The notes beneath the pieces are model-generated. The model worked only from the letters and a program-made list of their open reading frames with translations, ran no database searches and was not told where the DNA came from. From the NCBI RefSeq assembly GCF_030450125.1, contig NZ_CP123923.1, positions 4,340,001-4,404,000 of the forward strand: a DNA stretch of 64,000 nucleotides, given 5' to 3'. Shown here piece after piece: positions 1 through 64,000 of this stretch. A program made the position numbers and the translations under genes. The stretch's first letter is position 1; the number at the start of each line of letters is the position of its first letter. Source of the stretch: Streptomyces sp. WP-1 (GTDB lineage Bacteria; Actinomycetota; Actinomycetes; Streptomycetales; Streptomycetaceae).

Positions 1-250
1 CCAGATCGACCTGGTCACGGACGCCGTCGCCCGGACCGCCGCCGCCCGCCCGTACACCGGCGGCAAGCGGTTGTACGGCTATGTGAAGAGCGACCTCATG
101 TGGGTCGGCGAGAAGCAGACCCCCGAGGTCGAGCTGCGCCCCTACATGTCCGCCCACCTGAAGAAGGTCGTCACCCCCGAGGACGTCGAACGCTGGGCCA
201 AGGCCCTCCCGGACGACATGCCCGACGACGGCATCGCCTTCTTCAAGTAG
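1..250 (+). CDS. Nitrobindin-like (FABP family, UPF0678/DUF1794) protein, C-terminal part
   Basis: Only the last 82 or so codons are present; the gene begins before the window. The frame runs from base 2 to a TAG at 248-250. The stretch around TGGKRLYGYVKSDLMW, followed by a conserved PYMSAHLKKV-like segment, resembles the last beta-strands of nitrobindin-type lipocalin-fold proteins, which bind haem or hydrophobic ligands in a beta-barrel. The family residue thought to bind haem would lie in this C-terminal part, but I cannot place it with certainty. It lies about 60 bases upstream of nur on the same strand, an order I recall from other Streptomyces. The family call is moderately sure; the function in the cell is not established by the sequence. 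Confidence 0.6.
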   Translation, partial: QIDLVTDAVARTAAARPYTGGKRLYGYVKSDLMWVGEKQTPEVELRPYMSAHLKKVVTPEDVERWAKALPDDMPDDGIAFFK

Positions 251-307
251 GCCCCCGGGGTCCCGCACGGCCCGCCGTGCCACGGGCGTGGTTCTAGACT
301 CGTCGGT

Positions 308-745
308 GTGGTGAGCACCGACTGGAAGAGCGACCTCAGGCAGCGCGGCTACCGGCTGACTCCGCAGCGGCAACTTGTCCTCGAAGCCGTGGACACCCTG
401 GAACACGCGACCCCCGACGACATCCTCGTGGAAGTGAGGAAGACGGCGTCGGGGGTCAACATTTCCACCGTGTACCGCACGCTGGAGCTCCTGGAGGAGC
501 TGGGCCTGGTCAGCCATGCCCATCTGGGGCACGGCGCGCCGACGTACCACCTCGCCGACCGGCACCACCATCTGCACCTGGTGTGCCGGGACTGCGAGAG
601 CGTGATCGAGGCGGATGTGAGCGTGGCGGCGGAGTTCACCGACAAGCTGCGGCGGCAGTTCGGGTTCGACACCGACATGAAGCACTTCGCGATCTTCGGG
701 CGCTGCAAGGACTGCTCCCTGAAGAGTTCAACCACCACGTCGTAG
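308..745 (+). CDS. nur: Nickel-responsive Fur-family repressor Nur
   Basis: A 145-residue Fur-family regulator. The N-terminal winged helix carries RLTPQRQLVLEAV and NISTVYRTLELLEELGLV, the usual Fur recognition region. The C-terminal dimerisation and metal domain holds the His-rich HHHLHLVCRDC stretch and two CxxC pairs (CRDC and CKDC). Overall it is nearly identical to what I remember of Streptomyces coelicolor Nur, which uses nickel as co-repressor to control nickel uptake and superoxide dismutase genes. The start is GTG at 308; GTG at 311 is an equal alternative. ygfZ follows 11 bases downstream. No nickel transporter or sod gene is nearby, so its targets lie elsewhere. Confidence 0.9.
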   Translation: MVSTDWKSDLRQRGYRLTPQRQLVLEAVDTLEHATPDDILVEVRKTASGVNISTVYRTLELLEELGLVSHAHLGHGAPTYHLADRHHHLHLVCRDCESVIEADVSVAAEFTDKLRRQFGFDTDMKHFAIFGRCKDCSLKSSTTTS

Positions 746-755
746 GCTTGCGCGT

Positions 756-1721
756 ATGAAGAGCCCCCTGCTGTCCCTGCCCGGCGCCGTCCCCGCCGAG
801 GGCGTGGACGAAGGCGTCGCCGCCCACTACGGCGATCTGTTCCGCGAGCAGCGCGCACTCGCCGACGGCACCGGATTCGTCGACCTCTCGCACCGCGGTG
901 TGCTCACCGTCAGCGGCGAGGACCGGCTGAGCTGGCTGCATCTGCTGCTCACCCAGCATGTCAGCGACCTGCCCACCGGCGAGGCGACCGAGGCGCTGAT
1001 CCTCTCGGCGAACGGGCACATCGAGCACGCCCTGTACCTGGTGGACGACGGTACGACGGTCTGGGCGCACGTCGAGCCCGGCACCCGCGAGGCGCTGGTC
1101 GCCTACCTGGAGTCGATGAAGTTCTTCTACCGGGTGGAAGTCGCCGACCGCACCGACGAGTTCGCGGTGGTGTACCTGCCCGCCGGGTCCATCGCCGAGG
1201 TGCCCGAGGGCGTCGTCGTACGCGAGACCCCGTACGGCCGTGATCTGTTCCTGCCGCGCGCGGACCTGGAGTCCTTCGCGGCGGCGCACGGTCCGGCCGC
1301 GGGGCTGCTCGCGCACGAGGCGCTGCGGGTCGAGCACCACCGCCCCCGGCTCGGGTTCGAGACCGACCACCGCACGATCCCGCACGAGCTGGGCTGGATC
1401 GGCACGGCCGTGCATCTCCAGAAGGGCTGCTACCGGGGGCAGGAGACCGTCGCCCGGGTGCAGAACCTCGGCAAGCCGCCGCGCCGGCTCGTCTTCCTGC
1501 ACCTGGACGGCAGCGATGTGCACCTGCCCGCGCCGGGCACGGAGATCCGGCTCGCGGACGAGGGGCCCGACGGCCGGAAGATCGGCTTCGTGACGTCGTC
1601 GGTCCGGCACCACGAGCTGGGGCCGGTGGCGCTCGCCCTGGTCAAGCGGAACGTGCCGGTCGACGCGGCGCTCCTGGCCGGGGAGACCGCGGCGGCGCAG
1701 GAGGTCGTGGTCGAGCCGTAG
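756..1721 (+). CDS. ygfZ: YgfZ/GcvT-like folate-binding protein for Fe-S cluster assembly or repair
   Basis: A 321-residue protein of the COG0354 family, related to the T-protein of glycine cleavage. The family hallmark KGCYxGQE is present as KGCYRGQET near residue 228, including the conserved Cys. Family members bind tetrahydrofolate and support maturation or repair of Fe-S enzymes in the cytoplasm. The start ATG at 756 follows the nur stop by about 10 bases, so the two may be co-transcribed. The convergent dtd gene ends 8 bases beyond this stop. Length is normal for the family. Confidence 0.88.
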   Translation: MKSPLLSLPGAVPAEGVDEGVAAHYGDLFREQRALADGTGFVDLSHRGVLTVSGEDRLSWLHLLLTQHVSDLPTGEATEALILSANGHIEHALYLVDDGTTVWAHVEPGTREALVAYLESMKFFYRVEVADRTDEFAVVYLPAGSIAEVPEGVVVRETPYGRDLFLPRADLESFAAAHGPAAGLLAHEALRVEHHRPRLGFETDHRTIPHELGWIGTAVHLQKGCYRGQETVARVQNLGKPPRRLVFLHLDGSDVHLPAPGTEIRLADEGPDGRKIGFVTSSVRHHELGPVALALVKRNVPVDAALLAGETAAAQEVVVEP

Positions 1722-1729
1722 GGTTCCGG

Positions 1730-2155
1730 CTACATCTCCAGCAGTACCGTGAACGGCCCGTCGTTCGTCAGCGACACCCGCATCTTCGCCCCGAACCGCC
1801 CCGTCGCCACCGTCGCGCCCAGCGCCCGCAGCTGGGCCACGACCTCGTCCACCAGCGGCTCGGCGACATCGCCGGGGGCCGCCGCGTTCCAGGTGGGGCG
1901 GCGGCCCTTGCGGGCGTCGCCGTAGAGGGTGAACTGGCTGATGACGAGCAGCGGGGCGTCGAGGTCGCTGCACGAACGCTCCTCGGACAGCATCCGCACC
2001 GACCAGAGCTTGCGGGCCAGCTGCGCCGCCTTCTCCTCGGTGTCCTCATGGGTCACGCCGACCAGGACGCACAGGCCCTCGCCCTCGATCGCGCCCACCG
2101 TCTCGCCGTCCACGACGACGCTCGCGCCGTCCACTCTCTGCACCACCGCTCGCAT
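1730..2155 (-). CDS. dtd: D-aminoacyl-tRNA deacylase (DTD)
   Basis: A 141-residue DTD-family enzyme that hydrolyses D-amino acids, and glycine mischarged on tRNA-Ala, from tRNA. The N-terminus [15 protein letters not shown] is typical. The two active-site signatures are present: SQFTLYGD with the following GRRPTW, and the C-terminal NDGPFT, a variant of the NxGPxT motif that carries the Gly-cisPro chirality filter. ATG at 2155 gives the family-standard N-terminus; an in-frame ATG at 2164 would add three residues. It converges on ygfZ with an 8-base gap. Confidence 0.92.
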
Positions 2156-2343
2156 GCGGACCATGATGCCGGGTACTCCGGAGCGCGGCGGTCGCGGGCG
2201 GACCTGCGGGACGCGGGCACAGGAAGAACTTATGGAACCCTTACCGCCCATCCGGGGCTGTTCGGGGGCACTCGGTCACATACGGTGCGCCGGGGGTGGC
2301 ACGATGCTGTCCACACGCCGGTCGAGGGGACGGTCCGAACCAC

Positions 2344-3018
2344 ATGAGCACATCCAGCACCAGCGAGCTGCCGGCCCCGCAGGGGACGTACCGGCCGCCC
2401 GTGCAGCGGGCCGACGAGCCCATGATCACACCGGCCATCACGCCCGCCATGACACCGGTCGTCACGCCCGCCATGACACCGGTCGTCACACCGGCCATCA
2501 CGCCGCCCTCCGTGCGGCCACCGGCGTCCGAGCTGTCCCGGCTGAGCCTGTCCGAACTGCGCGCGCTGCGCCGTGACGCCCAGCGCGACGAGGCCGATCT
2601 CAGCTATGTGCGGCGGCTGTTGCAGGGCCGGATCGACATCCTGCGCGCGGAGCTGGCCCGCCGCGGCCGGGCGGCCGTGCCCGCGCCGAAGGACGCCTCC
2701 GTGGTCGAGCTGCTCCCGGAGATCCTGCGGGACGCCCCGGCCCGCCAGCGCTCCTCGGCCCGCCATGTCACCGTGGGCACCCCCCGGGGCGAGGAGGTGC
2801 GACGGCTCGCCGCCGAGATGCTCGGCGAGGTGGAGCTGAGCGATCTCACCGCCCGCACGGACCTCGAACTGACCGCCGCGCTGAACCGGTTGGAGCGGTA
2901 CGAGCAGGAGGTGTCGCGGCGCCGCCAGCGCCTCCAGCACACCGCCGACGGGTGCGGCGGGGAGATCGCCCGCCGCTACCGGATGGGCGAGGCGCAGGTG
3001 GACGACCTGCTGGTGTGA
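2344..3018 (+). CDS. rsiG: Cyclic di-GMP-dependent anti-sigma factor RsiG
   Basis: A 224-residue protein. The c-di-GMP-binding signature E(X)3S(X)2R(X)3Q(X)3D occurs twice, exactly as in RsiG of Streptomyces: once in EADLSYVRRLLQGRID (about residues 81-96) and again near the C-terminus in EQEVSRRRQRLQHTAD. RsiG is a coiled-coil anti-sigma factor that, loaded with c-di-GMP, sequesters the sporulation sigma factor WhiG. The sigma factor gene is not nearby. The N-terminal 60 residues are Pro/Thr-rich and include seven four-residue repeats (listed separately). ATG at 2344 begins MSTSSTSELP; the upstream in-frame ATG at 2296 is less likely. Confidence 0.9.
   Translation: MSTSSTSELPAPQGTYRPPVQRADEPMITPAITPAMTPVVTPAMTPVVTPAITPPSVRPPASELSRLSLSELRALRRDAQRDEADLSYVRRLLQGRIDILRAELARRGRAAVPAPKDASVVELLPEILRDAPARQRSSARHVTVGTPRGEEVRRLAAEMLGEVELSDLTARTDLELTAALNRLERYEQEVSRRRQRLQHTADGCGGEIARRYRMGEAQVDDLLV
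2425..2508 (+). repeat. Seven 12-bp tandem repeats inside rsiG
   Basis: Seven consecutive 12-base units of the pattern (A/G)T(C/G)ACnCCnGnC encode ITPA, ITPA, MTPV, VTPA, MTPV, VTPA and ITPP in the disordered N-terminal tail of RsiG. Units 3-4 and 5-6 are close copies, which suggests expansion by slippage or unequal exchange. The repeat keeps frame and lies before the first c-di-GMP-binding helix. Confidence 0.9.
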
Positions 3019-3078
3019 GGGGACCGAGGGGCGGAAATCGGCAGGACATCCGGCGGGACGGATGCCTACCGTGGGCTC

Positions 3079-4314
3079 ATGAACGACGTCCGCACCGCCA
3101 CCGAGGCCGACTTCGACGACTGGCAGCGCGCCCTGGCCGTGGGGTTCACCCAGTCCCCGGCCCTGGCCCGTGAGCAACTCGACGCCCGACGAAGGAGGTT
3201 CACACCGGGCCGCTATCTCGGCGCCGTGGACGGCGGCCGCTGGGTGGCCACGTTCCGCTCCTTCGAGCAGGAGCTGACCACGGTGGGCGGCGGTGTGGTC
3301 CCCGCCGACGCCATCAGCGCCGTGACCGTCAGCCCGACGCACCGCCGCCGGGGCCTGCTGAGCCGGATGATGGCGAAGGACCTCGCGGCGGCCCGGGAGC
3401 GCGGGGACGTCGTCGCCACCCTGCTCGCCGCCGAGTACCCGATCTACGGCCGCTTCGGCTTCGGCCCGGCCACCTGGCTGTCCCGGTGGACCGTCGACGT
3501 CCCGCGGGCCGGCCTCGACCCCCGCTGGTCGGGCCCGGACGACGGCGGCCGGATCGAGCTGCTGGACGGCGCGGAGGTGCGCAAGCTGGGCCCCGAGCTG
3601 TTCGACCGGTTCCGCCGCGCACAGCCCGGCGCGGTCAGCCGCAGCGAGCTGTGGTGGGAGCAGTTCACCGGCGCCCTGCGCGCCCACGCCGACTACGTGG
3701 AGCCGACGCACGCCCTGTACCGCTCGGCGTCCGGCGAGGCCCAGGGCCTGGTGACGTACCGCAGCGACGACACCTGGACCGGGCAGCAGCCCGACCAGAC
3801 CGCGCGCGTCGAGCGGCTCTTCGGGACCACCCCGGCGGCCGAGCGCGCGCTGTGGCACTACCTGTGCTCCATCGACTGGATCACCAAGGTCGACAGCGGC
3901 GGCCGGGGCCCCGACGACCTGCTCCCGTCCTTCCTGCCCGACCCGCGCGCCGCCCGGATCACCGAGCAGGCGGACATGCTGTGGGTGCGGATCCTGGACG
4001 TCGCACGGGCCCTGGAGGCGCGCGGTTACGACCGGGAGGGCGCGCTGGTGCTGGAGATCGTGGACGACGCCGGATACGCGGACGGGCGCTACCGGCTGGA
4101 GACCTCGCCGCAGGGCGCGTCCTGTACGGCCACCACCGCGAGCCCCGATCTGACGCTGGGCGTCCAGGAGCTGGCGTCCGTATGGCTCGGCGGCGAGTCG
4201 CTGCTGCGGCTGGCCGCGCTGGGCCGGGTACGGGCAGCGCGAGAGGGCGCCGCCCGGCAGGCCGACGCCCTGTTCCGCTCGCCCGGGCGCCCGTGGTGCC
4301 CGGACGACTTCTGA
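3079..4314 (+). CDS. Eis-like GNAT-family N-acetyltransferase
   Basis: A 411-residue protein with the Eis layout: an N-terminal GNAT domain, a second GNAT-like domain and a C-terminal SCP2-like domain. The acetyl-CoA binding motif appears as [15 protein letters not shown] near residues 84-98. The preceding FTQSP and following [10 protein letters not shown] stretches are typical of Eis proteins. The family acetylates amines, including aminoglycosides and lysines; the substrate here is unknown. ATG at 3079 is preceded by little recognisable ribosome-binding site. It is transcribed with rsiG, 60 bases downstream, but probably as its own unit. Confidence 0.82.
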
Positions 4315-4361
4315 CCGCTCCCCTCGTCGGCGGCGCTGAACTGTGCATCCGTAGCGAGCTG

Positions 4362-4437
4362 TTCAGTTGTGGCTGTGCTGTGCGGTCTTCAGTTGTGGCT
4401 GTGCGCGTCGTCTTCAGTTGTCCGCGTCTTCAGTTGT
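4362..4437 (+). repeat. Four copies of TTCAGTTGT upstream of devE
   Basis: TTCAGTTGT begins at 4362, 4388, 4413 and 4429. Copies one and two extend to TTCAGTTGTGGCTGTG, and copy four to TTCAGTTGTGACTGTG. Spacing is 26, 25 and 16 bases. The block lies between the Eis-like gene and the devE promoter and is poorer in G+C than its surroundings. It could be a regulatory array or a decayed tandem repeat. Confidence 0.75.
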
Positions 4438-4502
4438 GACTGTGCGCTTCGCCGGCCGTCCCCGGTACGGCCAACCACGGGGAAGCTTGACCATGTCAGT
4501 CG

Positions 4503-4604
4503 AGTTGGCTGCCAACTTATCTCTACTTATCTCCGTTGGAAGGCGTCTCATAACCAGCTGTCGCTGAACTGCCGCAAGTTGGCGGGAAGTTGTAGGGTTT
4601 GCCC
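4503..4604 (+). promoter_or_regulatory. devE promoter with AGTTGGC palindrome and AAGTTG boxes
   Basis: A perfect 15-base palindrome AGTTGGC-T-GCCAACT lies at 4503-4517. AAGTTGGC at 4576 and AAGTTGT at 4587 follow. The last box overlaps a plausible -10 hexamer TAGGGT (4593-4598) that ends six bases before the GTG start, so the transcript is probably leaderless. The same arrangement recurs at devA, which suggests binding by one or both of these paralogous GntR proteins. Confidence 0.6.
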
Positions 4605-5519
4605 GTGGATCCGGAGCACGCCTCCGTCAGGGGACCCCGCGCGTCCCGCGCGTCCCACCGGGAGATCGCCGACGAACTGCGCAGCCGGATCGGTTCCGGC
4701 GCACTGCGCCCCGGGCAGCGCATGCCCACCCAGGCCGAGCTGGCCGAGGAGTTCGGCGTGGAGCGCGGCGCCGTCCGCCAGGCCCTGGACATCCTGCACG
4801 CGGAGCGACTGCTCACCGGGGTGTCCAAGGGCAGCCCGGCCAGGGTGGCGGAGGACGCGTGGCCGGGGTGGTCGGCCACGCCGCCGCAGCCCACCGTGGT
4901 GGGGCTCGGCCCGCGCGTCGCGGCCGCCTTCGCCGCCCCTCATGTGCGCATCGACGCGCTCTGCCTGACCTCGGTGTCGCTCACGCTGGCCGTCGGCGAG
5001 CAGCTGCGGCTGATCCATGCGGGGGAGCTGAAACCGGCCAAGATCGATGTCCGGGTGCTGCTGCCCAGCCGCCGGATCGAGCTGGCCTTCCCGACGCCGG
5101 TGGACCCGGTGAACGCGGGCGACGGCGGGCTGCTGCACGAGCGCTGGCTGGCGGTGCGCAACGCCCAGGGCCTGGTGCTGCGGCAGAACCTGCTGGCCCT
5201 GCGCACCACGCACGGCATCGATGTGCGGCTGACCTTCCGCGCGCTGCCGTTCACGCCCCCGGTCAAGCTCTATCTGCTCAACGAGGCCGAGGCGCTGTTC
5301 GCGTACTACACCCTGGGGCGCCACGAGCAGCGGGAGTCCGGCGGGGAGCCGCTCCAGCTGTACGACGCGGACGGCACGCGCTCGATGCTGTTCGCCTTCG
5401 GGCCGGGCACCGGGGCGCGGGACGCCGGCACGGGGGACACCGCCTTCGTGGCGGCGTCCCGGCGGTGGTTCGACGCGCTGTGGGAGACGATCAGCTCCGA
5501 GCTGGAGCTGACGCCGTAG
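4605..5519 (+). CDS. devE: GntR-family developmental regulator DevE (DevA paralogue)
   Basis: A 304-residue GntR-type regulator. The winged helix lies at about residues 17-85 (ADELRSRIGSGALRPGQRMP, then TQAELAEEFGVERGAVRQAL). A long C-terminal domain specific to this Streptomyces group follows. It is closely related along its length to the protein at 5902. In S. coelicolor the paralogous pair at this position is devE and devA, both affecting development, and I assign names by that order. GTG at 4605 aligns with the DevA start and lies six bases after a putative -10, so translation may be leaderless. TTG at 4599 is the only longer alternative. Confidence 0.8.
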   Translation: MDPEHASVRGPRASRASHREIADELRSRIGSGALRPGQRMPTQAELAEEFGVERGAVRQALDILHAERLLTGVSKGSPARVAEDAWPGWSATPPQPTVVGLGPRVAAAFAAPHVRIDALCLTSVSLTLAVGEQLRLIHAGELKPAKIDVRVLLPSRRIELAFPTPVDPVNAGDGGLLHERWLAVRNAQGLVLRQNLLALRTTHGIDVRLTFRALPFTPPVKLYLLNEAEALFAYYTLGRHEQRESGGEPLQLYDADGTRSMLFAFGPGTGARDAGTGDTAFVAASRRWFDALWETISSELELTP

Positions 5520-5531
5520 GCCCCTCGGCGC

Positions 5532-5720
5532 TCAGATCGCGGGCCCGGTCAGGAGCACCGCGAGCAGGATCGCGCCGACGGAGCTGACCGCCGGGCTCTT
5601 GGCCTTGAGGCCGACCGTGAACAGGAGCAGGCCGAGCGCGCCTGCGGTGCCGTACTTCCACTGCACGAGCTGTTCGAAGCCGAGGACGAGGGTGGCGGAG
5701 AGGAGGGCGGGAGCGGGCAC
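5532..5720 (-). CDS. Small two-helix membrane protein between devE and devA
   Basis: A 62-residue protein read from GTG at 5720, behind a strong ribosome-binding site (AAGGGGGA, about seven bases upstream). Two hydrophobic stretches are visible: one around ALLSATLVLGF, and one at the C-terminus around SVGAILLAVLLTG, with a further hydrophobic segment GALGLLLFTVGL between. It converges on devE and diverges from devA, the position of a small integral membrane protein gene in S. coelicolor. No function is known to me. Longer frames drawn through this region are out of frame with any start that has a ribosome-binding site. Confidence 0.75.
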   Translation of the reverse strand: MPAPALLSATLVLGFEQLVQWKYGTAGALGLLLFTVGLKAKSPAVSSVGAILLAVLLTGPAI

Positions 5721-5786
5721 GGCGAATCCCCCTTCGGGTGCCGATGGAAAGACGGCGGATGGTGCGGGGTGCGCGGCAAAACTTCT

Positions 5787-5901
5787 GCCAACTTGGAAAA
5801 GTTGGCGACCAACTCTGTTTAAGTTGTCCCCACTTGGTGGCACTACATAAACAACTTTTCGGCAACTCCCCTTAGATGGACTGAAGTTGTAACGTTTGGT
5901 G
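5787..5901 (+). promoter_or_regulatory. devA promoter with AAGTTG inverted repeat and boxes
   Basis: A perfect inverted repeat GCCAACTT-GGAA-AAGTTGGC occupies 5787-5806. AAGTTGT follows at 5821, the reverse form ACAACTT at 5851, and AAGTTGT at 5884, which shares its last base with a putative -10 TAACGT (5890-5895). The -10 ends six bases before the GTG start, as at devE. The small membrane protein is divergent, so the inverted repeat could serve both genes. Confidence 0.65.
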
Positions 5902-6777
5902 GTGACCCAGGAGCACATGGCAGTCGACGGCAGCGGCAGACGCAGCCCCCAGGAGATCGCGGGCGTCCTGCGCGAGCGAATGCGCGCCGGAATCCTGCGG
6001 CCGGGCGAACGGCTGCCCACCCAGGCGGAGTTGGCCGAGGAGTTCGGCGTCGAGCGGGGCGCCGTACGCCAGGCCCTGCGGGTGCTCCAGCAGGACGGCC
6101 TGCTCAGCGGCGTCACCAAGGGCAGCCCGCCGCGGGTCGCCGAGCAGCGGTCCGGAGCCGGGGAGCCCCAGCCGACCATGGTGGCCCTCGCGCCCCGGCT
6201 GACCGACGCGTTCGCGGCGCCGCAGGTGCGCATCGACGCCGTCTGCCTGACCGCGCAGAGCCTGATCCCGGCCCTCGGCGAACCGTTGCGCCTGATCCAC
6301 GAGGGCAAGCTGCGCCCGGAGCGGATCGACGCCCGCGTCCTGCTGCCCTCGCGGGAGATCAGCCTCGCCTTCCCGGTCTCGGTCGACGCCGGGAGCGCGG
6401 AGGACGACGCGGTGCACCAGCGCTGGCTGGCCATGCGCAACGCCCAGGGCCAGGTGCTCCAGTACAACCTCCAGGCCCTGCGCGGCACCCATGACATCGA
6501 CGTCCATGTCACCTTCCGGGCCCTGCCGTTCACCCCGCCGGTGAAGCTGTACCTGCTCAACGGGGCCGAGGCGCTCTTCGCGCACTACATGATCACGCGC
6601 CGCGCCGAGCCCACCGACAGCGGGACGCTGGAGATGTACGACGCGGTCGGCTCCGAGTCCCTGCTCTTCTCCTTCGAGCGGGGCGCCGGACAGCGGGACG
6701 CGGCGTTCGTGGAGGAATCGCAGAAGTGGTTCGACGCCCTCTGGGAAACCATCTCCACGGACCTGACACTCTCCTAG
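5902..6777 (+). CDS. devA: GntR-family developmental regulator DevA
   Basis: A 291-residue GntR-type regulator whose winged helix (TQAELAEEFGVERGAVRQAL) is identical over its recognition region to that of DevE. It shares the same C-terminal domain, including ALPFTPPVKLYLLN and WFDALWETIS. DevA of S. coelicolor is required for proper aerial growth and sporulation and forms an operon with devB, as here. GTG at 5902 is chosen to match DevE; GTG at 5899, TTG at 5896 and ATG at 5917 are alternatives. The TAG stop shares a base with the devB GTG start, so the two genes are translationally coupled. Confidence 0.85.
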   Translation: MTQEHMAVDGSGRRSPQEIAGVLRERMRAGILRPGERLPTQAELAEEFGVERGAVRQALRVLQQDGLLSGVTKGSPPRVAEQRSGAGEPQPTMVALAPRLTDAFAAPQVRIDAVCLTAQSLIPALGEPLRLIHEGKLRPERIDARVLLPSREISLAFPVSVDAGSAEDDAVHQRWLAMRNAQGQVLQYNLQALRGTHDIDVHVTFRALPFTPPVKLYLLNGAEALFAHYMITRRAEPTDSGTLEMYDAVGSESLLFSFERGAGQRDAAFVEESQKWFDALWETISTDLTLS

Positions 6778-7514
6778 TGACTTCTGATACGACTTCTGAT
6801 GCGAGCGAGATCGAGAAGCTTCGTGTACTGATCACTTCCGCCCGGGTCGTGCTGTGGGACTTCGACGGGCCCATCTGCCGGCTGTTCGCCACGCACAAGG
6901 CCGAGCGGATCGCCGCGGACCTGGTGGCCTGGCTGGAGCGGCAGGGCCTGCACGGACTGCTCACCCCCGCCGAACGCTCCACCCTGGACCCCCAGGTGGT
7001 GCTGCGCGCGGTGGGCCGCCGCCGGCCCGGCAGCGACCTCGTCACCGGCCTGGAGGAACGCCTCACCCAGGAGGAGCTGCGGGCCGCCGCCTCCGCGCTG
7101 CCCACCGCCTGGGCCGACCCGCTGATCCGCACCTGGACCGCCGTCGGCACCCGGCTCGCCGTCACCACCAACAACTCGCCGCGCGTGGTGCGCAGTTACC
7201 TGGAGTCCCGGGGCCTGACCGCCTGTTTCGCCCCGCACCTGTACGGCCGTACCGAGCATCTGCACCACCTCAAGCCCGACCCGCACTGCCTGCTGCGCGC
7301 CCTCGGAGCCATGGGCGCCGCCCCCACCGCCGCCCTGATGATCGGCGACACCCCCTCCGACCTCGCCGCCGCCCGCGACGCCGGGGTGCCCTTCCTCGGC
7401 TACGCCCGCAACGAGGAGAAGGAGAAACCTTTGCGCGCGGCCGGCGCCGCACACGTCGTACGGTCGCTCGAACCGCTGTTGCGCCTGCTCAGGAGCGGCG
7501 GCGGGGTCGGTTAG
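6777..7514 (+). CDS. devB: HAD-family hydrolase DevB
   Basis: A 245-residue HAD-superfamily phosphatase or phosphonatase-like enzyme. Motif I is WDFDGPICRLF (nucleophile Asp in DFDG, near residue 25), motif II is VTTNNSP, and motif IV is MIGDTPSDLAAA, followed by the usual GVPFLGYARN. The start is GTG at 6777, overlapping the devA stop (TAGTG), which indicates coupled translation. In S. coelicolor devB lies in an operon with devA and also affects development. The substrate is unknown. Confidence 0.84.
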   Translation: MTSDTTSDASEIEKLRVLITSARVVLWDFDGPICRLFATHKAERIAADLVAWLERQGLHGLLTPAERSTLDPQVVLRAVGRRRPGSDLVTGLEERLTQEELRAAASALPTAWADPLIRTWTAVGTRLAVTTNNSPRVVRSYLESRGLTACFAPHLYGRTEHLHHLKPDPHCLLRALGAMGAAPTAALMIGDTPSDLAAARDAGVPFLGYARNEEKEKPLRAAGAAHVVRSLEPLLRLLRSGGGVG

Positions 7515-7524
7515 CATGCGGAGG

Positions 7525-7550
7525 CGCGGCCGGGTCACCGTCCGGCCGCG
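7525..7550 (+). terminator. Inverted repeat after devB, likely terminator
   Basis: CGCGGCCGG and CCGGCCGCG form perfect nine-base arms around an eight-base loop, 10 bases after the devB stop. There is no T-run, which is common for terminators in high-G+C actinomycetes. Confidence 0.55.
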
Positions 7551-7742
7551 GGTACGCGGGCAGGGGCGCGGCGAGGTGCCGGGGTCCCGGCCGCCGGATC
7601 GGCACAGCCGAGCGGCGGACCACCCGTTGGGCTACTCCACCGCGCCCGGAGGCCGTACCGGCCACCCACGGGGGAATAGCGTTTCCCCGGACCCGCCGCC
7701 CGGCAGGTCCTCCCCTTTGTGCGATCGATCCCGGAGCGGCCA

Positions 7743-9905
7743 GTGGGCGCACCGTCGGTTCCCCCTACCGTCGTGGGGGAGCGCGCCGAAGCCATGCGGA
7801 CGGACGCCGCGTGCCGTGCCTTCGTGGCCCGTGCCGCGGCCGCGGGCGCGGCGCGTGAGGGCCCGCGCCACCGCGACCACGTGCTGCCGCTGACCGAACC
7901 GCTCGCCGGTCTGCTCGGCCGGACCCCGGGCACGCTCGTGACCGTACGGCTGCCCCGCCCGGACGCGGCACCGGCCGTGCGCACCTGGGAGAGCGAGGCG
8001 GAGATCCTGCGCGCGGTCCACCGGGTGCTGCCGGGGATGGCGCCGCGGTGCCTGGCCGCCGGGGACGGTTACGTCATCCACAGCCATGTGGACGGCCGCG
8101 CGCCGCTCCCCGGGGACATCGCCGCGCTGTTCGCCGCCCTCGCCCCGGTGCGCGCCTCCGCGCTGCCCCCGCTGCCCGCGCACTGGCCGCGCAACCACAC
8201 CGACTCCCAGGGCTTCCTGCGCACCCTCGCCCATCTCGCCGACCGGCAGATCCGCAGGGCCGACTGGCGCAGGTACGGCGGCCTGTTCACCGCGCTCGGC
8301 GTCCCCGAGGACGCGCTCACCCGGTTCGCCGACCGGGTGCCCGCGCTGACCCGCCGCCCGTACGCCCTGCTCCACGGCGACCTGCGCCACAGTCAACTCG
8401 TGCTGACCGACGACGGGTTGCACTGCACCGGCTGGGAACTGGCGAGCTACGGCGACCCGTTGTACGACCTCGCCGTCCACCTCGTGCGCACGCGCCGCCC
8501 GGAGCCCGAGCGGGCGGTGCTCGTGCGCGCCTGGGCCGACGCGGTGGCCCGCGCCCGGCCCGCCGCGATCGCCGGACTCGGCAAGGACCTGCCCCACTAC
8601 CTCGCCCTCGAACACGCCCGGTCCCTCTACACCGACGTCGTCCGGGCCGTCCGCGCCCTCGGCCGCCGCTTCGACCCGGAGTCCCTGGAGCGGGCCACCG
8701 CCGTCGTGGGCGACGCCCTGCGCGCGGCCACCGAACCGCTGCGGCTCGGCCGGGTGCCCGGCGACGACGAGATCGAGCGGATCCTCTTCCGGCGCGGCGC
8801 CGCCCGGCCCGGCAGGCGCCCCCGGGCCATCGCCTGGACACCGGACCGGCGGGTCCCCGAACACCCCGGCTTCCCGCACCACGCGGTCGCCGACGCCCTG
8901 TTCCTGGAGGGCGCCGCCCCGGCCGACCGGGTGTTCAAGGGCGCCGCCCACCTCACCACCGTGCTCCGGGTCCCCGGCACCGGCTTCCCCGTCGTCGTAC
9001 GCCGCGAGGTGACCGTCGTCCTGCGCCGCGAGCGCAGCTTCCTCAGCGAACACGCCGTCCTCGCCGCCGTCGAACGGTCCGGGGTGCCGGTCGCCGCCCC
9101 CCGCGTCCTCGCCCTGGGCACCAGCCACGCCGCCGACCCCGCCCACCGCTACCGGGGCGACCGCTTCGCCGTCCACACCTACGAGGGCGGCCGCGACCTC
9201 GGCCGCCGCCCCGACCACCCGGTCGACGGGCTGCGCCCGCACGAGGCGGACCACCTGGTCGACCAGCTGGCCGCGCTGACCGGCGTCGACCCGGCCGGCA
9301 TCGACCCGCTCGGCGGCCGTCCCGGCTTCTACGGCTGGCTCAGCGAGCAGCTCGTCGCGCTGGTCGAGGCGCTGCCGAGGCGGTCCCAGCAGACGGCCCG
9401 CTTCCTCGGTCTGCCGGACGCGCCCCGGCTGCGCGAGATCCTCGCCCGCCACCAGGTCAGCGACCGCGCCCCCGCCCTGCTGCACGGCGACCTCAACCCC
9501 TGGAACCTGGTGCGCCGCGACGACGGCCCCGCCCTCACCCTCATCGACTGGGAGATGGCCCTGGTCGGGGACCCGCTGTACGAACTGGTCCGGCACATGC
9601 ACCTGACCCCGACCCGGCCGGAGATCCGCGACCGCATGTTCCGCCGCTGGGCGGCCCGGCTGGACGCGCGGTACACCCATGACTGGCAGACGGACTGGCG
9701 GGTCTACCGCTGGATCGAGCTGGTCCGCTCGGCCTACGTCGACCTCGACCGCCTGGTCACCGGATCCAGCCTGGACGCGCCCAACGTGCGGCGGGCGGTG
9801 GCGTCGTACGGCATGACGCTCGCGGCGGCGACGGCCTCGCTGGGGCTGTCCGGGCGCCCCTGGGGGCTGCCCCGGCTGGGGCTGCCCAGTCCGGGGCTCG
9901 GCTGA
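7743..9905 (+). CDS. Tandem aminoglycoside phosphotransferase (APH)-fold protein
   Basis: A 720-residue protein with two APH/choline-kinase-like domains. The C-terminal domain has an intact catalytic loop HGDLNPWN and metal-binding IDWEMAL. The N-terminal domain has HGDLRHSQ, where the usual Asn is Gln, and GWELASYGDP, where the metal-binding Asp is Gly, so it is probably not catalytic. GTG at 7743 has GGAG six bases upstream; GTG at 7719 and ATG at 7794 are in-frame alternatives. The substrate cannot be read from the sequence; a small molecule is likely. It stands alone between devB and a TetR gene. Confidence 0.78.
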   Translation: MGAPSVPPTVVGERAEAMRTDAACRAFVARAAAAGAAREGPRHRDHVLPLTEPLAGLLGRTPGTLVTVRLPRPDAAPAVRTWESEAEILRAVHRVLPGMAPRCLAAGDGYVIHSHVDGRAPLPGDIAALFAALAPVRASALPPLPAHWPRNHTDSQGFLRTLAHLADRQIRRADWRRYGGLFTALGVPEDALTRFADRVPALTRRPYALLHGDLRHSQLVLTDDGLHCTGWELASYGDPLYDLAVHLVRTRRPEPERAVLVRAWADAVARARPAAIAGLGKDLPHYLALEHARSLYTDVVRAVRALGRRFDPESLERATAVVGDALRAATEPLRLGRVPGDDEIERILFRRGAARPGRRPRAIAWTPDRRVPEHPGFPHHAVADALFLEGAAPADRVFKGAAHLTTVLRVPGTGFPVVVRREVTVVLRRERSFLSEHAVLAAVERSGVPVAAPRVLALGTSHAADPAHRYRGDRFAVHTYEGGRDLGRRPDHPVDGLRPHEADHLVDQLAALTGVDPAGIDPLGGRPGFYGWLSEQLVALVEALPRRSQQTARFLGLPDAPRLREILARHQVSDRAPALLHGDLNPWNLVRRDDGPALTLIDWEMALVGDPLYELVRHMHLTPTRPEIRDRMFRRWAARLDARYTHDWQTDWRVYRWIELVRSAYVDLDRLVTGSSLDAPNVRRAVASYGMTLAAATASLGLSGRPWGLPRLGLPSPGLG

Positions 9906-9925
9906 GCACTGCGTAGGCTCGCCCC

Positions 9926-10570
9926 ATGGGTGAGTCGCAGCCGCGCGCGCGGGAGACGGGATCGAGGGAGCCGGAGCCGGGGCTGCGGGAGCGCAAGCGG
10001 CAGCGGATGTACCAGGAGGTCTCGGACACCGCGGTCCGGCTGTTCCTGGAGCGGGGCTTCGACGCGGTGCCGGTGGCGGAGGTGGCCGCGGCGGCCGGGA
10101 TCTCCAAGCCGACCCTCTTCCGGTACTTCCCGGCCAAGGAGGACCTGGTCCTGCACCGGATCGCGGACCACGAGAACGAGGCCGCGCGGGTGGCCGCGGG
10201 CGCACCGGACCCGCTCGACGCGCTGCGCCGGCACTTCCTCGCCGGACTGGAGCGGCGCGACCCGGTCACCGGGCTCAACGACCACCCCCAGGTGCTCGCC
10301 TTCCACACCCTGCTCCACGGCACCCCGTCCCTGGTCGCCCGCGCCTATCAGCACCAGGAGCGCGCGGAGGCGGCCCTCGCCGAGGCGCTCGGCGGCGATC
10401 TGGACGCGCGGCTCGCGGCCGGGCAGATCATCGCCGTCCAGCGGATCCTCGCCCTGGACAACTGGCGGCGGATCGCGGCGGGGGAGAAGGTCGCGGAGGT
10501 CGCGCCGGACGCCGTACGGGCGGCGGAGCGGGCGTTCGGGCGGCTGGGGGCGGTGCTGTCCAGGGGCTGA
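9926..10570 (+). CDS. TetR-family transcriptional regulator
   Basis: A 214-residue regulator. The N-terminal helix-turn-helix spans about residues 25-75, with VAEVAAAAGISKPTLFRYFPAKEDL, the TetR signature. The C-terminal ligand-binding domain is helical and diverged, with no recognisable ligand. ATG at 9926 lies about 20 bases after the tandem kinase gene. The palindrome at 10602-10623, between this gene and helR, is a candidate operator for it. Confidence 0.85.
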   Translation: MGESQPRARETGSREPEPGLRERKRQRMYQEVSDTAVRLFLERGFDAVPVAEVAAAAGISKPTLFRYFPAKEDLVLHRIADHENEAARVAAGAPDPLDALRRHFLAGLERRDPVTGLNDHPQVLAFHTLLHGTPSLVARAYQHQERAEAALAEALGGDLDARLAAGQIIAVQRILALDNWRRIAAGEKVAEVAPDAVRAAERAFGRLGAVLSRG

Positions 10571-10601
10571 CCAGGGGGTGAGCGGCGACCGCTCGATGAG
10601 A

Positions 10602-10623
10602 CCGAGTTAAAAATTTAACTCGG
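10602..10623 (+). promoter_or_regulatory. A+T-rich palindrome in the helR promoter
   Basis: CCGAGTTAAA-AA-TTTAACTCGG is a perfect inverted repeat with ten-base arms and a two-base centre, 26 bases before the helR start. A weak -10 candidate TATCGT lies at about 10632-10637. It has the form of a TetR- or MarR-type operator. Confidence 0.7.
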
Positions 10624-10649
10624 TAACGATTTATCGTAGGCTGGGCGGC

Positions 10650-12695
10650 ATGACGCCACGCCCCGCCCTCACCGACGCCCTGCGCGCCGAGCGCGCCCAC
10701 CACGACGACTGCCGGACCGCCCTCGCCGCGATGGTCGAGGGCGCCGCGGAGCAGGTCGTCATCGGCGAGGACGTCTCCGCCTCCGGCGCGGACGCCGAGG
10801 TGCTCGGCTACCAGTTGCGCAGCCAGGCCAAGGAGCTGCGCGAACTCCCGCCGGGACCCCTGTTCTTCGGCCGCCTGGACTTCGCCCGCGACCACCCCGA
10901 GCACGGCGGGCAGCCCTTCCACCTCGGGCGGCTGCGCATCACCGAGAGCCCCGCCGCCCCGCCCCTGGTGGTCGACTGGCGGGCCCCCGTCTCCCGCGCC
11001 TTCTACCAGGCGAGCGCCCGCGATCCCCAGGGGGTGGCGGTACGGCGGCGGTTCGGCTGGGCGCCCGGCAGCACCGGGGAGACGGCGGACCTCACCGGCT
11101 TCGAGGACGAGCACCTGGAGGGCGGGAGCGGCGATGGGGCCGGGGCGCCGCGGCCGGACGGCATCGTCGCCCGCGAGCTGGAGCGCCCCCGCGTCGGCCC
11201 GATGCGGGACATCGCCGCCACCATCCAGCCCGAGCAGGACGACCTCGTGCGCGCCGCCCTCGCCGACTCGGTGTGTGTGCAGGGCGCCCCCGGCACCGGC
11301 AAGACCGCCGTCGGACTGCACCGCGCCGCCTACCTGCTCTACACCCACCCCAAGCGGCTCCAGCGCTCCGGACTGCTGATCCTCGGCCCCAACCGCACCT
11401 TCCTCGCCTACATCTCCGAGGTGCTGCCCGCGCTCGGCGAGAGCGGGGTGCGCCAGTCCACCCTCCTGGACGAGATCGCCCGCCACCCGGTCACCGGCAC
11501 CGACCCCCTGCCCACCGCCGCCCTCAAGCACGACCCCCGGATGGCCGAGGTGCTGCGCCGGGCGCTGTACGCGCACGTGACCACGGACGGGGTGAGCGAC
11601 CTCGCCGTACCCGACGGCTCCTACCGCTGGCGGGTGCCCGCCGCCGAACTCGCCGCGATCGTCCGGGAGGTGCGCGCGCAGGAGCCGCCGTACGCCGTCG
11701 GCCGGGAGCGGGTGCGCACCCGGGTGGTACGACGGCTGCGCGATCTCGCCGAACGGCGCTCCGGGGTGCTGCCGGCCGCCTGGGCGCGGCGCATGGAGCA
11801 CGCCCGGCCGCTCACCGCCCAGCTCGACCTGGTGTGGCCGAAGGTCCGCCCGGAGGAGGTGCTGGCACGGCTCCTCACGGACGCGGAGGTGCTGGCGCGG
11901 TCGGCGCGGGGGCTCCTGGAACCCGGCGAGCAGCGGGCGCTGCTGTGGGCGCGCCCGCCGCGCTCCTTCAAGTCCGCCCGCTGGTCGGCCGCCGACCTGG
12001 TCCTCCTGGACGAGCTGTCCGGGCTGATCGAACACCCGGAGAGCTACGGGCACATCGTGGTGGACGAGGCCCAGGACCTCTCGCCGATGGAGTGCCGGGC
12101 CATCGCCCGCCGGGCCGTCTTCGGCTCGCTGACCGTCCTCGGCGACCTCGCCCAGGGCACCGCGCCCTGGGCCGCCCGCGACTGGCCGGCGCAGCTGCGC
12201 CACCTCGGCCGCCCGGACGCGGCGGTGGTCTCGCTGACCACCGGGTTCCGGGTGCCGGCGGCGGTCGTCGCCCTGGCCAACCGGCTGCTGGCCCGCCTGG
12301 AGGTGGCGGTGCCGCCCGCCCGGTCGCTGCGCGCCGACGGGGAGTTGACCCTGCGTCCGGCCGAGGACGTCCTCGCCACCACGGTGACCGCCGCCCGCAG
12401 CGCCCTCGCCCGGGAGGGCTCGGTCGGCGTGATCGCGGCCGACGCGGACGTGCCCGCGGTAGCGAGGGCCCTTTCCGGCGCGGGCCTCGATCCGGCCGCC
12501 CCCGACGCCCTCGGCGCCCGGCTGACCCTCGTCCCCGCGAGCGTGGCCAAGGGCCTGGAGTACGACCACGTCATCGCGGTGGAACCGGCCGCCGTGACCG
12601 AGGCGGAGGAACGGGGCGCGCACCGGCTGTACGTGGTGCTGACCCGGGCGGTGTCCCGCCTGGACGTGGTGCACGGCAGGCCGCTGCCGTTCTGA
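10650..12695 (+). CDS. helR: HelD/HelR-type RNA polymerase recycling motor ATPase
   Basis: A 681-residue superfamily 1 helicase-like protein. Walker A is GAPGTGKTAVGLHRAAYLLY near residue 211, Walker B is VVDEAQDLSPMECRAIARR near residue 470, and the C-terminal helicase motif is VVLTRAVSRLDVVHG. The N-terminal part, with VVDWRAPVSRAFYQ, is typical of HelD proteins, which pry open RNA polymerase and recycle stalled complexes. The N-terminus resembles the actinomycete HelR subgroup, known to protect RNA polymerase from rifamycins; assignment to that subgroup is from memory. I did not find the rifamycin-associated element upstream, but a different palindrome is present. Confidence 0.78.
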   Translation: MTPRPALTDALRAERAHHDDCRTALAAMVEGAAEQVVIGEDVSASGADAEVLGYQLRSQAKELRELPPGPLFFGRLDFARDHPEHGGQPFHLGRLRITESPAAPPLVVDWRAPVSRAFYQASARDPQGVAVRRRFGWAPGSTGETADLTGFEDEHLEGGSGDGAGAPRPDGIVARELERPRVGPMRDIAATIQPEQDDLVRAALADSVCVQGAPGTGKTAVGLHRAAYLLYTHPKRLQRSGLLILGPNRTFLAYISEVLPALGESGVRQSTLLDEIARHPVTGTDPLPTAALKHDPRMAEVLRRALYAHVTTDGVSDLAVPDGSYRWRVPAAELAAIVREVRAQEPPYAVGRERVRTRVVRRLRDLAERRSGVLPAAWARRMEHARPLTAQLDLVWPKVRPEEVLARLLTDAEVLARSARGLLEPGEQRALLWARPPRSFKSARWSAADLVLLDELSGLIEHPESYGHIVVDEAQDLSPMECRAIARRAVFGSLTVLGDLAQGTAPWAARDWPAQLRHLGRPDAAVVSLTTGFRVPAAVVALANRLLARLEVAVPPARSLRADGELTLRPAEDVLATTVTAARSALAREGSVGVIAADADVPAVARALSGAGLDPAAPDALGARLTLVPASVAKGLEYDHVIAVEPAAVTEAEERGAHRLYVVLTRAVSRLDVVHGRPLPF

Positions 12696-12722
12696 GCGGA
12701 CGCGGTGGGTAGCGTGCCGGGC

Positions 12723-13367
12723 ATGACCGAACTCATCGCCGACGTACCGGACTTCGCCGCCTTCCGGGACATTCCCACCACCACCCTCGCCGATCTGCTC
12801 GGCGTGGAGCAGGTCATGGACATCGGGATACGGCCGCTGTGGGGGCCGGTGCCCCGGGTGGCCGGGCCCGCGTTCACCGTGAGCTGCCCGCCCGGCGACA
12901 ACCTCATGCTGCACGCGGCGATCCACCGCGCCGCCCCCGGCTCGGTGATCGTGGTCGAGTCCGGCGATCTGCGGTACGCCCTGGCCGGCGGCAATGTGTG
13001 CGCCGTGGCGCAGCGCCACGGCATCGCCGCGTTCGTCGCCGACGGGGTGATCCGCGATCTCGCCGAGGTGCGTGACCTGGGCTTCCCCGTCTTCGCCCGG
13101 GGGATCGTGCCCATCCCGGGCGTGAAGGAGATCGCCACTCCCTTCGGGCGGCCGGTGCGCTGCGGGGGCGTGCGGATCGAGGCCGGGGACGTGGTGGTGG
13201 CCGACGAGGAGGGCGTGGTCGCCGTCCCGGCCACCCGCGCCCCCGCCGTCCTCACGGCCGCCCGCACCAAGCTCGCCAAGGAGGCGGAACAGTCGCTGGA
13301 CGACTGGGAGCGGGCACACCGGACGCGGATCGACGAGATCCTGGCGGCGCAGGGGTTCGAGGGGTGA
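12723..13367 (+). CDS. RraA-fold family protein
   Basis: A 214-residue protein of the RraA/4-hydroxy-4-methyl-2-oxoglutarate aldolase family. The core shows GPAFTVSCPPGDNLMLHAAI, then GGNVCAVAQRHGIAAFVADG and VIRDLAEVRDLGFPVFARG, which includes the conserved Arg-Asp pair for divalent metal and oxyanion binding. Members are either aldolases or oxaloacetate decarboxylases; true RNase E regulators are a narrow subgroup. The start is ATG at 12723. It follows helR by 27 bases but shares no obvious function with it. Confidence 0.8.
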   Translation: MTELIADVPDFAAFRDIPTTTLADLLGVEQVMDIGIRPLWGPVPRVAGPAFTVSCPPGDNLMLHAAIHRAAPGSVIVVESGDLRYALAGGNVCAVAQRHGIAAFVADGVIRDLAEVRDLGFPVFARGIVPIPGVKEIATPFGRPVRCGGVRIEAGDVVVADEEGVVAVPATRAPAVLTAARTKLAKEAEQSLDDWERAHRTRIDEILAAQGFEG

Positions 13368-13480
13368 GGTGAGGGGGCGGGCCTGGGGGGGCCTGAGGGG
13401 TGGAGCCCGACGCCGACGCCGACGGCCCCGCTCGTCCCGTCTTCCGGGTCCTGGGGGAGTGGCTCGCGGCGTGCTGGGGC

Positions 13481-15853
<2,373 letters not shown>

Positions 15854-16014
15854 GCGGGCCACGGTAGCCGGGGGCGCGGGAGAACCGCTTCTCCGATTCT
15901 GACCGGTTCCGGCGTACCCCCGGTCGCGCTCCCGTCCGGAGCGCTTGCCGCAGCGCCGGCTGCCTCGCCTCGCCCCCCTGATCGCCGGCTGCCCCGCGCC
16001 GTCCCCCGGCTTCC

Positions 16015-16494
16015 TCATCCGCTCCACGGCGACGCGGTGATCTCCGGCGGCTCCCAGACCGAGCAGTCGTGGGCGAAGAGCACGCGCCGGGGGCCGACGT
16101 CGGCGAGCCGGTCCAGCCGGCGCCGATAGGGCGGAAGCGGCTGCTCCACGCTCTGAAGTGCCGCCTGGCGGGCCAGTTGCTCGGAGGCGAAGTCGTATGC
16201 CTGGCCGGCCAGGAGGGGGTTCCCGCCGCAGTGGTCGAAGTGCAGATGGCAGTTCACGACGAGGGAGATGTCGTCGAGGGCGACTCCGGACGCCGCCAGG
16301 GCGTCCCGCAGCGCCCGCCGCCGGGGCCGGTGGTGCGCCTCGGTCTGCGGCTCCCCGTCGCCGATGCCGGTGTCGAAGAGGATCAGCCCCCTGTCGTGTC
16401 GCACCAGGTAGGCGAGGACGGGTTCCACCCGCGGCCGCGGGCCGCCCGTCTCCGCCGCGGGCCGGACGAAACATCCCGGATCGAGCCGGCGCAC
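16015..16494 (-). pseudogene. Truncated metallo-beta-lactamase-fold hydrolase (AHL-lactonase-like)
   Basis: The 159-residue frame begins like an N-acyl-homoserine-lactonase-type MBL protein: LILFDTGIGDG and the metal motif NCHLHFDHCGGN are intact. After about residue 105 it jumps to the C-terminal end of such proteins (RRVLFAHDCSVWEPPEI). The middle of the domain, which should carry the third metal-binding His and the bridging Asp, is absent. An internal deletion keeping frame is the simplest explanation. It lies between the UvrA paralogue and the biosynthetic operon, a junction where decay is plausible. A functional short protein is possible but unlikely. Confidence 0.65.
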
Positions 16495-16620
16495 CGCCGT
16501 CCTCGTGCCCCTGCCGGGCCCCCTTCGCCCGTTCCCAGTCGAGGTGATCAGCCGAGCCTCTTCTGAAAAGGGAGCTTGCTCGTTATGGCTACTCCGCGAG
16601 GCTCGAAGTGAAATGAACGG

Positions 16621-17532
16621 TTACGTGTGACGTGCGATCACCCTGAGCGCGAGCTCTCGTGCGTGGTCGGCTGCCGCCGGTCCGCGGCTCGGGTCGGGCG
16701 CCTCGGAGAGGAAGACGAGAGCCAGCATCAGTGCGGCGTCCAGTCGGCACACCAACAAGCACGGATCGCTGTCGGGCGGAACCATTGCCGTCATCGCGTA
16801 TCCGCTGCGGATCGCTTCCATATCGAGCTCGTTCTCCGGATACCGCGCATACTCGACAAGGCGCCCAAATTCCACCGAGGGGGACCCGAGCAGGGCGTTC
16901 GACCAATCCAGCAGGGCGACGGTCTGCCCCTGCCGCCGTCGGATGTTGTCGCTGCGGACGTCGAGGTGCAGGAGGCTGGCCCCGGTGAGGCTGGTGAGAT
17001 GTCCGGCGACAAGAGACGCGTCCGGCGGTTCGGGCCAGTCGTCGACAAGGCGGCCGATCTCGGCCCAACGGCGCCCGATACGTGCGGTGATCGCGCTCGC
17101 CGTAGGCACTCCCTCCGACGCGACGGGCGTCAGACGCGGTGGCGGCACCTGATGAAGCCGCGCGAGGAGCCGCCCCAGCGCGAAGGAGTCGAGATCCGAT
17201 CCGTCGTCGGGGACATATGCGGACAGCAGTACGTCGGGGGATGCCGGCTCGTCCGCCAGGACGAGTTCCTTCGCCTCAGGGACGGGCAGACCGTGGGCGG
17301 TCAGATGCCTCGCGATCTCGTACTCCTGCCGGAGCAGGGCCCGGGTGTCCACATGGGGGTCATTGGCGTTCGAGTCGAATCGCCGGTGCGCGAGACGTAC
17401 CGCGACGGGCTGCCCGTCGCGCCCTCGCGCCCGATGGACGGAGAATTCCAGACCCTTGCCGACCAGTTCCAGGTCGCTCAAGCCCCACCGTTCGGCCAGG
17501 CTGTCCAACTCGGCGAATCGCTTACTCATCAT
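16621..17532 (-). CDS. APH/choline-kinase-fold phosphotransferase of the LanB-like operon
   Basis: A 303-residue kinase with catalytic loop LLHLDVRSDNIRRR near residue 188 and metal-binding LLDWSNALLGSPSVEFGRL; both the Asp and the Asn of the loop are present. It is the last gene of an eight-gene minus-strand operon: its start overlaps the end of the MFS gene by 11 bases. Two adjacent ATG codons (17532 and 17529) can serve as start. Beside an exporter, it may phosphorylate the pathway product as self-protection or as a tailoring step; that is inference. It is not closely similar to the tandem kinase at 7743. Confidence 0.8.
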   Translation of the reverse strand: MMSKRFAELDSLAERWGLSDLELVGKGLEFSVHRARGRDGQPVAVRLAHRRFDSNANDPHVDTRALLRQEYEIARHLTAHGLPVPEAKELVLADEPASPDVLLSAYVPDDGSDLDSFALGRLLARLHQVPPPRLTPVASEGVPTASAITARIGRRWAEIGRLVDDWPEPPDASLVAGHLTSLTGASLLHLDVRSDNIRRRQGQTVALLDWSNALLGSPSVEFGRLVEYARYPENELDMEAIRSGYAMTAMVPPDSDPCLLVCRLDAALMLALVFLSEAPDPSRGPAAADHARELALRVIARHT

Positions 17533-18766
17533 GTGCGCCTTCGGGGGTCTTGCGGTCGTCGGTGATCCTGCTGTCCTTCAGCAGATTGAAAGCGATGGGC
17601 ACGCACATCACCAGTGTGACCGCGCCGCCGACCGCGAAGGCCGTCTGCGGCCCCGCCGACGTGCCCAGCCAGCCGAAGATCAGCGCGCCGAGGGGCATCG
17701 TCCCCCAGGCGAACAACCGATACACGCCCGTTGCCCGGCCGAGGAGGTGATCCGGGATGAGTTCCTGCCGCAGGGAGACAGCCACGACGTTCCAGACCAT
17801 GAGGCCGAACCCGGCGACGCAGTATCCGGCGGTGACCACGTACACGCTGTCGGTTGCCGCCACCGCCAGACCTCCCAGACCCATCAGGGCCAGGTTCCCG
17901 ATCAGGGTGGGGACCCGGCCCATCGCTGCGGTCATACGGCTCGCGGCCATGCTGCCGACCACGCCCCCGGCAGCTCCGGCGGCCAGCAGTGCCCCGTACG
18001 CGGCGTCCGGGAGTTCGAGCACGTCGCGCACCAGGACGACGAAGACGGCGATCTGTCCCAGGTACACAGCGTTGATGACGCCCGCGGAGAGGGTCAGGGC
18101 GCGCAACAGAGGGTCACGCAGCACGTGGACCAGGCCCTCGCGGATGTCGGTCAGGAGCTGTGGCCTGGCAGTGGATTGCTCGGGCTGCGGCCCGCGAACG
18201 CCGGTCAGCAGCGCCGCGGACATCAGGAAGGAGAGTGCGTCGAGCAGGAGGGGAATCGCCCTGCCCGCCACGAAGAGCACGCCGCCGAGCACATGTCCCA
18301 GCAGATCGCGGCCCACGGTCTGGACCGCGAAGAGCCGGCCGTTCGCCGCCTCCAGCTTCTCTTTGGGGACGATGCTCGGCAGCAGCGCGAAGGACGCGCA
18401 GTCGAACAGCACCTCCCCGACACCCAGCAGGAACGCCGCGGTCATCAGGGGCCACAACGTCAGCCAGCCGCAGGCGAGCAGCACCACGGTGACGATCAGC
18501 GTCAGGGCGCGCAGCAGGTCGGCGATGACCATCAGGCGACCGCGCTCGAACCGGTCGGCATACGCCCCTGCCGGCAGTCCGAACAGCAGCCAGGGCACCG
18601 TCGTGGCCGCGGTGACCGCGGACACCTGGAACGCGTCGCGCAGCAGCGCGGCGGACAGCAGCGGAAGGGCGGCGAAACGCATGCCGTCGCCGACAGCCGA
18701 CGCGCTCGCAGCACCGATCACCCGGTGATAGCCGGAACCGAAGCGAAAGGTGGTGTCTGCGCTCAC
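17522..18766 (-). CDS. MFS exporter of the LanB-like operon
   Basis: A 414-residue major facilitator with about 12 hydrophobic segments. The loop GLPAGAYADRFERGRLMV between the second and third segments is the MFS motif A region. It resembles the MFS_3/enterobactin exporter-type group often found with natural-product genes. GTG at 18766 overlaps the LanB-like stop as GTGA, and its own stop overlaps the kinase gene. Likely role: export of the pathway product through the cytoplasmic membrane. Longer upstream starts would lie inside the LanB gene. Confidence 0.85.
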   Translation of the reverse strand: MSADTTFRFGSGYHRVIGAASASAVGDGMRFAALPLLSAALLRDAFQVSAVTAATTVPWLLFGLPAGAYADRFERGRLMVIADLLRALTLIVTVVLLACGWLTLWPLMTAAFLLGVGEVLFDCASFALLPSIVPKEKLEAANGRLFAVQTVGRDLLGHVLGGVLFVAGRAIPLLLDALSFLMSAALLTGVRGPQPEQSTARPQLLTDIREGLVHVLRDPLLRALTLSAGVINAVYLGQIAVFVVLVRDVLELPDAAYGALLAAGAAGGVVGSMAASRMTAAMGRVPTLIGNLALMGLGGLAVAATDSVYVVTAGYCVAGFGLMVWNVVAVSLRQELIPDHLLGRATGVYRLFAWGTMPLGALIFGWLGTSAGPQTAFAVGGAVTLVMCVPIAFNLLKDSRITDDRKTPEGAHDE

Positions 18767-21348
18767 CTCGGGCTCCCCGGTGAGAACACGGCGCACCGCA
18801 GCTCGCTGGTGTAGCGATGACCGTGCACGCTCAGCCAGCGTTGGTCGGGCGTGGGCAACATCTCGGAGATCTCCAGTGTGCCGTCCTTCCGTGCGGCCAG
18901 TCGGCACAACTGCCGTACCAGGAGCGGAGCCTGCCAGTCGACGTAGATCGGCTTCGGCTCATCGGGGACCTTGACGAAGACGTGCCGGGGCAGGCCGAGC
19001 TCGGAACGCAGTCGGCAGGCCGCGACGAACTCCGCGGCCTCCTCGCCGCCCGTCTGTCCCACGGGGCCGTCGAAGGCGGCCGCACCACGCAGGCGGGCGG
19101 CGGGGACCCGCCAGGTCTCGCGTTGCAGGACGACACGGCCACAGCGGATACGGGGGATGTGCTCCAGTGTGGGGGCGTCCAGTCCCGCCCCGCCGAAGTG
19201 ACGCGGGAAAGCGAACGGGGAGAGCGGGTCCTGGCGGATGCTCGGTCCGCCGGCCGGGGGTGCCATGAGTCGTAGCCTTCCCGCGACACCCTGGGCACGC
19301 AGTTCCAGCCGTCCGTCACGGAGCACGACGTACAGCTGGGAGGGCTGCACCACCCGGTCGCGCGACTGCCCGGAACGGCCGTAGACCTCCAGGTCGTAGC
19401 AGGGGTAGACGAGCTGCGTCGACGACTTGTCCGGGTGGCCACGTGACAGGTTGGCGAGGACCTCGCCGTCGTCGAGCAGGGACAGGTAGCCCTCGTACAC
19501 CGCTGGCAGCAGCTCCGGGGCGCGTTCCTGGATCAGGGGGCCGAAGCTGGTGTGGGTGATGACCTCCCGGACGGCGTGGCAGTCTCCGATCACCGCGGTG
19601 AACCGGCCCTCCCGCAGGTCCTGACGACGTGCGGCAGCGAACAGCACGTCCGGATCGACGACTGCCGCAGGCGTACGGGGATGGGCAGCGAGGATCGCCT
19701 CCATCCGGTCCCTTTCCACGACGACCTCCGGCCGGTCCACACCCCCCTCCCCCAGCAGGGCGTCGGTGATCACCCGGTCGAGCGCCGCCAGTTCGGCCTC
19801 AACGGCGGCGCACTCCTCCTCAAGGGCGTGCCGGTCCCGGAAGAACTCCGAGTAGAGGCGGTCCAGGGGGACCTCGACATCGGCGCCGAAGTGCTCCGTC
19901 ACCCATCGCGTGAGAACGGCGAGCTCACGCCGCATGCGCAGCCGTGGACGCGCGAGCACGGTCTCGTACACGATCGACAGTTCGTCCGTGATGAAACGGG
20001 CGATGTCCGGGCCGATGGTCAGGCCGGCCGGCTCGCCGTGGGCCTCCTCGAACAGGACGCTCCGGTCGGCGTAGTGCAGGCCGCCGTTGCGGTTCGCGGG
20101 GGTTCCCGTCAGTTTCTCGAACCTGGCCTTGGTCGCGGCCAGTGCGGCAGGCCGCTCGGCAAGGGGCAGCTTCGCGAAGCGGGCCAGGTCCTCCTCGAAG
20201 TGACCGATGGCGGAGAGGATCGGCGCGGCCTGCCCCGGTGGAGCGGAGAGCAGCTGTCGGCGCAGGACGGCCAGGGGCTCGTGATCGCCGACAGGGATCT
20301 CGAACTCGGCCACCACCCACTCTTGCGCGACCAGCTCCTTCAGCACCAGGTCGAAGGGGACGGGGATGCGGGAACCGAACTCGGTATCCCACTCCGAGCG
20401 CAACTCGCGGAGCGATCGTTCGCCGTCGCAGCGCTGCCACAGCCATTCCTCGTGCGCTGCCACCTCCCTGCCCCCGAGATGTCGGAAGTTCCAGTCGGTG
20501 TCCAGCCCGTCCCGAGTGGTGAACGCGTAGAGGTCGATACGGCCGTCGCGCAGGAAGGACAGCGGGCGCCTGCGAGGACGTACGAAGTCGAACAGGCCGG
20601 GGACCGCAGCGGCGCTCTGGGCGAGCTTCTCCGCGGCCCAGTGGCTGAAGAGCGTCCGGCGCTCCATCTCCCGTTCCGAGGTCCATGCGATGCCCGGCAC
20701 TTCCCCGACCCGGCCCACGGTGAACGGTCCGAAGTGGGAGTGGGTCTCGTTCTTCGTTGTCACCCGCTGGAGGTACATGGTGAGCAGGTCGGTCATTCTG
20801 CGGGTGTGCCGCCCCATATCCCCCTGGAAGGTGTCGAGCCACGCGGCGAACTCCGGGTACGCAGCGTCGTTCGACAGCAGCAGCACTTGCCGCAGGTGCT
20901 CGTCGCCGAACGCCTCGACCACGGCGGTTCTCGCGCGCTCCAGCCGGGTGCGGTGCCGGGCGGCAAAGGCATCCTGTTCCCCGGCGAACTCCTCTGCCAA
21001 GGCCTGGTAGGCGCGCAGAGTGCGTGCCGCCTCGTCGGGCAGCGCTGCGGTGGCCCGCCGCAGTTCACGGCCTGGCAGCGGCCGCAGCTGCCCCACGCGC
21101 GACGCCGACTGCGGGCAACCGGGGACCTGGTGCTGCCGCAGCACCGGCTTGAGTTCCCGCGCCAGCGAAGTCAGCCGGCTCCTGCTCTCCAGGAGAGCGT
21201 GGGCCTCATCGACGGAGGCGGGGTCCACGAGGGGGGTGAGCGCCTCCATCGGGAAGCCGGCCTGCCGGAGCACGACGATCGGTACAAGCCTCCACGCCCC
21301 GCCCGGGACGGTGCTGGTGGCGGTCTGGGGGTCGTTGACGCTGGTCAC
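18763..21348 (-). CDS. LanB-like protein 1 (lantibiotic dehydratase N-domain; PEARL candidate)
   Basis: 861 residues, the same length as its paralogue at 25814. The Lant_dehydr_N-type fold is suggested by MYLQRVTTKNETHSHFGPF (about residues 190-208) and the C-terminal stretch with EPKPIYVDWQAPLLVRQL and TSELRCAVF. Full LanB dehydratases carry a further domain of about 300 residues (SpaB_C) that eliminates glutamate; I see none here, nor as a separate gene. That leaves a tRNA-dependent glutamylation domain or a peptide aminoacyl-tRNA ligase (PEARL). GTG at 21348 overlaps the PHP gene stop as GTGA. It is the sixth gene of the operon. Confidence 0.8.
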   Translation of the reverse strand: MTSVNDPQTATSTVPGGAWRLVPIVVLRQAGFPMEALTPLVDPASVDEAHALLESRSRLTSLARELKPVLRQHQVPGCPQSASRVGQLRPLPGRELRRATAALPDEAARTLRAYQALAEEFAGEQDAFAARHRTRLERARTAVVEAFGDEHLRQVLLLSNDAAYPEFAAWLDTFQGDMGRHTRRMTDLLTMYLQRVTTKNETHSHFGPFTVGRVGEVPGIAWTSEREMERRTLFSHWAAEKLAQSAAAVPGLFDFVRPRRRPLSFLRDGRIDLYAFTTRDGLDTDWNFRHLGGREVAAHEEWLWQRCDGERSLRELRSEWDTEFGSRIPVPFDLVLKELVAQEWVVAEFEIPVGDHEPLAVLRRQLLSAPPGQAAPILSAIGHFEEDLARFAKLPLAERPAALAATKARFEKLTGTPANRNGGLHYADRSVLFEEAHGEPAGLTIGPDIARFITDELSIVYETVLARPRLRMRRELAVLTRWVTEHFGADVEVPLDRLYSEFFRDRHALEEECAAVEAELAALDRVITDALLGEGGVDRPEVVVERDRMEAILAAHPRTPAAVVDPDVLFAAARRQDLREGRFTAVIGDCHAVREVITHTSFGPLIQERAPELLPAVYEGYLSLLDDGEVLANLSRGHPDKSSTQLVYPCYDLEVYGRSGQSRDRVVQPSQLYVVLRDGRLELRAQGVAGRLRLMAPPAGGPSIRQDPLSPFAFPRHFGGAGLDAPTLEHIPRIRCGRVVLQRETWRVPAARLRGAAAFDGPVGQTGGEEAAEFVAACRLRSELGLPRHVFVKVPDEPKPIYVDWQAPLLVRQLCRLAARKDGTLEISEMLPTPDQRWLSVHGHRYTSELRCAVFSPGSPR

Positions 21349-22280
21349 AGCCCTGCCTCGGTACTCGTGCGGACGGGACGACGGTCGTGCAGCGCGTCGA
21401 TGACGGCCAGGGGATCCGCGGGGAGAGCGGGCAGCAGGCCGGGCCGCGGCGCCCAGGGCTTGACCCGCGCCCCGTGGTAGTCGGACCCGGCTGTCGCGAC
21501 GAGGCCAAGCAGGTCGCACACGTCGGTGAGGCGGGCGCTGACAGCCGGCGTATGCCAGCTCGTCCACACTTCGAGCCCTGCCAGTCCGGCTTCCGCCAGT
21601 GGCTTCAGCAGCTCCACGCATTCGGAAACGTCCAGGCCCGTCACGAACGTGCCGGGGTGTGCGAGGACGGCGGCCCCGCCCGCCTCCTCGATCCATGACA
21701 GGACGTCGGCCACGTCGGGCTTCTCAGGATGCTCCACATGGAGTGGCCGACCGGGACGACACCAGTCGGCCACGAGCCGGTCGTACGCCTCGGCCGTGTA
21801 AGCGGCGAACCTCGGGTCGCCGTGCGTTGCCTCCAGCAGCAGGGCGAGATAGTCGCCGACGTAGGCCACACGGTGGCCGCCGAGGCGCCGCACCACATCG
21901 TCCCAGGTGAGCGGCACTCCTATGGCCTGGACGCGGTCGGTCCAGGTGCGCCACCACACCAGTTCGGCGTCGTGGATGCCACCGATCCGTTCCCGGAACT
22001 TCGGGTCACGGGGGTCGACGAAGTAGGCCAGGCAGTGGGTCTCCTCGCCACGCCAGGTGGCGGTGATCTCGCAAGCCGGTACGACGGTGAGGCGTCCGCC
22101 GATGGCCTGATCGAACGCGGCGATGCCGGCCACGGTGTTGTGGTCAGTCACGGCGGCCACGCGTAGCCCGGCGTCGACACAGCGCCGCGCCAGCTCTGCC
22201 GGAGCCTCGTCCCCGTCGGAGTGCCGGGTGTGCAGATGCAAGTCGACCGAGGTGGCGAGAGTGGCGGACGGCCCCCGCAT
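21345..22280 (-). CDS. PHP-domain phosphoesterase
   Basis: A 311-residue protein of the polymerase-and-histidinol-phosphatase (PHP) superfamily. Metal-binding motifs are visible in order: DLHLHTRHSDGD (residues 13-24), AVTDHNTVAGI (D46, H47), ACEITA, VLAHPGTF and ATAGSDYHG near the C-terminus. Single-domain PHP proteins hydrolyse phosphate esters or nucleotide 3',5'-diphosphates. ATG at 22280 shares one base with the preceding gene stop (TGATG), and its TGA overlaps the LanB-like GTG. In this operon it may remove phosphate from an intermediate; that is inference. Confidence 0.85.
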   Translation of the reverse strand: MRGPSATLATSVDLHLHTRHSDGDEAPAELARRCVDAGLRVAAVTDHNTVAGIAAFDQAIGGRLTVVPACEITATWRGEETHCLAYFVDPRDPKFRERIGGIHDAELVWWRTWTDRVQAIGVPLTWDDVVRRLGGHRVAYVGDYLALLLEATHGDPRFAAYTAEAYDRLVADWCRPGRPLHVEHPEKPDVADVLSWIEEAGGAAVLAHPGTFVTGLDVSECVELLKPLAEAGLAGLEVWTSWHTPAVSARLTDVCDLLGLVATAGSDYHGARVKPWAPRPGLLPALPADPLAVIDALHDRRPVRTSTEAGL

Positions 22281-23332
22281 CAATGCGCTCCGGGAAGGGT
22301 ACGCCGCCAGGACGCGGCCAGCCATCGCTCGTACTCGGGGCCGGCTGGGGTGTCCATGACCAGGCACAGTGGTTCGATGATCCGCCCCGGGCCGCCGGCC
22401 AGGCCGCCGTGGAGCATGGTGAGGTTGTGGCCGAACAACAGGTCGCAGTGCTCACCCGGTGCGAGTACTTCCCAGCGGCGTCGGAACTGTGCCCAGGTCA
22501 GGCCGGTGGCCATGAGCACCTGATGGCAGAAGAGACGTGCCGCCTCGCCCTCGCAGTCCCCGCAGGCACAGCGCTGGGCCAGTGGCACGGCGGCGGGGTG
22601 GCGAACCCGTTCCTCCTTCGTCAGCACGGCCTCGCCGTGGTGGAAGGACAGGCCGTGCCAAAGGGGCTCCTCCAGACCGAGCATGGCTCCGAACGACGGA
22701 TAGGCGCAGCCGTGCTCCGGCTGACGCTCCAGCCCCCGGCGCAGGTTGGCACCGATCCAGCGTGCCGCAGCGGCCGGCCGATCGTCCCCGGCTTCGATGC
22801 CACGCCGGTCGAGCACGTCGTCGATGACGCCGAGCCAGTCGTAGTACGTCGTGACGCTCAGTCCTTCTCCCACGTCGGGGAGGAAGATGCCCTGGTACAT
22901 CTTGTGCGCGGGAGTGGTGGTGTAGCCGGAGCTGCCGAACTCTCTCCAGGCGGGATCCCAGTCGGGCGCGTCCTGGAGGCTGGGCGTCAGATAGGAGCAG
23001 TGCTGTCCGTCGTGGTGGGGCAGCAGGGTCCGGGTGGAGAAGCCCTCGGGTACGTACGTCTGCTGCGACCGGTCGATCTCCAGCCGCATCTTTGCGGGGG
23101 CGCCACGGGCGATCAGCGCGGCGCGGATCCGTCCGGCCAGGGCTGTCGACAGCCGACGGCTCTCCTCGACGCCCAGCCGCAGGCGGCCGATACGGAACAC
23201 CGCGAAGCCAACCCGGTGGATGACGCCGACGGACGCGGCGGCCAAGTCGTCCAGTGCCTGTTCGCGCCGGTCCTGCGGCCCAAAGACGAGACCGGTGCAG
23301 TCGAACTGAGCCTCTGTGGGGGTGAATTTCAC
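22280..23332 (-). CDS. Unassigned protein, possible Fe(II)/2-oxoglutarate oxygenase
   Basis: 350 residues, not confidently recognised. RTLLPHHDGQH contains an H-x-D triad start (H106, D108). Near the C-terminus GHNLTMLHGG with R317 in PGRIIEP could supply the distal His and the 2-oxoglutarate-binding Arg, an order like TauD/clavaminate-synthase proteins. A CACGDCEG segment near residue 255 could bind zinc or be structural. GTG at 23332 overlaps the upstream stop as GTGA, and its TGA shares a base with the PHP start. Membership in the operon is firm; the enzyme class is inference from spacing of residues. Confidence 0.5.
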   Translation of the reverse strand: MKFTPTEAQFDCTGLVFGPQDRREQALDDLAAASVGVIHRVGFAVFRIGRLRLGVEESRRLSTALAGRIRAALIARGAPAKMRLEIDRSQQTYVPEGFSTRTLLPHHDGQHCSYLTPSLQDAPDWDPAWREFGSSGYTTTPAHKMYQGIFLPDVGEGLSVTTYYDWLGVIDDVLDRRGIEAGDDRPAAAARWIGANLRRGLERQPEHGCAYPSFGAMLGLEEPLWHGLSFHHGEAVLTKEERVRHPAAVPLAQRCACGDCEGEAARLFCHQVLMATGLTWAQFRRRWEVLAPGEHCDLLFGHNLTMLHGGLAGGPGRIIEPLCLVMDTPAGPEYERWLAASWRRTLPGAH

Positions 23333-24423
23333 TGGTGCTCCAGGGGTTCGTCAAAGGTGCCGTCGGACCAGGGCGCGAACTCGGACGCAACGCACTCGGT
23401 GCGGAACAGGAACTCGAAGAGCAGGCGTGCCGCGATCTGGGCGGTGCCACCGGACGGGTCGTAGCGAGGTGCGACCTCCGCCACGTCGACGGCGCCTACG
23501 GGAAGCGCGCGGAGTTCCTCGTAGACGTCGAGGAGGTCCCCGGTGCTGATGCCGCCCATGGTCACGTGGCCGGTGCCGGACGCCGAGGCGCTGTCGAGCA
23601 CGTCGATGTCGAGCGAGACGTAGACCGTGTCACACCGCGAGCCGAGTTCCTCGATGAGGGGGCGCAGAGCGGCGGCGGCGCCGTCCCTGACGATCTGGGA
23701 GCCCGGCACGACGTGGAAGCCGCTGTCGATCAGACCTCGGTACTGGTCGTACTTGGTCACGTCGCCGACGCCGACGAAGGCCATGTCCTCCGGACGCATC
23801 TGTGGGATCTCGCTGATCCTGCGGGAGTTGGAGCCGTGGTACAGCGGCCCGTGCAGCGTGCTCCAGTTGCCGAAATCGAAGTGATGGTCGATGTTGATGA
23901 ACCCCACGCGGCCCGCGCCGCGGTCGAGCCGCCCGGCACGGAAACCGGCGAACGTCGGGAAGGTGCACGAGTGGTCACCGTTGAGGAAGATCAGACGCGG
24001 CGCGGACTGGCTCAGCCGACGGCTCTCCGCCGCGACGGCCTGGAACGTCCGCACGGTGTTCGTCGGGTAGACGTGCAGGTCACCGGCATCCGCGACCTGG
24101 GGGGCGCGGTAGCGGAACGCCTGGCCGGTACGGGTGTCCAGCATCCGCCACTGTCCCAGACTGGTCAGATAGCTGGAGAAGACCAGGCTTGCCTGGCGGA
24201 TGGCCCGGGGCCCTTCCGCGGCTCCCGGCCGGGAACTGGCGGTGGCGTCGAAAGGAACACCGGACACCACCCAGCCGTCCTCTCCCACGTCCACCCGGTC
24301 GGCGCGGGTGGTGGGGGTACCGAAGAGCGTCGCGACACCCGCCCATCCCGGAAGCGGGTCCTCCGCGAAGTCCTCGGCCTTGACACCGTTCTGCAGCGCT
24401 TCGAAGTCGGGGAGCTCGGTCAT
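23329..24423 (-). CDS. Ureohydrolase (arginase/agmatinase fold)
   Basis: 364 residues of the ureohydrolase family. Manganese-binding motifs are complete in order: LNGDHSC (H151), NIDHHFD (D179, H181, D183), YVSLDIDVLD (D272, D274), and DVAEVAPRYD, which carries the conserved Glu. The canonical GGDH is NGDH and the usual PGTG segment is SGTG, so it is a divergent member. It lies one base after the radical SAM gene. In RiPP clusters, arginase-fold enzymes convert Arg to ornithine in peptides; free arginine, agmatine or another guanidine are alternatives. Confidence 0.82.
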   Translation of the reverse strand: MTELPDFEALQNGVKAEDFAEDPLPGWAGVATLFGTPTTRADRVDVGEDGWVVSGVPFDATASSRPGAAEGPRAIRQASLVFSSYLTSLGQWRMLDTRTGQAFRYRAPQVADAGDLHVYPTNTVRTFQAVAAESRRLSQSAPRLIFLNGDHSCTFPTFAGFRAGRLDRGAGRVGFINIDHHFDFGNWSTLHGPLYHGSNSRRISEIPQMRPEDMAFVGVGDVTKYDQYRGLIDSGFHVVPGSQIVRDGAAAALRPLIEELGSRCDTVYVSLDIDVLDSASASGTGHVTMGGISTGDLLDVYEELRALPVGAVDVAEVAPRYDPSGGTAQIAARLLFEFLFRTECVASEFAPWSDGTFDEPLEHQ

Positions 24424-24424
24424 G

Positions 24425-25765
24425 TCACTTCTCCTGCGCAGAGGACGTGGGAACGGTCACCGGGGTGCGGATGATGTCGTGCGCAGCGGCGATCTTCTCC
24501 TGGAACAGGTCCCAGCTCGCTTCGGGAGACAGATGCTGCGGCCGGTAGACGACGGGTACGTCCTCCCGCCAGTCGGCGAAGTCCCAGTTGAATATGCGCT
24601 CACGCAGCCTCGGGAAGTCCGGGGTGAGCGGGTAGGGAACGAAGTTGTAGAGGTTGAAGAGCCACAGCGCCGAGCTGTTCTCCCGCATCCAGTCGACGGT
24701 CTGGCCGTGCGCGGCTTCCGTCTCCTCGTCGAGGCCGCCCATCATGTTGAGCACGACCTTCAGGCCGGCGTCGCTCAACTTGTGGATTTTCGTGGTGTAG
24801 TCGTCGAGGCCGCGTGAGAGTTTGTTGAGCCGTTTCAGCATCTGGGAGTCGGCCGACTCGAAGCCGAGTTCCACGGCGACGACGCCGAGTTCCCGCATGG
24901 CGTCGACGATCCAGTCCTTCACCTGCATGACATGTGTCTGCACGATGAACCGGTATCCGGGCCGGTCGCGGAAGACGTCCAACAAGTTGGCGACCGCTTC
25001 GCGTGACTGGCCGAATGTCTTGTCGCCGATGTAGAAGAGCCGGGTGTCCGGGAACCGGGCGGTGAGTTCGTCCACTTCCTGCTCAAGGGCGCCCTTCTCC
25101 ACGAGGGTGAGCTGCTTGCTCCAGGCGTCGCCGCAGAAAGAGCACTGGTACAGGCATCCGTGGCTGGCGTTGAGCCGCAGCAGAGGAACCCGGCCCTCGT
25201 AGCCGCCGAGATGGCGGTAGTCCGGTGCCCAGGTGATCCGCTCGGACACCAGCCCGGGCAGAAGAGGCTTCTCCAGGCCCCCGCCCGCTCCGGAGGCGAG
25301 GCCCACGAGCCTGCGCACGAAGGTGGCGTCGAGCTGGCCGCGGTGTACCGCGTGGACGGAACCGTCCGGGGCGAGTGGGGCCATGTTCCCGCCGAGGACG
25401 ACACGGCGTCCGGCGTGCTCCAGGTGTTTGGCCACGTCCAGCGCGAGGCGGAAGTTCTGGGCGAGAGGGGACATGAGGACCAGATCGCCGGGGGTTGTCG
25501 CCTCCAGCAATGGTTCGGAGCAGGCGTCCGGTTCCGCCGGCGTCCTCGACAGGTCACGGAAGACGGAGTCGATGCCCGCAGTGTCCAGCAGCGCAGTCAG
25601 ATGGGCGACCCACAGCGGCATCTCCCACAACCCGTCGGACGGGATGAAGTACTCGGGGAGCAGCGCCCGGAACCTCCGGTCGTAGTCGTCGTAGTAGCTC
25701 GACAGGTGGATGTCCGGGTCATGACTGGAGGGGAAAGGAAGTTGGACTATGCAGCTCTTGGGCAT
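24425..25765 (-). CDS. B12-binding-type radical SAM enzyme
   Basis: 446 residues. The radical SAM cluster motif CX3CX2C lies at C204, C208 and C211 in ASHGCLYQCSFCG. The preceding 150 residues look like a Rossmann-type cobalamin-binding domain (GDLVLMSPL, then RVVLGGNMAPLAPDGS), with no obvious DxHxxG, so cobalamin may bind base-on or be lost. After the core, ELGFESADSQMLKRLNK is typical of this family. ATG at 25765 has AAAGGGA upstream. It is the second gene of the operon, 48 bases after LanB-like protein 2. Methylation or another radical modification of a substrate is likely. Confidence 0.85.
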   Translation of the reverse strand: MPKSCIVQLPFPSSHDPDIHLSSYYDDYDRRFRALLPEYFIPSDGLWEMPLWVAHLTALLDTAGIDSVFRDLSRTPAEPDACSEPLLEATTPGDLVLMSPLAQNFRLALDVAKHLEHAGRRVVLGGNMAPLAPDGSVHAVHRGQLDATFVRRLVGLASGAGGGLEKPLLPGLVSERITWAPDYRHLGGYEGRVPLLRLNASHGCLYQCSFCGDAWSKQLTLVEKGALEQEVDELTARFPDTRLFYIGDKTFGQSREAVANLLDVFRDRPGYRFIVQTHVMQVKDWIVDAMRELGVVAVELGFESADSQMLKRLNKLSRGLDDYTTKIHKLSDAGLKVVLNMMGGLDEETEAAHGQTVDWMRENSSALWLFNLYNFVPYPLTPDFPRLRERIFNWDFADWREDVPVVYRPQHLSPEASWDLFQEKIAAAHDIIRTPVTVPTSSAQEK

Positions 25766-25813
25766 GGTCGTCCCTTTGCTCGATGATGATGGGGCATCCT
25801 CGAAGTGGAGCGG

Positions 25814-28399
25814 TCAGCTGGAACCGCGGGAGAAGACCGCACAGCGCAGCTCGCTCGTATGGCGTTCTCCGTCGATCTCGAGCCAGAGTTGTTCCGGCGA
25901 CGGGAGCATTTCGCTGAATTCCAAGGGGGAGTCCGACCTCCGGGCAAGACGGAAGATCTGCCTGACGAGGAGAGGGGACTCCCAGTCGACGTACACCGGT
26001 TTCGGCTCGCCGGGGATCTTCAGGAAACCGTGGCGGGGCAGGTCCAGGTCACGGCGGAGCCTGCGAGCGGCGGCGAACTCGGCCGCATCCCCCTTTGCCG
26101 GGCGCCCCCCGGGGCTCCATCCGCGAAGGGCGTTCGCGGATATGCGCCAGCGCTCCCGATGCAGTACGACGCGGCCGCAGCGGATGCGTGGCAGATGGTC
26201 GTGACCGGTGCTGCGTATTCCGACGCCTCCGAAGTGCCGGGGGAAGGCGAACGGGGACAACGGGTCCTGGCGGATGCTCGGTCCGCCGGCCAGCGGGGCG
26301 AGCAGCTTCAGCCGGCCCTCCATTCCCTGGGCGCGTAGCTCCAGGCGTTCGGCGGTCGCCACGACGTACAGCTGATGGGGCTGGAGCACGGCGCCCCGAT
26401 CCTTCGGGGACAGTCCGTGGACCTCCAGGTCCGGGCAGGGATAGGTCAGTTGGGCGGCGGTCTTGTCAGGATGTGCGCGGGAGAGGTCGATCAGCACCTC
26501 GTCCTCGTCGAGAAGGCTCTGGTACCGCGTGTAGATCTCGTCGAGCAGGTCCGGAGCCTCGGCCTGCATCATCGAGGCGAAGCTGGAGTGGGTGAGCGCC
26601 TCGCGGACGGCATGGCAGTCGCCCACGACGGCGAGGAAGTCGCCGTCGGCGAGCGCGTCGGCGTCCAGTGCGGCGAGCATGACGTCCGGATTGCACAGCG
26701 CCGGTGGCGTGGCCGGATGGCGCGCGAGCAGTTCCTCCAGCTGACCCCGGTCGACGACCGTCTCGTGCTGATCGCCGGTGGTTCCTGCCAGCAGTACGGT
26801 AGTGATCTCGTGGTCGAGCGTCGCGATGTCCCGGTCCACTTCCTCGCACTGTCGGGCGAGCTGCGGCTTGTCCTCGAAGAAGCCGGCGTAGAAGTGCTGG
26901 AGAGGGACGGGGTTTCCCAGGCCGAAGCGTTCCTTCATCCAGCCGTGCAGGATTTCCTGCTCGCGGCGGATACGGAGCCGGGGGGCGAGGAGTGTCAGAT
27001 TGTAGACCACGGACAGTTCGCGGCTGATGAGGTTCTCGACGTCGTGGCCGAGGGTCATGTTCCGGACGGGGCTGTACGCCTCCTCATAGAGAACGCTCCG
27101 GTCGGAGTAGTGCAGTCCCTGGGAACGGTTGGCTGCCGTCCCGGTGATCTCCTCGAACTTCTTCTTGAGGCTGCTCAGCAGGGCTGCACGGTCCTCGACC
27201 GGGCCGTCGGCGAACTGCCGCAGTGCATCGGCGAACCACTGCACCACCGCGAGCTCGGCTGTCCCTTCCTTCAGGTGTCCGGTCAGCGTCTGGAGAGGAT
27301 CGGCGGCTCCGACGGGAATTTCCCAGCGTGCCATCAGCCAGCCGTCGCTCACCAGTTCATGCAGCACCTCGTCGAAAGTGCGCTGGGACGGGGTGCCGCC
27401 GCGTCGCGTCCATGCGGCGCGGAGCTGTGCCACTGTGCGCTCGCCTTCGCACAGATCCCACAGCCACGTCTGGTCGTTGTCGAACGTTTCGGCCGTCACC
27501 TCGACGAAGCGCCAGTCGTCCGGCATGCCCGTCCGCGTCTCGAAGGCGTACAGCCGGATCCGCGAATCCTGGCTGAACGCGAGCGGGCGCCGCCGAGGAC
27601 GTACGGTCTCGAAGTGCTCAGGGCGGCCGCTGAACGCTTCGGCGATCGCTTCACCTGCCCAGTGGCTCAGGAAGGCGATGCGCCGCAGTGGACCGGTGGA
27701 CCAGGAGATCCCCGCGGTGGCGGGTGCCGTCCGGGCCACCGCGAGAGGGCCGAAGTGCGAATGTGTCTCGTTCTTCGTCGTGACCCGCTGGAGATACATG
27801 GCGAGCAGGTCGGTCATGCGCTTGACGTGCCCGTCCGAACCTCCTCCGCCACCGTCGATCCATCCGGCGAACTCCTCGAAGCGTGCGTCGTTCGACAGGA
27901 GCAGAACCTGTTGGAGCGCGGGGTCCCGGAAGAGGCGTACGACAGTCTCCCGGCCGCGCATCAGCGCGGCAGCGTGATCCTTCTCGAAGGACACCCACAC
28001 GCTGTCCAGGGCCAGAACCGCGTCCTGGTAGCGCTTGACCATCTCCATGGACGTCGGGCCGAGGTCTGTCTCCAAGCGTGCGAGATCCCGCGGCGAAAAA
28101 GGCCGCAGCATGCCCACCCCGGAGGCGATGTCCCCCTTCGTACCCACGCGCTCCTCGCGCAGCACCGCCTTCAGCCGTTGCCCGATCTGAAGCGCCTCGT
28201 CGCAGCGGGCGAGTACGGCATCCGCGGCTCTCGGAGTCGACGAGTCGGCGAGTTTGTGCAGGAGAGAGCAGGGGAATCCGGCGTGGCGCAGCAGCATGAT
28301 CGGAGCGAGCGCCCACTCGCTGCGGTCACTGGAGTGGTCGGTCGGGATGTTGCCACCCCGAAGCCATGCGTCGTCCTGATGCTGTCCTCGCCCGTTCAT
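25814..28399 (-). CDS. LanB-like protein 2 (lantibiotic dehydratase N-domain; PEARL candidate)
   Basis: 861 residues and first gene of the eight-gene operon. It shares with LanB-like protein 1 the segment YLQRVTTKNETHSHFGP (about residues 202-218), a VGDCHAVREALTHSSF stretch, GPSIRQDPLSPFAFPRHFGG and the ending SELRCAVFSRGSS. Like its paralogue it lacks a recognisable SpaB_C elimination domain. The start ATG at 28399 gives MNGRGQHQDD; divergence from the paralogue is greatest in the first 100 residues. The two copies may add different aminoacyl groups, or work as a pair. Confidence 0.8.
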   Translation of the reverse strand: MNGRGQHQDDAWLRGGNIPTDHSSDRSEWALAPIMLLRHAGFPCSLLHKLADSSTPRAADAVLARCDEALQIGQRLKAVLREERVGTKGDIASGVGMLRPFSPRDLARLETDLGPTSMEMVKRYQDAVLALDSVWVSFEKDHAAALMRGRETVVRLFRDPALQQVLLLSNDARFEEFAGWIDGGGGGSDGHVKRMTDLLAMYLQRVTTKNETHSHFGPLAVARTAPATAGISWSTGPLRRIAFLSHWAGEAIAEAFSGRPEHFETVRPRRRPLAFSQDSRIRLYAFETRTGMPDDWRFVEVTAETFDNDQTWLWDLCEGERTVAQLRAAWTRRGGTPSQRTFDEVLHELVSDGWLMARWEIPVGAADPLQTLTGHLKEGTAELAVVQWFADALRQFADGPVEDRAALLSSLKKKFEEITGTAANRSQGLHYSDRSVLYEEAYSPVRNMTLGHDVENLISRELSVVYNLTLLAPRLRIRREQEILHGWMKERFGLGNPVPLQHFYAGFFEDKPQLARQCEEVDRDIATLDHEITTVLLAGTTGDQHETVVDRGQLEELLARHPATPPALCNPDVMLAALDADALADGDFLAVVGDCHAVREALTHSSFASMMQAEAPDLLDEIYTRYQSLLDEDEVLIDLSRAHPDKTAAQLTYPCPDLEVHGLSPKDRGAVLQPHQLYVVATAERLELRAQGMEGRLKLLAPLAGGPSIRQDPLSPFAFPRHFGGVGIRSTGHDHLPRIRCGRVVLHRERWRISANALRGWSPGGRPAKGDAAEFAAARRLRRDLDLPRHGFLKIPGEPKPVYVDWESPLLVRQIFRLARRSDSPLEFSEMLPSPEQLWLEIDGERHTSELRCAVFSRGSS

Positions 28400-28621
28400 G
28401 ACCGCCCCTGTTGCCGCTCAGTGCCCACAACAGGGTGTGACGCTAGTCATGCAATGAGACGTCTTCAATGGCATATGCGTGGGCTCGCCGACTTCAAGCC
28501 AAAGATGGGGCGATCACGCGACACCTGTCGTGCTCGGGCCCGACCCGGGGGCTCGACACCCTCACGCACTATTGCAAGCGGGTGCTTGCAATTGTTAGCG
28601 GGGGTGGGGCATGGTGGAGGC
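28400..28621 (+). promoter_or_regulatory. Divergent promoter region with XRE-side palindrome
   Basis: This 222-base gap separates the eight-gene operon from the XRE gene. ATTGCAAGC-GGGT-GCTTGCAAT at 28571-28592 is a perfect inverted repeat with nine-base arms, 29 bases before the XRE start, so it is a likely operator of that regulator. The side nearer the operon is relatively A+T-rich (around 28440-28475) and may hold its promoter. No convincing precursor-peptide gene was found in either strand. Confidence 0.65.
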
Positions 28622-29053
28622 ATGGCATCGCTGAACGTCGGCAATCTCGGTGAGTATCTGCGCGAGCAGCGGCGGAACGCCCAGCTGTCGCTGCGGCAGC
28701 TCGCCGAGGCGGCCGGGGTGTCCAATCCGTATCTGAGCCAGATCGAGCGCGGGCTGCGCAAGCCCAGCGCGGAGGTGTTGCAGCAGGTCGCCAAGGCCCT
28801 GCGGATCTCCGCCGAGACGCTGTACGTCCGCGCCGGCATCCTCGACGCCGAGCGGGACCGGGACGAGGTGGAGACGCGCGCCGTCATCCTCGCCGATCCC
28901 TCGCTCAACGAGCGGCAGAAGCAGGTGCTGCTCCAGATCTACGAGTCCTTCCGCAAGGAGAACGGATTCGGGACCGGCGAACCCGCGGGTGAGGACGGCG
29001 CGGAGCAGGGAACGGACGACGACGATGCCGGCTCGCGGCGGACGGCCGGCTGA
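28622..29053 (+). CDS. XRE-family regulator (Rv0474-like)
   Basis: 143 residues. A Cro/C1 helix-turn-helix occupies about residues 8-65: LGEYLREQRRNAQLSLRQLA, then GVSNPYLSQIERGLRKPSAE. A short helical region and an acidic C-terminal tail follow. ATG at 28622 follows GGTGGAGGC. The order XRE regulator, HbhA-like protein, DUF2516 membrane protein is that of Rv0474-Rv0476 in Mycobacterium tuberculosis, so this is conserved actinobacterial chromosome, not part of the adjacent operon. Confidence 0.86.
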   Translation: MASLNVGNLGEYLREQRRNAQLSLRQLAEAAGVSNPYLSQIERGLRKPSAEVLQQVAKALRISAETLYVRAGILDAERDRDEVETRAVILADPSLNERQKQVLLQIYESFRKENGFGTGEPAGEDGAEQGTDDDDAGSRRTAG

Positions 29054-29132
29054 CGCCGGACCAGGGCACCGGGCGCCCACCGCGAACCACACCACCTCAG
29101 CCGAACGCGAGATCCGGGAGGACCTGATCACC

Positions 29133-29735
29133 ATGGCCATCACCGACGACCTGCGCAAGACCCTCAGCGACCCGACCCCGCTCTACTTCGCCGCCGGTAC
29201 CGCCGACCTCGCCCTCCAGCAGGCCAAGAAGGTGCCCGCGCTGGTCGAGCAGCTGCGCGCCGAGGCCCCGGCCCGGATCGAGAAGGTGCGCGGCACCGAC
29301 CCGAAGGCCGTGCAGGAGAAGGCCACCGCCCGGGCCAAGGAGGCCCAGGAGACCCTCCAGACCAAGGTCACCGAGCTGATCGGCGGCTTCGACGTCGACC
29401 TGAAGAAGCTCGGCGAGCAGGCCCAGGACCTCGCCCTGCGCGGCGTGGGCGTCGCCGCCGAGTACGCCGTCAAGGCCCGCGAGGCCTACGAGAAGGTCGC
29501 CGAGCACGGCGAGGCTGCCGTGAAGACCTGGCGCGGCGAGGCCGCCGAGGACATCGAGGAGCTGGCCATCGTCGTCGAGGGCAAGCCCGAGCCCGTCGAG
29601 GTCAAGGACGAGGCCGGCCGGCCCAAGGTCGCCACGCCCGAGGCCGCCGCGGAGAAGAAGGCCGCCGCCGCCCGGAAGTCCCCGGCCGCCCGCAGGACCA
29701 CCCCCACGAAGAAGCCCACCCCGCCGGCCCAGTGA
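29133..29735 (+). CDS. HbhA-like (heparin-binding haemagglutinin-like) protein
   Basis: 200 residues. The long middle is Ala/Glu/Lys-rich and predicted to be a coiled coil, and the C-terminal 40 residues are Lys/Ala/Pro-rich repeats (KKAAAARKSPAARRTTPTKK), as in mycobacterial HbhA. In mycobacteria the Lys-rich tail binds heparan sulphate; in Streptomyces a role in the cell envelope or lipid domains is more plausible. No signal peptide is evident. ATG at 29133 has GGGAGG upstream; the start at 28989 would overlap the XRE gene. Confidence 0.82.
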   Translation: MAITDDLRKTLSDPTPLYFAAGTADLALQQAKKVPALVEQLRAEAPARIEKVRGTDPKAVQEKATARAKEAQETLQTKVTELIGGFDVDLKKLGEQAQDLALRGVGVAAEYAVKAREAYEKVAEHGEAAVKTWRGEAAEDIEELAIVVEGKPEPVEVKDEAGRPKVATPEAAAEKKAAAARKSPAARRTTPTKKPTPPAQ

Positions 29736-29839
29736 CCGCGCGGGCGGCGGCGGGCCGGACGTCTTTGGGGTGTCCGGCCCGTTCCGCCCGTTCTATGGGT
29801 ACGGTTGCGGCGTAGGGACCGAGCGGCGGAACGGGAGCG

Positions 29840-30190
29840 GTGGCAAGCATGCTGATGTTGGGCTTCGCGGGATTCATGGGGATCCTGAAGATCGTCCTCA
29901 TGGCCCTGGCCGCGTTCGCGCTCGTCGACGCCGCGGTGCGGCGCGAGGACGCCTTCCGCGCGGCCGACAAGCAGAACAAGGTCTTCTGGCTGATCATCCT
30001 GGGCATCGCCCTGGTCGCCAGCGTGATCTTCTCGGTCCTGGCAATCCTGCCGATCGCCGGCGCCGTGGCCAGCATCGTCTACATCGTGGACGTACGCCCC
30101 GCGCTCAGGCAGGTCACGGGCGGCGGAGGCTACGGCCGCCGCGGCAGCAGCAGCGACGGTCCGTACGGCCCCTGGAACGGCGGGCGCTGA
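29840..30190 (+). CDS. DUF2516 family membrane protein
   Basis: 116 residues. Two or three hydrophobic segments are visible: LMLGFAGFMGILKIVLMALAA near the N-terminus, and a longer one around FWLIILGIALVASVIFSVLA and the following 20 residues. A short polar Gly/Arg/Ser tail follows. It corresponds in position to Rv0476. The start is uncertain: GTG at 29840 is used, but ATG at 29849 or 29855 is possible with the GGGAG upstream. Function unknown. Confidence 0.78.
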   Translation: MASMLMLGFAGFMGILKIVLMALAAFALVDAAVRREDAFRAADKQNKVFWLIILGIALVASVIFSVLAILPIAGAVASIVYIVDVRPALRQVTGGGGYGRRGSSSDGPYGPWNGGR

Positions 30191-30224
30191 GAACACCCCG
30201 CCCCGCGAGGGACGCGGCCCGCCC

Positions 30225-30285
30225 CCGTGAGGGGCGTGGGGAACCGCGCGAGCGGCCACGACGGCCCCGCGGTCCGCGGCGGCGA
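30225..30285 (+). repeat. Streptomyces intergenic repeat element
   Basis: The stretch GTGAGGGGCGTGGGGAACCG followed by CGCGAGCGGCCACGACGG resembles a short sequence that recurs between genes in Streptomyces genomes (close to a GGGGCGCGGGGAACTGCGCGACC pattern). The assignment is from memory and its function is unknown. It lies between DUF2516 and the phosphatase gene, which converge. Confidence 0.5.
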
Positions 30286-30295
30286 GGAGCGACCC

Positions 30296-31591
30296 CTACG
30301 CCGTCCGGTCCAGCAGCACCACCGCCACGTCGTCCGCCAGCTCGCCCTCGTTGAGCCGGCGCACCTCCTGCACCGCGGCCCGCAGCAGCTCCTCGCCCCG
30401 CAGCCCCTCGGCGAGCTGGCGGCGGATCATCTCCACCATGCCGTCCTGGCCGAGCCGCTCCCCGCCGGCCCCGACGCGGCCCTCGATCAGCCCGTCGGTG
30501 TAGAGCATCAGGCTCCACTCGGCGCCCAGCTCCACCCGCTTCCGCGACCAGTGCGACCCGGGCAGCATGCCGAGGGCGGGACCGTTGTCGTCGTACGGCA
30601 GCAGCCGCGCCGGTACGCCGGGGCGCACCAGCAGCGGGGCCGGATGGCCGGCCAGGCACAGCCCCGCGTGGCGGCCGTCGGGCGCGATGTCCACCGTGCA
30701 CAGCGTCGCGAAGATCTCCTCGTCCGGCCGCTCGTGCTCCAGCACCTCCTGGAGCGTGCCCAGCAGCTCGTCCCCGCACAGCCCCGCGAGGGTGAGCGCC
30801 CGCCAGGCGATCCGCAGCTCCACGCCGAGCGCCGCCTCGTCCGGGCCGTGCCCGCAGACGTCGCCGATCATGGCGTGCACCGTGCCGTCGGGGGTGCGCA
30901 CGGCGTCGTAGAAGTCGCCGCCGAGCAGGGCGCGCGAGCGGCCCGGACGGTACCGGGCCGCGAACCGCAGCGAGGAGCCGTCGAGCAGCGGTGTGGGCAG
31001 CAGCCCCCGCTCCAGGCGCCGGTTCTCCTGCGCCCGCAGCCGGCTCTCGGTGAGCCGGCGTTCCGCGGTGTCGGATCGTTTCCGCTCCACCGCGTAGCGG
31101 ACGGCTCGGCTGAGCAGCCGGCTGTCCAGCTCGTCCCGGACGAGGTAGTCCTGCGCGCCGACGCGCACCGCCTCCGCGCCACGCTCGGCGTCGCCGGAGC
31201 CGGTCAGGGCCAGCACGGCATGCCGGGGCGCGAGCTGGAGGACGTGGTGCAGCACGGCCAGCTCGTCGTCGGTGTCGCTGCCGCCCGGCGCGGGCAGCGC
31301 CAGGTCCAGCAGGATGCAGTGGACGTCGTCGGTGAGCAGCCGCTCGGCCTCGGTGAGGTTGCGGGCGGTGCGCACCCGGACCGGCTTGCCGGCCGAGTCC
31401 AGCAGTTCGGGCACGATCGGCGAGCCGACCGGGTCGTCCTCGATCAGCAGCAGGGTGAGAGTGGCGCCGCTCACGGGCGCGGCGTCGCGGTGGGCCTCTT
31501 CCTTGAGGGGGCCGCCGACGGCGCCGGCGGCCTGCGCCTGACCACTCTCCACGGCCGGGATCGCTCTCTGCCGCGGTACGGGTACGGGCAT
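30296..31591 (-). CDS. Response-regulator PP2C-type (RsbU/SpoIIE) phosphatase
   Basis: 431 residues. An N-terminal receiver-like domain (TLLLIEDDPVGSPIV near residues 50-65, phosphorylatable Asp in HCILLDLALP) is followed by a PP2C/SpoIIE phosphatase domain with LGGDFYDAV, MIGDVCGHGPDEAAL, ATLCTVDIA and the C-terminal ADDVAVVLLDR. These motifs hold the metal-binding Asp residues. Such proteins dephosphorylate anti-anti-sigma factors. ATG at 31591 has a G-rich site 10-20 bases upstream. No partner kinase or sigma factor adjoins it. Confidence 0.83.
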   Translation of the reverse strand: MPVPVPRQRAIPAVESGQAQAAGAVGGPLKEEAHRDAAPVSGATLTLLLIEDDPVGSPIVPELLDSAGKPVRVRTARNLTEAERLLTDDVHCILLDLALPAPGGSDTDDELAVLHHVLQLAPRHAVLALTGSGDAERGAEAVRVGAQDYLVRDELDSRLLSRAVRYAVERKRSDTAERRLTESRLRAQENRRLERGLLPTPLLDGSSLRFAARYRPGRSRALLGGDFYDAVRTPDGTVHAMIGDVCGHGPDEAALGVELRIAWRALTLAGLCGDELLGTLQEVLEHERPDEEIFATLCTVDIAPDGRHAGLCLAGHPAPLLVRPGVPARLLPYDDNGPALGMLPGSHWSRKRVELGAEWSLMLYTDGLIEGRVGAGGERLGQDGMVEMIRRQLAEGLRGEELLRAAVQEVRRLNEGELADDVAVVLLDRTA

Positions 31592-31880
31592 CGTCTGGGT
31601 TCCTTCCCTCCCCCCGAGGGCACGGCGGTGTCGAGGGGTCTCGACCCACCGACGGGTGACCCTAGCGGGTGGGGCCACCTCGATGGAATGGTGTGAGCCC
31701 CGTCGCTCCGGCGCAGGCCACTGTCATATGCCGCTTTCCGTACCGCAGTTGGACAGCGAACCGGGCCCCGGGGGATGACGAAGCTCACGTCCTGCCCCGG
31801 TTTGCGCGGGGGTTGGCGGTGGAGTGGGTCACATGGCCCGTGCCACCGGGACGAAAGCCGTATAACGGCAGCCGTATAAC

Positions 31881-31950
31881 GCGGCTCACGCGACGCGGCT
31901 CACGCGACGCGGCTCACGCGACGCGGCTCACGCGACGCGCCTCACGCCCC
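31881..31950 (+). repeat. 14-bp tandem repeat, four copies plus a variant
   Basis: GCGGCTCACGCGAC occurs four times head to tail (31881-31936), followed by the variant GCGCCTCACGCCCC. Two copies of GCCGTATAAC lie just before, at 31857 and 31871. Confidence 0.9.
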
Positions 31951-31952
31951 CG

Positions 31953-32062
31953 CGCCGGGCGGCCGACATCCCCGTGCCGGGAAGGCCGACATCCTCGTGC
32001 CGGGAAGGCCGACATCCTCGCGCCGGGGGCGACAACCCCGCGCCGGGCGGCCCGACATCCCG
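31953..32062 (+). repeat. 20-23-bp tandem repeat, five units
   Basis: Five units of the pattern (C/T)GCCGGGnnGGCCGACATCC(C/T)CG begin at 31953, 31975, 31998, 32021 and 32041. The two 23-base units at 31975 and 31998 are identical. The array lies directly 3' of the NlpC/P60 gene. Confidence 0.85.
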
Positions 32063-32105
32063 CCCCGCGCAGGCCCACCTCCCCGCCCCGCGCGGCCCGC
32101 TCCCG

Positions 32106-33191
32106 TCACGCGTCGGGTCGTACGACCCCCAGGATCGGCATCGAACCCGCGCCCGCGACCGTCACCGAACGCCCCGGACGCGGGGCCTGGATGATCGCGC
32201 CGTCCCCTATGTACAGGGCGACATGGCTGGCGTCGTCGAAGTAGATGACGAGGTCGCCGGGCCGCATGTCCTTGACGTCGACGTGCTTGAGCTGCTGCCA
32301 CTGCTCCTGGGAGGTGCGCGGGATGGGGCGGCCGGCCGCGGCCCACGCCTGGGAGGTCAGCCCCGAGCAGTCGAAGGAGTCCGGGCCCGCGGCGCCCCAT
32401 ACATACGGCTTGCCGAGCTGGGCGGTGGCGAACGCCACGGCCTTCTCGCCCGCCGCCGACGCCTTGCCGTGGATCCGGTCGAGGATGCCGGTGTCCAGCC
32501 AGGCGGTCTGCGCCTTCAGCGCGGCCTTCTGCTCCAGCTGCGCGAGCCGTTCGCGCTGCTTCTCCTCCAGCGAGGACTCCAGCTTCTTCGCGGCGTCGAT
32601 CTGCTGCTGGATCTTCTTCTTGGCGCTCGCCTTGGCCTTGCGGTCGGCGTCCAGCTTCTTCCACTGGGCGGCCGCGTCGGCGGCGTAGTCCCGCAACTGC
32701 TGCTGGGTGTATGTCCGTTCGCCGATCAGATGGTTGGCCGCCTGCTGGCTCTGGAGGACCAGGCCCGCGCCGTCCAGGAACTGGTCCGGGTCGTCGCTGA
32801 GCAGGAACTGGGCGGTGGGCGGCACCCCTCCGGTGCGGTACTGCTCCCGGGCCGCCGCACCCGCCTGGTCCTTGAGCTGCGCGAGCTTGCGCTGCCCGGC
32901 CTCGATCTTCTTGGCCAGCGAGACGATCTCGGCGGACTGCTTCTTCGTCTTCTCCTCCGCCGCGTTGTACGCGTCGGTGGCCACGGCCGCGTCGTGGTAG
33001 AGCTTGTCCAGCTTCTCGCGGACCTGCTCAAGGTCCTTGTCCGGCACGGGTTCCGGCTTCGTGCCGGCCGCCGGACCGGTGCCCTGCGGGGGTGCCGGCG
33101 CGGCGAGCGCCGTCCCGGGTGCCGCGAGTACGGCCACCGCGCAGACCACGGTCAGGGCGGCCGCGAGCAGACCGCGCTTGCCCGTACCCAT
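32106..33191 (-). CDS. Secreted NlpC/P60 (C40) cell-wall peptidase
   Basis: 361 residues. A signal peptide covers about the first 30 residues (LLAAALTVVCAVAVLAAPGTALA). Residues 50-235 form a long coiled coil rich in Lys, Glu and Gln. The C-terminal NlpC/P60 domain shows GKPYVWGAAGPDSFDCSGLT (catalytic Cys in DCSG), SHVALYIGDG (catalytic His) and the following polar residue. It resembles RipA/SwlA-type D,L-endopeptidases that cleave peptidoglycan stem peptides during growth or division. Acts outside the membrane. Longer upstream control elements could not be identified. Confidence 0.88.
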   Translation of the reverse strand: MGTGKRGLLAAALTVVCAVAVLAAPGTALAAPAPPQGTGPAAGTKPEPVPDKDLEQVREKLDKLYHDAAVATDAYNAAEEKTKKQSAEIVSLAKKIEAGQRKLAQLKDQAGAAAREQYRTGGVPPTAQFLLSDDPDQFLDGAGLVLQSQQAANHLIGERTYTQQQLRDYAADAAAQWKKLDADRKAKASAKKKIQQQIDAAKKLESSLEEKQRERLAQLEQKAALKAQTAWLDTGILDRIHGKASAAGEKAVAFATAQLGKPYVWGAAGPDSFDCSGLTSQAWAAAGRPIPRTSQEQWQQLKHVDVKDMRPGDLVIYFDDASHVALYIGDGAIIQAPRPGRSVTVAGAGSMPILGVVRPDA

Positions 33192-33418
33192 ACCTACCCC
33201 CCAGCTGATTTACCGTCAGTAACTTATGGACGCCTGAGGGATCGTGCCACGACCGCGCGCAAAGCGACAGAGGCCATGAGGAAAGTCGGATTTCCCCCCG
33301 GTGCGGCCAAGTCGACGATCACCGCGCCCGTCCGACGATCACCTCGTCCGTCTGACGAACGACGCGCCGGGTTCGTTCCGTCGCCCGCCCACCCGAAGGG
33401 GTGGTTTGCACAGCGGCT

Positions 33419-34234
33419 TCAGCCCCTGGGCGCCAATGCCCCCCACGCCACGGTCACTTCACCCTGCCGCCAGCGGCCCGGCGCGTCCGTCACCGGCCAG
33501 TCCGCGGTGAGGGCGCGCACCGTGCGCAGCCAGCGCTGCCGGGCGCCGTACGCGGCGTACGGCGCGGCCGCCGCCCAGGCGCGGTCGAAGTCGCGAAGGA
33601 AGGCGTGCACCGGCTCACCGGGCACATTGCGGTGGATCAGCGCCTTCGGCAGCCGTTCGGCGAGGTCGGAGGGGCGGTCCAGGGAGCCGAGCCGGGTGGC
33701 GAAGGTGACGGTCCGGGGCCCCTCGGGCCCGAGCGCCACCCACACGTGCCGCCGCCCGATCTCGTCGCACGTCCCCTCGACCAGCAGCCCCCCGCGCGAG
33801 CCGCCGCCCGCCGGGGCCAGCCGCGCGCACAGCCGCTCCCAGACGGCGGCGACCTGGTCCTCGTCGTACTGGCGCAGCACATTCGCCGCGCGGATCAGCA
33901 GTGGCCGCCCGGCCACCGGGACCTCGAAGCCGCCGTGCCGGAAGACCAGCCCCTCGCGCTCGTACGGCCGCGCCGCCGCGACCCGCTCCGGCTCGATCTC
34001 GATGCCGATGACCCGGGTGCGAGGGGCGGCGGTGCGCAGCCTGCCGAGCAGTTCCACGGCGGTCCAGGGGGCGGCGCCGTAGCCGAGGTCGACGGCGACC
34101 GGCTCGGCGGCGCGGCGCAGCTCGGCGCCGTGGACGGCGGCGATCCAGCGGTCCATGCGGCGCAGCCGGTTGGGATTGGTGGTGCCGCGCGTCACGGTCC
34201 CCACGGGACGGAGGGTGGATGCGCGGGTTGCCAT
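33419..34234 (-). CDS. Class I SAM-dependent methyltransferase-like protein
   Basis: 271 residues. The SAM-binding motif I is VAVDLGYGAAPWTAVE (about residues 47-62), followed by VIGIEIEPERVAAA (motif II acidic residues) and a later LLIRAANVLRQY. The C-terminal third has no recognised domain. ATG at 34234 (MATRASTLRP) is chosen, because the longer frame runs into low-complexity sequence. The substrate is unknown. It is divergent from mshA, 262 bases away. Confidence 0.72.
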   Translation of the reverse strand: MATRASTLRPVGTVTRGTTNPNRLRRMDRWIAAVHGAELRRAAEPVAVDLGYGAAPWTAVELLGRLRTAAPRTRVIGIEIEPERVAAARPYEREGLVFRHGGFEVPVAGRPLLIRAANVLRQYDEDQVAAVWERLCARLAPAGGGSRGGLLVEGTCDEIGRRHVWVALGPEGPRTVTFATRLGSLDRPSDLAERLPKALIHRNVPGEPVHAFLRDFDRAWAAAAPYAAYGARQRWLRTVRALTADWPVTDAPGRWRQGEVTVAWGALAPRG

Positions 34235-34496
34235 GAGTACGAGGGTAAAGGGGTGCGGAGCCGGGTCGAGGGGGTACCGGGCCGGGTCGAGGGGTACCGG
34301 GTCGGGACCAGGCGGAGGCAGGGAGATCACCGGGCGGAGGCAGGGAGATCGAGGAGGCCGGGTTGAGTCGCCAAGGTAATGATTCGGTAAAGCGGCTTGA
34401 TCCGGAAATGACCGGCCCCCAGCACGCTGTTGCACCCCCGTGGAGGGCGCAGGCGAGTCCTCCGCCCGGCATGCCCGCAGCAAGGAGGACCGCCAC

Positions 34497-35834
34497 GTGA
34501 GCCAGTACGCCAGCAGGCTCGGGCGCCGCTCCCCGTCCGCCGCGCCCCGGCTACGGCTGCTCCGCCGGCCCCGCAGGGTCGCGATGCTCTCCGTGCACAC
34601 CTCACCCCTGCACCAGCCCGGCACCGGCGACGCGGGCGGTATGAACGTCTACATCGTGGAGCTGGCCCAGCGGCTCGCCGCGCTCGGCATCGAGGTGGAG
34701 GTCTTCACCCGGGCCACCGCGGGCGATCTGCCGCCCACCGTCCAGCTCGCCCCCGGCGTCCTGGTCCGGCACGTCGACGCGGGCCCGTACGAGGGCCTCG
34801 CCAAGGAGGAGCTGCCCGCCCAGCTGTGCGCCTTCACACACGGCGTGATGCAGGCATGGGCCGGCCACCGCCCCGGCTACTACGACCTGGTCCACTCCCA
34901 CTACTGGCTCTCCGGCCACGTCGGCTGGCTCGCCGCCCAGCGCTGGGGCGTCCCCCTGGTGCACGCCATGCACACCATGGCCAAGGTCAAGAACGCCCAT
35001 CTGGCCGTCGGCGACCGCCCCGAGCCCGCCGCCCGGGTCATCGGCGAGACCCAGATCGTCGCCGCCGCCGACCGGCTGATCGCCAACACCGACGACGAAG
35101 CCGGCGAACTGGTCCGCTACTACGACGCCGACCCCGGCTCGGTCGCCGTCGTCCACCCCGGCGTCAACCTGGAGCGCTTCCGCCCTGCCGACGGCCGGGC
35201 CGCCGCCCGCGCCCGCCTCGGGCTGCCCAAGGACGCCCTGATCCCCCTCTTCGCGGGCCGCATACAGCCCCTGAAGGCCCCGGACGTGCTGCTGCGCGCG
35301 GTGGCCGTCCTCCTCGACGAACGCCCCGAACTGCGCTCCAGGATCCTCGTGCCGGTCGTCGGCGGGCCCAGCGGCAGCGGCCTCGCCAAGCCCGAGGGCC
35401 TCCAGAAGCTGGCCGCCCGGCTCGGCATCGCGGACGTCGTACGGTTCCGCCCGCCCGTCGGCCAGGAGCAGCTCGCGGACTGGTTCCGGGCCGCGTCCGT
35501 GCTGGTCATGCCGTCCTACAGCGAATCCTTCGGGCTGGTCGCCATCGAGGCGCAGGCGGCCGGCACCCCGGTGCTCGCCGCGTCGGTCGGCGGGCTGCCG
35601 GTGGCGGTGCGCGACGGCGAGACCGGCTTCCTGGTCCAGGGGCACGAACCGGCCGACTACGCGCGCGTCCTCGCCCGGTTCGCCGACGACCAGGCGCTCA
35701 CCACGCGCATGGGCGACGCCGCCGCCCGGCACGCCCGCTCCTTCGGCTGGGACGCGGCGGCCGCGGCGACCGCCGACGTCTACACGGCCGCGACCCAGTC
35801 GTACCGCCGTCGCGTACGCTCCCACCATGGGTGA
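34497..35834 (+). CDS. mshA: D-inositol-3-phosphate glycosyltransferase MshA (mycothiol)
   Basis: 445 residues, GT4-family (GT-B fold). The N-terminal domain begins with [20 protein letters not shown], an MshA signature, and the C-terminal donor-binding domain contains [18 protein letters not shown] and [19 protein letters not shown]. The enzyme transfers N-acetylglucosamine from UDP to 1L-inositol-1-phosphate (D-inositol-3-phosphate), the first committed step of mycothiol synthesis. GTG at 34497 ([10 protein letters not shown]) is preceded by AAGGAGGAC and matches S. coelicolor. The YbjN gene overlaps its end by eight bases. The other mycothiol genes are not here. Confidence 0.93.
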
Positions 35835-36327
35835 TGTCGAGAAGGCCGGACAGGTCCTGGAGGCCGTCTTCCAGGACGCCGAACTGGAGTGGGAGAACCC
35901 CGAGACCGGGACCTACGTGGTCAAGCTGCCCGGCACCCACAAGCTGTCCACCACCGTCTCCTTCCTCGTCGGCCGGCACTCCCTCTCCCTCAACGCCTTC
36001 GTCGTACGCCACCCCGACGAGAACGAGGCGGGCGTCCACCGCTGGCTCCTGGAACGCAACCTCAAGCTGTACGGCGTGAGTTACGCCGTCGACCGCCTCG
36101 GCGACGTCTACGTCACCGCGCGCCTCCCGCTCGCCTCCGCCAGCCCCGACGAGATCGACCGCCTCCTCGGCCAGATCCTGGAGGCGGCCGACGGCGCCTT
36201 CAACTCCCTTCTGGAGCTGGGCTTCGCGACCTCCATCCGCAAGGAGTACGCCTGGCGCGTCTCCCGCGGCGAGTCCACCCGCAACCTGGACGCCTTCAAG
36301 CACCTCATCGAGCGCCCTGTCGAATGA
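35827..36327 (+). CDS. YbjN-domain protein
   Basis: 166 residues of the YbjN (DUF1790-like) family, which has a fold resembling type III secretion chaperones. A core segment [20 protein letters not shown], followed by [12 protein letters not shown], is typical of the actinobacterial version. ATG at 35827 overlaps the mshA stop by eight bases, so translation is coupled. Its role is not established; regulation or protein interaction is assumed in other bacteria. Confidence 0.82.
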
Positions 36328-36337
36328 AGTCCAGAGG

Positions 36338-37189
36338 CTACGAGTTTCGGCGCGTCCCACTCCGATAGCGGCCCGGCGGCACCCCGACCAACCTGCGGAA
36401 GTGGCGGGTGAGATGGGCCTGGTCGTAGAACCCGGTCAGGGCCGCCACCTCGCCGGGCGGCAGCCCGTCCAGCAGCAGCCGGCGGGCCCGGCCGACCCGG
36501 CGTGACATCAGGTACTGGTGCGGTGCGATGCCGTACGCCCCGCTGAACGCCCGTACGAGATGGGCCGGATGGGCGTGCAGCAGCCCGGATGCCTCCGCGA
36601 GCGAGACGCCGTCGGTGAGCCGGGAGTCCAGCAACTCCCGCAGCTTCCGCGCGAGTCCGGGTTCCCGGCGGAGCCCCGGCGGCTCGACGCGCCGCCGCAG
36701 ATGCCCCCGCAGCCGTTCCCCGACGAGGGTCAGCCTGCTCTCCGCCTCCAGCTCGTCGCCGGGGCGGGCGAGGGCCGCGTGCAGCTGCCCGACCCGCAGG
36801 CGCAGCACGGGGTCGCGCAGATCGGGTCCGTCGACGGCCGCCCCGATCAGCTCCTCGCCGAGCCGGCTGCTGTCGAGGTAGACGACCCGCTTGCGGAAGC
36901 CGCCCGGGGTCGCCGGGGAGCCGTTGTGCGGCACGTGCGGGGGCAGCAGGCTGACCGTGTCGAGCGGGGTGCCGTGCTCGTGCCGGTCGAGGTCGTAGCG
37001 GACCGCGCCGTCGTCCACGATGAGCAGGGTCCAGGCGTCGTGGACGTGCATCGGATAGGCGTACTCGGTGAAATGGGCGTGGAAGACCTCGGTGACGCCC
37101 GGCACCCGGGGACGCCACGCGCTCACTTCCGCGCCCGGCTCGCCCGGGGCCCCGCGCGCCGCCCTGCTCACGGCCCTGCTCGTGGCCAT
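36338..37189 (-). CDS. AraC-family transcriptional regulator
   Basis: 283 residues. An N-terminal cupin-like ligand-binding domain (HVHDAWTLLIVDDGAVRYDLD near residue 46) is followed by the C-terminal double helix-turn-helix with VSLAEASGLLHAHPAHLVRA, YGIAPHQYLMSRRVGRARRLL and GFYDQAHLTRHFRRLVGVPP, the AraC consensus. ATG at 37189 is 49 bases from the divergent DUF2000 gene, which is a likely target. Converges on the YbjN gene. Confidence 0.88.
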   Translation of the reverse strand: MATSRAVSRAARGAPGEPGAEVSAWRPRVPGVTEVFHAHFTEYAYPMHVHDAWTLLIVDDGAVRYDLDRHEHGTPLDTVSLLPPHVPHNGSPATPGGFRKRVVYLDSSRLGEELIGAAVDGPDLRDPVLRLRVGQLHAALARPGDELEAESRLTLVGERLRGHLRRRVEPPGLRREPGLARKLRELLDSRLTDGVSLAEASGLLHAHPAHLVRAFSGAYGIAPHQYLMSRRVGRARRLLLDGLPPGEVAALTGFYDQAHLTRHFRRLVGVPPGRYRSGTRRNS

Positions 37190-37238
37190 GCAAACAACGT
37201 ACAAGACCGCGCCGGGCGGGGACCGGCAGTCTCGTCCC

Positions 37239-37697
37239 ATGAGCACCCCGACCCCCGCCCCGGTCCCCTCCCGGCCCGCCGAGCCCGTCCGCTTCGACAC
37301 CAAGATCGCCGTGCTGCTGCGCGCGGACCTGGCCTCCTGGCAGCGGCTGAACGTCACCGCGTTCCTGGTCAGCGGCCTCGGCGCGACGCTGCCCGAGGTG
37401 GTCGGCGAGCCCTACGAGGACGCGGACGGCACCCGGTACCTGCCCATGTTCCGGCAGCCGGTGCTGGTCTTCGAGGGCGAGAAGGAGACCCTGCGCGCGG
37501 CCCACGGGCGGGCGCTCGGCCGGGCCCTGCCCTGCGCCGTGTTCACCGCGGACCTGTTCGCCACCGGCAACGACCGCGACAACCGCGCGGCCGTGCGCGC
37601 CGTACCGGCGGCCGATCTGGACCTGGTCGGGCTCGCGGTGTACGGCCCGCGAGGCGGGGTGGACAAGGTGCTGAAGGGGGCGCGCATGCACCCCTGA
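37239..37697 (+). CDS. DUF2000 family protein
   Basis: 152 residues. The DUF2000 pattern is visible: FDTKIAVLLRADLASWQRLN near the N-terminus, TAFLVSGLG, and LPMFRQPVLVF. The fold is that of peptidyl-tRNA hydrolase II-like proteins. ATG at 37239 is divergent from the AraC-family regulator with a 49-base gap, the classic arrangement of such regulators with a target. Function unknown. Confidence 0.78.
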   Translation: MSTPTPAPVPSRPAEPVRFDTKIAVLLRADLASWQRLNVTAFLVSGLGATLPEVVGEPYEDADGTRYLPMFRQPVLVFEGEKETLRAAHGRALGRALPCAVFTADLFATGNDRDNRAAVRAVPAADLDLVGLAVYGPRGGVDKVLKGARMHP

Positions 37698-37766
37698 CGC
37701 GCGCCCCCTCCAGGGGATGCGGCCGGACCCCCGTACCGGCCGCCCCCCGCCCCCGGTCCGCGGCGG

Positions 37767-38240
37767 TCAGCCGAACATGCCGGGCTGGTAGTCGCCCGCG
37801 GGCTGCCGCACGATGACGTTCACCCGGTTGTACAGGTTGATGACCGCGATCAGGCCGACGAGGGCGGTGAGCTGCTCCTCGTCGTAGTGCCGGGCGGCCT
37901 CCGCCCAAGCCTCGTCGGTGACCCCGCCGGCCGCGTCCGCGATCCGGGTGCCCTGCTCGGTCAGCTCCAGCGCGGCACGCTCGGCCTCCGTGAACACCGT
38001 GGCCTCGCGCCAGGCGGCGACCAGGTGCAGCCGCCGCGCGCTCTCCCCGGCGGCCTCGGCGTCCTTGCTGTGCATGTCGGTGCAGAACCCGCAGCCGTTG
38101 ATCTGGCTGGCCCGGAGCTTCACCAACTCCTGTGTCGCGGCCGGGAGAGTGGAGTCCGACAGCACCTTTCCGGCCGAGTTGACGTACTTGAGGAACGTGC
38201 CGGCGACGGGGTTGGTCATCAGGTTCAGACGGGCGTCCAT
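37767..38240 (-). CDS. Carboxymuconolactone decarboxylase/AhpD-like protein
   Basis: 157 residues of the AhpD-like alkylhydroperoxidase family. The redox motif is NGCGFCTDMHSKDAE, with CxxC and the following His, near residues 48-62. Such proteins reduce peroxides or relay electrons; several act on small molecules. ATG at 38240. It lies between convergent DUF2000 and the MFS gene, which is transcribed the same way. Confidence 0.87.
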   Translation of the reverse strand: MDARLNLMTNPVAGTFLKYVNSAGKVLSDSTLPAATQELVKLRASQINGCGFCTDMHSKDAEAAGESARRLHLVAAWREATVFTEAERAALELTEQGTRIADAAGGVTDEAWAEAARHYDEEQLTALVGLIAVINLYNRVNVIVRQPAGDYQPGMFG

Positions 38241-38337
38241 GGCGATGTGCTCCTGTGTGGGTCGTACTGCTCGTGCTGGCTACACCTCATGGACGGAGGG
38301 GGCGCGGGGAATGTGACAAGGTCGACTGTGACCCCCG

Positions 38338-39624
38338 TCACATGGTCGGGGTGGGCTCTGGGGCGGTGTCACCGGCGGCGGAGACGACCACCGGCCCGTC
38401 CGCCGTACGGCCTTCCGTCTCACGACCCCGATCGCCGAGCCCGCGCATCAGCAGGGCGTAGCCGAGCCCGGCGACCATCCCCAGGACGGCGCACATGACC
38501 CACAGCCACCGCGCCCCGAACCGGTCGATGACCTGGCCGGACATCAGGGGCGCGACCAGGGCGGCGACGGACCAGGACAGGGAGTACACGCCCTGGTAGC
38601 GGCCGCGGCCGTGGACGGGGGAGAGGCGTACGACGAGACCGGTCTGGGTCGGCGCGTTGACGATCTCGGCCAGGGTCCACACGCAGACGGTGGCCATGAA
38701 GACGCCGACGGACCCGGCGAAGGCGGTGAGCCCGAAGCCGTACCCGGCGAGGACCGAGGAGACGACGAGCAGGGTGCGCGGGTCGCGGTGCTCGATGAAC
38801 CGGGTGACGGGGATCTGGAGGGCGACGATCAGGACACCGTTGACGGCGATGGCGAGGCCGTAGTCGGCGGGCGTGAACCCGGCGCGGCCCATGGCGACCG
38901 GCAGGGCGACATCGCCCTGCATGAAGATCAGGGCGACGAGGAAGGACAGGCCGACGACGGCCATGTAGCGCCCGTCGCGCAGCACGGTACCGAGGCCGAC
39001 CTGGGGCTCGTCCTGGTGGACCGGGGCGGTGGGCCGGGACTCGGGCACCTTCAGGAAGACGACGAGCGCGCAGGCGGCCGTCATGCCCGCCTCGATCAGA
39101 AAACCGGCGAGATAGCTGAACTCGGCGATGAATCCGGCGCCCGCGGCGGAGACGGCGAACCCGAGGTTGATGGCCCAGTAGTTGAGCGAGAAGGCCCGCA
39201 CCCGGTCCTCGGGCCGCACGATGTCCGCCATCATCGCCTGCACGGCCGGCCGGGAGGCGTTGGACGCCATGCCGACGAGGAAGGCGACGCCGGCGATGGC
39301 GACCGGGTGGGTCATGAACCCGAGCAGCGCGACGGAGGCGGCGGTGGCCGACTGGGCGACGAGCAGGGTGGGCCGCCGCCCGACGCGGTCGGCCAGCACC
39401 CCGCCCACGAGCGAGGCCACGACCCCGCCCAGCCCGTGCAGGGAGGCGACGAGCCCGGCGTACGAGGCGGAGTAGCCGCGGTCGAGGGTGAGGTAGAGGG
39501 CCATGAAGGTGGCCACGAAGGCGCCGAGCCGGTTGACGAGGGTGCTGGTCCACAGCCACCAGAACTCACGGGGGAGCCCGGACACGGCTTCCCGGGCAGC
39601 GCGTCCGAGACGGGCGGCGGGCAT
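38338..39624 (-). CDS. MFS transporter
   Basis: 428 residues with 12 hydrophobic segments; motif A is seen as GGVLADRVGRRPTLLVAQ. The family (MFS_1, MdtH/YceL-like drug exporter group) is an efflux type. ATG at 39624 gives MPAARLGR. It is divergent from gpmA with a 165-base gap containing an A+T-rich stretch (CAACTTACTAAGGGGGTCTG). Substrate unknown. Confidence 0.85.
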   Translation of the reverse strand: MPAARLGRAAREAVSGLPREFWWLWTSTLVNRLGAFVATFMALYLTLDRGYSASYAGLVASLHGLGGVVASLVGGVLADRVGRRPTLLVAQSATAASVALLGFMTHPVAIAGVAFLVGMASNASRPAVQAMMADIVRPEDRVRAFSLNYWAINLGFAVSAAGAGFIAEFSYLAGFLIEAGMTAACALVVFLKVPESRPTAPVHQDEPQVGLGTVLRDGRYMAVVGLSFLVALIFMQGDVALPVAMGRAGFTPADYGLAIAVNGVLIVALQIPVTRFIEHRDPRTLLVVSSVLAGYGFGLTAFAGSVGVFMATVCVWTLAEIVNAPTQTGLVVRLSPVHGRGRYQGVYSLSWSVAALVAPLMSGQVIDRFGARWLWVMCAVLGMVAGLGYALLMRGLGDRGRETEGRTADGPVVVSAAGDTAPEPTPTM

Positions 39625-39789
39625 GAGGGGACCCCCTGGAGTGGTAAGTGGCTGATGGCGCTCGCACAACTTACTAAGGGGGTCTGACATCGACCAGCGG
39701 ATTAACAGTCCCCCTGGCGCCCCCCTTCTGCGTCCCGCGCACCGGTCGTCCGCGTCGGCGCCCGGGGGCCGTGGATTACGCTCTGAGGC

Positions 39790-40551
39790 ATGGCCGACGC
39801 ACCGTACAAGCTGATCCTCCTCCGCCACGGCGAGAGCGAGTGGAACGCGAAGAACCTGTTCACCGGCTGGGTGGACGTCAACCTGAACGAGAAGGGCGAG
39901 AAGGAGGCGGTCCGCGGTGGCGAGCTCCTGAAGGACGCCGACCTCCTGCCCGACGTGGTCCACACGTCCCTCCAGAAGCGCGCGATCCGCACCGCCCAGC
40001 TGGCCCTGGAGGCCGCGGACCGCCACTGGGTCCCGGTCCACCGCAGCTGGCGCCTGAACGAGCGCCACTACGGCGCCCTCCAGGGCAAGGACAAGGCGGC
40101 CACGCTGGCCGAGTTCGGCGAGGAGCAGTTCATGCTCTGGCGCCGCTCGTACGACACCCCGCCGCCCCCGCTGCCGGACGACTCGGAGTTCTCCCAGTTC
40201 GACGACGCGCGCTACGCGACCCTCCCGCCGGAGCTGCGCCCCAGGACCGAGTGCCTGAAGGACGTCGTCCTGCGGATGCTCCCCTACTGGTACGACGCGA
40301 TCGTCCCCGACCTCCTGACCGGCCGCACGGTCCTCGTCGCCGCCCACGGCAACTCCCTGCGCGCCCTGGTCAAGCACCTGGACGGCATCTCCGACGCCGA
40401 CATCGCGGGCCTGAACATCCCCACGGGCATCCCCCTCGCCTACGACCTCGACGCCGACTTCAAGCCCCTCACCCCGGGCGGCAAGTACCTCGACCCGGAG
40501 GCGGCTGCGGCCGCGATCGAGGCGGTCAAGAACCAGGGCAAGAAGAAGTAG
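39790..40551 (+). CDS. gpmA: 2,3-bisphosphoglycerate-dependent phosphoglycerate mutase
   Basis: 253 residues. The phosphohistidine motif is [12 protein letters not shown] (His near residue 13), with later [18 protein letters not shown] and [15 protein letters not shown] (second His), all typical of GpmA. It interconverts 3- and 2-phosphoglycerate in glycolysis. It is followed by a strong terminator. ATG at 39790 follows a weak ribosome-binding site. Confidence 0.94.
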
Positions 40552-40562
40552 TTCTCGTGATG

Positions 40563-40603
40563 ACGCCCCTCACCTGTGCGTTCACGCATATGAGGGGCGT
40601 TTT
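40563..40603 (+). terminator. Rho-independent terminator after gpmA
   Basis: ACGCCCCTCA at 40563-40572 pairs with TGAGGGGCGT at 40591-40600, followed by TTT. It also lies at the 3' end of the convergent XRE gene and may serve both. Confidence 0.85.
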
Positions 40604-40636
40604 CCATGTCTCGGGCCGACTTTGCAAGGGCCCCGC

Positions 40637-41872
40637 TCAGGCCCCGCTTCCGGCAGCATCTACGCCGAACTCCGCAGCCAGCCGCCGTAGCCCTTCGGAG
40701 GGTGGTTGGCTCATGAGCAGCAGATCTGCCACGAGTTGCTTGACGGACGACAGGGTGTTCACCAACTGGGGTGACAAGTCCTTGGCTTCCGACAGAGTTG
40801 ATACGGCGTCGTCCACTTGCCGACGCTGGGCGTGGGCTCGGGCGACGTCGAGGTGGAATCGCGCCTGTCGCTCCTCGGACAGCACCGATACATCGGCCTT
40901 CCGCGCGGCGCGAAGAGCCATTCCGGCGTCTCCGAGGCCGACTGCGACGGACACCTCGTGCACCGACACGTTGGCCGGACCGAACTCGGTGTTGTAGTCG
41001 TTGCGTCCCTCGCCGACCTGTTCGGCCAGGTCGTGGGCGGTGCGGAGGTGCGTGTACGCATCCTCGGCCAGGTTCAACCTGGAAGCAGCGAGGGCCCGTT
41101 GCAGTGTCAGGGCACCGCGCAGCGCCACCGCCTCGATCTGCTCGGCTCCGTCCAGGGGAACCAGTGCCTCGGCAGCGCTTCCGGAGACCCAGGCTGCCTG
41201 CTCGAAGTGACGCGCACCGAGGAAGACGATCGACAGGCGGAACGCACCGGCGGCCATCAGCAGGGGATCACCGGCCCGCTCGGCGACAGCCACGGCACGG
41301 TCGATCGCGACCCAGGCGGCCTCCGGCTCCGCCATGTTCGCGAGCGCGGCACCGAACGCCTGGTAGGTGCCGGCGAGCAGCCGGAAGATGTCAGCCTGTT
41401 CCGCTCCGGTGGTGGCTCGGGCGGCGGACTCCAGCCGGGGCACGAGTGTCTCCAGCAGTTCGGTCAGGTCGGCATAGGCACCTTGGTGGGCAAGCGCCCA
41501 GGCCCGCTCGACCTCCGTACGAAGCGCTGTCACATCCGCGGGCGCGCCATCCCGTTCCCGGCCGACGAGCGCCTTGAGGGCATGCGGGGCACTGAGCAGC
41601 AGGCGCAGGCGGTCCGCCCCGCTCGACGTGTCTTCGGCTGCCGTGGCCATGAGGGGCGCCCCGGCCGCCAGTTCCGCCACCGGTACGCCCAGGACGTCGG
41701 CGACCTTCCCCAATACGGTCATCCGGTCGATGCGCCGCACGCCGCGCTCCACCTGCGACAGCCAGGCCTCGGAACGGCCCAGCAGCGCGGCGAACTCCTT
41801 CTGCGACAGCCCGCGCCGCTTGCGCCCGGCGGCGATCCTGCGGCCGAGCGCCTGCTCGTAGTCACTGCTCAA
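40637..41872 (-). CDS. XRE-family regulator with TPR-like C-terminal region
   Basis: 411 residues from TTG at 41872. The Cro/C1 helix-turn-helix covers about residues 5-65: LGRRIAAGRKRRGLSQKEFA, then LLGRSEAWLSQVERGVRRID. The remaining 330 residues are Ala-rich helices of the TPR/solenoid type, as in many Streptomyces regulators. No ATG or GTG exists in this frame near the helix-turn-helix; TTG overlaps the upstream monooxygenase-fold gene by 11 bases, so translation may be coupled. The two inverted repeats at 42245-42297 are candidate operators. Confidence 0.78.
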   Translation of the reverse strand: MSSDYEQALGRRIAAGRKRRGLSQKEFAALLGRSEAWLSQVERGVRRIDRMTVLGKVADVLGVPVAELAAGAPLMATAAEDTSSGADRLRLLLSAPHALKALVGRERDGAPADVTALRTEVERAWALAHQGAYADLTELLETLVPRLESAARATTGAEQADIFRLLAGTYQAFGAALANMAEPEAAWVAIDRAVAVAERAGDPLLMAAGAFRLSIVFLGARHFEQAAWVSGSAAEALVPLDGAEQIEAVALRGALTLQRALAASRLNLAEDAYTHLRTAHDLAEQVGEGRNDYNTEFGPANVSVHEVSVAVGLGDAGMALRAARKADVSVLSEERQARFHLDVARAHAQRRQVDDAVSTLSEAKDLSPQLVNTLSSVKQLVADLLLMSQPPSEGLRRLAAEFGVDAAGSGA

Positions 41873-42176
41873 CGCGCACGCCCTTGCCGGAGACGAAGTC
41901 CAGGCGGTCGACCTCCGTGTCGGAGAGGTACTGGTCCCGCTCGGCGAGGAAGAGACGGACATAGTCCTTCGCCTCGTGCTCCTGGAAGGCGTCCTCGTCT
42001 CGGTAGAGCTCGTAGAACACGCGCTCCAAGGGGCGGCCGTCAACACGGTGCACGGCGTAGATCACCGTTCCGGGCTCGTGCGCACGAATGTGCTCACCCG
42101 TCCGCTCCACCAGGTCGTCGAACGCGGCCGCGGCCGCATCGTCCTTGCAGGTGAAGCGCACCATCAGTCCGAACAT
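41862..42176 (-). CDS. Antibiotic biosynthesis monooxygenase-fold (ABM) protein
   Basis: 104 residues of the ferredoxin-like ABM/YgiN family. The pattern VRFTCKDDAAAAAFDDLVE, then VIYAVHRVDGRPLERVFYEL and DAFQEHEAKDYV, is typical. Family members are cofactor-free monooxygenases or small-molecule binders. ATG at 42176 is first in a two-gene operon with the XRE regulator. Confidence 0.83.
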   Translation of the reverse strand: MFGLMVRFTCKDDAAAAAFDDLVERTGEHIRAHEPGTVIYAVHRVDGRPLERVFYELYRDEDAFQEHEAKDYVRLFLAERDQYLSDTEVDRLDFVSGKGVRVEQ

Positions 42177-42244
42177 ACGAGGTCCTTCCTCCGTCGGCGT
42201 CCACGCCGGCCACCAGCTTCAGGGCGACGTTATGCATCTCGGCA

Positions 42245-42297
42245 CCCGTACGAAAAGTGCGGGTTCGCACTCCTCGCTACCCGTACTTTTAGTACGG
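42245..42297 (+). promoter_or_regulatory. Two inverted repeats in the divergent ABM/ATPase promoter region
   Basis: CCCGTAC-GAAAA-GTGCGGG (42245-42263, one mismatch) and CCGTACT-TTT-AGTACGG (42281-42297, perfect) lie between the ABM gene and the ATPase gene. Both share CCGTAC and a spacer, so they look like two sites for one dimeric regulator, probably the XRE protein. Confidence 0.7.
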
Positions 42298-42390
42298 TGC
42301 CGGTACTGATTCTACGGCTCACCTGCTCCACTCTTGCCGACGGGTCGCTCTGCCCAGGAGAACAGCAGGTCATCGCCCATGGAGGACGCC

Positions 42391-42828
42391 ATGCCCACTC
42401 ATCGACGCAGCTTCCCCGGGGACCCCAAGGAACTTCATGCCGCCCGTAGGTGGACGCGCGCGATGCTGGACGGCCACCCCTGCTCCGAGGACGCCGCGCT
42501 GGTCGTGACCGAACTCGGCACCAACGCCGTCGTGCACACCGCCAGCGGCAACTCCGGCGGCACGTTCCATGTGGCGCTCACCGTCTCTCCGCTGGCCGTC
42601 GTCATCGAGGTGACCGACTCCGGCACGTCCGAGACCAGCCCCCGGGTCCAGCGTCCGACTCTCGAATCGACCCACGGCCGAGGTCTCGGCATGGTCGCCG
42701 CACTCGCCGACCGGGTCAGGATCCAAGGCGGCGACCCCGGCCGCACCGTCACCGCCGAACTCGACGCGCCTCTCCACTGCCAGGAGCCGACGCCCCAACC
42801 CGTGCGAGCTCAGGGCCTTTTGCCGTGA
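42391..42828 (+). CDS. HATPase_c (anti-sigma-like) ATP-binding protein
   Basis: 145 residues with the GHKL ATPase features of RsbW/SpoIIAB-like proteins: VVTELGTNAVVHTAS (N-box, about residues 35-49), VIEVTDSGTSETS and HGRGLGMVAALADRV (G-boxes). ATG at 42391 has GGAGGACGCC upstream. It overlaps the next gene as GTGA. Such proteins often work with XRE/DUF397 gene sets in Streptomyces; partner sigma factor unknown. Confidence 0.82.
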   Translation: MPTHRRSFPGDPKELHAARRWTRAMLDGHPCSEDAALVVTELGTNAVVHTASGNSGGTFHVALTVSPLAVVIEVTDSGTSETSPRVQRPTLESTHGRGLGMVAALADRVRIQGGDPGRTVTAELDAPLHCQEPTPQPVRAQGLLP

Positions 42829-43208
42829 CCAGCACGCTGCGCCGCGGTTACTGGTGCGCGTGCTCGACCGAGTCTCTTCGCTGGCCGCGAGGAGGACCAG
42901 CACTTCTCGCCGCGATCGACGCGTACTCGGCATGGCAGGCCGACCGGTGGGTCGCGGTCGCCCTGCGGACGATCTCTCCGGCCCTCGACGCGGCCGCTTC
43001 CGACGAGGCATGGACATGGCTGCACGCTGGCCGCCTGGAAACCCGCCGATCACTACTGCGCCGCGAACCCTGCACGGTGACCATCACCCACGCCTACACC
43101 CGCATCATGTGGACAATCCGCCCAGTACTCTTCCCGCCTCTCGCGTCCCGCCAAGACGCCGAAGTCCGGTCATGCGCAGATGCCTTCAGGCTGCGCTGCG
43201 CGGAGTGA
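42825..43208 (+). CDS. Hypothetical protein coupled to the HATPase gene
   Basis: 127 residues, not recognised. The start GTG at 42825 overlaps the preceding stop (GTGA), which supports real translation. There is a CACSTE segment near residue 12 and a Trp-rich middle (WQADRWVAVALR, DEAWTWLHAGRLETRR). No membrane segment or signal is visible. Codon use is G+C-rich like the core genes. Confidence 0.55.
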   Translation: MTSTLRRGYWCACSTESLRWPRGGPALLAAIDAYSAWQADRWVAVALRTISPALDAAASDEAWTWLHAGRLETRRSLLRREPCTVTITHAYTRIMWTIRPVLFPPLASRQDAEVRSCADAFRLRCAE

Positions 43209-43608
43209 GTTGCAACTTCTCCTACCACTCTGAGGTGACTCGCTCCGCTCCTCGGAGTGCAGGCACGATCTCTGGCCGGGCCCGCACCCCTGCCTCGGCC
43301 CCGGCCGACGCCCATGCAGCGGTCACAGCATGCAGCCACTCGACGCCAGAAGGGGTTCGTTGCGGCTGGGGCGCCCAGCTTCACGGAGCTGCTTTGGCGC
43401 GAGACTCGAAGATCATGGCCCCGACCCTGTGTTTGTCGGACAGGTCCACAGGCTGCCCGTCACGTCGGGGGGTTATGGAGCCATGATCGCACGCGCCAGA
43501 GCAGCTCCAGGCAAAAACTGCTACACCGAGTTTCGGAGAGACAGCCCCACTCAAGGCTTGGGCGTCCTAGACTGCCTGAAAGTCCGGGTACTGCCCTGGG
43601 GGGTTCGA
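43209..43608 (+). other. Non-coding gap before the AAA-TOPRIM gene
   Basis: 400 bases. G+C falls gradually toward the right, from typical values to about half near 43500-43600. A frame from 43330 runs into the next gene, but its first 93 codons look non-coding. GGGGTTCGAAT at 43600-43610 resembles a tRNA T-loop, but no tRNA can be folded around it. No attachment-site repeat was recognised. Confidence 0.6.
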
Positions 43609-45168
43609 ATGTCTGCGAAGAGTGAGATCCGTAAAAGTGACATCACAGCACTCGCGTCTCGCGTAAACAAGAAAGCCTATGACAAGTATCTCCGACGCCT
43701 CAGGATGGTAAAGCTGCGCGGATTCTCCAATCGAGAAGTGACATTCGACTTTCCTGTAACTGCGCTCGTAGGGCCAAATGGTTCAGGGAAGACAACAATT
43801 CTCGGGGCAGCGGCTCTTATTCACCGCAAAGTCCTACCTCGACAGTTCTTCGCGAAGAGCGGCAAGTATGACGACAGCATGAAGAACTGGAGGGTTGAGT
43901 ACGAAATCCTCGACAAGCGTGAACAAAGCAGCGCAACCATCAGCCGAACTGCCAGTTATCTGAAGGCTAAGTGGAATCGTGACGCTGTTGAGAGGGACGT
44001 TCTGACCTTTGGCGTAAGCAGGACCCTTCCGGCAAGCGAGCGCAAGGAGCTTTCTAAATTCATCGGTGGTAGCTTCGAGGGGTTCTCAGAGGAACAGCTC
44101 ACAGAGCCTGTAATTGAAGCGGTAGAGTCGATTCTCGGAAAGGACGCCGGAAGCTACCTCCGTGTCAGCGCACGCAGCGGCGACCTATCGATTTTCGCTT
44201 CCTTGCCCTCAGGGGATGGCGCAGGCTACTCTGAATTTCATTTTGGGGCGGGTGAGGCTAGTGTCATCCGCATCGTCTCGCAGATTGAGTCAAGCGCAGA
44301 TAACGCCTTGATCTTGATCGAAGAGATCGAAAACGGGCTGCATCCTGTAGCCACTAGACGCCTCGTTGAATACCTCATTAAGGTAGCCAAGAGGAAGTCG
44401 TGCCAAGTAATATTTACTACACACTCCAACGACGCCCTGTTCCCGCTGCCGAATGAAGCTGTCTGGGTGGCTTATCGTGGAGAGGTTAAGCAAGGCAAGC
44501 TTGATGTAGCGTCATTGCGTGCTCTGACGGGGCAGATTAACGCTCGACTTGTAGTTTTCACAGAGGACCGATTCGGCGAAATGGTGGCAGACGTTACCCT
44601 GCGAGCCTACTGTCAGAAGCATGGAATCGACCGATCGGGGATAGAAGTGCATAAGCTAGGCGGAGCTGCTCCTGCGCGAGATCACACTCGATTCCATAAT
44701 TCGAGCCCTGCCCGACGTTTCTTCGCCATTGCACTTCTTGACGGGGATAAGCGGGCCGAATCTGGGTTTGCGCCGCAGAAACTCAATCTGCCTGACGAGG
44801 CTGTAAGTGATGAAAATAGCCCGAGCTCGGATGATCTACTTTTCATTCCGGGTGAAGATTCACCGGAAGCTTACATCATGGACCGAATCCTTGAAGGGTT
44901 TGATTCTATCCCCAACCTCCTAGGTAAACTTGCGATCTCGTTGCATCTAGATACTTTTATGCAGGAACGGGTGCGGGAAGTTGTAACGCAGCGCGCGCTC
45001 ACAAACCACGATCGCCACAATATCTTCGCTCAAATCGGTGAGGATCTTGACTTCCTAAGCGAAGACCTCGTGCAGCGTGCCTTCATCACGACTTGGTCGT
45101 ATGCATACCCTGACGATGTTGATCTGATCTGGGATCCTGCTGGCGATCTGCTGCGGTTGAAGGAGTAG
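43609..45168 (+). CDS. Solo AAA ATPase with TOPRIM nuclease (OLD-like), defence candidate
   Basis: 519 residues. Walker A is VGPNGSGKTTILGAAALI (about residues 54-71), the ABC-type signature region is HFGAGEASVIRIVSQIE, and Walker B is ALILIEEIENGLHP, followed by IFTTHSND. The C-terminal part looks like TOPRIM: LVVFTEDRFGEM (Glu) and IALLDGDKRAE (DxD). This is the layout of OLD-family endonucleases; no second gene (UvrD-like GajB) is present, so class 1 is likely. Base composition is about half G+C by eye, with AT-ending codons, unlike all neighbours, so it was probably acquired. ATG at 43609 is preceded by GGGGGG. Confidence 0.78.
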   Translation: MSAKSEIRKSDITALASRVNKKAYDKYLRRLRMVKLRGFSNREVTFDFPVTALVGPNGSGKTTILGAAALIHRKVLPRQFFAKSGKYDDSMKNWRVEYEILDKREQSSATISRTASYLKAKWNRDAVERDVLTFGVSRTLPASERKELSKFIGGSFEGFSEEQLTEPVIEAVESILGKDAGSYLRVSARSGDLSIFASLPSGDGAGYSEFHFGAGEASVIRIVSQIESSADNALILIEEIENGLHPVATRRLVEYLIKVAKRKSCQVIFTTHSNDALFPLPNEAVWVAYRGEVKQGKLDVASLRALTGQINARLVVFTEDRFGEMVADVTLRAYCQKHGIDRSGIEVHKLGGAAPARDHTRFHNSSPARRFFAIALLDGDKRAESGFAPQKLNLPDEAVSDENSPSSDDLLFIPGEDSPEAYIMDRILEGFDSIPNLLGKLAISLHLDTFMQERVREVVTQRALTNHDRHNIFAQIGEDLDFLSEDLVQRAFITTWSYAYPDDVDLIWDPAGDLLRLKE

Positions 45169-45382
45169 GCGCGCAGGCATGCAGAGTCCCGCCAAGTCCC
45201 GCACCACAACCTCATTAGAACGACCGGGGAGCAATGAGGAATCACGGTAGGCGCACTCGTCGTTGATGAGGCCGCAACCTGGTCGTTGTTAGAGATCAGC
45301 GCCTTGCTCAGCCGCGAACGATCGCAGTTTTCAAGCTGAGTGCGACAGTCTGGGCCGTGTCTGGGGCAACCGAGGATGCTCA

Positions 45383-45960
45383 TCAGCCGCCAAGGACGAC
45401 TAGGGCGTCGCCCTCGTCTTGGGCCATCCAGTCAGCGAGGTAGATGAGTTGGGAGGCGACGGCGAAAATTCGCGACCGATGGCCTCGGTGAGTGCCCTTC
45501 CTGCCAGATTGCGCCGTCCGGTCGAGGGCGAGGTGGAGGTGCTCCTCGTCGGCGGCGTCGAGATCACCGAAATGGGAGAGGACCATGCTGGATTCGTGGG
45601 CCCAGCGGTCTGGGGAGTAGTGGGCTGCCCAGCAGTCACTACCCGCGGCAGCCGCGCTGCCGATGGCCGTCTCGGGCATGGTCAGATTCTGGGTGCCATG
45701 TGCCGGTCGTCGTTCTGGGCGGCGGGCATTGGCGAGGGTGGATTCGTCCGTAGGGCACCGCGCGCGGGTTGTCGAGGTGACGGCCGTACTCCACGCAGGC
45801 TTCACCGAGTTGGACGCCCTCGGCCCGGTGGCCGAGGGCGACGCACTGCACGGCGAGCCCGCGCAGTGCGGTGACGGAGAGTTCCGGGTCGCTGGCCTCG
45901 GCGGCTAGCGGGAAGGAGTGCGCGTAGTAGCGCTGGGCGAGACCGCGTAATTCCAGGTTA
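45383..45960 (-). pseudogene. Rearranged remnant of a TPR-type transcriptional regulator
   Basis: Several frames together look like parts of a Streptomyces XRE-TPR regulator, out of order. In minus-strand order: LAQRYYAHSFPLAAEASDPE and TALRGLAVQC (near 45950-45850), LGEACVEYGRHLDNPR, then WAAHYSPDRWAHESSMVLSH, LDAADEEHLHLALDR (near 45560), and last RSRIFAVASQLIYLADWM with AQDEGD (near 45440). In intact relatives the last segment comes before the LAQRYY segment. Frame changes occur between segments. Not translatable as one protein. Limits are approximate. Confidence 0.6.
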
Positions 45961-45993
45961 TGACGGCTAGGCGAACGGTTCCGTCCCTCGTGA

Positions 45994-46287
45994 CCCGCAA
46001 AGGGCCGCGGCCATGCTCGCCACCTGGCTGTCCGCTACCTCGCCCACGGCCTCGACCGCCGCCGCACCCGCGCCATCGTCCTCGCCGACCTCGGTGGCGT
46101 GCGGCTGCGCCAAGGCGATGTGGACGGTGCCATGGCCACCTGGCGGAGCTTCCTCGACTGCGCCGACGGCATCCGCTCGGTGAAGGTCCAGGCGGCCCTC
46201 CAGGACATGCGGGTCCGGCTGCGGCGGTACGACGGGGTGCCGGAGGCCCAGGAACTCCGTGAGCAGGCGACCCGTATCGCGGGGTGA
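45994..46287 (+). pseudogene. Inverted C-terminal fragment of the same kind of regulator
   Basis: An open stretch on the plus strand reads HGLDRRRTRAIVLADLGG, VRLRQGDVDGAMATWRSF and ends in a TGA. In intact relatives this follows directly on the LHLALD segment seen on the opposite strand at about 45560, so the piece has been inverted. There is no start codon with a ribosome-binding site. It is a remnant, not a gene. Confidence 0.55.
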
Positions 46288-46373
46288 CCCTTTGGTCAAG
46301 AGTCGGATCCCCTATGGATCCCGTTCGGGAAAGACCCTGGATCGTTGGGCTAGGGCTGACGCACAGTGACGTC

Positions 46374-46763
46374 ATGAGTGATCAATCAGAGGTGGCTGTC
46401 GCGCCTGTCGAGGCCTTCGAACCGCCGTACTACGTCGCCGTGTTCACCGCGATCCCGACCGAGGACCGGAGCGGCTACGGCGAGACCAACGCGCGTATGG
46501 AGGACCTGGTGAAGGAGGTCCCCGGGTACCTGGGGGCGGACCACGCGCAGACTCCCGGCGGGTTGTCCATCACCGTCGGGTACTTCCGTGACGCGGACGC
46601 CCTCACCCAATGGCGGAGCAACGCCGAGCACCGTGCGGCGCAGGAGCGTGGGCGAGCCGAGTGGTATCAGAGCTACACGCTGCATGTGGCGAAGGTGGAG
46701 CGGAGTCACGGGTTCAAGCGGGCGGGCGTAGGTCCCGGAAGCGCCGTTACGACGTCTGTGTGA
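46374..46763 (+). CDS. Antibiotic biosynthesis monooxygenase-family protein
   Basis: 129 residues, ABM-like fold: PPYYVAVFTAIPTEDR, then GYLGADHAQTPGGLSITVGY and FRDADALTQWRSNAEHRAAQ, with a conserved WY and following aromatic residues. Often a haem-degrading or stress-linked small protein. ATG at 46374; longer starts (46284) would overlap the pseudogene fragment. Its 3' end overlaps the convergent arsC gene by 17 bases. Confidence 0.75.
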   Translation: MSDQSEVAVAPVEAFEPPYYVAVFTAIPTEDRSGYGETNARMEDLVKEVPGYLGADHAQTPGGLSITVGYFRDADALTQWRSNAEHRAAQERGRAEWYQSYTLHVAKVERSHGFKRAGVGPGSAVTTSV

Positions 46764-47172
46764 GCTCGGTGAGCAAGTCGCGGACCCGGCGTTCGATCTC
46801 GTCGCGGATCGGGCGCACCGCCTCGACGCCCTGGCCCGCCGGGTCCGGCAACTGCCAGTCGAGGTAGCGCTTGCCCGGGAAGACCGGGCAGGTGTCGCCG
46901 CAGCCCATGGTGATGACGACGGCGGAGGACTGGACGGCTTCGACGGTGAGGACCTTCGGGATCTCGGCCGAGATGTCGATGCCCGACTCCGCCATCGCCG
47001 CCACGACGGCCGGGTTGACCGTGGCGGCGGGGGCGGAGCCGGCCGAGCGGACCCGGACGCTGTCGCCCGCGAGGTGGGTGAGGAAGGCGGCGGCCATCTG
47101 GGAGCGGCCGGCGTTGTGGACGCAGACGAAGAGGACGGAAGGGGTGGAGGGGGTGGAGGGCAGGTCAGGCAT
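46747..47172 (-). CDS. arsC: Arsenate reductase ArsC (LMW phosphatase type)
   Basis: 141 residues. The P-loop is FVCVHNAGRSQMAAAF (nucleophile Cys in CVHNAGRS), with later MGCGDTCPVFPG carrying the two resolving cysteines, and DWQLPDPAG with the general-acid Asp. Reduces arsenate to arsenite, using thioredoxin or mycothiol. ATG at 47172 overlaps the acr3 stop by eight bases, so this is the last gene of arsR-acr3-arsC. Confidence 0.9.
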   Translation of the reverse strand: MPDLPSTPSTPSVLFVCVHNAGRSQMAAAFLTHLAGDSVRVRSAGSAPAATVNPAVVAAMAESGIDISAEIPKVLTVEAVQSSAVVITMGCGDTCPVFPGKRYLDWQLPDPAGQGVEAVRPIRDEIERRVRDLLTELTQTS

Positions 47173-48259
47173 GGGCGGGGGCTTTCTGGGGGGCGGTGAA
47201 GTAGCGGCGGGTGCGTAGCGCGACGTGGACGAGGGCGATCAGGGCCGGTACCTCGATCAGCGGGCCGACGACACCGGCGAGGGCCTGGCCGGAGGAGGCG
47301 CCGAAGGTGGCGATCGCGACGGCGATGGCCAGCTCGAAGTTGTTGCCCGCGGCGGTGAAGGCCAGCGTCGTGGCGCGGGGGTAGTCCAGGCCGATGGCAC
47401 GGGCCAAGGCCATCGAGCCCGCCCACATGACGGCGAAGTAGACCAGCAGCGGCAACGCGATGCGGGCGACGTCCAGGGGGCGTGCGGTGATGGCGTCGCC
47501 TTGCAGGGCGAAGAGGAGGACGATCGTGAAGAGGAGGCCGTAGAGGGCGAACGGGCCGATGCGGGGGATGAGTCGGGACTCGTACCAGGTGCGGCCCTTG
47601 GTCCGCTCGCCGATCCGGCGGGTGAGGTAGCCGGCCGCCAGGGGGATGCCGAGGAAGATGAGGATGCTGCGGGCGATCTGCCATGTCGACACGTCGAGGC
47701 CGGTCCGGGGCAGGCCCAGCCAGCCGGGGAGCACGGACAGGTAGAACCAGCCGAGCGCCGCGAACGCGATGACCTGGAAGACGGAGTTCAGGGCGACCAG
47801 GACGGCGGCGGCCTCGCGGTGGCCGCAGGCCAGGTCGTTCCAGATGATCACCATGGCGATGCAGCGCGCCAGGCCCACGATGATCAGACCGGTGCGGTAG
47901 GCGGGCAGGTCCGGCAGGAACAGCCACGCAAGCGCGAACATCAGCGCCGGGCCGACGACCCAGTTGAGCAGCAGGGACGGCAGCAGCAGGCGGCGGTCGC
48001 GGGTGACGGTGCCGAGGCGGTCGTAGCGGACCTTGGCCAGGACCGGGTACATCATCACGAGCAGGCCCAGGGCGATCGGCAGGGACACCCCGGTCACGGT
48101 CACCTCGGCCAGCGCGTCGCCCAGGCCCGGGACCAGGTGGCCGAGGCCGAGTCCGGCGGCCATCGCGGCGAGGATCCACAGCGCCAGGTAGCGGTCGACG
48201 AAGGAGAGCCGCCCCGCCATGTTCCTCTCGGCCGCGAGGGCGGTCACGGGCGCGGTCAC
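47165..48259 (-). CDS. acr3: Arsenite efflux permease Acr3 (ArsB)
   Basis: 364 residues with ten hydrophobic segments. Family motifs visible: LIIVGLARCIAMVIIWNDLA with the conserved Cys, LNSVFQVIAFAALGWFY, and AFTAAGNNFELAIAVAIA. Extrudes arsenite across the membrane. The start GTG at 48259 overlaps arsR as GTGA. An internal ATG at 48220 (MAGRLSFVD) is an alternative. Confidence 0.92.
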   Translation of the reverse strand: MTAPVTALAAERNMAGRLSFVDRYLALWILAAMAAGLGLGHLVPGLGDALAEVTVTGVSLPIALGLLVMMYPVLAKVRYDRLGTVTRDRRLLLPSLLLNWVVGPALMFALAWLFLPDLPAYRTGLIIVGLARCIAMVIIWNDLACGHREAAAVLVALNSVFQVIAFAALGWFYLSVLPGWLGLPRTGLDVSTWQIARSILIFLGIPLAAGYLTRRIGERTKGRTWYESRLIPRIGPFALYGLLFTIVLLFALQGDAITARPLDVARIALPLLVYFAVMWAGSMALARAIGLDYPRATTLAFTAAGNNFELAIAVAIATFGASSGQALAGVVGPLIEVPALIALVHVALRTRRYFTAPQKAPAHA

Positions 48260-48675
48260 GAGGTGGTGCCGTCGAGGAGGGGCGCGCCGGTGGGGCGCGT
48301 CAGGATGGCCGCCAGACGGTCGGTCATCTCCGGGACCAGCCAGTAGTAGACCCAGGTGCCGCGCCGCTCGCAGTCGATCAGACCGGCCTGGCGCAGCAGC
48401 TTCAGATGGTGCGAGATCGTCGGCTGGGACAGGTCGAAGGCCGGGGTCAGGTCGCAGACGCAGACCTCGCCGCCCGCCCGTGAGGCGATCATCGACAGCA
48501 GGCGCAGCCGGACGGGATCGCCGAGCGCCTTGAACACCTTCGCCAGCTCCGCGGCCTGGTCCTCGTCCAGGGGGGCGGTGAGCAGTCCGGGGCAGCAGTC
48601 GGAGGCTCCGGCGGTTCCGGGGGTTCCAGCGGTTCCGTCGGTCTGGTCGAGCAGCACCAGGTCTTGATTCGACAT
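48256..48675 (-). CDS. arsR: ArsR-family metalloid-responsive repressor
   Basis: 139 residues. The winged helix shows VFKALGDPVRLRLLSMIAS and DLSQPTISHHLKLLRQAGL. CVCDL in the first recognition region and the upstream CC pair (DCCPGL) may bind arsenite. ATG at 48675 is preferred; the longer frame from 48756 has no ribosome-binding site. First gene of arsR-acr3-arsC, divergent from arsI. Confidence 0.9.
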   Translation of the reverse strand: MSNQDLVLLDQTDGTAGTPGTAGASDCCPGLLTAPLDEDQAAELAKVFKALGDPVRLRLLSMIASRAGGEVCVCDLTPAFDLSQPTISHHLKLLRQAGLIDCERRGTWVYYWLVPEMTDRLAAILTRPTGAPLLDGTTS

Positions 48676-48809
48676 GTGTCTATGTTGACAGGCTTCGATA
48701 CAGCGCGTCAATCTTGCATCGACAGTTATCGATTCAGACGTCGTGGATGTCGTCATGGATGTCTCGTGGATGTCGTAGGCGTCGAACGAAACCGGATGGG
48801 AGCCCCGCC
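48676..48809 (+). promoter_or_regulatory. Divergent arsR/arsI promoter region
   Basis: 134 bases, more A+T-rich than the genes. Several ATCGA-like elements appear (TTCGATA at 48688, CATCGACAGTTATCGATTC at about 48718-48736), the kind of sequence bound by ArsR. This would allow ArsR to control both directions. Confidence 0.5.
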
Positions 48810-49319
48810 ATGTCCCGTGCTCAACTCGCCCTGCGCGTCCCCGACCTGGAGGCGTCGGTCGCCTTCTACTCGAAGCTGTTCGGCACCGAACCGGCCAAGC
48901 GGCGGGAGGGATACGCCAACTTCGCCATCACCGAGCCCCCGCTCAAGCTCGTCCTGATCGAGGGCGGCCCCGGCGAGGAGGAGACCCGGCTGGACCACCT
49001 GGGCATCGAGGTCGAGTCCACCGGTCAGGTGAGCGCCGCCACCACCCGCCTCAAGGACGTCGGCCTGGCCACCTTCAAGGAGAACGACACCTCCTGCTGC
49101 TACGCCCTCCAGGACAAGGTGTGGGTGCACGGCCCCGGCAAGGAGCCGTGGGAGGTGTACGTCGTGAAGGCCGACGCCGACACCCTCGGCAGGAGCGCCG
49201 ACCCCGAGGCCCACCCCCAGGCCGACCCCCAGGCCGACCCCGACCCCGACCCCGAGGCCGACGGCTGCTGCGCCACGCGGACCACCGCACCCGTCTCGCC
49301 GTCGGCCTGCTGCGGCTGA
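48810..49319 (+). CDS. arsI: ArsI/CadI-family vicinal-oxygen-chelate metalloenzyme
   Basis: 169 residues. A glyoxalase-fold domain (about 1-120): MSRAQLALRVPDLEASVAFY, then DHLGIEVEST and ENDTSCCYALQDKVWVHGP. The Cys pair CC and His are typical of ArsI, which breaks the carbon-arsenic bond of trivalent organoarsenicals. The C-terminal tail is Ala/Asp/Pro-rich (PQADPQADPDPDPEADG), and ends with Cys pairs (GCC, ACC) that may bind metal. ATG at 48810. CadI is the alternative family name. Confidence 0.85.
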   Translation: MSRAQLALRVPDLEASVAFYSKLFGTEPAKRREGYANFAITEPPLKLVLIEGGPGEEETRLDHLGIEVESTGQVSAATTRLKDVGLATFKENDTSCCYALQDKVWVHGPGKEPWEVYVVKADADTLGRSADPEAHPQADPQADPDPDPEADGCCATRTTAPVSPSACCG

Positions 49320-49351
49320 ATCCGGTCGTACGACTGTGACGGCACGCGGAA

Positions 49352-49384
49352 AGGGCCGGTGCGAAGGGAGTTCGCACCGGCCCT
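49352..49384 (+). terminator. Bidirectional terminator between arsI and the Cys-rich gene
   Basis: AGGGCCGGTGCGAA (49352-49365) and TTCGCACCGGCCCT (49371-49384) form perfect 14-base arms around five bases, between convergent genes. Confidence 0.8.
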
Positions 49385-49399
49385 ACGACGGCTCTGCCG

Positions 49400-49555
49400 T
49401 CAGCCGCACTGGCAGGGCGCGCCCGACTGGCAGCCGCAGCCGCAGCCGGAACCACAGCCGCACGCGGCGATCAGCGGCAGCCCCCTGATCTCCGCGGGCT
49501 GCTCGGACTCGCGCTCCTGCGCGGGGTCGGGGGTGGTGCTGGGGGAGTCGGTCAT
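49400..49555 (-). CDS. Small Cys-rich, metallothionein-like protein
   Basis: 51 residues from ATG at 49555 with a strong ribosome-binding site (AGGAGGGACCC). The last 21 residues contain seven Cys in CGCGSGCGCGC and the following CxC, a pattern able to bind metal. The first 30 residues are Pro/Glu-rich. It converges on arsI across a shared terminator, beside the arsenic genes. I know of no named family; a role in arsenic or other metal binding is inference. Confidence 0.6.
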   Translation of the reverse strand: MTDSPSTTPDPAQERESEQPAEIRGLPLIAACGCGSGCGCGCQSGAPCQCG

Positions 49556-49686
49556 GGGTCCCTCCTGGACGCCGAGGCCTGGACGCCTAGGCCTGGTTGC
49601 CGGGGCAGGCATGCCCTCACCCATTTCATGCCCAACCGACCGGGCGCATCAACGGCGCACGGAGGCGCCGTACTTGGCGCTCGGCC

Positions 49687-49728
49687 GTCGGGGTCCGGTC
49701 GTCGGGGTCCGGTCGTCGGGGTCCGGCC
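49687..49728 (+). repeat. 14-bp tandem repeat, three copies
   Basis: GTCGGGGTCCGGTC occurs at 49687, 49701 and 49715, the third with one change. No gene lies between the Cys-rich gene and phoU. Confidence 0.9.
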
Positions 49729-49748
49729 GTCGAGCCCGTGGGCCCGCC

Positions 49749-49850
49749 CAGCAACCGGCCCCCCGGGTACCAAGCAAGGTCCCCCACCCGGTGCCAAGCA
49801 ACCGGCCCCTCACCGGGTACCAAGCAACCGGGCCCCCACCCGGTACCAAG
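49749..49850 (+). repeat. About 25-bp tandem repeat, four units, downstream of phoU
   Basis: Four units of the pattern CAAGCAACCGGCCCCnACCC followed by GGTAC begin at about 49749, 49772, 49796 and 49822. Together with the 14-bp array this fills most of the 327-base gap between the Cys-rich gene and phoU; nothing else is seen there. Confidence 0.8.
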
Positions 49851-49882
49851 GTGGAGCAGGCCCCCGCCCCGCCCGGCCAGGG

Positions 49883-50572
49883 CTACGCCCCCTCCACCCC
49901 CGTCACCGGCTGGATGTCCGACTGGATCTCGTCCGCGTGTTCGCCGGTCACCAGGTACACCACCCGCTTCGCGACGGCGACCGCGTGGTCGGCGTAGCGC
50001 TCGTAGTAGCGGCCGAGCAGGGTGACGTCGACGGCCGTCTCGATGCCGTGCTTCCAGCGGTCGTCGATGAGGTGCTGGAAGAGGGTGCGGTGCAGCAGGT
50101 CCATCTCGTCGTCGTCCTGCTCCAGCTGGAGCGCGAGGTCGACGTCCTTGGTCACGATGACCTCGGCGGCCTTCGCCATCAGGCGCTGCGCGAGCTGGCC
50201 CATCTCCAGGATGGTCGCGTGCAGGTCCTGAGGGACGGCGCGCTGCGGGAAACGCAGCCGGGTCAGCTTCGCCACGTGCTGGGCGAGGTCGCCGGAGCGC
50301 TCCAGGTCGGCCGACATGCGCAGCGACGTCACGACGATGCGCAGGTCCGTCGCCACCGGCTGCTGCCGCGCCAGCAGGGCTATCGCCCGGGCCTCCAGGT
50401 CGTGCTGGAGCTCGTCGACCTTCTGGTCCGCCTCGATCACGCTCTCGGCGAGCTTGAGATCGGCGTCCAGCATGGCGGTCGTGGCGCGTCCGATCGCCGA
50501 GCCGACCAGCCGGGCCATCTCCACCAGACCGTCGCCGATCGAGTCCAGTTCCTCGTGGTACGCGTCCCGCAT
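49883..50572 (-). CDS. phoU: Phosphate signalling protein PhoU
   Basis: 229 residues, two PhoU three-helix repeats. Conserved metal-binding segments: RIVVTSLRMSADLERSGDLA (about residues 80-99) and DVTLLGRYYERYADHAVAVA near the end. PhoU links the Pst transporter to PhoR and dampens the Pho response. ATG at 50572. Divergent from phoR-phoP with a PHO box between. Confidence 0.92.
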   Translation of the reverse strand: MRDAYHEELDSIGDGLVEMARLVGSAIGRATTAMLDADLKLAESVIEADQKVDELQHDLEARAIALLARQQPVATDLRIVVTSLRMSADLERSGDLAQHVAKLTRLRFPQRAVPQDLHATILEMGQLAQRLMAKAAEVIVTKDVDLALQLEQDDDEMDLLHRTLFQHLIDDRWKHGIETAVDVTLLGRYYERYADHAVAVAKRVVYLVTGEHADEIQSDIQPVTGVEGA

Positions 50573-50691
50573 CAGGGTTCCCTCTCGTATACGTGCTTCC
50601 GGGGGTCGTCGTCCGGGGGCCGGCGGCAGAACCGGCGGTGCGAACCCCACGCTCCCACGCTCCGCCCCGTACGCGTCCGTTTCCGGCTTCC

Positions 50692-50722
50692 CAAATGAAC
50701 CGACCCTGGCCCCTAGGTGAAC
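50692..50722 (-). promoter_or_regulatory. PHO box between phoU and phoR
   Basis: On the minus strand GTTCACC and GTTCATT lie 22 bases apart, in phase with the 11-base direct-repeat units to which Streptomyces PhoP binds; the middle unit is degenerate. Position between phoU and phoR-phoP fits autoregulation of the regulon genes. Confidence 0.75.
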
Positions 50723-50795
50723 TCTGGGCGACGAGTGTTCGAGGTCGCACCCGATCGGCTGTGGGCATGTCGTACCCCATGCCTAACCTGGACGC

Positions 50796-52103
50796 ATGGA
50801 CGTGAACGCGGCGGTCGCCGCAGCGGCAGCGATCGCCGGGGTGCTCACCGGCGTCATCGCCATGCTGGCGTTCCGCTGGAGCGAACGCGACCAGAAGCGA
50901 CCGACCAGGACTTCTTTGCATACCGATCCCGTACTCCCGCCCGGAGTGGACACCGTTCTCTCGGTGCTCCGCTCCTCCGCAGTGGTCCTCGACGAGGCCG
51001 ACTCCGTCGTCAAGGCCAGCTCCGCCGCCTACGCCCTCGGCCTGGTGCGCGGAGGCAAACTCTCCATCGAGCCCATGCTGCAGATGGCCCGCGACACCCG
51101 GCGCGACGGTGAGATACGCCAGGTCGAGCTGGATCTGCCCCGGCGCGGCAGCGGACGCGGCGAGGCGCTCGCCGTCTCCGCGCGGGTCGCGCCGCTCGGC
51201 TCCCGCCTGGTCCTGCTGCTGGTCGAGGATCTGACCGAGGCCCGCCGGATCGAGGCCGTACGACGCGACTTCGTGGCGAACGTGAGCCATGAGCTGAAGA
51301 CGCCGGTGGGCGCCCTGTCCCTGCTGTCGGAGGCCGTCATGGACGCCTCCGACGACCCCGAGGCCGTGGAGCGCTTCGCGGGCCGGATGCAGATCGAGGC
51401 GACCCGGCTGACCAACCTGGTGCAGGAGCTCATCGACCTGTCCCGGGTGCAGAACGACGACCCCCTGGAGGACGCCGAGCCCGTCCAGGTGGACGAGCTG
51501 GTCGCCGAGGCCGTGGACCGCTGCCGCCACCAGGCGGGCACCAAGCAGATCACCATGGCCACGAATGTGGGTGTGCCCGAAGGGCTCGATCAGGGTGGTG
51601 GCGGGCGACGGGCGGGCGGCACCGCCGACCTGCACGTCTGGGGAAACCGGGGCCAGCTGGCCGCCGCCCTCGGCAACCTGGTCGAGAACGCGGTGAACTA
51701 CTCCCCGGCCCGCACCCGGGTGGGCATCGCCGCCCGGCGGGTCAGCGCCCCCGGTGGTGACATGATCGAGCTGGCCGTGACCGACCAGGGCATCGGCATC
51801 TCGGACAAGGACAAGGAGCGCATCTTCGAGCGCTTCTACCGCGTCGACCCGGCCCGCTCGCGGGCCACCGGCGGCACCGGTCTGGGTCTCGCCATCGTCA
51901 AGCACGTGGTCGCCTCGCACGGCGGGGAGGTCACGGTCTGGAGCGCCGAAGGCCAGGGCTCCACGTTCACCCTCAGGCTGCCGGAGGCGGGCGCGGCCCG
52001 TGACCGCGCGCTCCAGCACCCGGACCCCGGCCTCGACGACGAGACCGGTCCCACCGAGTCATCCCCGTACGAACCGCTTCCCTCCCCGGAGGTCCTTCCG
52101 TGA
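50796..52103 (+). CDS. phoR: Phosphate sensor histidine kinase PhoR
   Basis: 435 residues. A short N-terminal membrane anchor (AAVAAAAAIAGVLTGVIAML) is followed by a PAS-like region, dimerisation domain with FVANVSHELKTPVGALSLLS (phospho-His in SHELKTP, near residue 168) and ATPase domain with LGNLVENAVNYSPA (N-box), DQGIGISDKD and GGTGLGLAIVKHVVASHGG. Matches SenX3/PhoR. Phosphorylates PhoP under phosphate limitation. GTGA overlap with phoP. Confidence 0.93.
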   Translation: MDVNAAVAAAAAIAGVLTGVIAMLAFRWSERDQKRPTRTSLHTDPVLPPGVDTVLSVLRSSAVVLDEADSVVKASSAAYALGLVRGGKLSIEPMLQMARDTRRDGEIRQVELDLPRRGSGRGEALAVSARVAPLGSRLVLLLVEDLTEARRIEAVRRDFVANVSHELKTPVGALSLLSEAVMDASDDPEAVERFAGRMQIEATRLTNLVQELIDLSRVQNDDPLEDAEPVQVDELVAEAVDRCRHQAGTKQITMATNVGVPEGLDQGGGGRRAGGTADLHVWGNRGQLAAALGNLVENAVNYSPARTRVGIAARRVSAPGGDMIELAVTDQGIGISDKDKERIFERFYRVDPARSRATGGTGLGLAIVKHVVASHGGEVTVWSAEGQGSTFTLRLPEAGAARDRALQHPDPGLDDETGPTESSPYEPLPSPEVLP

Positions 52104-52780
52104 CCCGAGTGCTCGTCGTCGAGGACGAGGAGTCCTTCTCCGACGCTCTGTCCTACATGCTGCGCAAGGAGGGCTTCGAGGTCGCCGTGGCGGCCACCGG
52201 CCCCGACGGCCTCGACGAGTTCGAGCGCAACGGCGCCGACCTCGTCCTGCTCGACCTGATGCTGCCGGGCCTGCCCGGTACCGAGGTGTGCCGCCAGCTG
52301 CGCGGCCGCTCGAACGTCCCCGTGATCATGGTGACCGCGAAGGACAGCGAGATCGACAAGGTCGTCGGGCTGGAGATAGGAGCCGACGACTACGTCACCA
52401 AGCCCTTCTCCTCCCGCGAGCTGGTCGCCCGGATCCGCGCGGTGCTGCGCCGCCGCGGCGAGCCGGAGGAGGTCACCCCGGCCGCGCTGGAGGCCGGTCC
52501 GGTCCGCATGGACGTCGACCGGCACGTGGTGACGGTCGGCGGCGCCAAGGTCGACCTGCCGCTCAAGGAGTTCGACCTGCTGGAGATGCTGCTGCGCAAC
52601 GCCGGCCGGGTGCTCACCCGGATGCAGCTGATCGACCGGGTCTGGGGCGCCGACTACGTGGGCGACACCAAGACCCTGGACGTCCACGTCAAGCGCCTGC
52701 GCGCCAAGATCGAGCCGGACCCGGGCGCCCCGCGCTACCTGGTGACGGTGCGCGGCCTGGGCTACAAGTTCGAGCCGTAG
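52100..52780 (+). CDS. phoP: Phosphate response regulator PhoP
   Basis: 226 residues, OmpR family. The receiver domain shows VLVVEDEESFSDAL (acidic pocket), LVLLDLMLPGLPG (phospho-Asp near residue 52) and MVTAKDSE; the C-terminal winged helix has LPLKEFDLLEMLLRNAGRVL and KTLDVHVKRLRAKIEPD. GTG at 52100 overlaps the phoR stop (GTGA). Activates or represses Pho genes and affects antibiotic production in Streptomyces. Confidence 0.94.
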   Translation: MTRVLVVEDEESFSDALSYMLRKEGFEVAVAATGPDGLDEFERNGADLVLLDLMLPGLPGTEVCRQLRGRSNVPVIMVTAKDSEIDKVVGLEIGADDYVTKPFSSRELVARIRAVLRRRGEPEEVTPAALEAGPVRMDVDRHVVTVGGAKVDLPLKEFDLLEMLLRNAGRVLTRMQLIDRVWGADYVGDTKTLDVHVKRLRAKIEPDPGAPRYLVTVRGLGYKFEP

Positions 52781-52798
52781 ACCGAAGGCCCGACGCGG

Positions 52799-52832
52799 AA
52801 AGGGCGGCACCCCCACGGGGATGCCGCCCTTT
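52799..52832 (+). terminator. Terminator after phoP
   Basis: AAAGGGCGGCA (52799-52809) pairs with TGCCGCCCTTT (52822-52832), 12-base loop, 18 bases after the phoP stop. Confidence 0.85.
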
Positions 52833-52849
52833 CGCGTGCTGCGTGGGTC

Positions 52850-52957
52850 CGTACGACCACTCAGTGACCGGTCGTACGGCGGCTCGGCGGGCGGTCGTAC
52901 GACCGCTCAGCCGTTGTACGACCGCTCAGTGGCCCGTCGTACGACCGCTCAGTGACC
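52850..52957 (+). repeat. GTCGTACGACCGCTCAGTG-type repeats between phoP and the lipoprotein gene
   Basis: Imperfect copies of (G)TCGTACGACC(A/G)CTCAGTG occur at about 52849, 52871 (partial), 52894, 52915 and 52937. The last overlaps the stop of the convergent lipoprotein gene. Each contains the palindrome TCGTACGA. Confidence 0.75.
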
Positions 52958-53650
52958 CGCGCCGGTCGATGCCGAGGACGAGTCGCTCGGGGTCGGGTTG
53001 GTGCCCGTGGTGCCCGTGGTGTCGCCCGCGCCGGTGCTCGCGCTCGACGAGGGGTTCGCCCCGTGCTTGCCCGGCTTGGCGCTGCCGGAGGCGGTGGCGG
53101 TGGCGCCGGCGGCCGGGGAGCCGGTGGGGGCGGCCGGGACCTTGGAGGGGCCCCACTTGTCGAAGTAGCTGGTGGCCGGGACCACGAAGGCGCGCAGGCT
53201 CACCGCGCCGGCCTTGCTGAAGGTGAAGGTGACCGGCTGGGCGTTGCCGTCCTGCACGCTCTGGTGGCCGCCGGGGATCTCGGCGGAGGCGTTGTCCGGG
53301 CCGCCCAGGATCAGGGAGCCGTGCGCCGGGACGGTCAGGCTGCCGCCCTTGGCCGGGGTCAGCTTCACGGTGTCGCCGGTGCCCGGGACGCTGATCGACT
53401 GGAGGGTCTCGTCGTCGGCGCCCGAGTTGAACAGGGTCGCGGAGACCACGGCCGGGCCGGTCGCCTTCGGGTCGGGCTGGGTGATGACCAGAGCGTTCTG
53501 GATCTTGATGTCGCCGACGCTGGTCGCCGCGTTGTCCGGCTTGACCTCAAGCGTCTGCGAGTCGTTGCCGGCGCCGCAGGCGGCGAGCGAGGCGATCGAG
53601 AAGACAATGGCGGAAGCGGCGAGGGCGCCGCGTCGAAGGCTGCTGCTCAC
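52949..53650 (-). CDS. Secreted lipoprotein, PCu(A)C/DUF461-like
   Basis: 233 residues. The N-terminus is a lipoprotein signal (RRGALAASAIVFSIASLAAC, lipobox LAAC, mature Cys near residue 25). Residues 35-160 form a beta-rich domain related to copper-chaperone PCu(A)C proteins (ALVITQPDP, AVVSATLFNSGADDETLQSI), but the metal-binding His/Met pattern is not clear. The C-terminal 60 residues are Ser/Thr/Gly/Pro-rich and probably unfolded. ATG at 53650. Attached to the outer face of the membrane; function unknown. Confidence 0.72.
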   Translation of the reverse strand: MSSSLRRGALAASAIVFSIASLAACGAGNDSQTLEVKPDNAATSVGDIKIQNALVITQPDPKATGPAVVSATLFNSGADDETLQSISVPGTGDTVKLTPAKGGSLTVPAHGSLILGGPDNASAEIPGGHQSVQDGNAQPVTFTFSKAGAVSLRAFVVPATSYFDKWGPSKVPAAPTGSPAAGATATASGSAKPGKHGANPSSSASTGAGDTTGTTGTNPTPSDSSSASTGAGH

Positions 53651-54264
53651 GGCGGCGGCAACTCCTAACGCAGGGGCGGCTTCCTTGTAAAGCCGTCCTA
53701 AGTGTCTGTCAGCGGCTTCAGGTTACCGAGCCGTTCCCGCGCGATCGCACCCGACCCTCCCCCTCGCCCCGGGCTTCCCGCCAGGTGGGGGTACGTGGCC
53801 CCGCCGACGTCTCACGCGTCCCCGCAGTCACAACCGCCACTTCGGCCACTTTGCCGAGGTCGCGGTACGCCATTCGCATAACCGGGCGCAAAATTTCCGT
53901 GAAGGAATGTGGGGCCGTCCCGAAATTGATCACCGGTTCACCCGTCCGGCCGTCACTGATCAATTCTGGAAACGGCTCACATGGGCCCGGGGCCTCCGAA
54001 CGGAGTAGCGGAAGTCGTACGCTAGGAATCGGACAAATCGGGACGTTCATCCACTTGGAGTGTGCGCGCGAGGTGTGTAACGTACGCGTTTCACCCCGCC
54101 CGAACAGCCCCTCCCACCTGCGAATTCCCGCTTCCGGAGGGCCCTCGCAGCACGTTCCGGTTGCTGTTGTCAAGCCCCGAGATATGCCCTGACCTGCGAA
54201 AACGCCATTCAGAAGACGCCGTATCCGTGTTACCCTGGATAGCCACGGAAGGGGTACCTGTCAC
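53651..54264 (+). other. Long divergent promoter region of the lipoprotein and carD genes
   Basis: 614 bases with no gene. AATTGATCA at 53924-53932 and TGATCAATT at 53957-53965 form a perfect A+T-rich inverted repeat spaced by 24 bases. A minus-strand frame (53718-54173) exists but has no ribosome-binding site. The right end holds the carD promoter. Confidence 0.7.
54208..54236 (+). promoter_or_regulatory. Predicted carD promoter
   Basis: TTCAGA (54208-54213), 17 bases, then TACCCT (54231-54236), 28 bases before the carD ATG, with GGAAGGGG as ribosome-binding site at 54247. A housekeeping-type arrangement, by eye only. Confidence 0.55.
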
Positions 54265-54747
54265 ATGACGTTCAAGGTTGGCGACACCGTGGTCTATCCC
54301 CATCACGGGGCCGCGCTGATCGAGGCTATCGAAACTCGCCAGATCAAAGGCGTGGACAAGACCTACTTGGTGTTGAAGGTCGCCCAGGGTGACCTCACGG
54401 TGCGTGTGCCAGCGGACAATGCGGAGTTCGTCGGTGTGCGTGACGTGGTCGGTCAGGACGGACTGGACCGGGTCTTCGAGGTGCTGCGCGCGCCGTACGC
54501 CGAGGAGCCCACGAACTGGTCCCGTCGCTACAAGGCAAACCTGGAGAAGCTCGCCTCCGGCGATGTCATCAAGGTCGCGGAAGTCGTGCGTGACCTGTGG
54601 CGTCGTGAGCGCGAGCGCGGACTGTCCGCCGGTGAGAAGCGCATGCTCGCCAAGGCCCGCCAGATCCTGGTGAGCGAGCTCGCTCTCGCGGAGAACACGA
54701 ACGAGGACAAGGCCGAGGCCCTGCTCGACGAGGTGCTCGCCTCCTGA
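54265..54747 (+). CDS. carD: CarD-family RNA polymerase-binding transcription regulator
   Basis: 160 residues. The N-terminal RNA polymerase-interaction domain starts [20 protein letters not shown], and the C-terminal helical DNA-binding domain contains [16 protein letters not shown] and [20 protein letters not shown], including the conserved Trp that wedges the promoter. CarD/CdnL stabilises open complexes at housekeeping promoters. ATG at 54265. In Streptomyces it precedes ispD, as here. Confidence 0.94.
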
Positions 54748-55117
54748 CGTGCCCGTGCCGTGGGTGGCGATCCCTGGTCAACGGCTGATGTTCTGATCGG
54801 TCCTGCCCCTCGCCCCCACTCCCCGCACACGCTCAGCACAGTGCTCTCGCACATTCTCAGCACAGCGAAAATGCCGCGGTGCCCGATGACACTCGATTCT
54901 GTCGCCGGGCGCTGCGGCATGTTCGTCCCCGCGGCGCCGCCTGTGGCGTACCCCCCGGAAAGCCCCTGAAAACGAAGCGGGCCCCCGATACTCAAGGTGC
55001 CGGGCCCGGGTGGACGGCTCGACCAGGGTCACGGAAAGGGTCCGGTCAAGGCGTCGCGCCCGGCACTCCTGAAGGCCATACCCAACAAGGTCGAGCACAC
55101 AAACCTGACAGGAACCG
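54748..55117 (+). other. carD-ispD gap with a long hairpin
   Basis: 370 bases, no gene. ATGCCGCGGTGCCCG at 54871-54885 pairs with CGGGCGCTGCGGCAT at 54906-54920 (13 of 15 pairs, 20-base loop). TCAGCACAG occurs twice just before (54832 and 54857). A further GGGCCC-rich hairpin lies near 54980-55010. The hairpins could end carD transcription or act on ispD. Confidence 0.6.
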
Positions 55118-55891
55118 ATGTCTGACGAATCGCGTCCCTCGCCCGCCGGACCGCCCTCGGCGCCCGCGCAGGCCCCCGTCGCCGCCGTGATTCCCGCCGC
55201 CGGCCGCGGCGTACGGCTCGGACCGGGCGCGCCCAAGGCGCTGCGGGCGCTCAACGGCACGCCGATGCTCATCCACGCCGTCCACTCCCTGGCCGCCTCC
55301 CGTCATGTCTCCCTCGTCATCGTGGTCGCCCCGCCGGACGGACCCGGCGAGGTGAAGTCGTTGCTCGACGCGCACACGCTGCCGGAGCGCACGGACTTCC
55401 AGGTGGTGCCCGGCGGCGAGTCCCGCCAGGAGTCGGTGGCGCTCGGCCTCGCGGCCGTACCCCCCGAGTACGGCGTCGTCCTCGTCCATGACGCGGCCCG
55501 TCCGCTGGTCCCCGTCGACACCGTGGACGCGGTGATCGAGGCCGTACGCGACGGCGCCCCGGCGGTCGTCCCCGCGCTGCCGCTGGCCGACACGGTCAAG
55601 GAGGTCGAGCCGGCCGCCGCGCCCGGCGCGCCCGAGCCGGTCGTGGCCACGCCGGAGCGGGCCCGGCTGCGGGCCGTGCAGACGCCGCAGGGGTTCGACC
55701 GGGCGACGCTGGTGCGCGCGCACGAGACGGTGACCGAGGACGTCACGGACGACGCGAGCATGGTGGAGCGGCTCGGCCTGCCCGTGGTGACCGTCCCCGG
55801 TCACGAGGAGGCGTTCAAGGTGACCCGCCCGCTGGACTTGGTCCTCGCGGAGGCGGTCCTGGCCCGCAGGAGGCTCAACGATGGCTACTGA
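55118..55891 (+). CDS. ispD: 2-C-methyl-D-erythritol 4-phosphate cytidylyltransferase
   Basis: 257 residues. Nucleotide-binding loop [20 protein letters not shown] (about residues 23-42), [27 protein letters not shown] and ADTVKEV are all IspD motifs. Makes CDP-methylerythritol in the MEP isoprenoid pathway. ATG at 55118. The ispF start lies inside its last codons (11-base overlap). Confidence 0.93.
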
Positions 55892-56372
55892 GACGGTCCT
55901 GCCCCAGGTCGGCATCGGCACCGACATCCACGCCTTCGAGGAGGGCCGCGAGCTGTGGTGCGCGGGCCTGAAGTGGGAGGGCGAGGGGCCGGGTCTGGCC
56001 GGGCACTCCGACGCGGACGTGGTCGCGCACGCCGCCTGCAACGCGCTGTTCTCCGCGGCCGGGCTCGGTGACCTCGGACAGCACTTCGGCACCGGGCGGC
56101 CCGAGTGGTCCGGCGCGTCGGGGGTCACGCTGCTCACCGAGGCCGCGCGGATCGTGCGCGCGGCGGGCTTCGTCATCGGCAATGTCGCCGTGCAGGTGAT
56201 CGGCCCCCGCCCGAAGATCGGCAAGCGGCGGGACGAGGCCCAGAAGATCCTCTCCGAGGCGGCCGGCGCGCCGGTGTCCGTCTCCGGTGCCACGACGGAC
56301 GGCCTCGGCTTCCCGGGGCGCGACGAGGGGCTGATGGCGGTGGCGACGGCGCTGGTGGCGCGGGTGTCCTGA
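55881..56372 (+). CDS. ispF: 2-C-methyl-D-erythritol 2,4-cyclodiphosphate synthase
   Basis: 163 residues. [20 protein letters not shown] holds the zinc-binding Asp-x-His; [20 protein letters not shown] and DLGQHFGTG are typical, as is the C-terminal [20 protein letters not shown]. Next-but-one step after IspD in the MEP pathway; the order ispD-ispF is common. Confidence 0.94.
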
Positions 56373-56456
56373 ATTCCGCGGCCTCCTGGTGCGGGTGAGC
56401 CGAGGGCGTGCGAGGGTACCCGGAGAGTCACCGTCCGCGGCCTTTCGGAGGTACCC

Positions 56457-56861
56457 ATGTCCGCCGCCCTGTCCGACCGGCTCAAGTCCCTGCTCGACGG
56501 CAAGGTGTTCATCGTCGTCGGCACCGTCCAGCCCGACGGCAGCCCGCAGATGTCCCCGGTCTGGGTGAAGCGCGACGGCGAGCACCTCCTCTTCTCCACC
56601 ACGGTCGACCGCCGCAAGAAGCTGAACCTCGACCGCGACCCCCGCGTCACCGTCGTCGTCATGAACCCCGACCAGCCCTACGAGTACGCCGAGATCCGCG
56701 GCACCGCCGAACTGACCACCGACGGCGGCCGGTCCCTCATCGACGACCTGAGCCTCAAGTACACGGGCAAGAAGTACGCCGAGTTCAACCCGGAGTCCTC
56801 CGAGGACGCGGAACGGGTCGTCGTACGAATCACGCCACGCAAGGTGGTCGGTCGGCTCTGA
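56457..56861 (+). CDS. PPOX-class F420-dependent oxidoreductase-type protein
   Basis: 134 residues, split beta-barrel flavin/F420-binding fold. LLDGKVFIVVGTVQPDGSPQ and MSPVWVKRDGEHLLFST, then RKKLNLDRDPRVTVVVMNP, and YEYAEIRGTAELT are the PPOX-class pattern. Reduces an unknown substrate with F420H2, probably cytoplasmic. ATG at 56457 follows GGAGGTACCC. Converges on the regulator of the graspetide cluster. Confidence 0.83.
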   Translation: MSAALSDRLKSLLDGKVFIVVGTVQPDGSPQMSPVWVKRDGEHLLFSTTVDRRKKLNLDRDPRVTVVVMNPDQPYEYAEIRGTAELTTDGGRSLIDDLSLKYTGKKYAEFNPESSEDAERVVVRITPRKVVGRL

Positions 56862-56967
56862 ACCACCCGCCCCGCCCCGGCCGCAGCACGGCCCGGGAAA
56901 CAGAACCCGGCGTACAGCCCGACTCGGCCGGCCCGAGCGCGTGGCCCGGGTGGGCGCGTGGCGCGAG

Positions 56968-57001
56968 GTGACCGGGCGGCTCTGGGGTGCCGCCCGGTCA
57001 C
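56968..57001 (+). terminator. Bidirectional terminator
   Basis: GTGACCGGGCGGC (56968-56980) and GCCGCCCGGTCAC (56989-57001), perfect 13-base arms, eight-base loop, overlapping the stop of the minus-strand regulator. Confidence 0.8.
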
Positions 57002-58335
57002 GCTGCCGATTTCTGCCGGGCCACCTCGCGGGCCCGCGCGTCCAGGGCGCGTACGGCCGGCAGCGATACGTACGGCCGGATGGACGTCCGCAGGGTCGCG
57101 AAGTGTTCGTCACCCCGCGCACTGCTGACACCGGCGTAGTCGTCCAGGAACATGTCCCACTCCCGGGACGCCTCCTCCACGTGCCTCATCTCCATGAGCC
57201 GGGTGGCGAGGAGGCCGGTCGCGTGCATGCGGCCCTGCCGCTCGCCGGAGGGACGCGCCTTGTTGGATCGCCGCAGGGCTTCGACAGATCCGGGCCGGTC
57301 CCTGAGTTCCCACAGGACGTGGGCGACGTGGAATTCGTAGGCGGCGCGATCGTATCCACCGATGTGGTCGTTGCGGCCGTCGGCCTGCGAGAGCGCCTTT
57401 TCGGTTTCCCGGAGTCGGTCGAACGCCTGCCGCCGGTCGCCGACCATGGCGGCTCCGTGTGCCTGCTGGCCACGCAGGAATGCCACCAGGCGCGGTCCTG
57501 AGGCCGGAGCGGCTTGCGCGGCCGAGTCGGCGAGTTCGAGGGCCTTCGGGCCGTGACCCAGGTTCGAAGCCTGCAACGCCATGCCGCGCAGGGTGCGGCA
57601 GTACGTCACATGGTCCTCGGCGGCACCGGCGAGTTTCAGCGCCGTCATGTAGTACTGCTGGCCGACGCCGTGTTCGCGCTCGTACATGGCCATCCACCCC
57701 GTGAGGTACGTGAGATCCGAGGCCGCGGCCCGCATCGCGCGCTTCACCTCGTGCGTTCCGTCGGCACGCAGACAGGGCCCCACGGTGTTGACGAGGAATG
57801 CCGCTGCCATGGGACGGGCATGGCCACCCCCGAGGTCGTCGAGGATGTCCGCGATCTGCTCCGTCATCCGCGTCACGGTCTCCACGTCGGACCGGCCGAT
57901 ACGGGTGGTGCGACCGGCCGCAGCGTGATCTGTCCGGCCTGCGATGTCGTCGTAACGGGGGATGGCCAGGGCCGCCGAGTACAGGCCCGCGCCGAGCACG
58001 GCGCGCCGGGATGGGTCCATGTCCGCCCTTCCGAGGTCGACGATCCCCGACACCACGGCCGGGGGCTCGGTGGTGTCGCTGTCCCAGCAGAGTTCCACCG
58101 AGGTTACGGGCCGCCCGAGCAGACGTGAGAGCGCTTCGGTGACGGCAGGGCGCGCTTCCTTCTTCGGCCGGTGGCCTCTCAGCCACTGCGAGACGGCCGT
58201 TTTGGTGTAGGTCAGGCCGAGGCCGAGTTCGGTGCCGACGGCATTGACTCGACGTGCCAACTGGTCGTTCCGGATGTTCCCCTCTCGCATGAGCGCCGCC
58301 AGGACGTCGTTCGGCATGAGTGACTGTCGTCCCAT
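56998..58335 (-). CDS. HTH/TPR-type regulator beside the graspetide genes
   Basis: 445 residues. The N-terminal region (about 5-70) has a helix-turn-helix-like LARRVNAVGTELGLGLTYTK, followed by TAVSQWLRGHRPKKEARPAV; the rest is a TPR-like helical domain with RTLRGMALQASNLGHGPKAL. It is divergent from the precursor gene, the position of a cluster regulator. ATG at 58335. It belongs to the same broad family as the shuffled remnants at 45383-46287. Confidence 0.8.
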   Translation of the reverse strand: MGRQSLMPNDVLAALMREGNIRNDQLARRVNAVGTELGLGLTYTKTAVSQWLRGHRPKKEARPAVTEALSRLLGRPVTSVELCWDSDTTEPPAVVSGIVDLGRADMDPSRRAVLGAGLYSAALAIPRYDDIAGRTDHAAAGRTTRIGRSDVETVTRMTEQIADILDDLGGGHARPMAAAFLVNTVGPCLRADGTHEVKRAMRAAASDLTYLTGWMAMYEREHGVGQQYYMTALKLAGAAEDHVTYCRTLRGMALQASNLGHGPKALELADSAAQAAPASGPRLVAFLRGQQAHGAAMVGDRRQAFDRLRETEKALSQADGRNDHIGGYDRAAYEFHVAHVLWELRDRPGSVEALRRSNKARPSGERQGRMHATGLLATRLMEMRHVEEASREWDMFLDDYAGVSSARGDEHFATLRTSIRPYVSLPAVRALDARAREVARQKSAA

Positions 58336-58350
58336 CGTGACCCCCGAGCG

Positions 58351-58367
58351 TGTGCAACCTGTGCAAC
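58351..58367 (+). promoter_or_regulatory. TGTGCAAC direct repeat upstream of the regulator
   Basis: TGTGCAAC occurs twice with nine-base period, just before the regulator start, with a related CGCACAGGTGTTG at about 58403. A possible operator for autoregulation and for the divergent graspetide genes. Confidence 0.5.
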
Positions 58368-58542
58368 TCACCGTCCACTGTGCTCGCTTACTCATGGCCG
58401 CGCACAGGTGTTGAGTGATTACCGGCCGCTCGGTGCTCACCCCGCCGGCCGCCGGCCGTCCCGCACCGGCAGGCGTCGCTGATCGCCCGGAACTCCCGGC
58501 AGCGGACGTCACCGTCGGATCATCTGGGAAACGAGGAGACTC

Positions 58543-58809
58543 ATGCAGCCTTCAGCGCCATCCGATCAGGTAAAGCCCTGGGGACTCGGACGCATGCGGC
58601 CCTACCCCGCGGCGGCGGTCCTTCCCGCCGCCCGGCCGGTCCTCGACCCGGGTACGCAGGTTCCCGTGTGGGCCGCTCCTGACGGGACGCCCCTGCCGGT
58701 GGAGGAGGCCAGGCACAAGCGGTCGGAGACGTCGCAGGAGACGAGTACGAAGACCAGCCTGGACGGCACCCCTGATCAGGGCAGCGACCAGAACGGGGAC
58801 GCCGACTGA
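58543..58809 (+). CDS. tgmA: Graspetide (ATP-grasp RiPP) precursor peptide TgmA-like
   Basis: 88 residues. The leader includes PWGLGRMRPYP, near the usual recognition segment of the family, and VLDPGTQVPVW. The C-terminal part after about residue 60 is rich in Thr/Ser, Asp and Glu (SQETSTKTSLDGTPDQGS), the kind of core in which ATP-grasp ligases join hydroxyl side chains to acidic ones. ATG at 58543 has GAGGAGAC upstream. TGATG overlap with the ligase gene. It fits the GRASP-target family known from Streptomyces (SAV_5884-type clusters). The exact core boundary is not known. Confidence 0.8.
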   Translation: MQPSAPSDQVKPWGLGRMRPYPAAAVLPAARPVLDPGTQVPVWAAPDGTPLPVEEARHKRSETSQETSTKTSLDGTPDQGSDQNGDAD

Positions 58810-59774
58810 TGGCTCCGGGCAGGTCGCCCGTCCTCGTCGTCACGCGGCTGGACGACGCCACCGCGGACGGTGTGATCAGCGAACTGAACCTGCGCCGGGT
58901 ACCGGTGGTCCGCCTGGACCCCGGCGACTTCCCCGGAGAGATCCGCTTGTCGGGCACCTTCGGCAGCACCGGACCCGGAGGGACTCTCGCCACTGCCTCC
59001 CGAACCCTCGACGTGGGGAACGTCCGCTCGGTGTACTGGCGGCGGCCCACCCCTTACATCGCCGACCGCGCCATGGCGGACCTGGCAGCACGATGGAGCA
59101 TCGAAGAAGCCCGCTACGGACTCGGCGGCGTCCTCGCCGCCCTTCCCGGAGCCCACTACCTGAACCACCCGTGGCGCAACCGGGATGCCGAGTACAAACC
59201 GGCGCAACTGGCCACCGCCGCCGCGTGCGGTTTCACCGTGCCACCCACGCTCGTCACCAACGACCCCGATCGTGCCCGCGCCTTCATCTCGGAGCACGGG
59301 CCCGTGATCTACAAGCCACTTCGCGAGACCGCCTACACCGACAGCACCGGCCGCGCACTGACGGTCTGGATCGAGGACGTCACTCCCGACCAGGTCGACC
59401 ACCGGGTACGCCACACCGCCCACCTGTTCCAGCAGCGCGTCGGCAAAACCGCCGACATCCGCCTGACCGCTGTCGGCGACCACCTCTGCGCCGTCCGGAT
59501 CAGCGGCTCACCCGGGATCGACTGGCGCCGCCACTACGAACAGCTCACCTACACACCCCTGCCCGTCCCGCCCGAGATCGCCGGAAGCGTCCGCGCCTAC
59601 CTCGACGCCTTCGGGCTCGTCTTCGGAGCCTTCGACTTCGGACTGGACCGTGACGGCCGGTGGCATTGGTACGAGTGCAACCCGAACGGCCAATGGGCCT
59701 GGTTCCCCGACCGCATCACCACTCCCATCACCCGCGCCATCGCCGATCAGCTACAGCACGGAGCCCCCGCATGA
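58809..59774 (+). CDS. tgmB: ATP-grasp graspetide ligase TgmB-like
   Basis: 321 residues, MvdD/ATP-grasp peptide maturase type. Evident features: VLVVTRLDDATADGVI at the N-terminus, VYWRRPTPY, YLNHPWRNRDAEYKPAQLAT, VIYKPLRETAYTDSTG (lysine for ATP), VGKTADIRLTAVGD and YECNPNGQWAWFPD (metal-binding Glu and Asn). Forms ester or amide cross-links between side chains of the precursor. ATG at 58809 overlaps the precursor stop; its own stop overlaps the methyltransferase start (ATGA). Confidence 0.88.
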   Translation: MAPGRSPVLVVTRLDDATADGVISELNLRRVPVVRLDPGDFPGEIRLSGTFGSTGPGGTLATASRTLDVGNVRSVYWRRPTPYIADRAMADLAARWSIEEARYGLGGVLAALPGAHYLNHPWRNRDAEYKPAQLATAAACGFTVPPTLVTNDPDRARAFISEHGPVIYKPLRETAYTDSTGRALTVWIEDVTPDQVDHRVRHTAHLFQQRVGKTADIRLTAVGDHLCAVRISGSPGIDWRRHYEQLTYTPLPVPPEIAGSVRAYLDAFGLVFGAFDFGLDRDGRWHWYECNPNGQWAWFPDRITTPITRAIADQLQHGAPA

Positions 59775-60895
59775 CCGACCCCGACGACCTGCGCCGCCGA
59801 CTCGCGGCCGCCGTCCCCGTGGACGACCCGGCATGGCGCACCGCCCTGGAAACCGTGCCCCGCGAACTCTTCATCGGCGAGGGCCTGTTCCGCTTCGACG
59901 GCCGCCACTGGGCCCCCCTCCACCGCGATCGGACCGACCCCGCCGAGTGGCTGCGTCTCGTCCACCAGGACGTCACCTGGGTCACCCAGGTCGACGGTGT
60001 CGCCGCCGCCGACGCCACCGCCCCGCTCACCGGACGCCCCACCTCGTCCAGCACGCTGCCCTCTCTGATCGTGCGCATGCTCGACCTCGCTCGTCTCGGC
60101 GACGGCGACAAGGTGCTGGAGATCGGCACCGGAACCGGCTACTCCACCGCCATCCTGTGCAGTCGTCTCGGCGACAAGAACGTCTGCTCCATCGAGTACG
60201 ACCCCCACCTTGCCGCCGCGGCGGCCGATCGCCTGCGCTCGGCCGGTCACAACCCCGCTCTCATCACCGGTGACGGCCTCGCCGGACACAGGGACGGCGC
60301 CGAATACGACCACATCGTGGCCACCTGCGCCGTACGCCACATCCCCCCGGCCTGGCTCCGCCAGGTACGCGACGGCGGCACCATCACCACCGCCGTCGGC
60401 GGATGGCTGCCGGCTTCCGGCCTCGTTCGCCTCACCGTCCACGACGACGGAACGGCCACCGGCCCCTTCCACGCCGACCGGATCAGCTACATGCTCGCCC
60501 GCCCCCACGAACGACCGCCCCGCCCCACGTTCCACAAGCACCCCGGGCGCACTCGCTCCACCCGTGTGCGGCCCGCCCTCCTGGAGGACTGGACCGGGCA
60601 GTTCCTCGCCCAGCTGGCCGCGCCCTCCGCCGAACTCATGACCACCGGCACGGGCGTGATCCTGGTGGACGTCGCCACCGGTTCCCAGGCATGGACCGAA
60701 CCCGCCGGGGAGGGATGGACCGTCCACCAGCACGGACCCCTCCAGCTGTGGGACCAGGTGGAAGGCGCCCTCACCACCTGGCGGAGCGCCGGCTCACCCA
60801 CACTGTCCGACTTCGGTATGACCGTGGAGGAGGACGGCACCCAACGTGTCTGGCTCGGCAGCCCCGACGGGCCGTCCTGGAACCTGCCTGTCTGA
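59771..60895 (+). CDS. tgmC: PIMT-like O-methyltransferase TgmC-like
   Basis: 374 residues of the protein-L-isoaspartate methyltransferase family found in ATP-grasp RiPP clusters. Motifs: VTQVDGVAAADATAPLTG, SSSTLPSLIVRMLDLARL, VLEIGTGTGYSTAILC (SAM-binding motif I, near residue 118), then ATCAVRHIPPAW. The C-terminal 150 residues are specific to the cluster version. It methylates an Asp side chain, which in fuscimiditide-type graspetides closes to an aspartimide; whether it does so here is inference. Confidence 0.87.
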   Translation: MTDPDDLRRRLAAAVPVDDPAWRTALETVPRELFIGEGLFRFDGRHWAPLHRDRTDPAEWLRLVHQDVTWVTQVDGVAAADATAPLTGRPTSSSTLPSLIVRMLDLARLGDGDKVLEIGTGTGYSTAILCSRLGDKNVCSIEYDPHLAAAAADRLRSAGHNPALITGDGLAGHRDGAEYDHIVATCAVRHIPPAWLRQVRDGGTITTAVGGWLPASGLVRLTVHDDGTATGPFHADRISYMLARPHERPPRPTFHKHPGRTRSTRVRPALLEDWTGQFLAQLAAPSAELMTTGTGVILVDVATGSQAWTEPAGEGWTVHQHGPLQLWDQVEGALTTWRSAGSPTLSDFGMTVEEDGTQRVWLGSPDGPSWNLPV

Positions 60896-61116
60896 GGCCC
60901 GCGCACGGCATCGCCCGGCCTCGGCCTGCACGGCGTCTGCGCAGGTCACAGTGGTGTGGTGACTCTCCTGGGCATGCGGAACGCTCCGGCCCGTCGTGCG
61001 GGCGAGGGCTCCGGGGCGGGGCGCACGGTCAGGCCGCCGCACGGGGGGATCACCGCAAACAGCGGGGAGGGCGCCGTAAAGAGGGGAAGGGGCGTGAGGC
61101 ACTGGGTCGCGACCAC

Positions 61117-61128
61117 TACCCTGGAGTG
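61117..61128 (+). promoter_or_regulatory. Putative cysS -10 with leaderless start
   Basis: TACCCT (61117-61122) ends six bases before the GTG start. ACCACT and AGTGGT around it could form a hairpin with the start codon. No ribosome-binding site is seen. The rest of the 233-base gap after the graspetide genes shows nothing clear. Confidence 0.5.
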
Positions 61129-62529
<1,401 letters not shown>

Positions 62530-62629
62530 CCCGCCGCGGGCGCCCCTTGATCGATTGTGCCGCCCGGCCCCCCGGGCGGCACACTGCATAAGACGTACGT
62601 ACGAACAAAGCTCACGGAACAGGTGACTC

Positions 62630-63574
62630 ATGGCCGCGAACAACCGCCGCATGTCCGGCAAGAAGGGCGCGCAGGTCGGCAGTGGCGGCCAGCGGCGCCG
62701 GGGCCTGGAGGGCAAGGGCCCGACCCCGCCCGCCGAGATGCGCAAGGGGCACGTCAAGCAGCGCGCCGCCGCCGCGAAGGTCCGCCGCGCGCAGGGCGGC
62801 CGCCCGCAGCCGCGCCGGGGCGGCGGCAAGTCGGCGTCCGAGCTGGTCGTCGGCCGTAACCCCGTGGTCGAGGCGCTGCGCGAGGGCGTCCCCGCGTCGA
62901 CCCTCTACGTGCAGCAGTTCATCGACAACGACGAGCGCGTCCGCGAGGCCCTCCAGCTCGCCGCCGAGCGCGGCGGCATCAACCTCATGGAGGCCCCGCG
63001 CCCCGAGCTGGACCGCATGACCAACGGCCTGAACCACCAGGGTCTGGTCCTCCAGGTCCCGCCGTACGAGTACGCGCACCCCGAGGACCTGCTCGACGCC
63101 GCCGCCGACGAGGGCGCGGACCCGCTGGTCGTCGCGCTCGACGGGGTCACCGACCCGCGCAACCTCGGCGCGGTCGTCCGCTCGGTCTCCGCGTTCGGCG
63201 GCCACGGCGTGGTCGTGCCCGAGCGCCGCTCGGCCGGTATGACCGCCGGTGCCTGGAAGACCTCCGCCGGTGCGGCCGCCCGTACCCCGGTGGCCCGCGC
63301 CACCAACCTCACCCGCGTCCTGGAGCAGTACAAGAAGGCGGGTGTCGCGGTCGTCGGCCTGGCCGCGGACGGCGAGGCCGAGATCGGCGAGCTGGAGGCC
63401 CTGTCGGGCCCGGTCGTGATCGTGGTCGGCAGTGAGGGCAAGGGCCTGTCCCGGCTCGTCGGCGAGACCTGCGACTTCCGGGTCCGCATCCCGATGCCGG
63501 GCGGCACCGAGTCCCTCAACGCCGGTGTGGCCGCGGGCATCGTGCTCTACGAGGCCGCCCGCAGGCGGAGCTGA
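62630..63574 (+). CDS. rlmB: 23S rRNA (guanosine-2'-O-)-methyltransferase RlmB (TrmH family)
   Basis: 314 residues. The N-terminal 65 residues are a basic Arg/Lys/Gly-rich extension ([20 protein letters not shown]), then an L30e-like substrate domain ([20 protein letters not shown]) and a SPOUT domain with [35 protein letters not shown] and [20 protein letters not shown] (knot motifs). ATG at 62630. It follows cysS as in other Streptomyces. Confidence 0.93.
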
Positions 63575-63664
63575 GCCGTCGCGGCGACGCGCCGACGGGG
63601 CTGAACACCCGTCCGGAACTTCACCCTTACGCGGGAATTCCGGCGTCCATATGGCGTTCGACGC

Positions 63665-63704
63665 TGCTTTGACGGGGCCCGGACACATCCGCCCGGTCAA
63701 AGCA
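63665..63704 (+). terminator. Terminator after rlmB
   Basis: TGCTTTGAC (63665-63673) pairs with GTCAAAGCA (63696-63704), with further GGGC/GCCC pairing inside, 90 bases after the rlmB stop. Confidence 0.75.
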
Positions 63705-63732
63705 GTGTCCTAACCCCACGTCACTCGGTTAG

Positions 63733-64000
63733 ATGAGTGTGGACACCAGAACACCCCGCACACCCACGGGGGACCGCTCGTCGGGATTCGACGACGCTCC
63801 CGCGCTGAGCATGGTGAAGGTGCCGAGCGACCCGGCGCAGATCATCGTCAACCACGCCAGCTTCCGCGTGCAGCTGGGCGGGACGGCCGGGCGCACCCGG
63901 TCCGCCCGGATCGCCCGCCATCTCAGCGCCGCCCAGGACACCGCCCGGATGCCCGTCGCGGCCCCGGCGGCCCGGGCCGGCGCCGGCCGCCGCCGGCCCG
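63733..64000 (+). CDS. N-terminal part of an unidentified protein
   Basis: An open frame begins at ATG 63733 and runs off the window (at least 89 codons). The start reads MSVDTRTPRTPTGDRSSGFD, then ALSMVKVPSDPAQIIVNHAS, followed by an Ala/Arg/Pro-rich stretch. No domain is visible in this part. From memory a similar N-terminus occurs on a DoxX-type membrane protein after rlmB in Streptomyces; this cannot be verified here. No strong ribosome-binding site precedes the ATG. Confidence 0.55.
   Translation, partial: MSVDTRTPRTPTGDRSSGFDDAPALSMVKVPSDPAQIIVNHASFRVQLGGTAGRTRSARIARHLSAAQDTARMPVAAPAARAGAGRRRP

Follow-up and report, generated by a model that had tools for sequence, protein, structure and literature searches.

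An eight-gene operon in Streptomyces sp. WP-1 as a candidate precursor-free route to small conjugates, with two LanB-like proteins and a probable arginine-processing trio

We lean towards the view that an eight-gene operon of Streptomyces sp. WP-1 encodes a ribosomal-precursor-free route to a small modified peptide or amino-acid conjugate. Comparison with relatives established, at the level of sequence, that the operon has a modular architecture, that its catalytic residues are kept, that no conserved precursor ORF lies beside it and that LanB1 was lost in a FemAB-flanked lineage. In the proposed route, a radical SAM protein, a ureohydrolase and a probable Fe/2OG oxygenase (Ox4, gene 4), together called the trio, would convert arginine, or a compound close to it, into a non-standard amino acid, with urea release by the ureohydrolase unmasking an amine. 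Two PEARL-like proteins, LanB1 and LanB2, would activate a carboxylate with ATP and join it to an aminoacyl-tRNA at the amino group, the predicted acceptor being the trio's small product or its first conjugate in place of a carrier peptide. An APH-fold kinase would phosphorylate the product or a late intermediate, keeping the product harmless; a PHP phosphatase, or in some relatives a HAD protein, would strip a phosphate, and an MFS protein would act as exporter. PEARLs are known mainly for extending carrier peptides. Here, small-molecule acceptors for the PEARL class become directly testable, given a conserved LanB pair with no adjoining precursor, a neighbouring building-block trio and a lineage that lost its LanBs. 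The operon also suggests an unexplored group of small products, probably derived from arginine and equipped with their own protective kinase; searching for the trio next to any amide-former offers a way to more of them.

Organization and genomic setting of the operon

The window is the whole stretch of 64,000 nt that was analysed; coordinates are positions in it, in forward strand numbering. All eight genes are on the minus strand and run from 28399 to 16621:

28437..28471, minus strand, putative promoter: TTGAAG (28463-28468) and TAGCGT (28440-28445), 17-base spacer
25814..28399, minus strand, LanB1: small LanB-like protein, 861 aa, Lant_dehydr_N only, PEARL-type active-site residues
24425..25765, minus strand, radical SAM protein: 446 aa, CxxxCxxC at 204/208/211
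23329..24423, minus strand, ureohydrolase: 364 aa, metal-ligand positions retained
22280..23332, minus strand, Ox4 (gene 4), probable Fe/2OG oxygenase: 350 aa, H106-x-D108...H308...R317
21345..22280, minus strand, PHP phosphoesterase: 311 aa
18763..21348, minus strand, LanB2: small LanB-like protein, 861 aa, GTG start
17522..18766, minus strand, MFS exporter: 414 aa
16621..17532, minus strand, APH-fold kinase: 303 aa; H189-x-D191, N196 and D209 retained

Pfam matches and the minus-strand coordinates agree with the operon laid out in the preliminary description, including its junctions: one 48-base gap, one 1-base gap and five overlaps of 1-11 bases (intergenic distances along transcription of 48, 1, -4, -1, -4, -4 and -11 bases). 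The putative promoter was spotted by eye, and a consensus scan made no call there; its blocks are conserved in five closely related loci, and L027 reads TTGAAT. The same description placed the operon between core genes as an accessory insert, which holds in a refined form: the HTH gene at 28623-29053 was matched in 26/26 genomes searched, the WP-1 genome counted, and operon DNA was absent beside it in all five relatives fetched. A literature search by titles and abstracts, with most subscription journals outside its scope, found no paper describing the eight-gene set, which is no proof of absence.

The operon separates into modules across relatives

Counting the window, 10 loci from Streptomyces, Actinacidiphila and Micromonosporaceae carry all eight genes in identical order, so the set is not a chance neighbourhood. 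Two entries were left out before counting, namely L026 (a second contig of L025's strain with the same genes) and G842 (coordinates and score the same as those of G236, taken as the same relic). The operon, which belongs to soil actinobacteria, is rare and splits into modules. The preliminary description had made the unity of the system depend on its genes not occurring independently; sub-sets do occur separately, but these are modules that recur, and all eight genes stay together in the 10 loci. Against the proposed route, Ox4 is absent genome-wide in L022. No plasmid relatives of Ox4 were found, and plasmid records held LanBs of <60% identity (16 records for LanB2).

Five loci carry the trio without LanBs. 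The trio stands alone in L039 and L040, two Micromonosporaceae, where neither the operon's kinase family nor an exporter accompanies it, which also counts against the route. A third locus, L041, combines the trio with an APH protein, a LAL-type ATP-grasp ligase, two FemAB-like proteins and a HAD protein, and L044 and L045, from two other actinobacteria, combine it with an MFS protein, one FemAB-like protein, an APH protein and an S9 peptidase; the FemAB match in this last pair is weak (26.0 and 29.3 bits against a cut-off of 27). Searched genome-wide, three of these five genomes, including those of L039 and L040, gave no LanB and the other two only remote matches. In the trio tree L044 and L045 are nested among the LanB loci (97/98), and a decayed LanB1 end remains upstream of their radical SAM gene, from which we infer that they lost the LanB pair. 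Where the operon has two LanBs, L044 and L045 have one FemAB-like gene.

FemABX-like enzymes (VlmA, DhpH, DhpK, PacB and Orf11) use aminoacyl-tRNA on small molecules, as set out in section 7 of PMC12945691. They resemble the proposed LanB step in placing tRNA-borne amino acids on small molecules, and FemAB-like genes adjoin the trio where LanBs are missing. They differ in fold, and in that section's account their target is an amine or hydroxylamine, which they acylate (PMC12945691), whereas PEARLs extend a carboxylate; the LanB/FemAB swap is therefore not one-for-one chemistry. It is quite conceivable, though we stop short of expecting it, that LanB1 and LanB2 would be the first LanB-derived aminoacyl-tRNA ligases to act on a free small amino acid without a ribosomal carrier or NRPS, with an amide-bond module interchangeable in evolution with unrelated tRNA-dependent (FemAB-like) or ATP-grasp enzymes around a conserved arginine-processing trio. 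No NRPS or PKS genes are among the eight. Upstream of LanB1 in the close relatives L020 and L028, at a distance of about 8-9 kb, is the end of an NRPS (adenylation end, carrier, thioesterase), which may belong to a separate cluster.

Search for a precursor peptide

Short ORFs within 2 kb upstream and 1.5 kb downstream of 13 LanB-pair loci yielded no general conserved precursor candidate. A first grouping put frames from all 13 loci into its largest group; the 14 members listed were GC-rich chance frames by appearance. A second test on 382 ORFs masked low-complexity sequence and required reciprocal matches over nearly the full length; four groups then spanned at least three loci. Of these, three are frames on or against an adenosyltransferase gene. 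The fourth, an 18-codon ORF across the promoter blocks, is confined to the window and the near-identical loci L018 and L019 and seems to be a side effect of DNA conservation. We rejected a precursor hidden in the stretch from promoter to LanB1, the conserved blocks stopping about 40 bases ahead of the start codon. The earlier statement that no precursor is visible thus stands, while the peptide scaffold offered as one option finds no support in the flanks of the 13 loci or in the trio's occurrence in genomes without a detected LanB. A lanthipeptide or thiopeptide cluster was also rejected (no elimination domain, no adjoining precursor), as was a pyrroloiminoquinone-like cluster, for which Pfam showed no flavin-enzyme match.

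The LanBs could instead extend the C-terminus of a scaffold peptide encoded elsewhere, with the trio modifying the added residue and a housekeeping protease releasing it. The PEARLs covered in section 9 of PMC12945691 do extend ribosomal precursor peptides, and in the pbs pathway, as described in PMC12257519, an arginase, a hydroxylase and a B12-radical SAM enzyme modify a ribosomal peptide. We nevertheless consider this arrangement unlikely: in addition to the empty flanks, the eight operon proteins include no protease, and the trio occurs in genomes without a detected LanB and beside other amide-forming genes. The operon shares with the pearlin pathways (TglB, AmmB, BhaB) a small LanB, the lack of an elimination domain and published ATP- and tRNA-site residues kept by spacing; it differs in having the trio and a kinase, in the missing short ORF and in the missing protease. 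The biphenomycin-like pbs pathway likewise brings together an arginase, a hydroxylase and a radical SAM enzyme, but in the same account it has a ribosomal precursor, an MNIO and an RRE partner, none of which was found in the operon (PMC12257519); no MNIO is named among the eight proteins, and no conserved short ORF in the flanks represents an FHAFRF precursor. A parallel for the precursor-free route is SnaE of the threopeptin pathway, a LanB-like ligase working without a carrier peptide and associated with arginine chemistry, which shows that this type of enzyme can do without a carrier (PMC11212132). The sna cluster is of NRPS-PKS type and has a single LanB-like protein, whereas the operon has two LanBs and no NRPS (PMC11212132).

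The trio most likely makes an arginine-derived amino acid

The radical SAM protein matches PF04055 (E 2e-13), and its core is nearest AprD4 among PDB sequences. Its match to the B12-binding domain PF02310 is weak and below the cut-off (E 0.008), no DxHxxG was seen by eye, and the structure model is poor (pLDDT 54); an adenosyltransferase gene adjoins 4 of the 11 operons with trio and LanBs. The ureohydrolase matches PF00491 (E 2.9e-57). Its H151, D179, H181, D183, D272 and D274, in the metal-ligand pattern H, D-x-H-x-D, D-x-D, are invariant in 16/16 sequences. It scores under the cut-off of every NCBIfam model matched, so its substrate is not assigned by family; the nearest PDB sequences include guanidinobutyrase, 3-guanidinopropionase and proclavaminate amidino hydrolase (PAH). 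The clavulanate pathway likewise pairs its ureohydrolase PAH with a 2OG oxygenase, but the operon is without a beta-lactam-forming gene and has a radical SAM enzyme.

Ox4 gave no match in Pfam or NCBIfam at E 0.01, none among PDB sequences at E 1 and no significant match with Foldseek. H106, D108, H308 and R317 are invariant in 9/9 sequences; in a 33-row alignment H106 and R317 remain invariant and D108 and H308 are kept at 90% or more. We take H106, D108 and H308 to be the facial triad HxD...H and R317 the accompanying Arg. The guanidine-derived product of the preliminary description is plausible, given an intact ureohydrolase and a tentative fold resemblance of gene 4 to arginine oxygenases among others.

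The order of steps might be reversed: arginine would first pass from Arg-tRNA to a small acceptor through a LanB and be modified by the trio once conjugated. LanB1 is the first gene, and the PDB neighbours of the ureohydrolase include enzymes that act on guanidino acids other than arginine, both in favour of such an order; we still regard it as rather improbable, as the trio of L039 and L040 has no LanB gene beside it and neither genome gave a LanB match.

LanB1 and LanB2 are likely PEARL-type ligases

LanB1 and LanB2, about 50% identical, match PF04738 (E 6.6e-42 and 7e-32) and no other Pfam domain. The elimination domain PF14028 is absent from all eight operon proteins; the same genome matches it in three places outside the operon. 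R38, Y202, R205, Y431, R434, D572, H596, F792, K800, E850 and R852 were kept in all 22 sequences of the pair, their equivalence to ATP-site and tRNA CCA-site residues of BhaB7/TglB being drawn from published numbers and spacing rather than alignment. Two less strict positions changed once each (R752 to W, D594 to E). For comparison we used 11 LanBs outside the operon family, eight from relatives and three from the WP-1 genome, 10 of which also served in a further LanB comparison. Most of the scored PEARL-type residues are also present in control small LanBs of relatives, which carry a KNDTIGFFGP-type motif against the KNETHSHFGP-type of the operon LanBs. The split LanB of the WP-1 genome, whose neighbour has the elimination domain, is without five of the eleven residues. 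A further control was intended from L050, a full-length LanB region of the WP-1 genome, but none of its ORFs matched the LanB profile, which left just one usable glutamylation-type control.

The pair thus likely acts like PEARLs, forming an amide bond that depends on ATP and aminoacyl-tRNA; the tRNA dependence proposed earlier gains support from these residues and from the FemAB-like genes found where LanBs are missing. That the LanBs are glutamylation-type enzymes forming a tRNA-dependent ester on a hydroxyl, with kinase and phosphatase serving elimination rather than amide formation, is very improbable: the Pfam name (lantibiotic dehydratase N-terminus) and the single PDB match of the LanB profile at E 0.01 (6ec7, a lantibiotic dehydratase domain protein) speak for it, but the elimination domain is missing, and 22/22 sequences retain Arg in E-x-R and His in D/E-x-H, where the split LanB reads E-L-A and D-S-F.

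Kinase, phosphatase and exporter

The MFS and APH proteins were assigned by Pfam matches, as was the PHP phosphoesterase (E 9.9e-08), which in L021 shares one open frame with LanB2. That the product is phosphorylated and exported, as had been proposed, is plausible; the kinase looks like self-protection. Kinase and exporter are present alongside most arrangements, and the operon kinase is suggested to disarm the product for its producer. An intact kinase left alone next to an Ox4 remnant in one genome fits the expectation for self-protection.

A rare, conserved eight-gene operon

The host genome is a single contig of 7.62 Mb, in which the operon occupies one strand of the window:

28399 to 16621, minus strand: eight genes, in order LanB1, radical SAM protein, ureohydrolase, Ox4 (a probable Fe/2OG oxygenase), PHP phosphoesterase, LanB2, MFS protein and APH-fold kinase, with successive intergenic gaps of 48, 1, -4, -1, -4, -4 and -11 bases

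Ox4 gave no match at the thresholds used in Pfam, NCBIfam and PDB sequence searches. The full gene order is kept in the window and in the comparison loci L018, L019, L020, L021, L023, L027, L028, L038 and L043. A scan of 84,980 species genomes, limited by its two short peptide patterns, recovered the LanB pair at 11 loci in 10 species. Among 100 relatives, long LanB matches outside the own genome did not exceed 31% identity, with short C-terminal stretches reaching 48%. Ox4 was detected in three of 394 genomes of the class (our strain, one relic and one weak match), in seven of 394 in a family sample centred on genome G108 (one relic and five known from the LanB-pair scan), in 2/14 genomes of one further family and in 7/354 Micromonosporaceae (one relic, one distant). 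These counts and the LanB-pair scan show a rare, patchily distributed system; the operon itself is real and conserved. In a literature search with little coverage of subscription journals, no listed title or abstract described the gene set. Its single parts belong to known families, and what is new here is their combination, the absence of a conserved precursor gene beside the operon and the exchange of modules.

Several loci depart from this arrangement. L022 is devoid of Ox4, and a search of its genome found none. L024 and L025 carry the LanB pair and lack the radical SAM protein and ureohydrolase; in L025 a HAD phosphatase is present and the PHP protein is missing. L021 holds PHP and LanB2 in a single open frame of 1232 codons (16208-19906), which is either naturally fused or an error of the draft assembly. 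Two extra genes lie in L024 (17344-18072 and 20094-21503), a CmoA-like methyltransferase (NCBIfam 1.7e-40, under the cut-off) and a 469-aa protein matching neither Pfam nor NCBIfam; L025 encodes a 380-aa protein (16671-17813) that may be a new tailoring enzyme and whose only match, to a tetrapyrrole methylase, is sub-threshold (E 0.05). Downstream of the kinase in L018, L023, L027 and L038 is a cob(I)alamin adenosyltransferase gene, the second genomic copy in each of the three tested genomes, and L019 retains a 42-aa remnant of it. This placement may mean that the radical SAM enzyme requires cobalamin, but only one copy exists in the window's genome, as in four other trio genomes tested.

The LanB pair carries PEARL-type residues

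LanB1 shares about 50% identity with LanB2 (49% in one comparison), and no elimination domain was found in either. In a quick tree that included ten other small LanBs, the two form a group apart; the LanB1s and LanB2s of trio loci (those with radical SAM protein, ureohydrolase and Ox4) separate into clades with support of 98 and 100, and the long-branched LanB2s of L024 and L025 fall outside the LanB2 clade. Eleven residues are kept in 22 of 22 LanB sequences and are assigned to PEARL ATP or tRNA binding, or matched by spacing, the equivalence being drawn from published lists (PMC12945691, section 9; PMC11962472) and spacing rather than from alignment with the BhaB7 or TglB sequence. Small LanBs of relatives have most of them too; the split LanB of the own genome, our one glutamylation-type control, misses five of the eleven and keeps E850. 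Adjoining the putative CCA site, all 22 operon LanBs read KNE(T/S)(H/T)(S/A)HFGP and eight control small LanBs from relatives KN(D/E)(T/S)(I/T)(G/S)FFGP; the former motif may mark a distinct specificity. A separate cluster of the own genome (L052, 3810-11931; contig C1, about 939-947 kb) encodes another two small LanBs that carry PEARL-type residues.

The trio occurs with other amide-forming genes

Five loci have the trio without LanBs. In L039 and L040 it stands alone, with another APH-type gene facing it in L039. In L041 the genes after it encode an APH kinase sharing 47% identity with that of the window, an ATP-grasp ligase bearing a LAL_C2 domain, a pair of FemAB-like proteins and a HAD phosphatase; those after it in L044 and L045 encode MFS, a FemAB-like protein, APH and an S9 peptidase. 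Searches of these five genomes for LanBs found none in three and remote C-terminal matches only in two. The L044 and L045 trios are 87-90% identical to that of the window and nest among the LanB loci (support 97/98, midpoint-rooted tree). Upstream of their radical SAM genes lies a decayed LanB1 3' end, recovered from 8 kb searched as a colinear pair of stretches (L045, E 4e-11 and 3e-9; L044, 2e-6 and 1e-3). The local score was 69 in L045, where 1000 shuffles never exceeded 24, and 45 in L044, where the shuffled maximum was 30; L039, L040 and L041 scored below their own shuffles. From nesting and relic together, we conclude that the L044/L045 lineage once had LanB1, lost it and now bears a FemAB-like gene, which may have taken over the LanBs' job. 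An amide-forming gene set adjoins the trio in 14 of 16 trio loci: the LanB pair in 11, FemAB-like genes in two and a ligase plus FemAB-like genes in one.

A proposed route to a small conjugate

Since the trio stands alone in L039 and L040, it could act on a free small molecule, and the amide-forming company in most trio loci suggests that its product would then be coupled to amino acids. We favour LanB1 and LanB2 as putative aminoacyl-tRNA ligases on a small acceptor, a reading that draws on both observations and on two analogies: natural-product FemABX-like enzymes, which PMC12945691 (section 7) describes as using aminoacyl-tRNA on small molecules, and the LanB-like SnaE of the threopeptin pathway, which works without a carrier according to PMC11212132. 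FemAB-type and LanB-type ligation differ in chemical direction, so the products would be related, not identical.

ORFs of 18-130 codons (382 in all) from the 2 kb preceding LanB1 and the 1.5 kb following the kinase were compared across 13 loci, and again under stricter criteria; the only groups to recur in at least three loci were frames on the adenosyltransferase gene and a single ORF of 18 codons. The 18-codon ORF overlies conserved upstream blocks in three near-identical loci. Counting against an NRPS-free pathway, L020 (2-1315) and L028 (3-1691), close relatives of each other and the two full loci searched for NRPS genes beyond the operon, carry an NRPS end and its thioesterase at a distance of 8-9 kb upstream of LanB1; the stretch between holds methyltransferase, MFS and glyoxalase-family genes. 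We take it as a probable neighbouring cluster, and it slightly lowers our confidence in the favoured pathway and in the narrower version given below. On balance, a precursor-free pathway to a small peptide or amino-acid conjugate seems somewhat probable. Only tentatively do we propose the narrower version, in which the LanBs would ligate to a free amino acid without carrier peptide or NRPS and the amide module would be interchangeable around the trio.

Kinase, phosphatase and possible self-protection

In genome G1208 (L066, 7763-8823), the last 43 residues of Ox4 directly precede an intact kinase gene whose product is 63% identical to the window's kinase; the operon's other reference proteins had no match in the 18 kb read. 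Such retention after the pathway has gone would be expected of a resistance gene and suggests a resistance-only leftover. The kinase family also accompanies LanB loci short of the full trio (L024, L025) and the LanB-less trio loci L041, L044 and L045, being absent from L039 and L040; its presence with LanB-only as well as trio-only loci would fit the finished product rather than a single module. Most arrangements include a phosphatase of the PHP or HAD type, with none seen in L039, L040, L044 and L045.

Insertion site and remnants

The insertion site beside an HTH gene is common to the window, L027 and L043; L018 and L019 have a different flank. Operon GC3 is 0.80-0.88 against 0.94-0.97 in two flanking genes, with the HTH gene lower at 0.74, which is weakly consistent with acquisition. 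Window positions 12690-28565 form a slot of variable content next to the HTH gene. Of the five relatives fetched, four have a left-hand block about 2.8-9.1 kb from the HTH gene with other DNA between, and the fifth showed no such block within 13 kb; in genome G003 the block is a uvrA-like gene. Two further regions hold related sequence:

L042 (genome G550), 9077-10075: distant Ox4 relative (26% identity) in an unrelated neighbourhood, adjoining, as judged by eye, an apparent small kinase and a radical SAM-like protein
L030 (genome G236), 559-1602: decayed operon remnant with Ox4, LanB2 and MFS pieces at 79-91% identity
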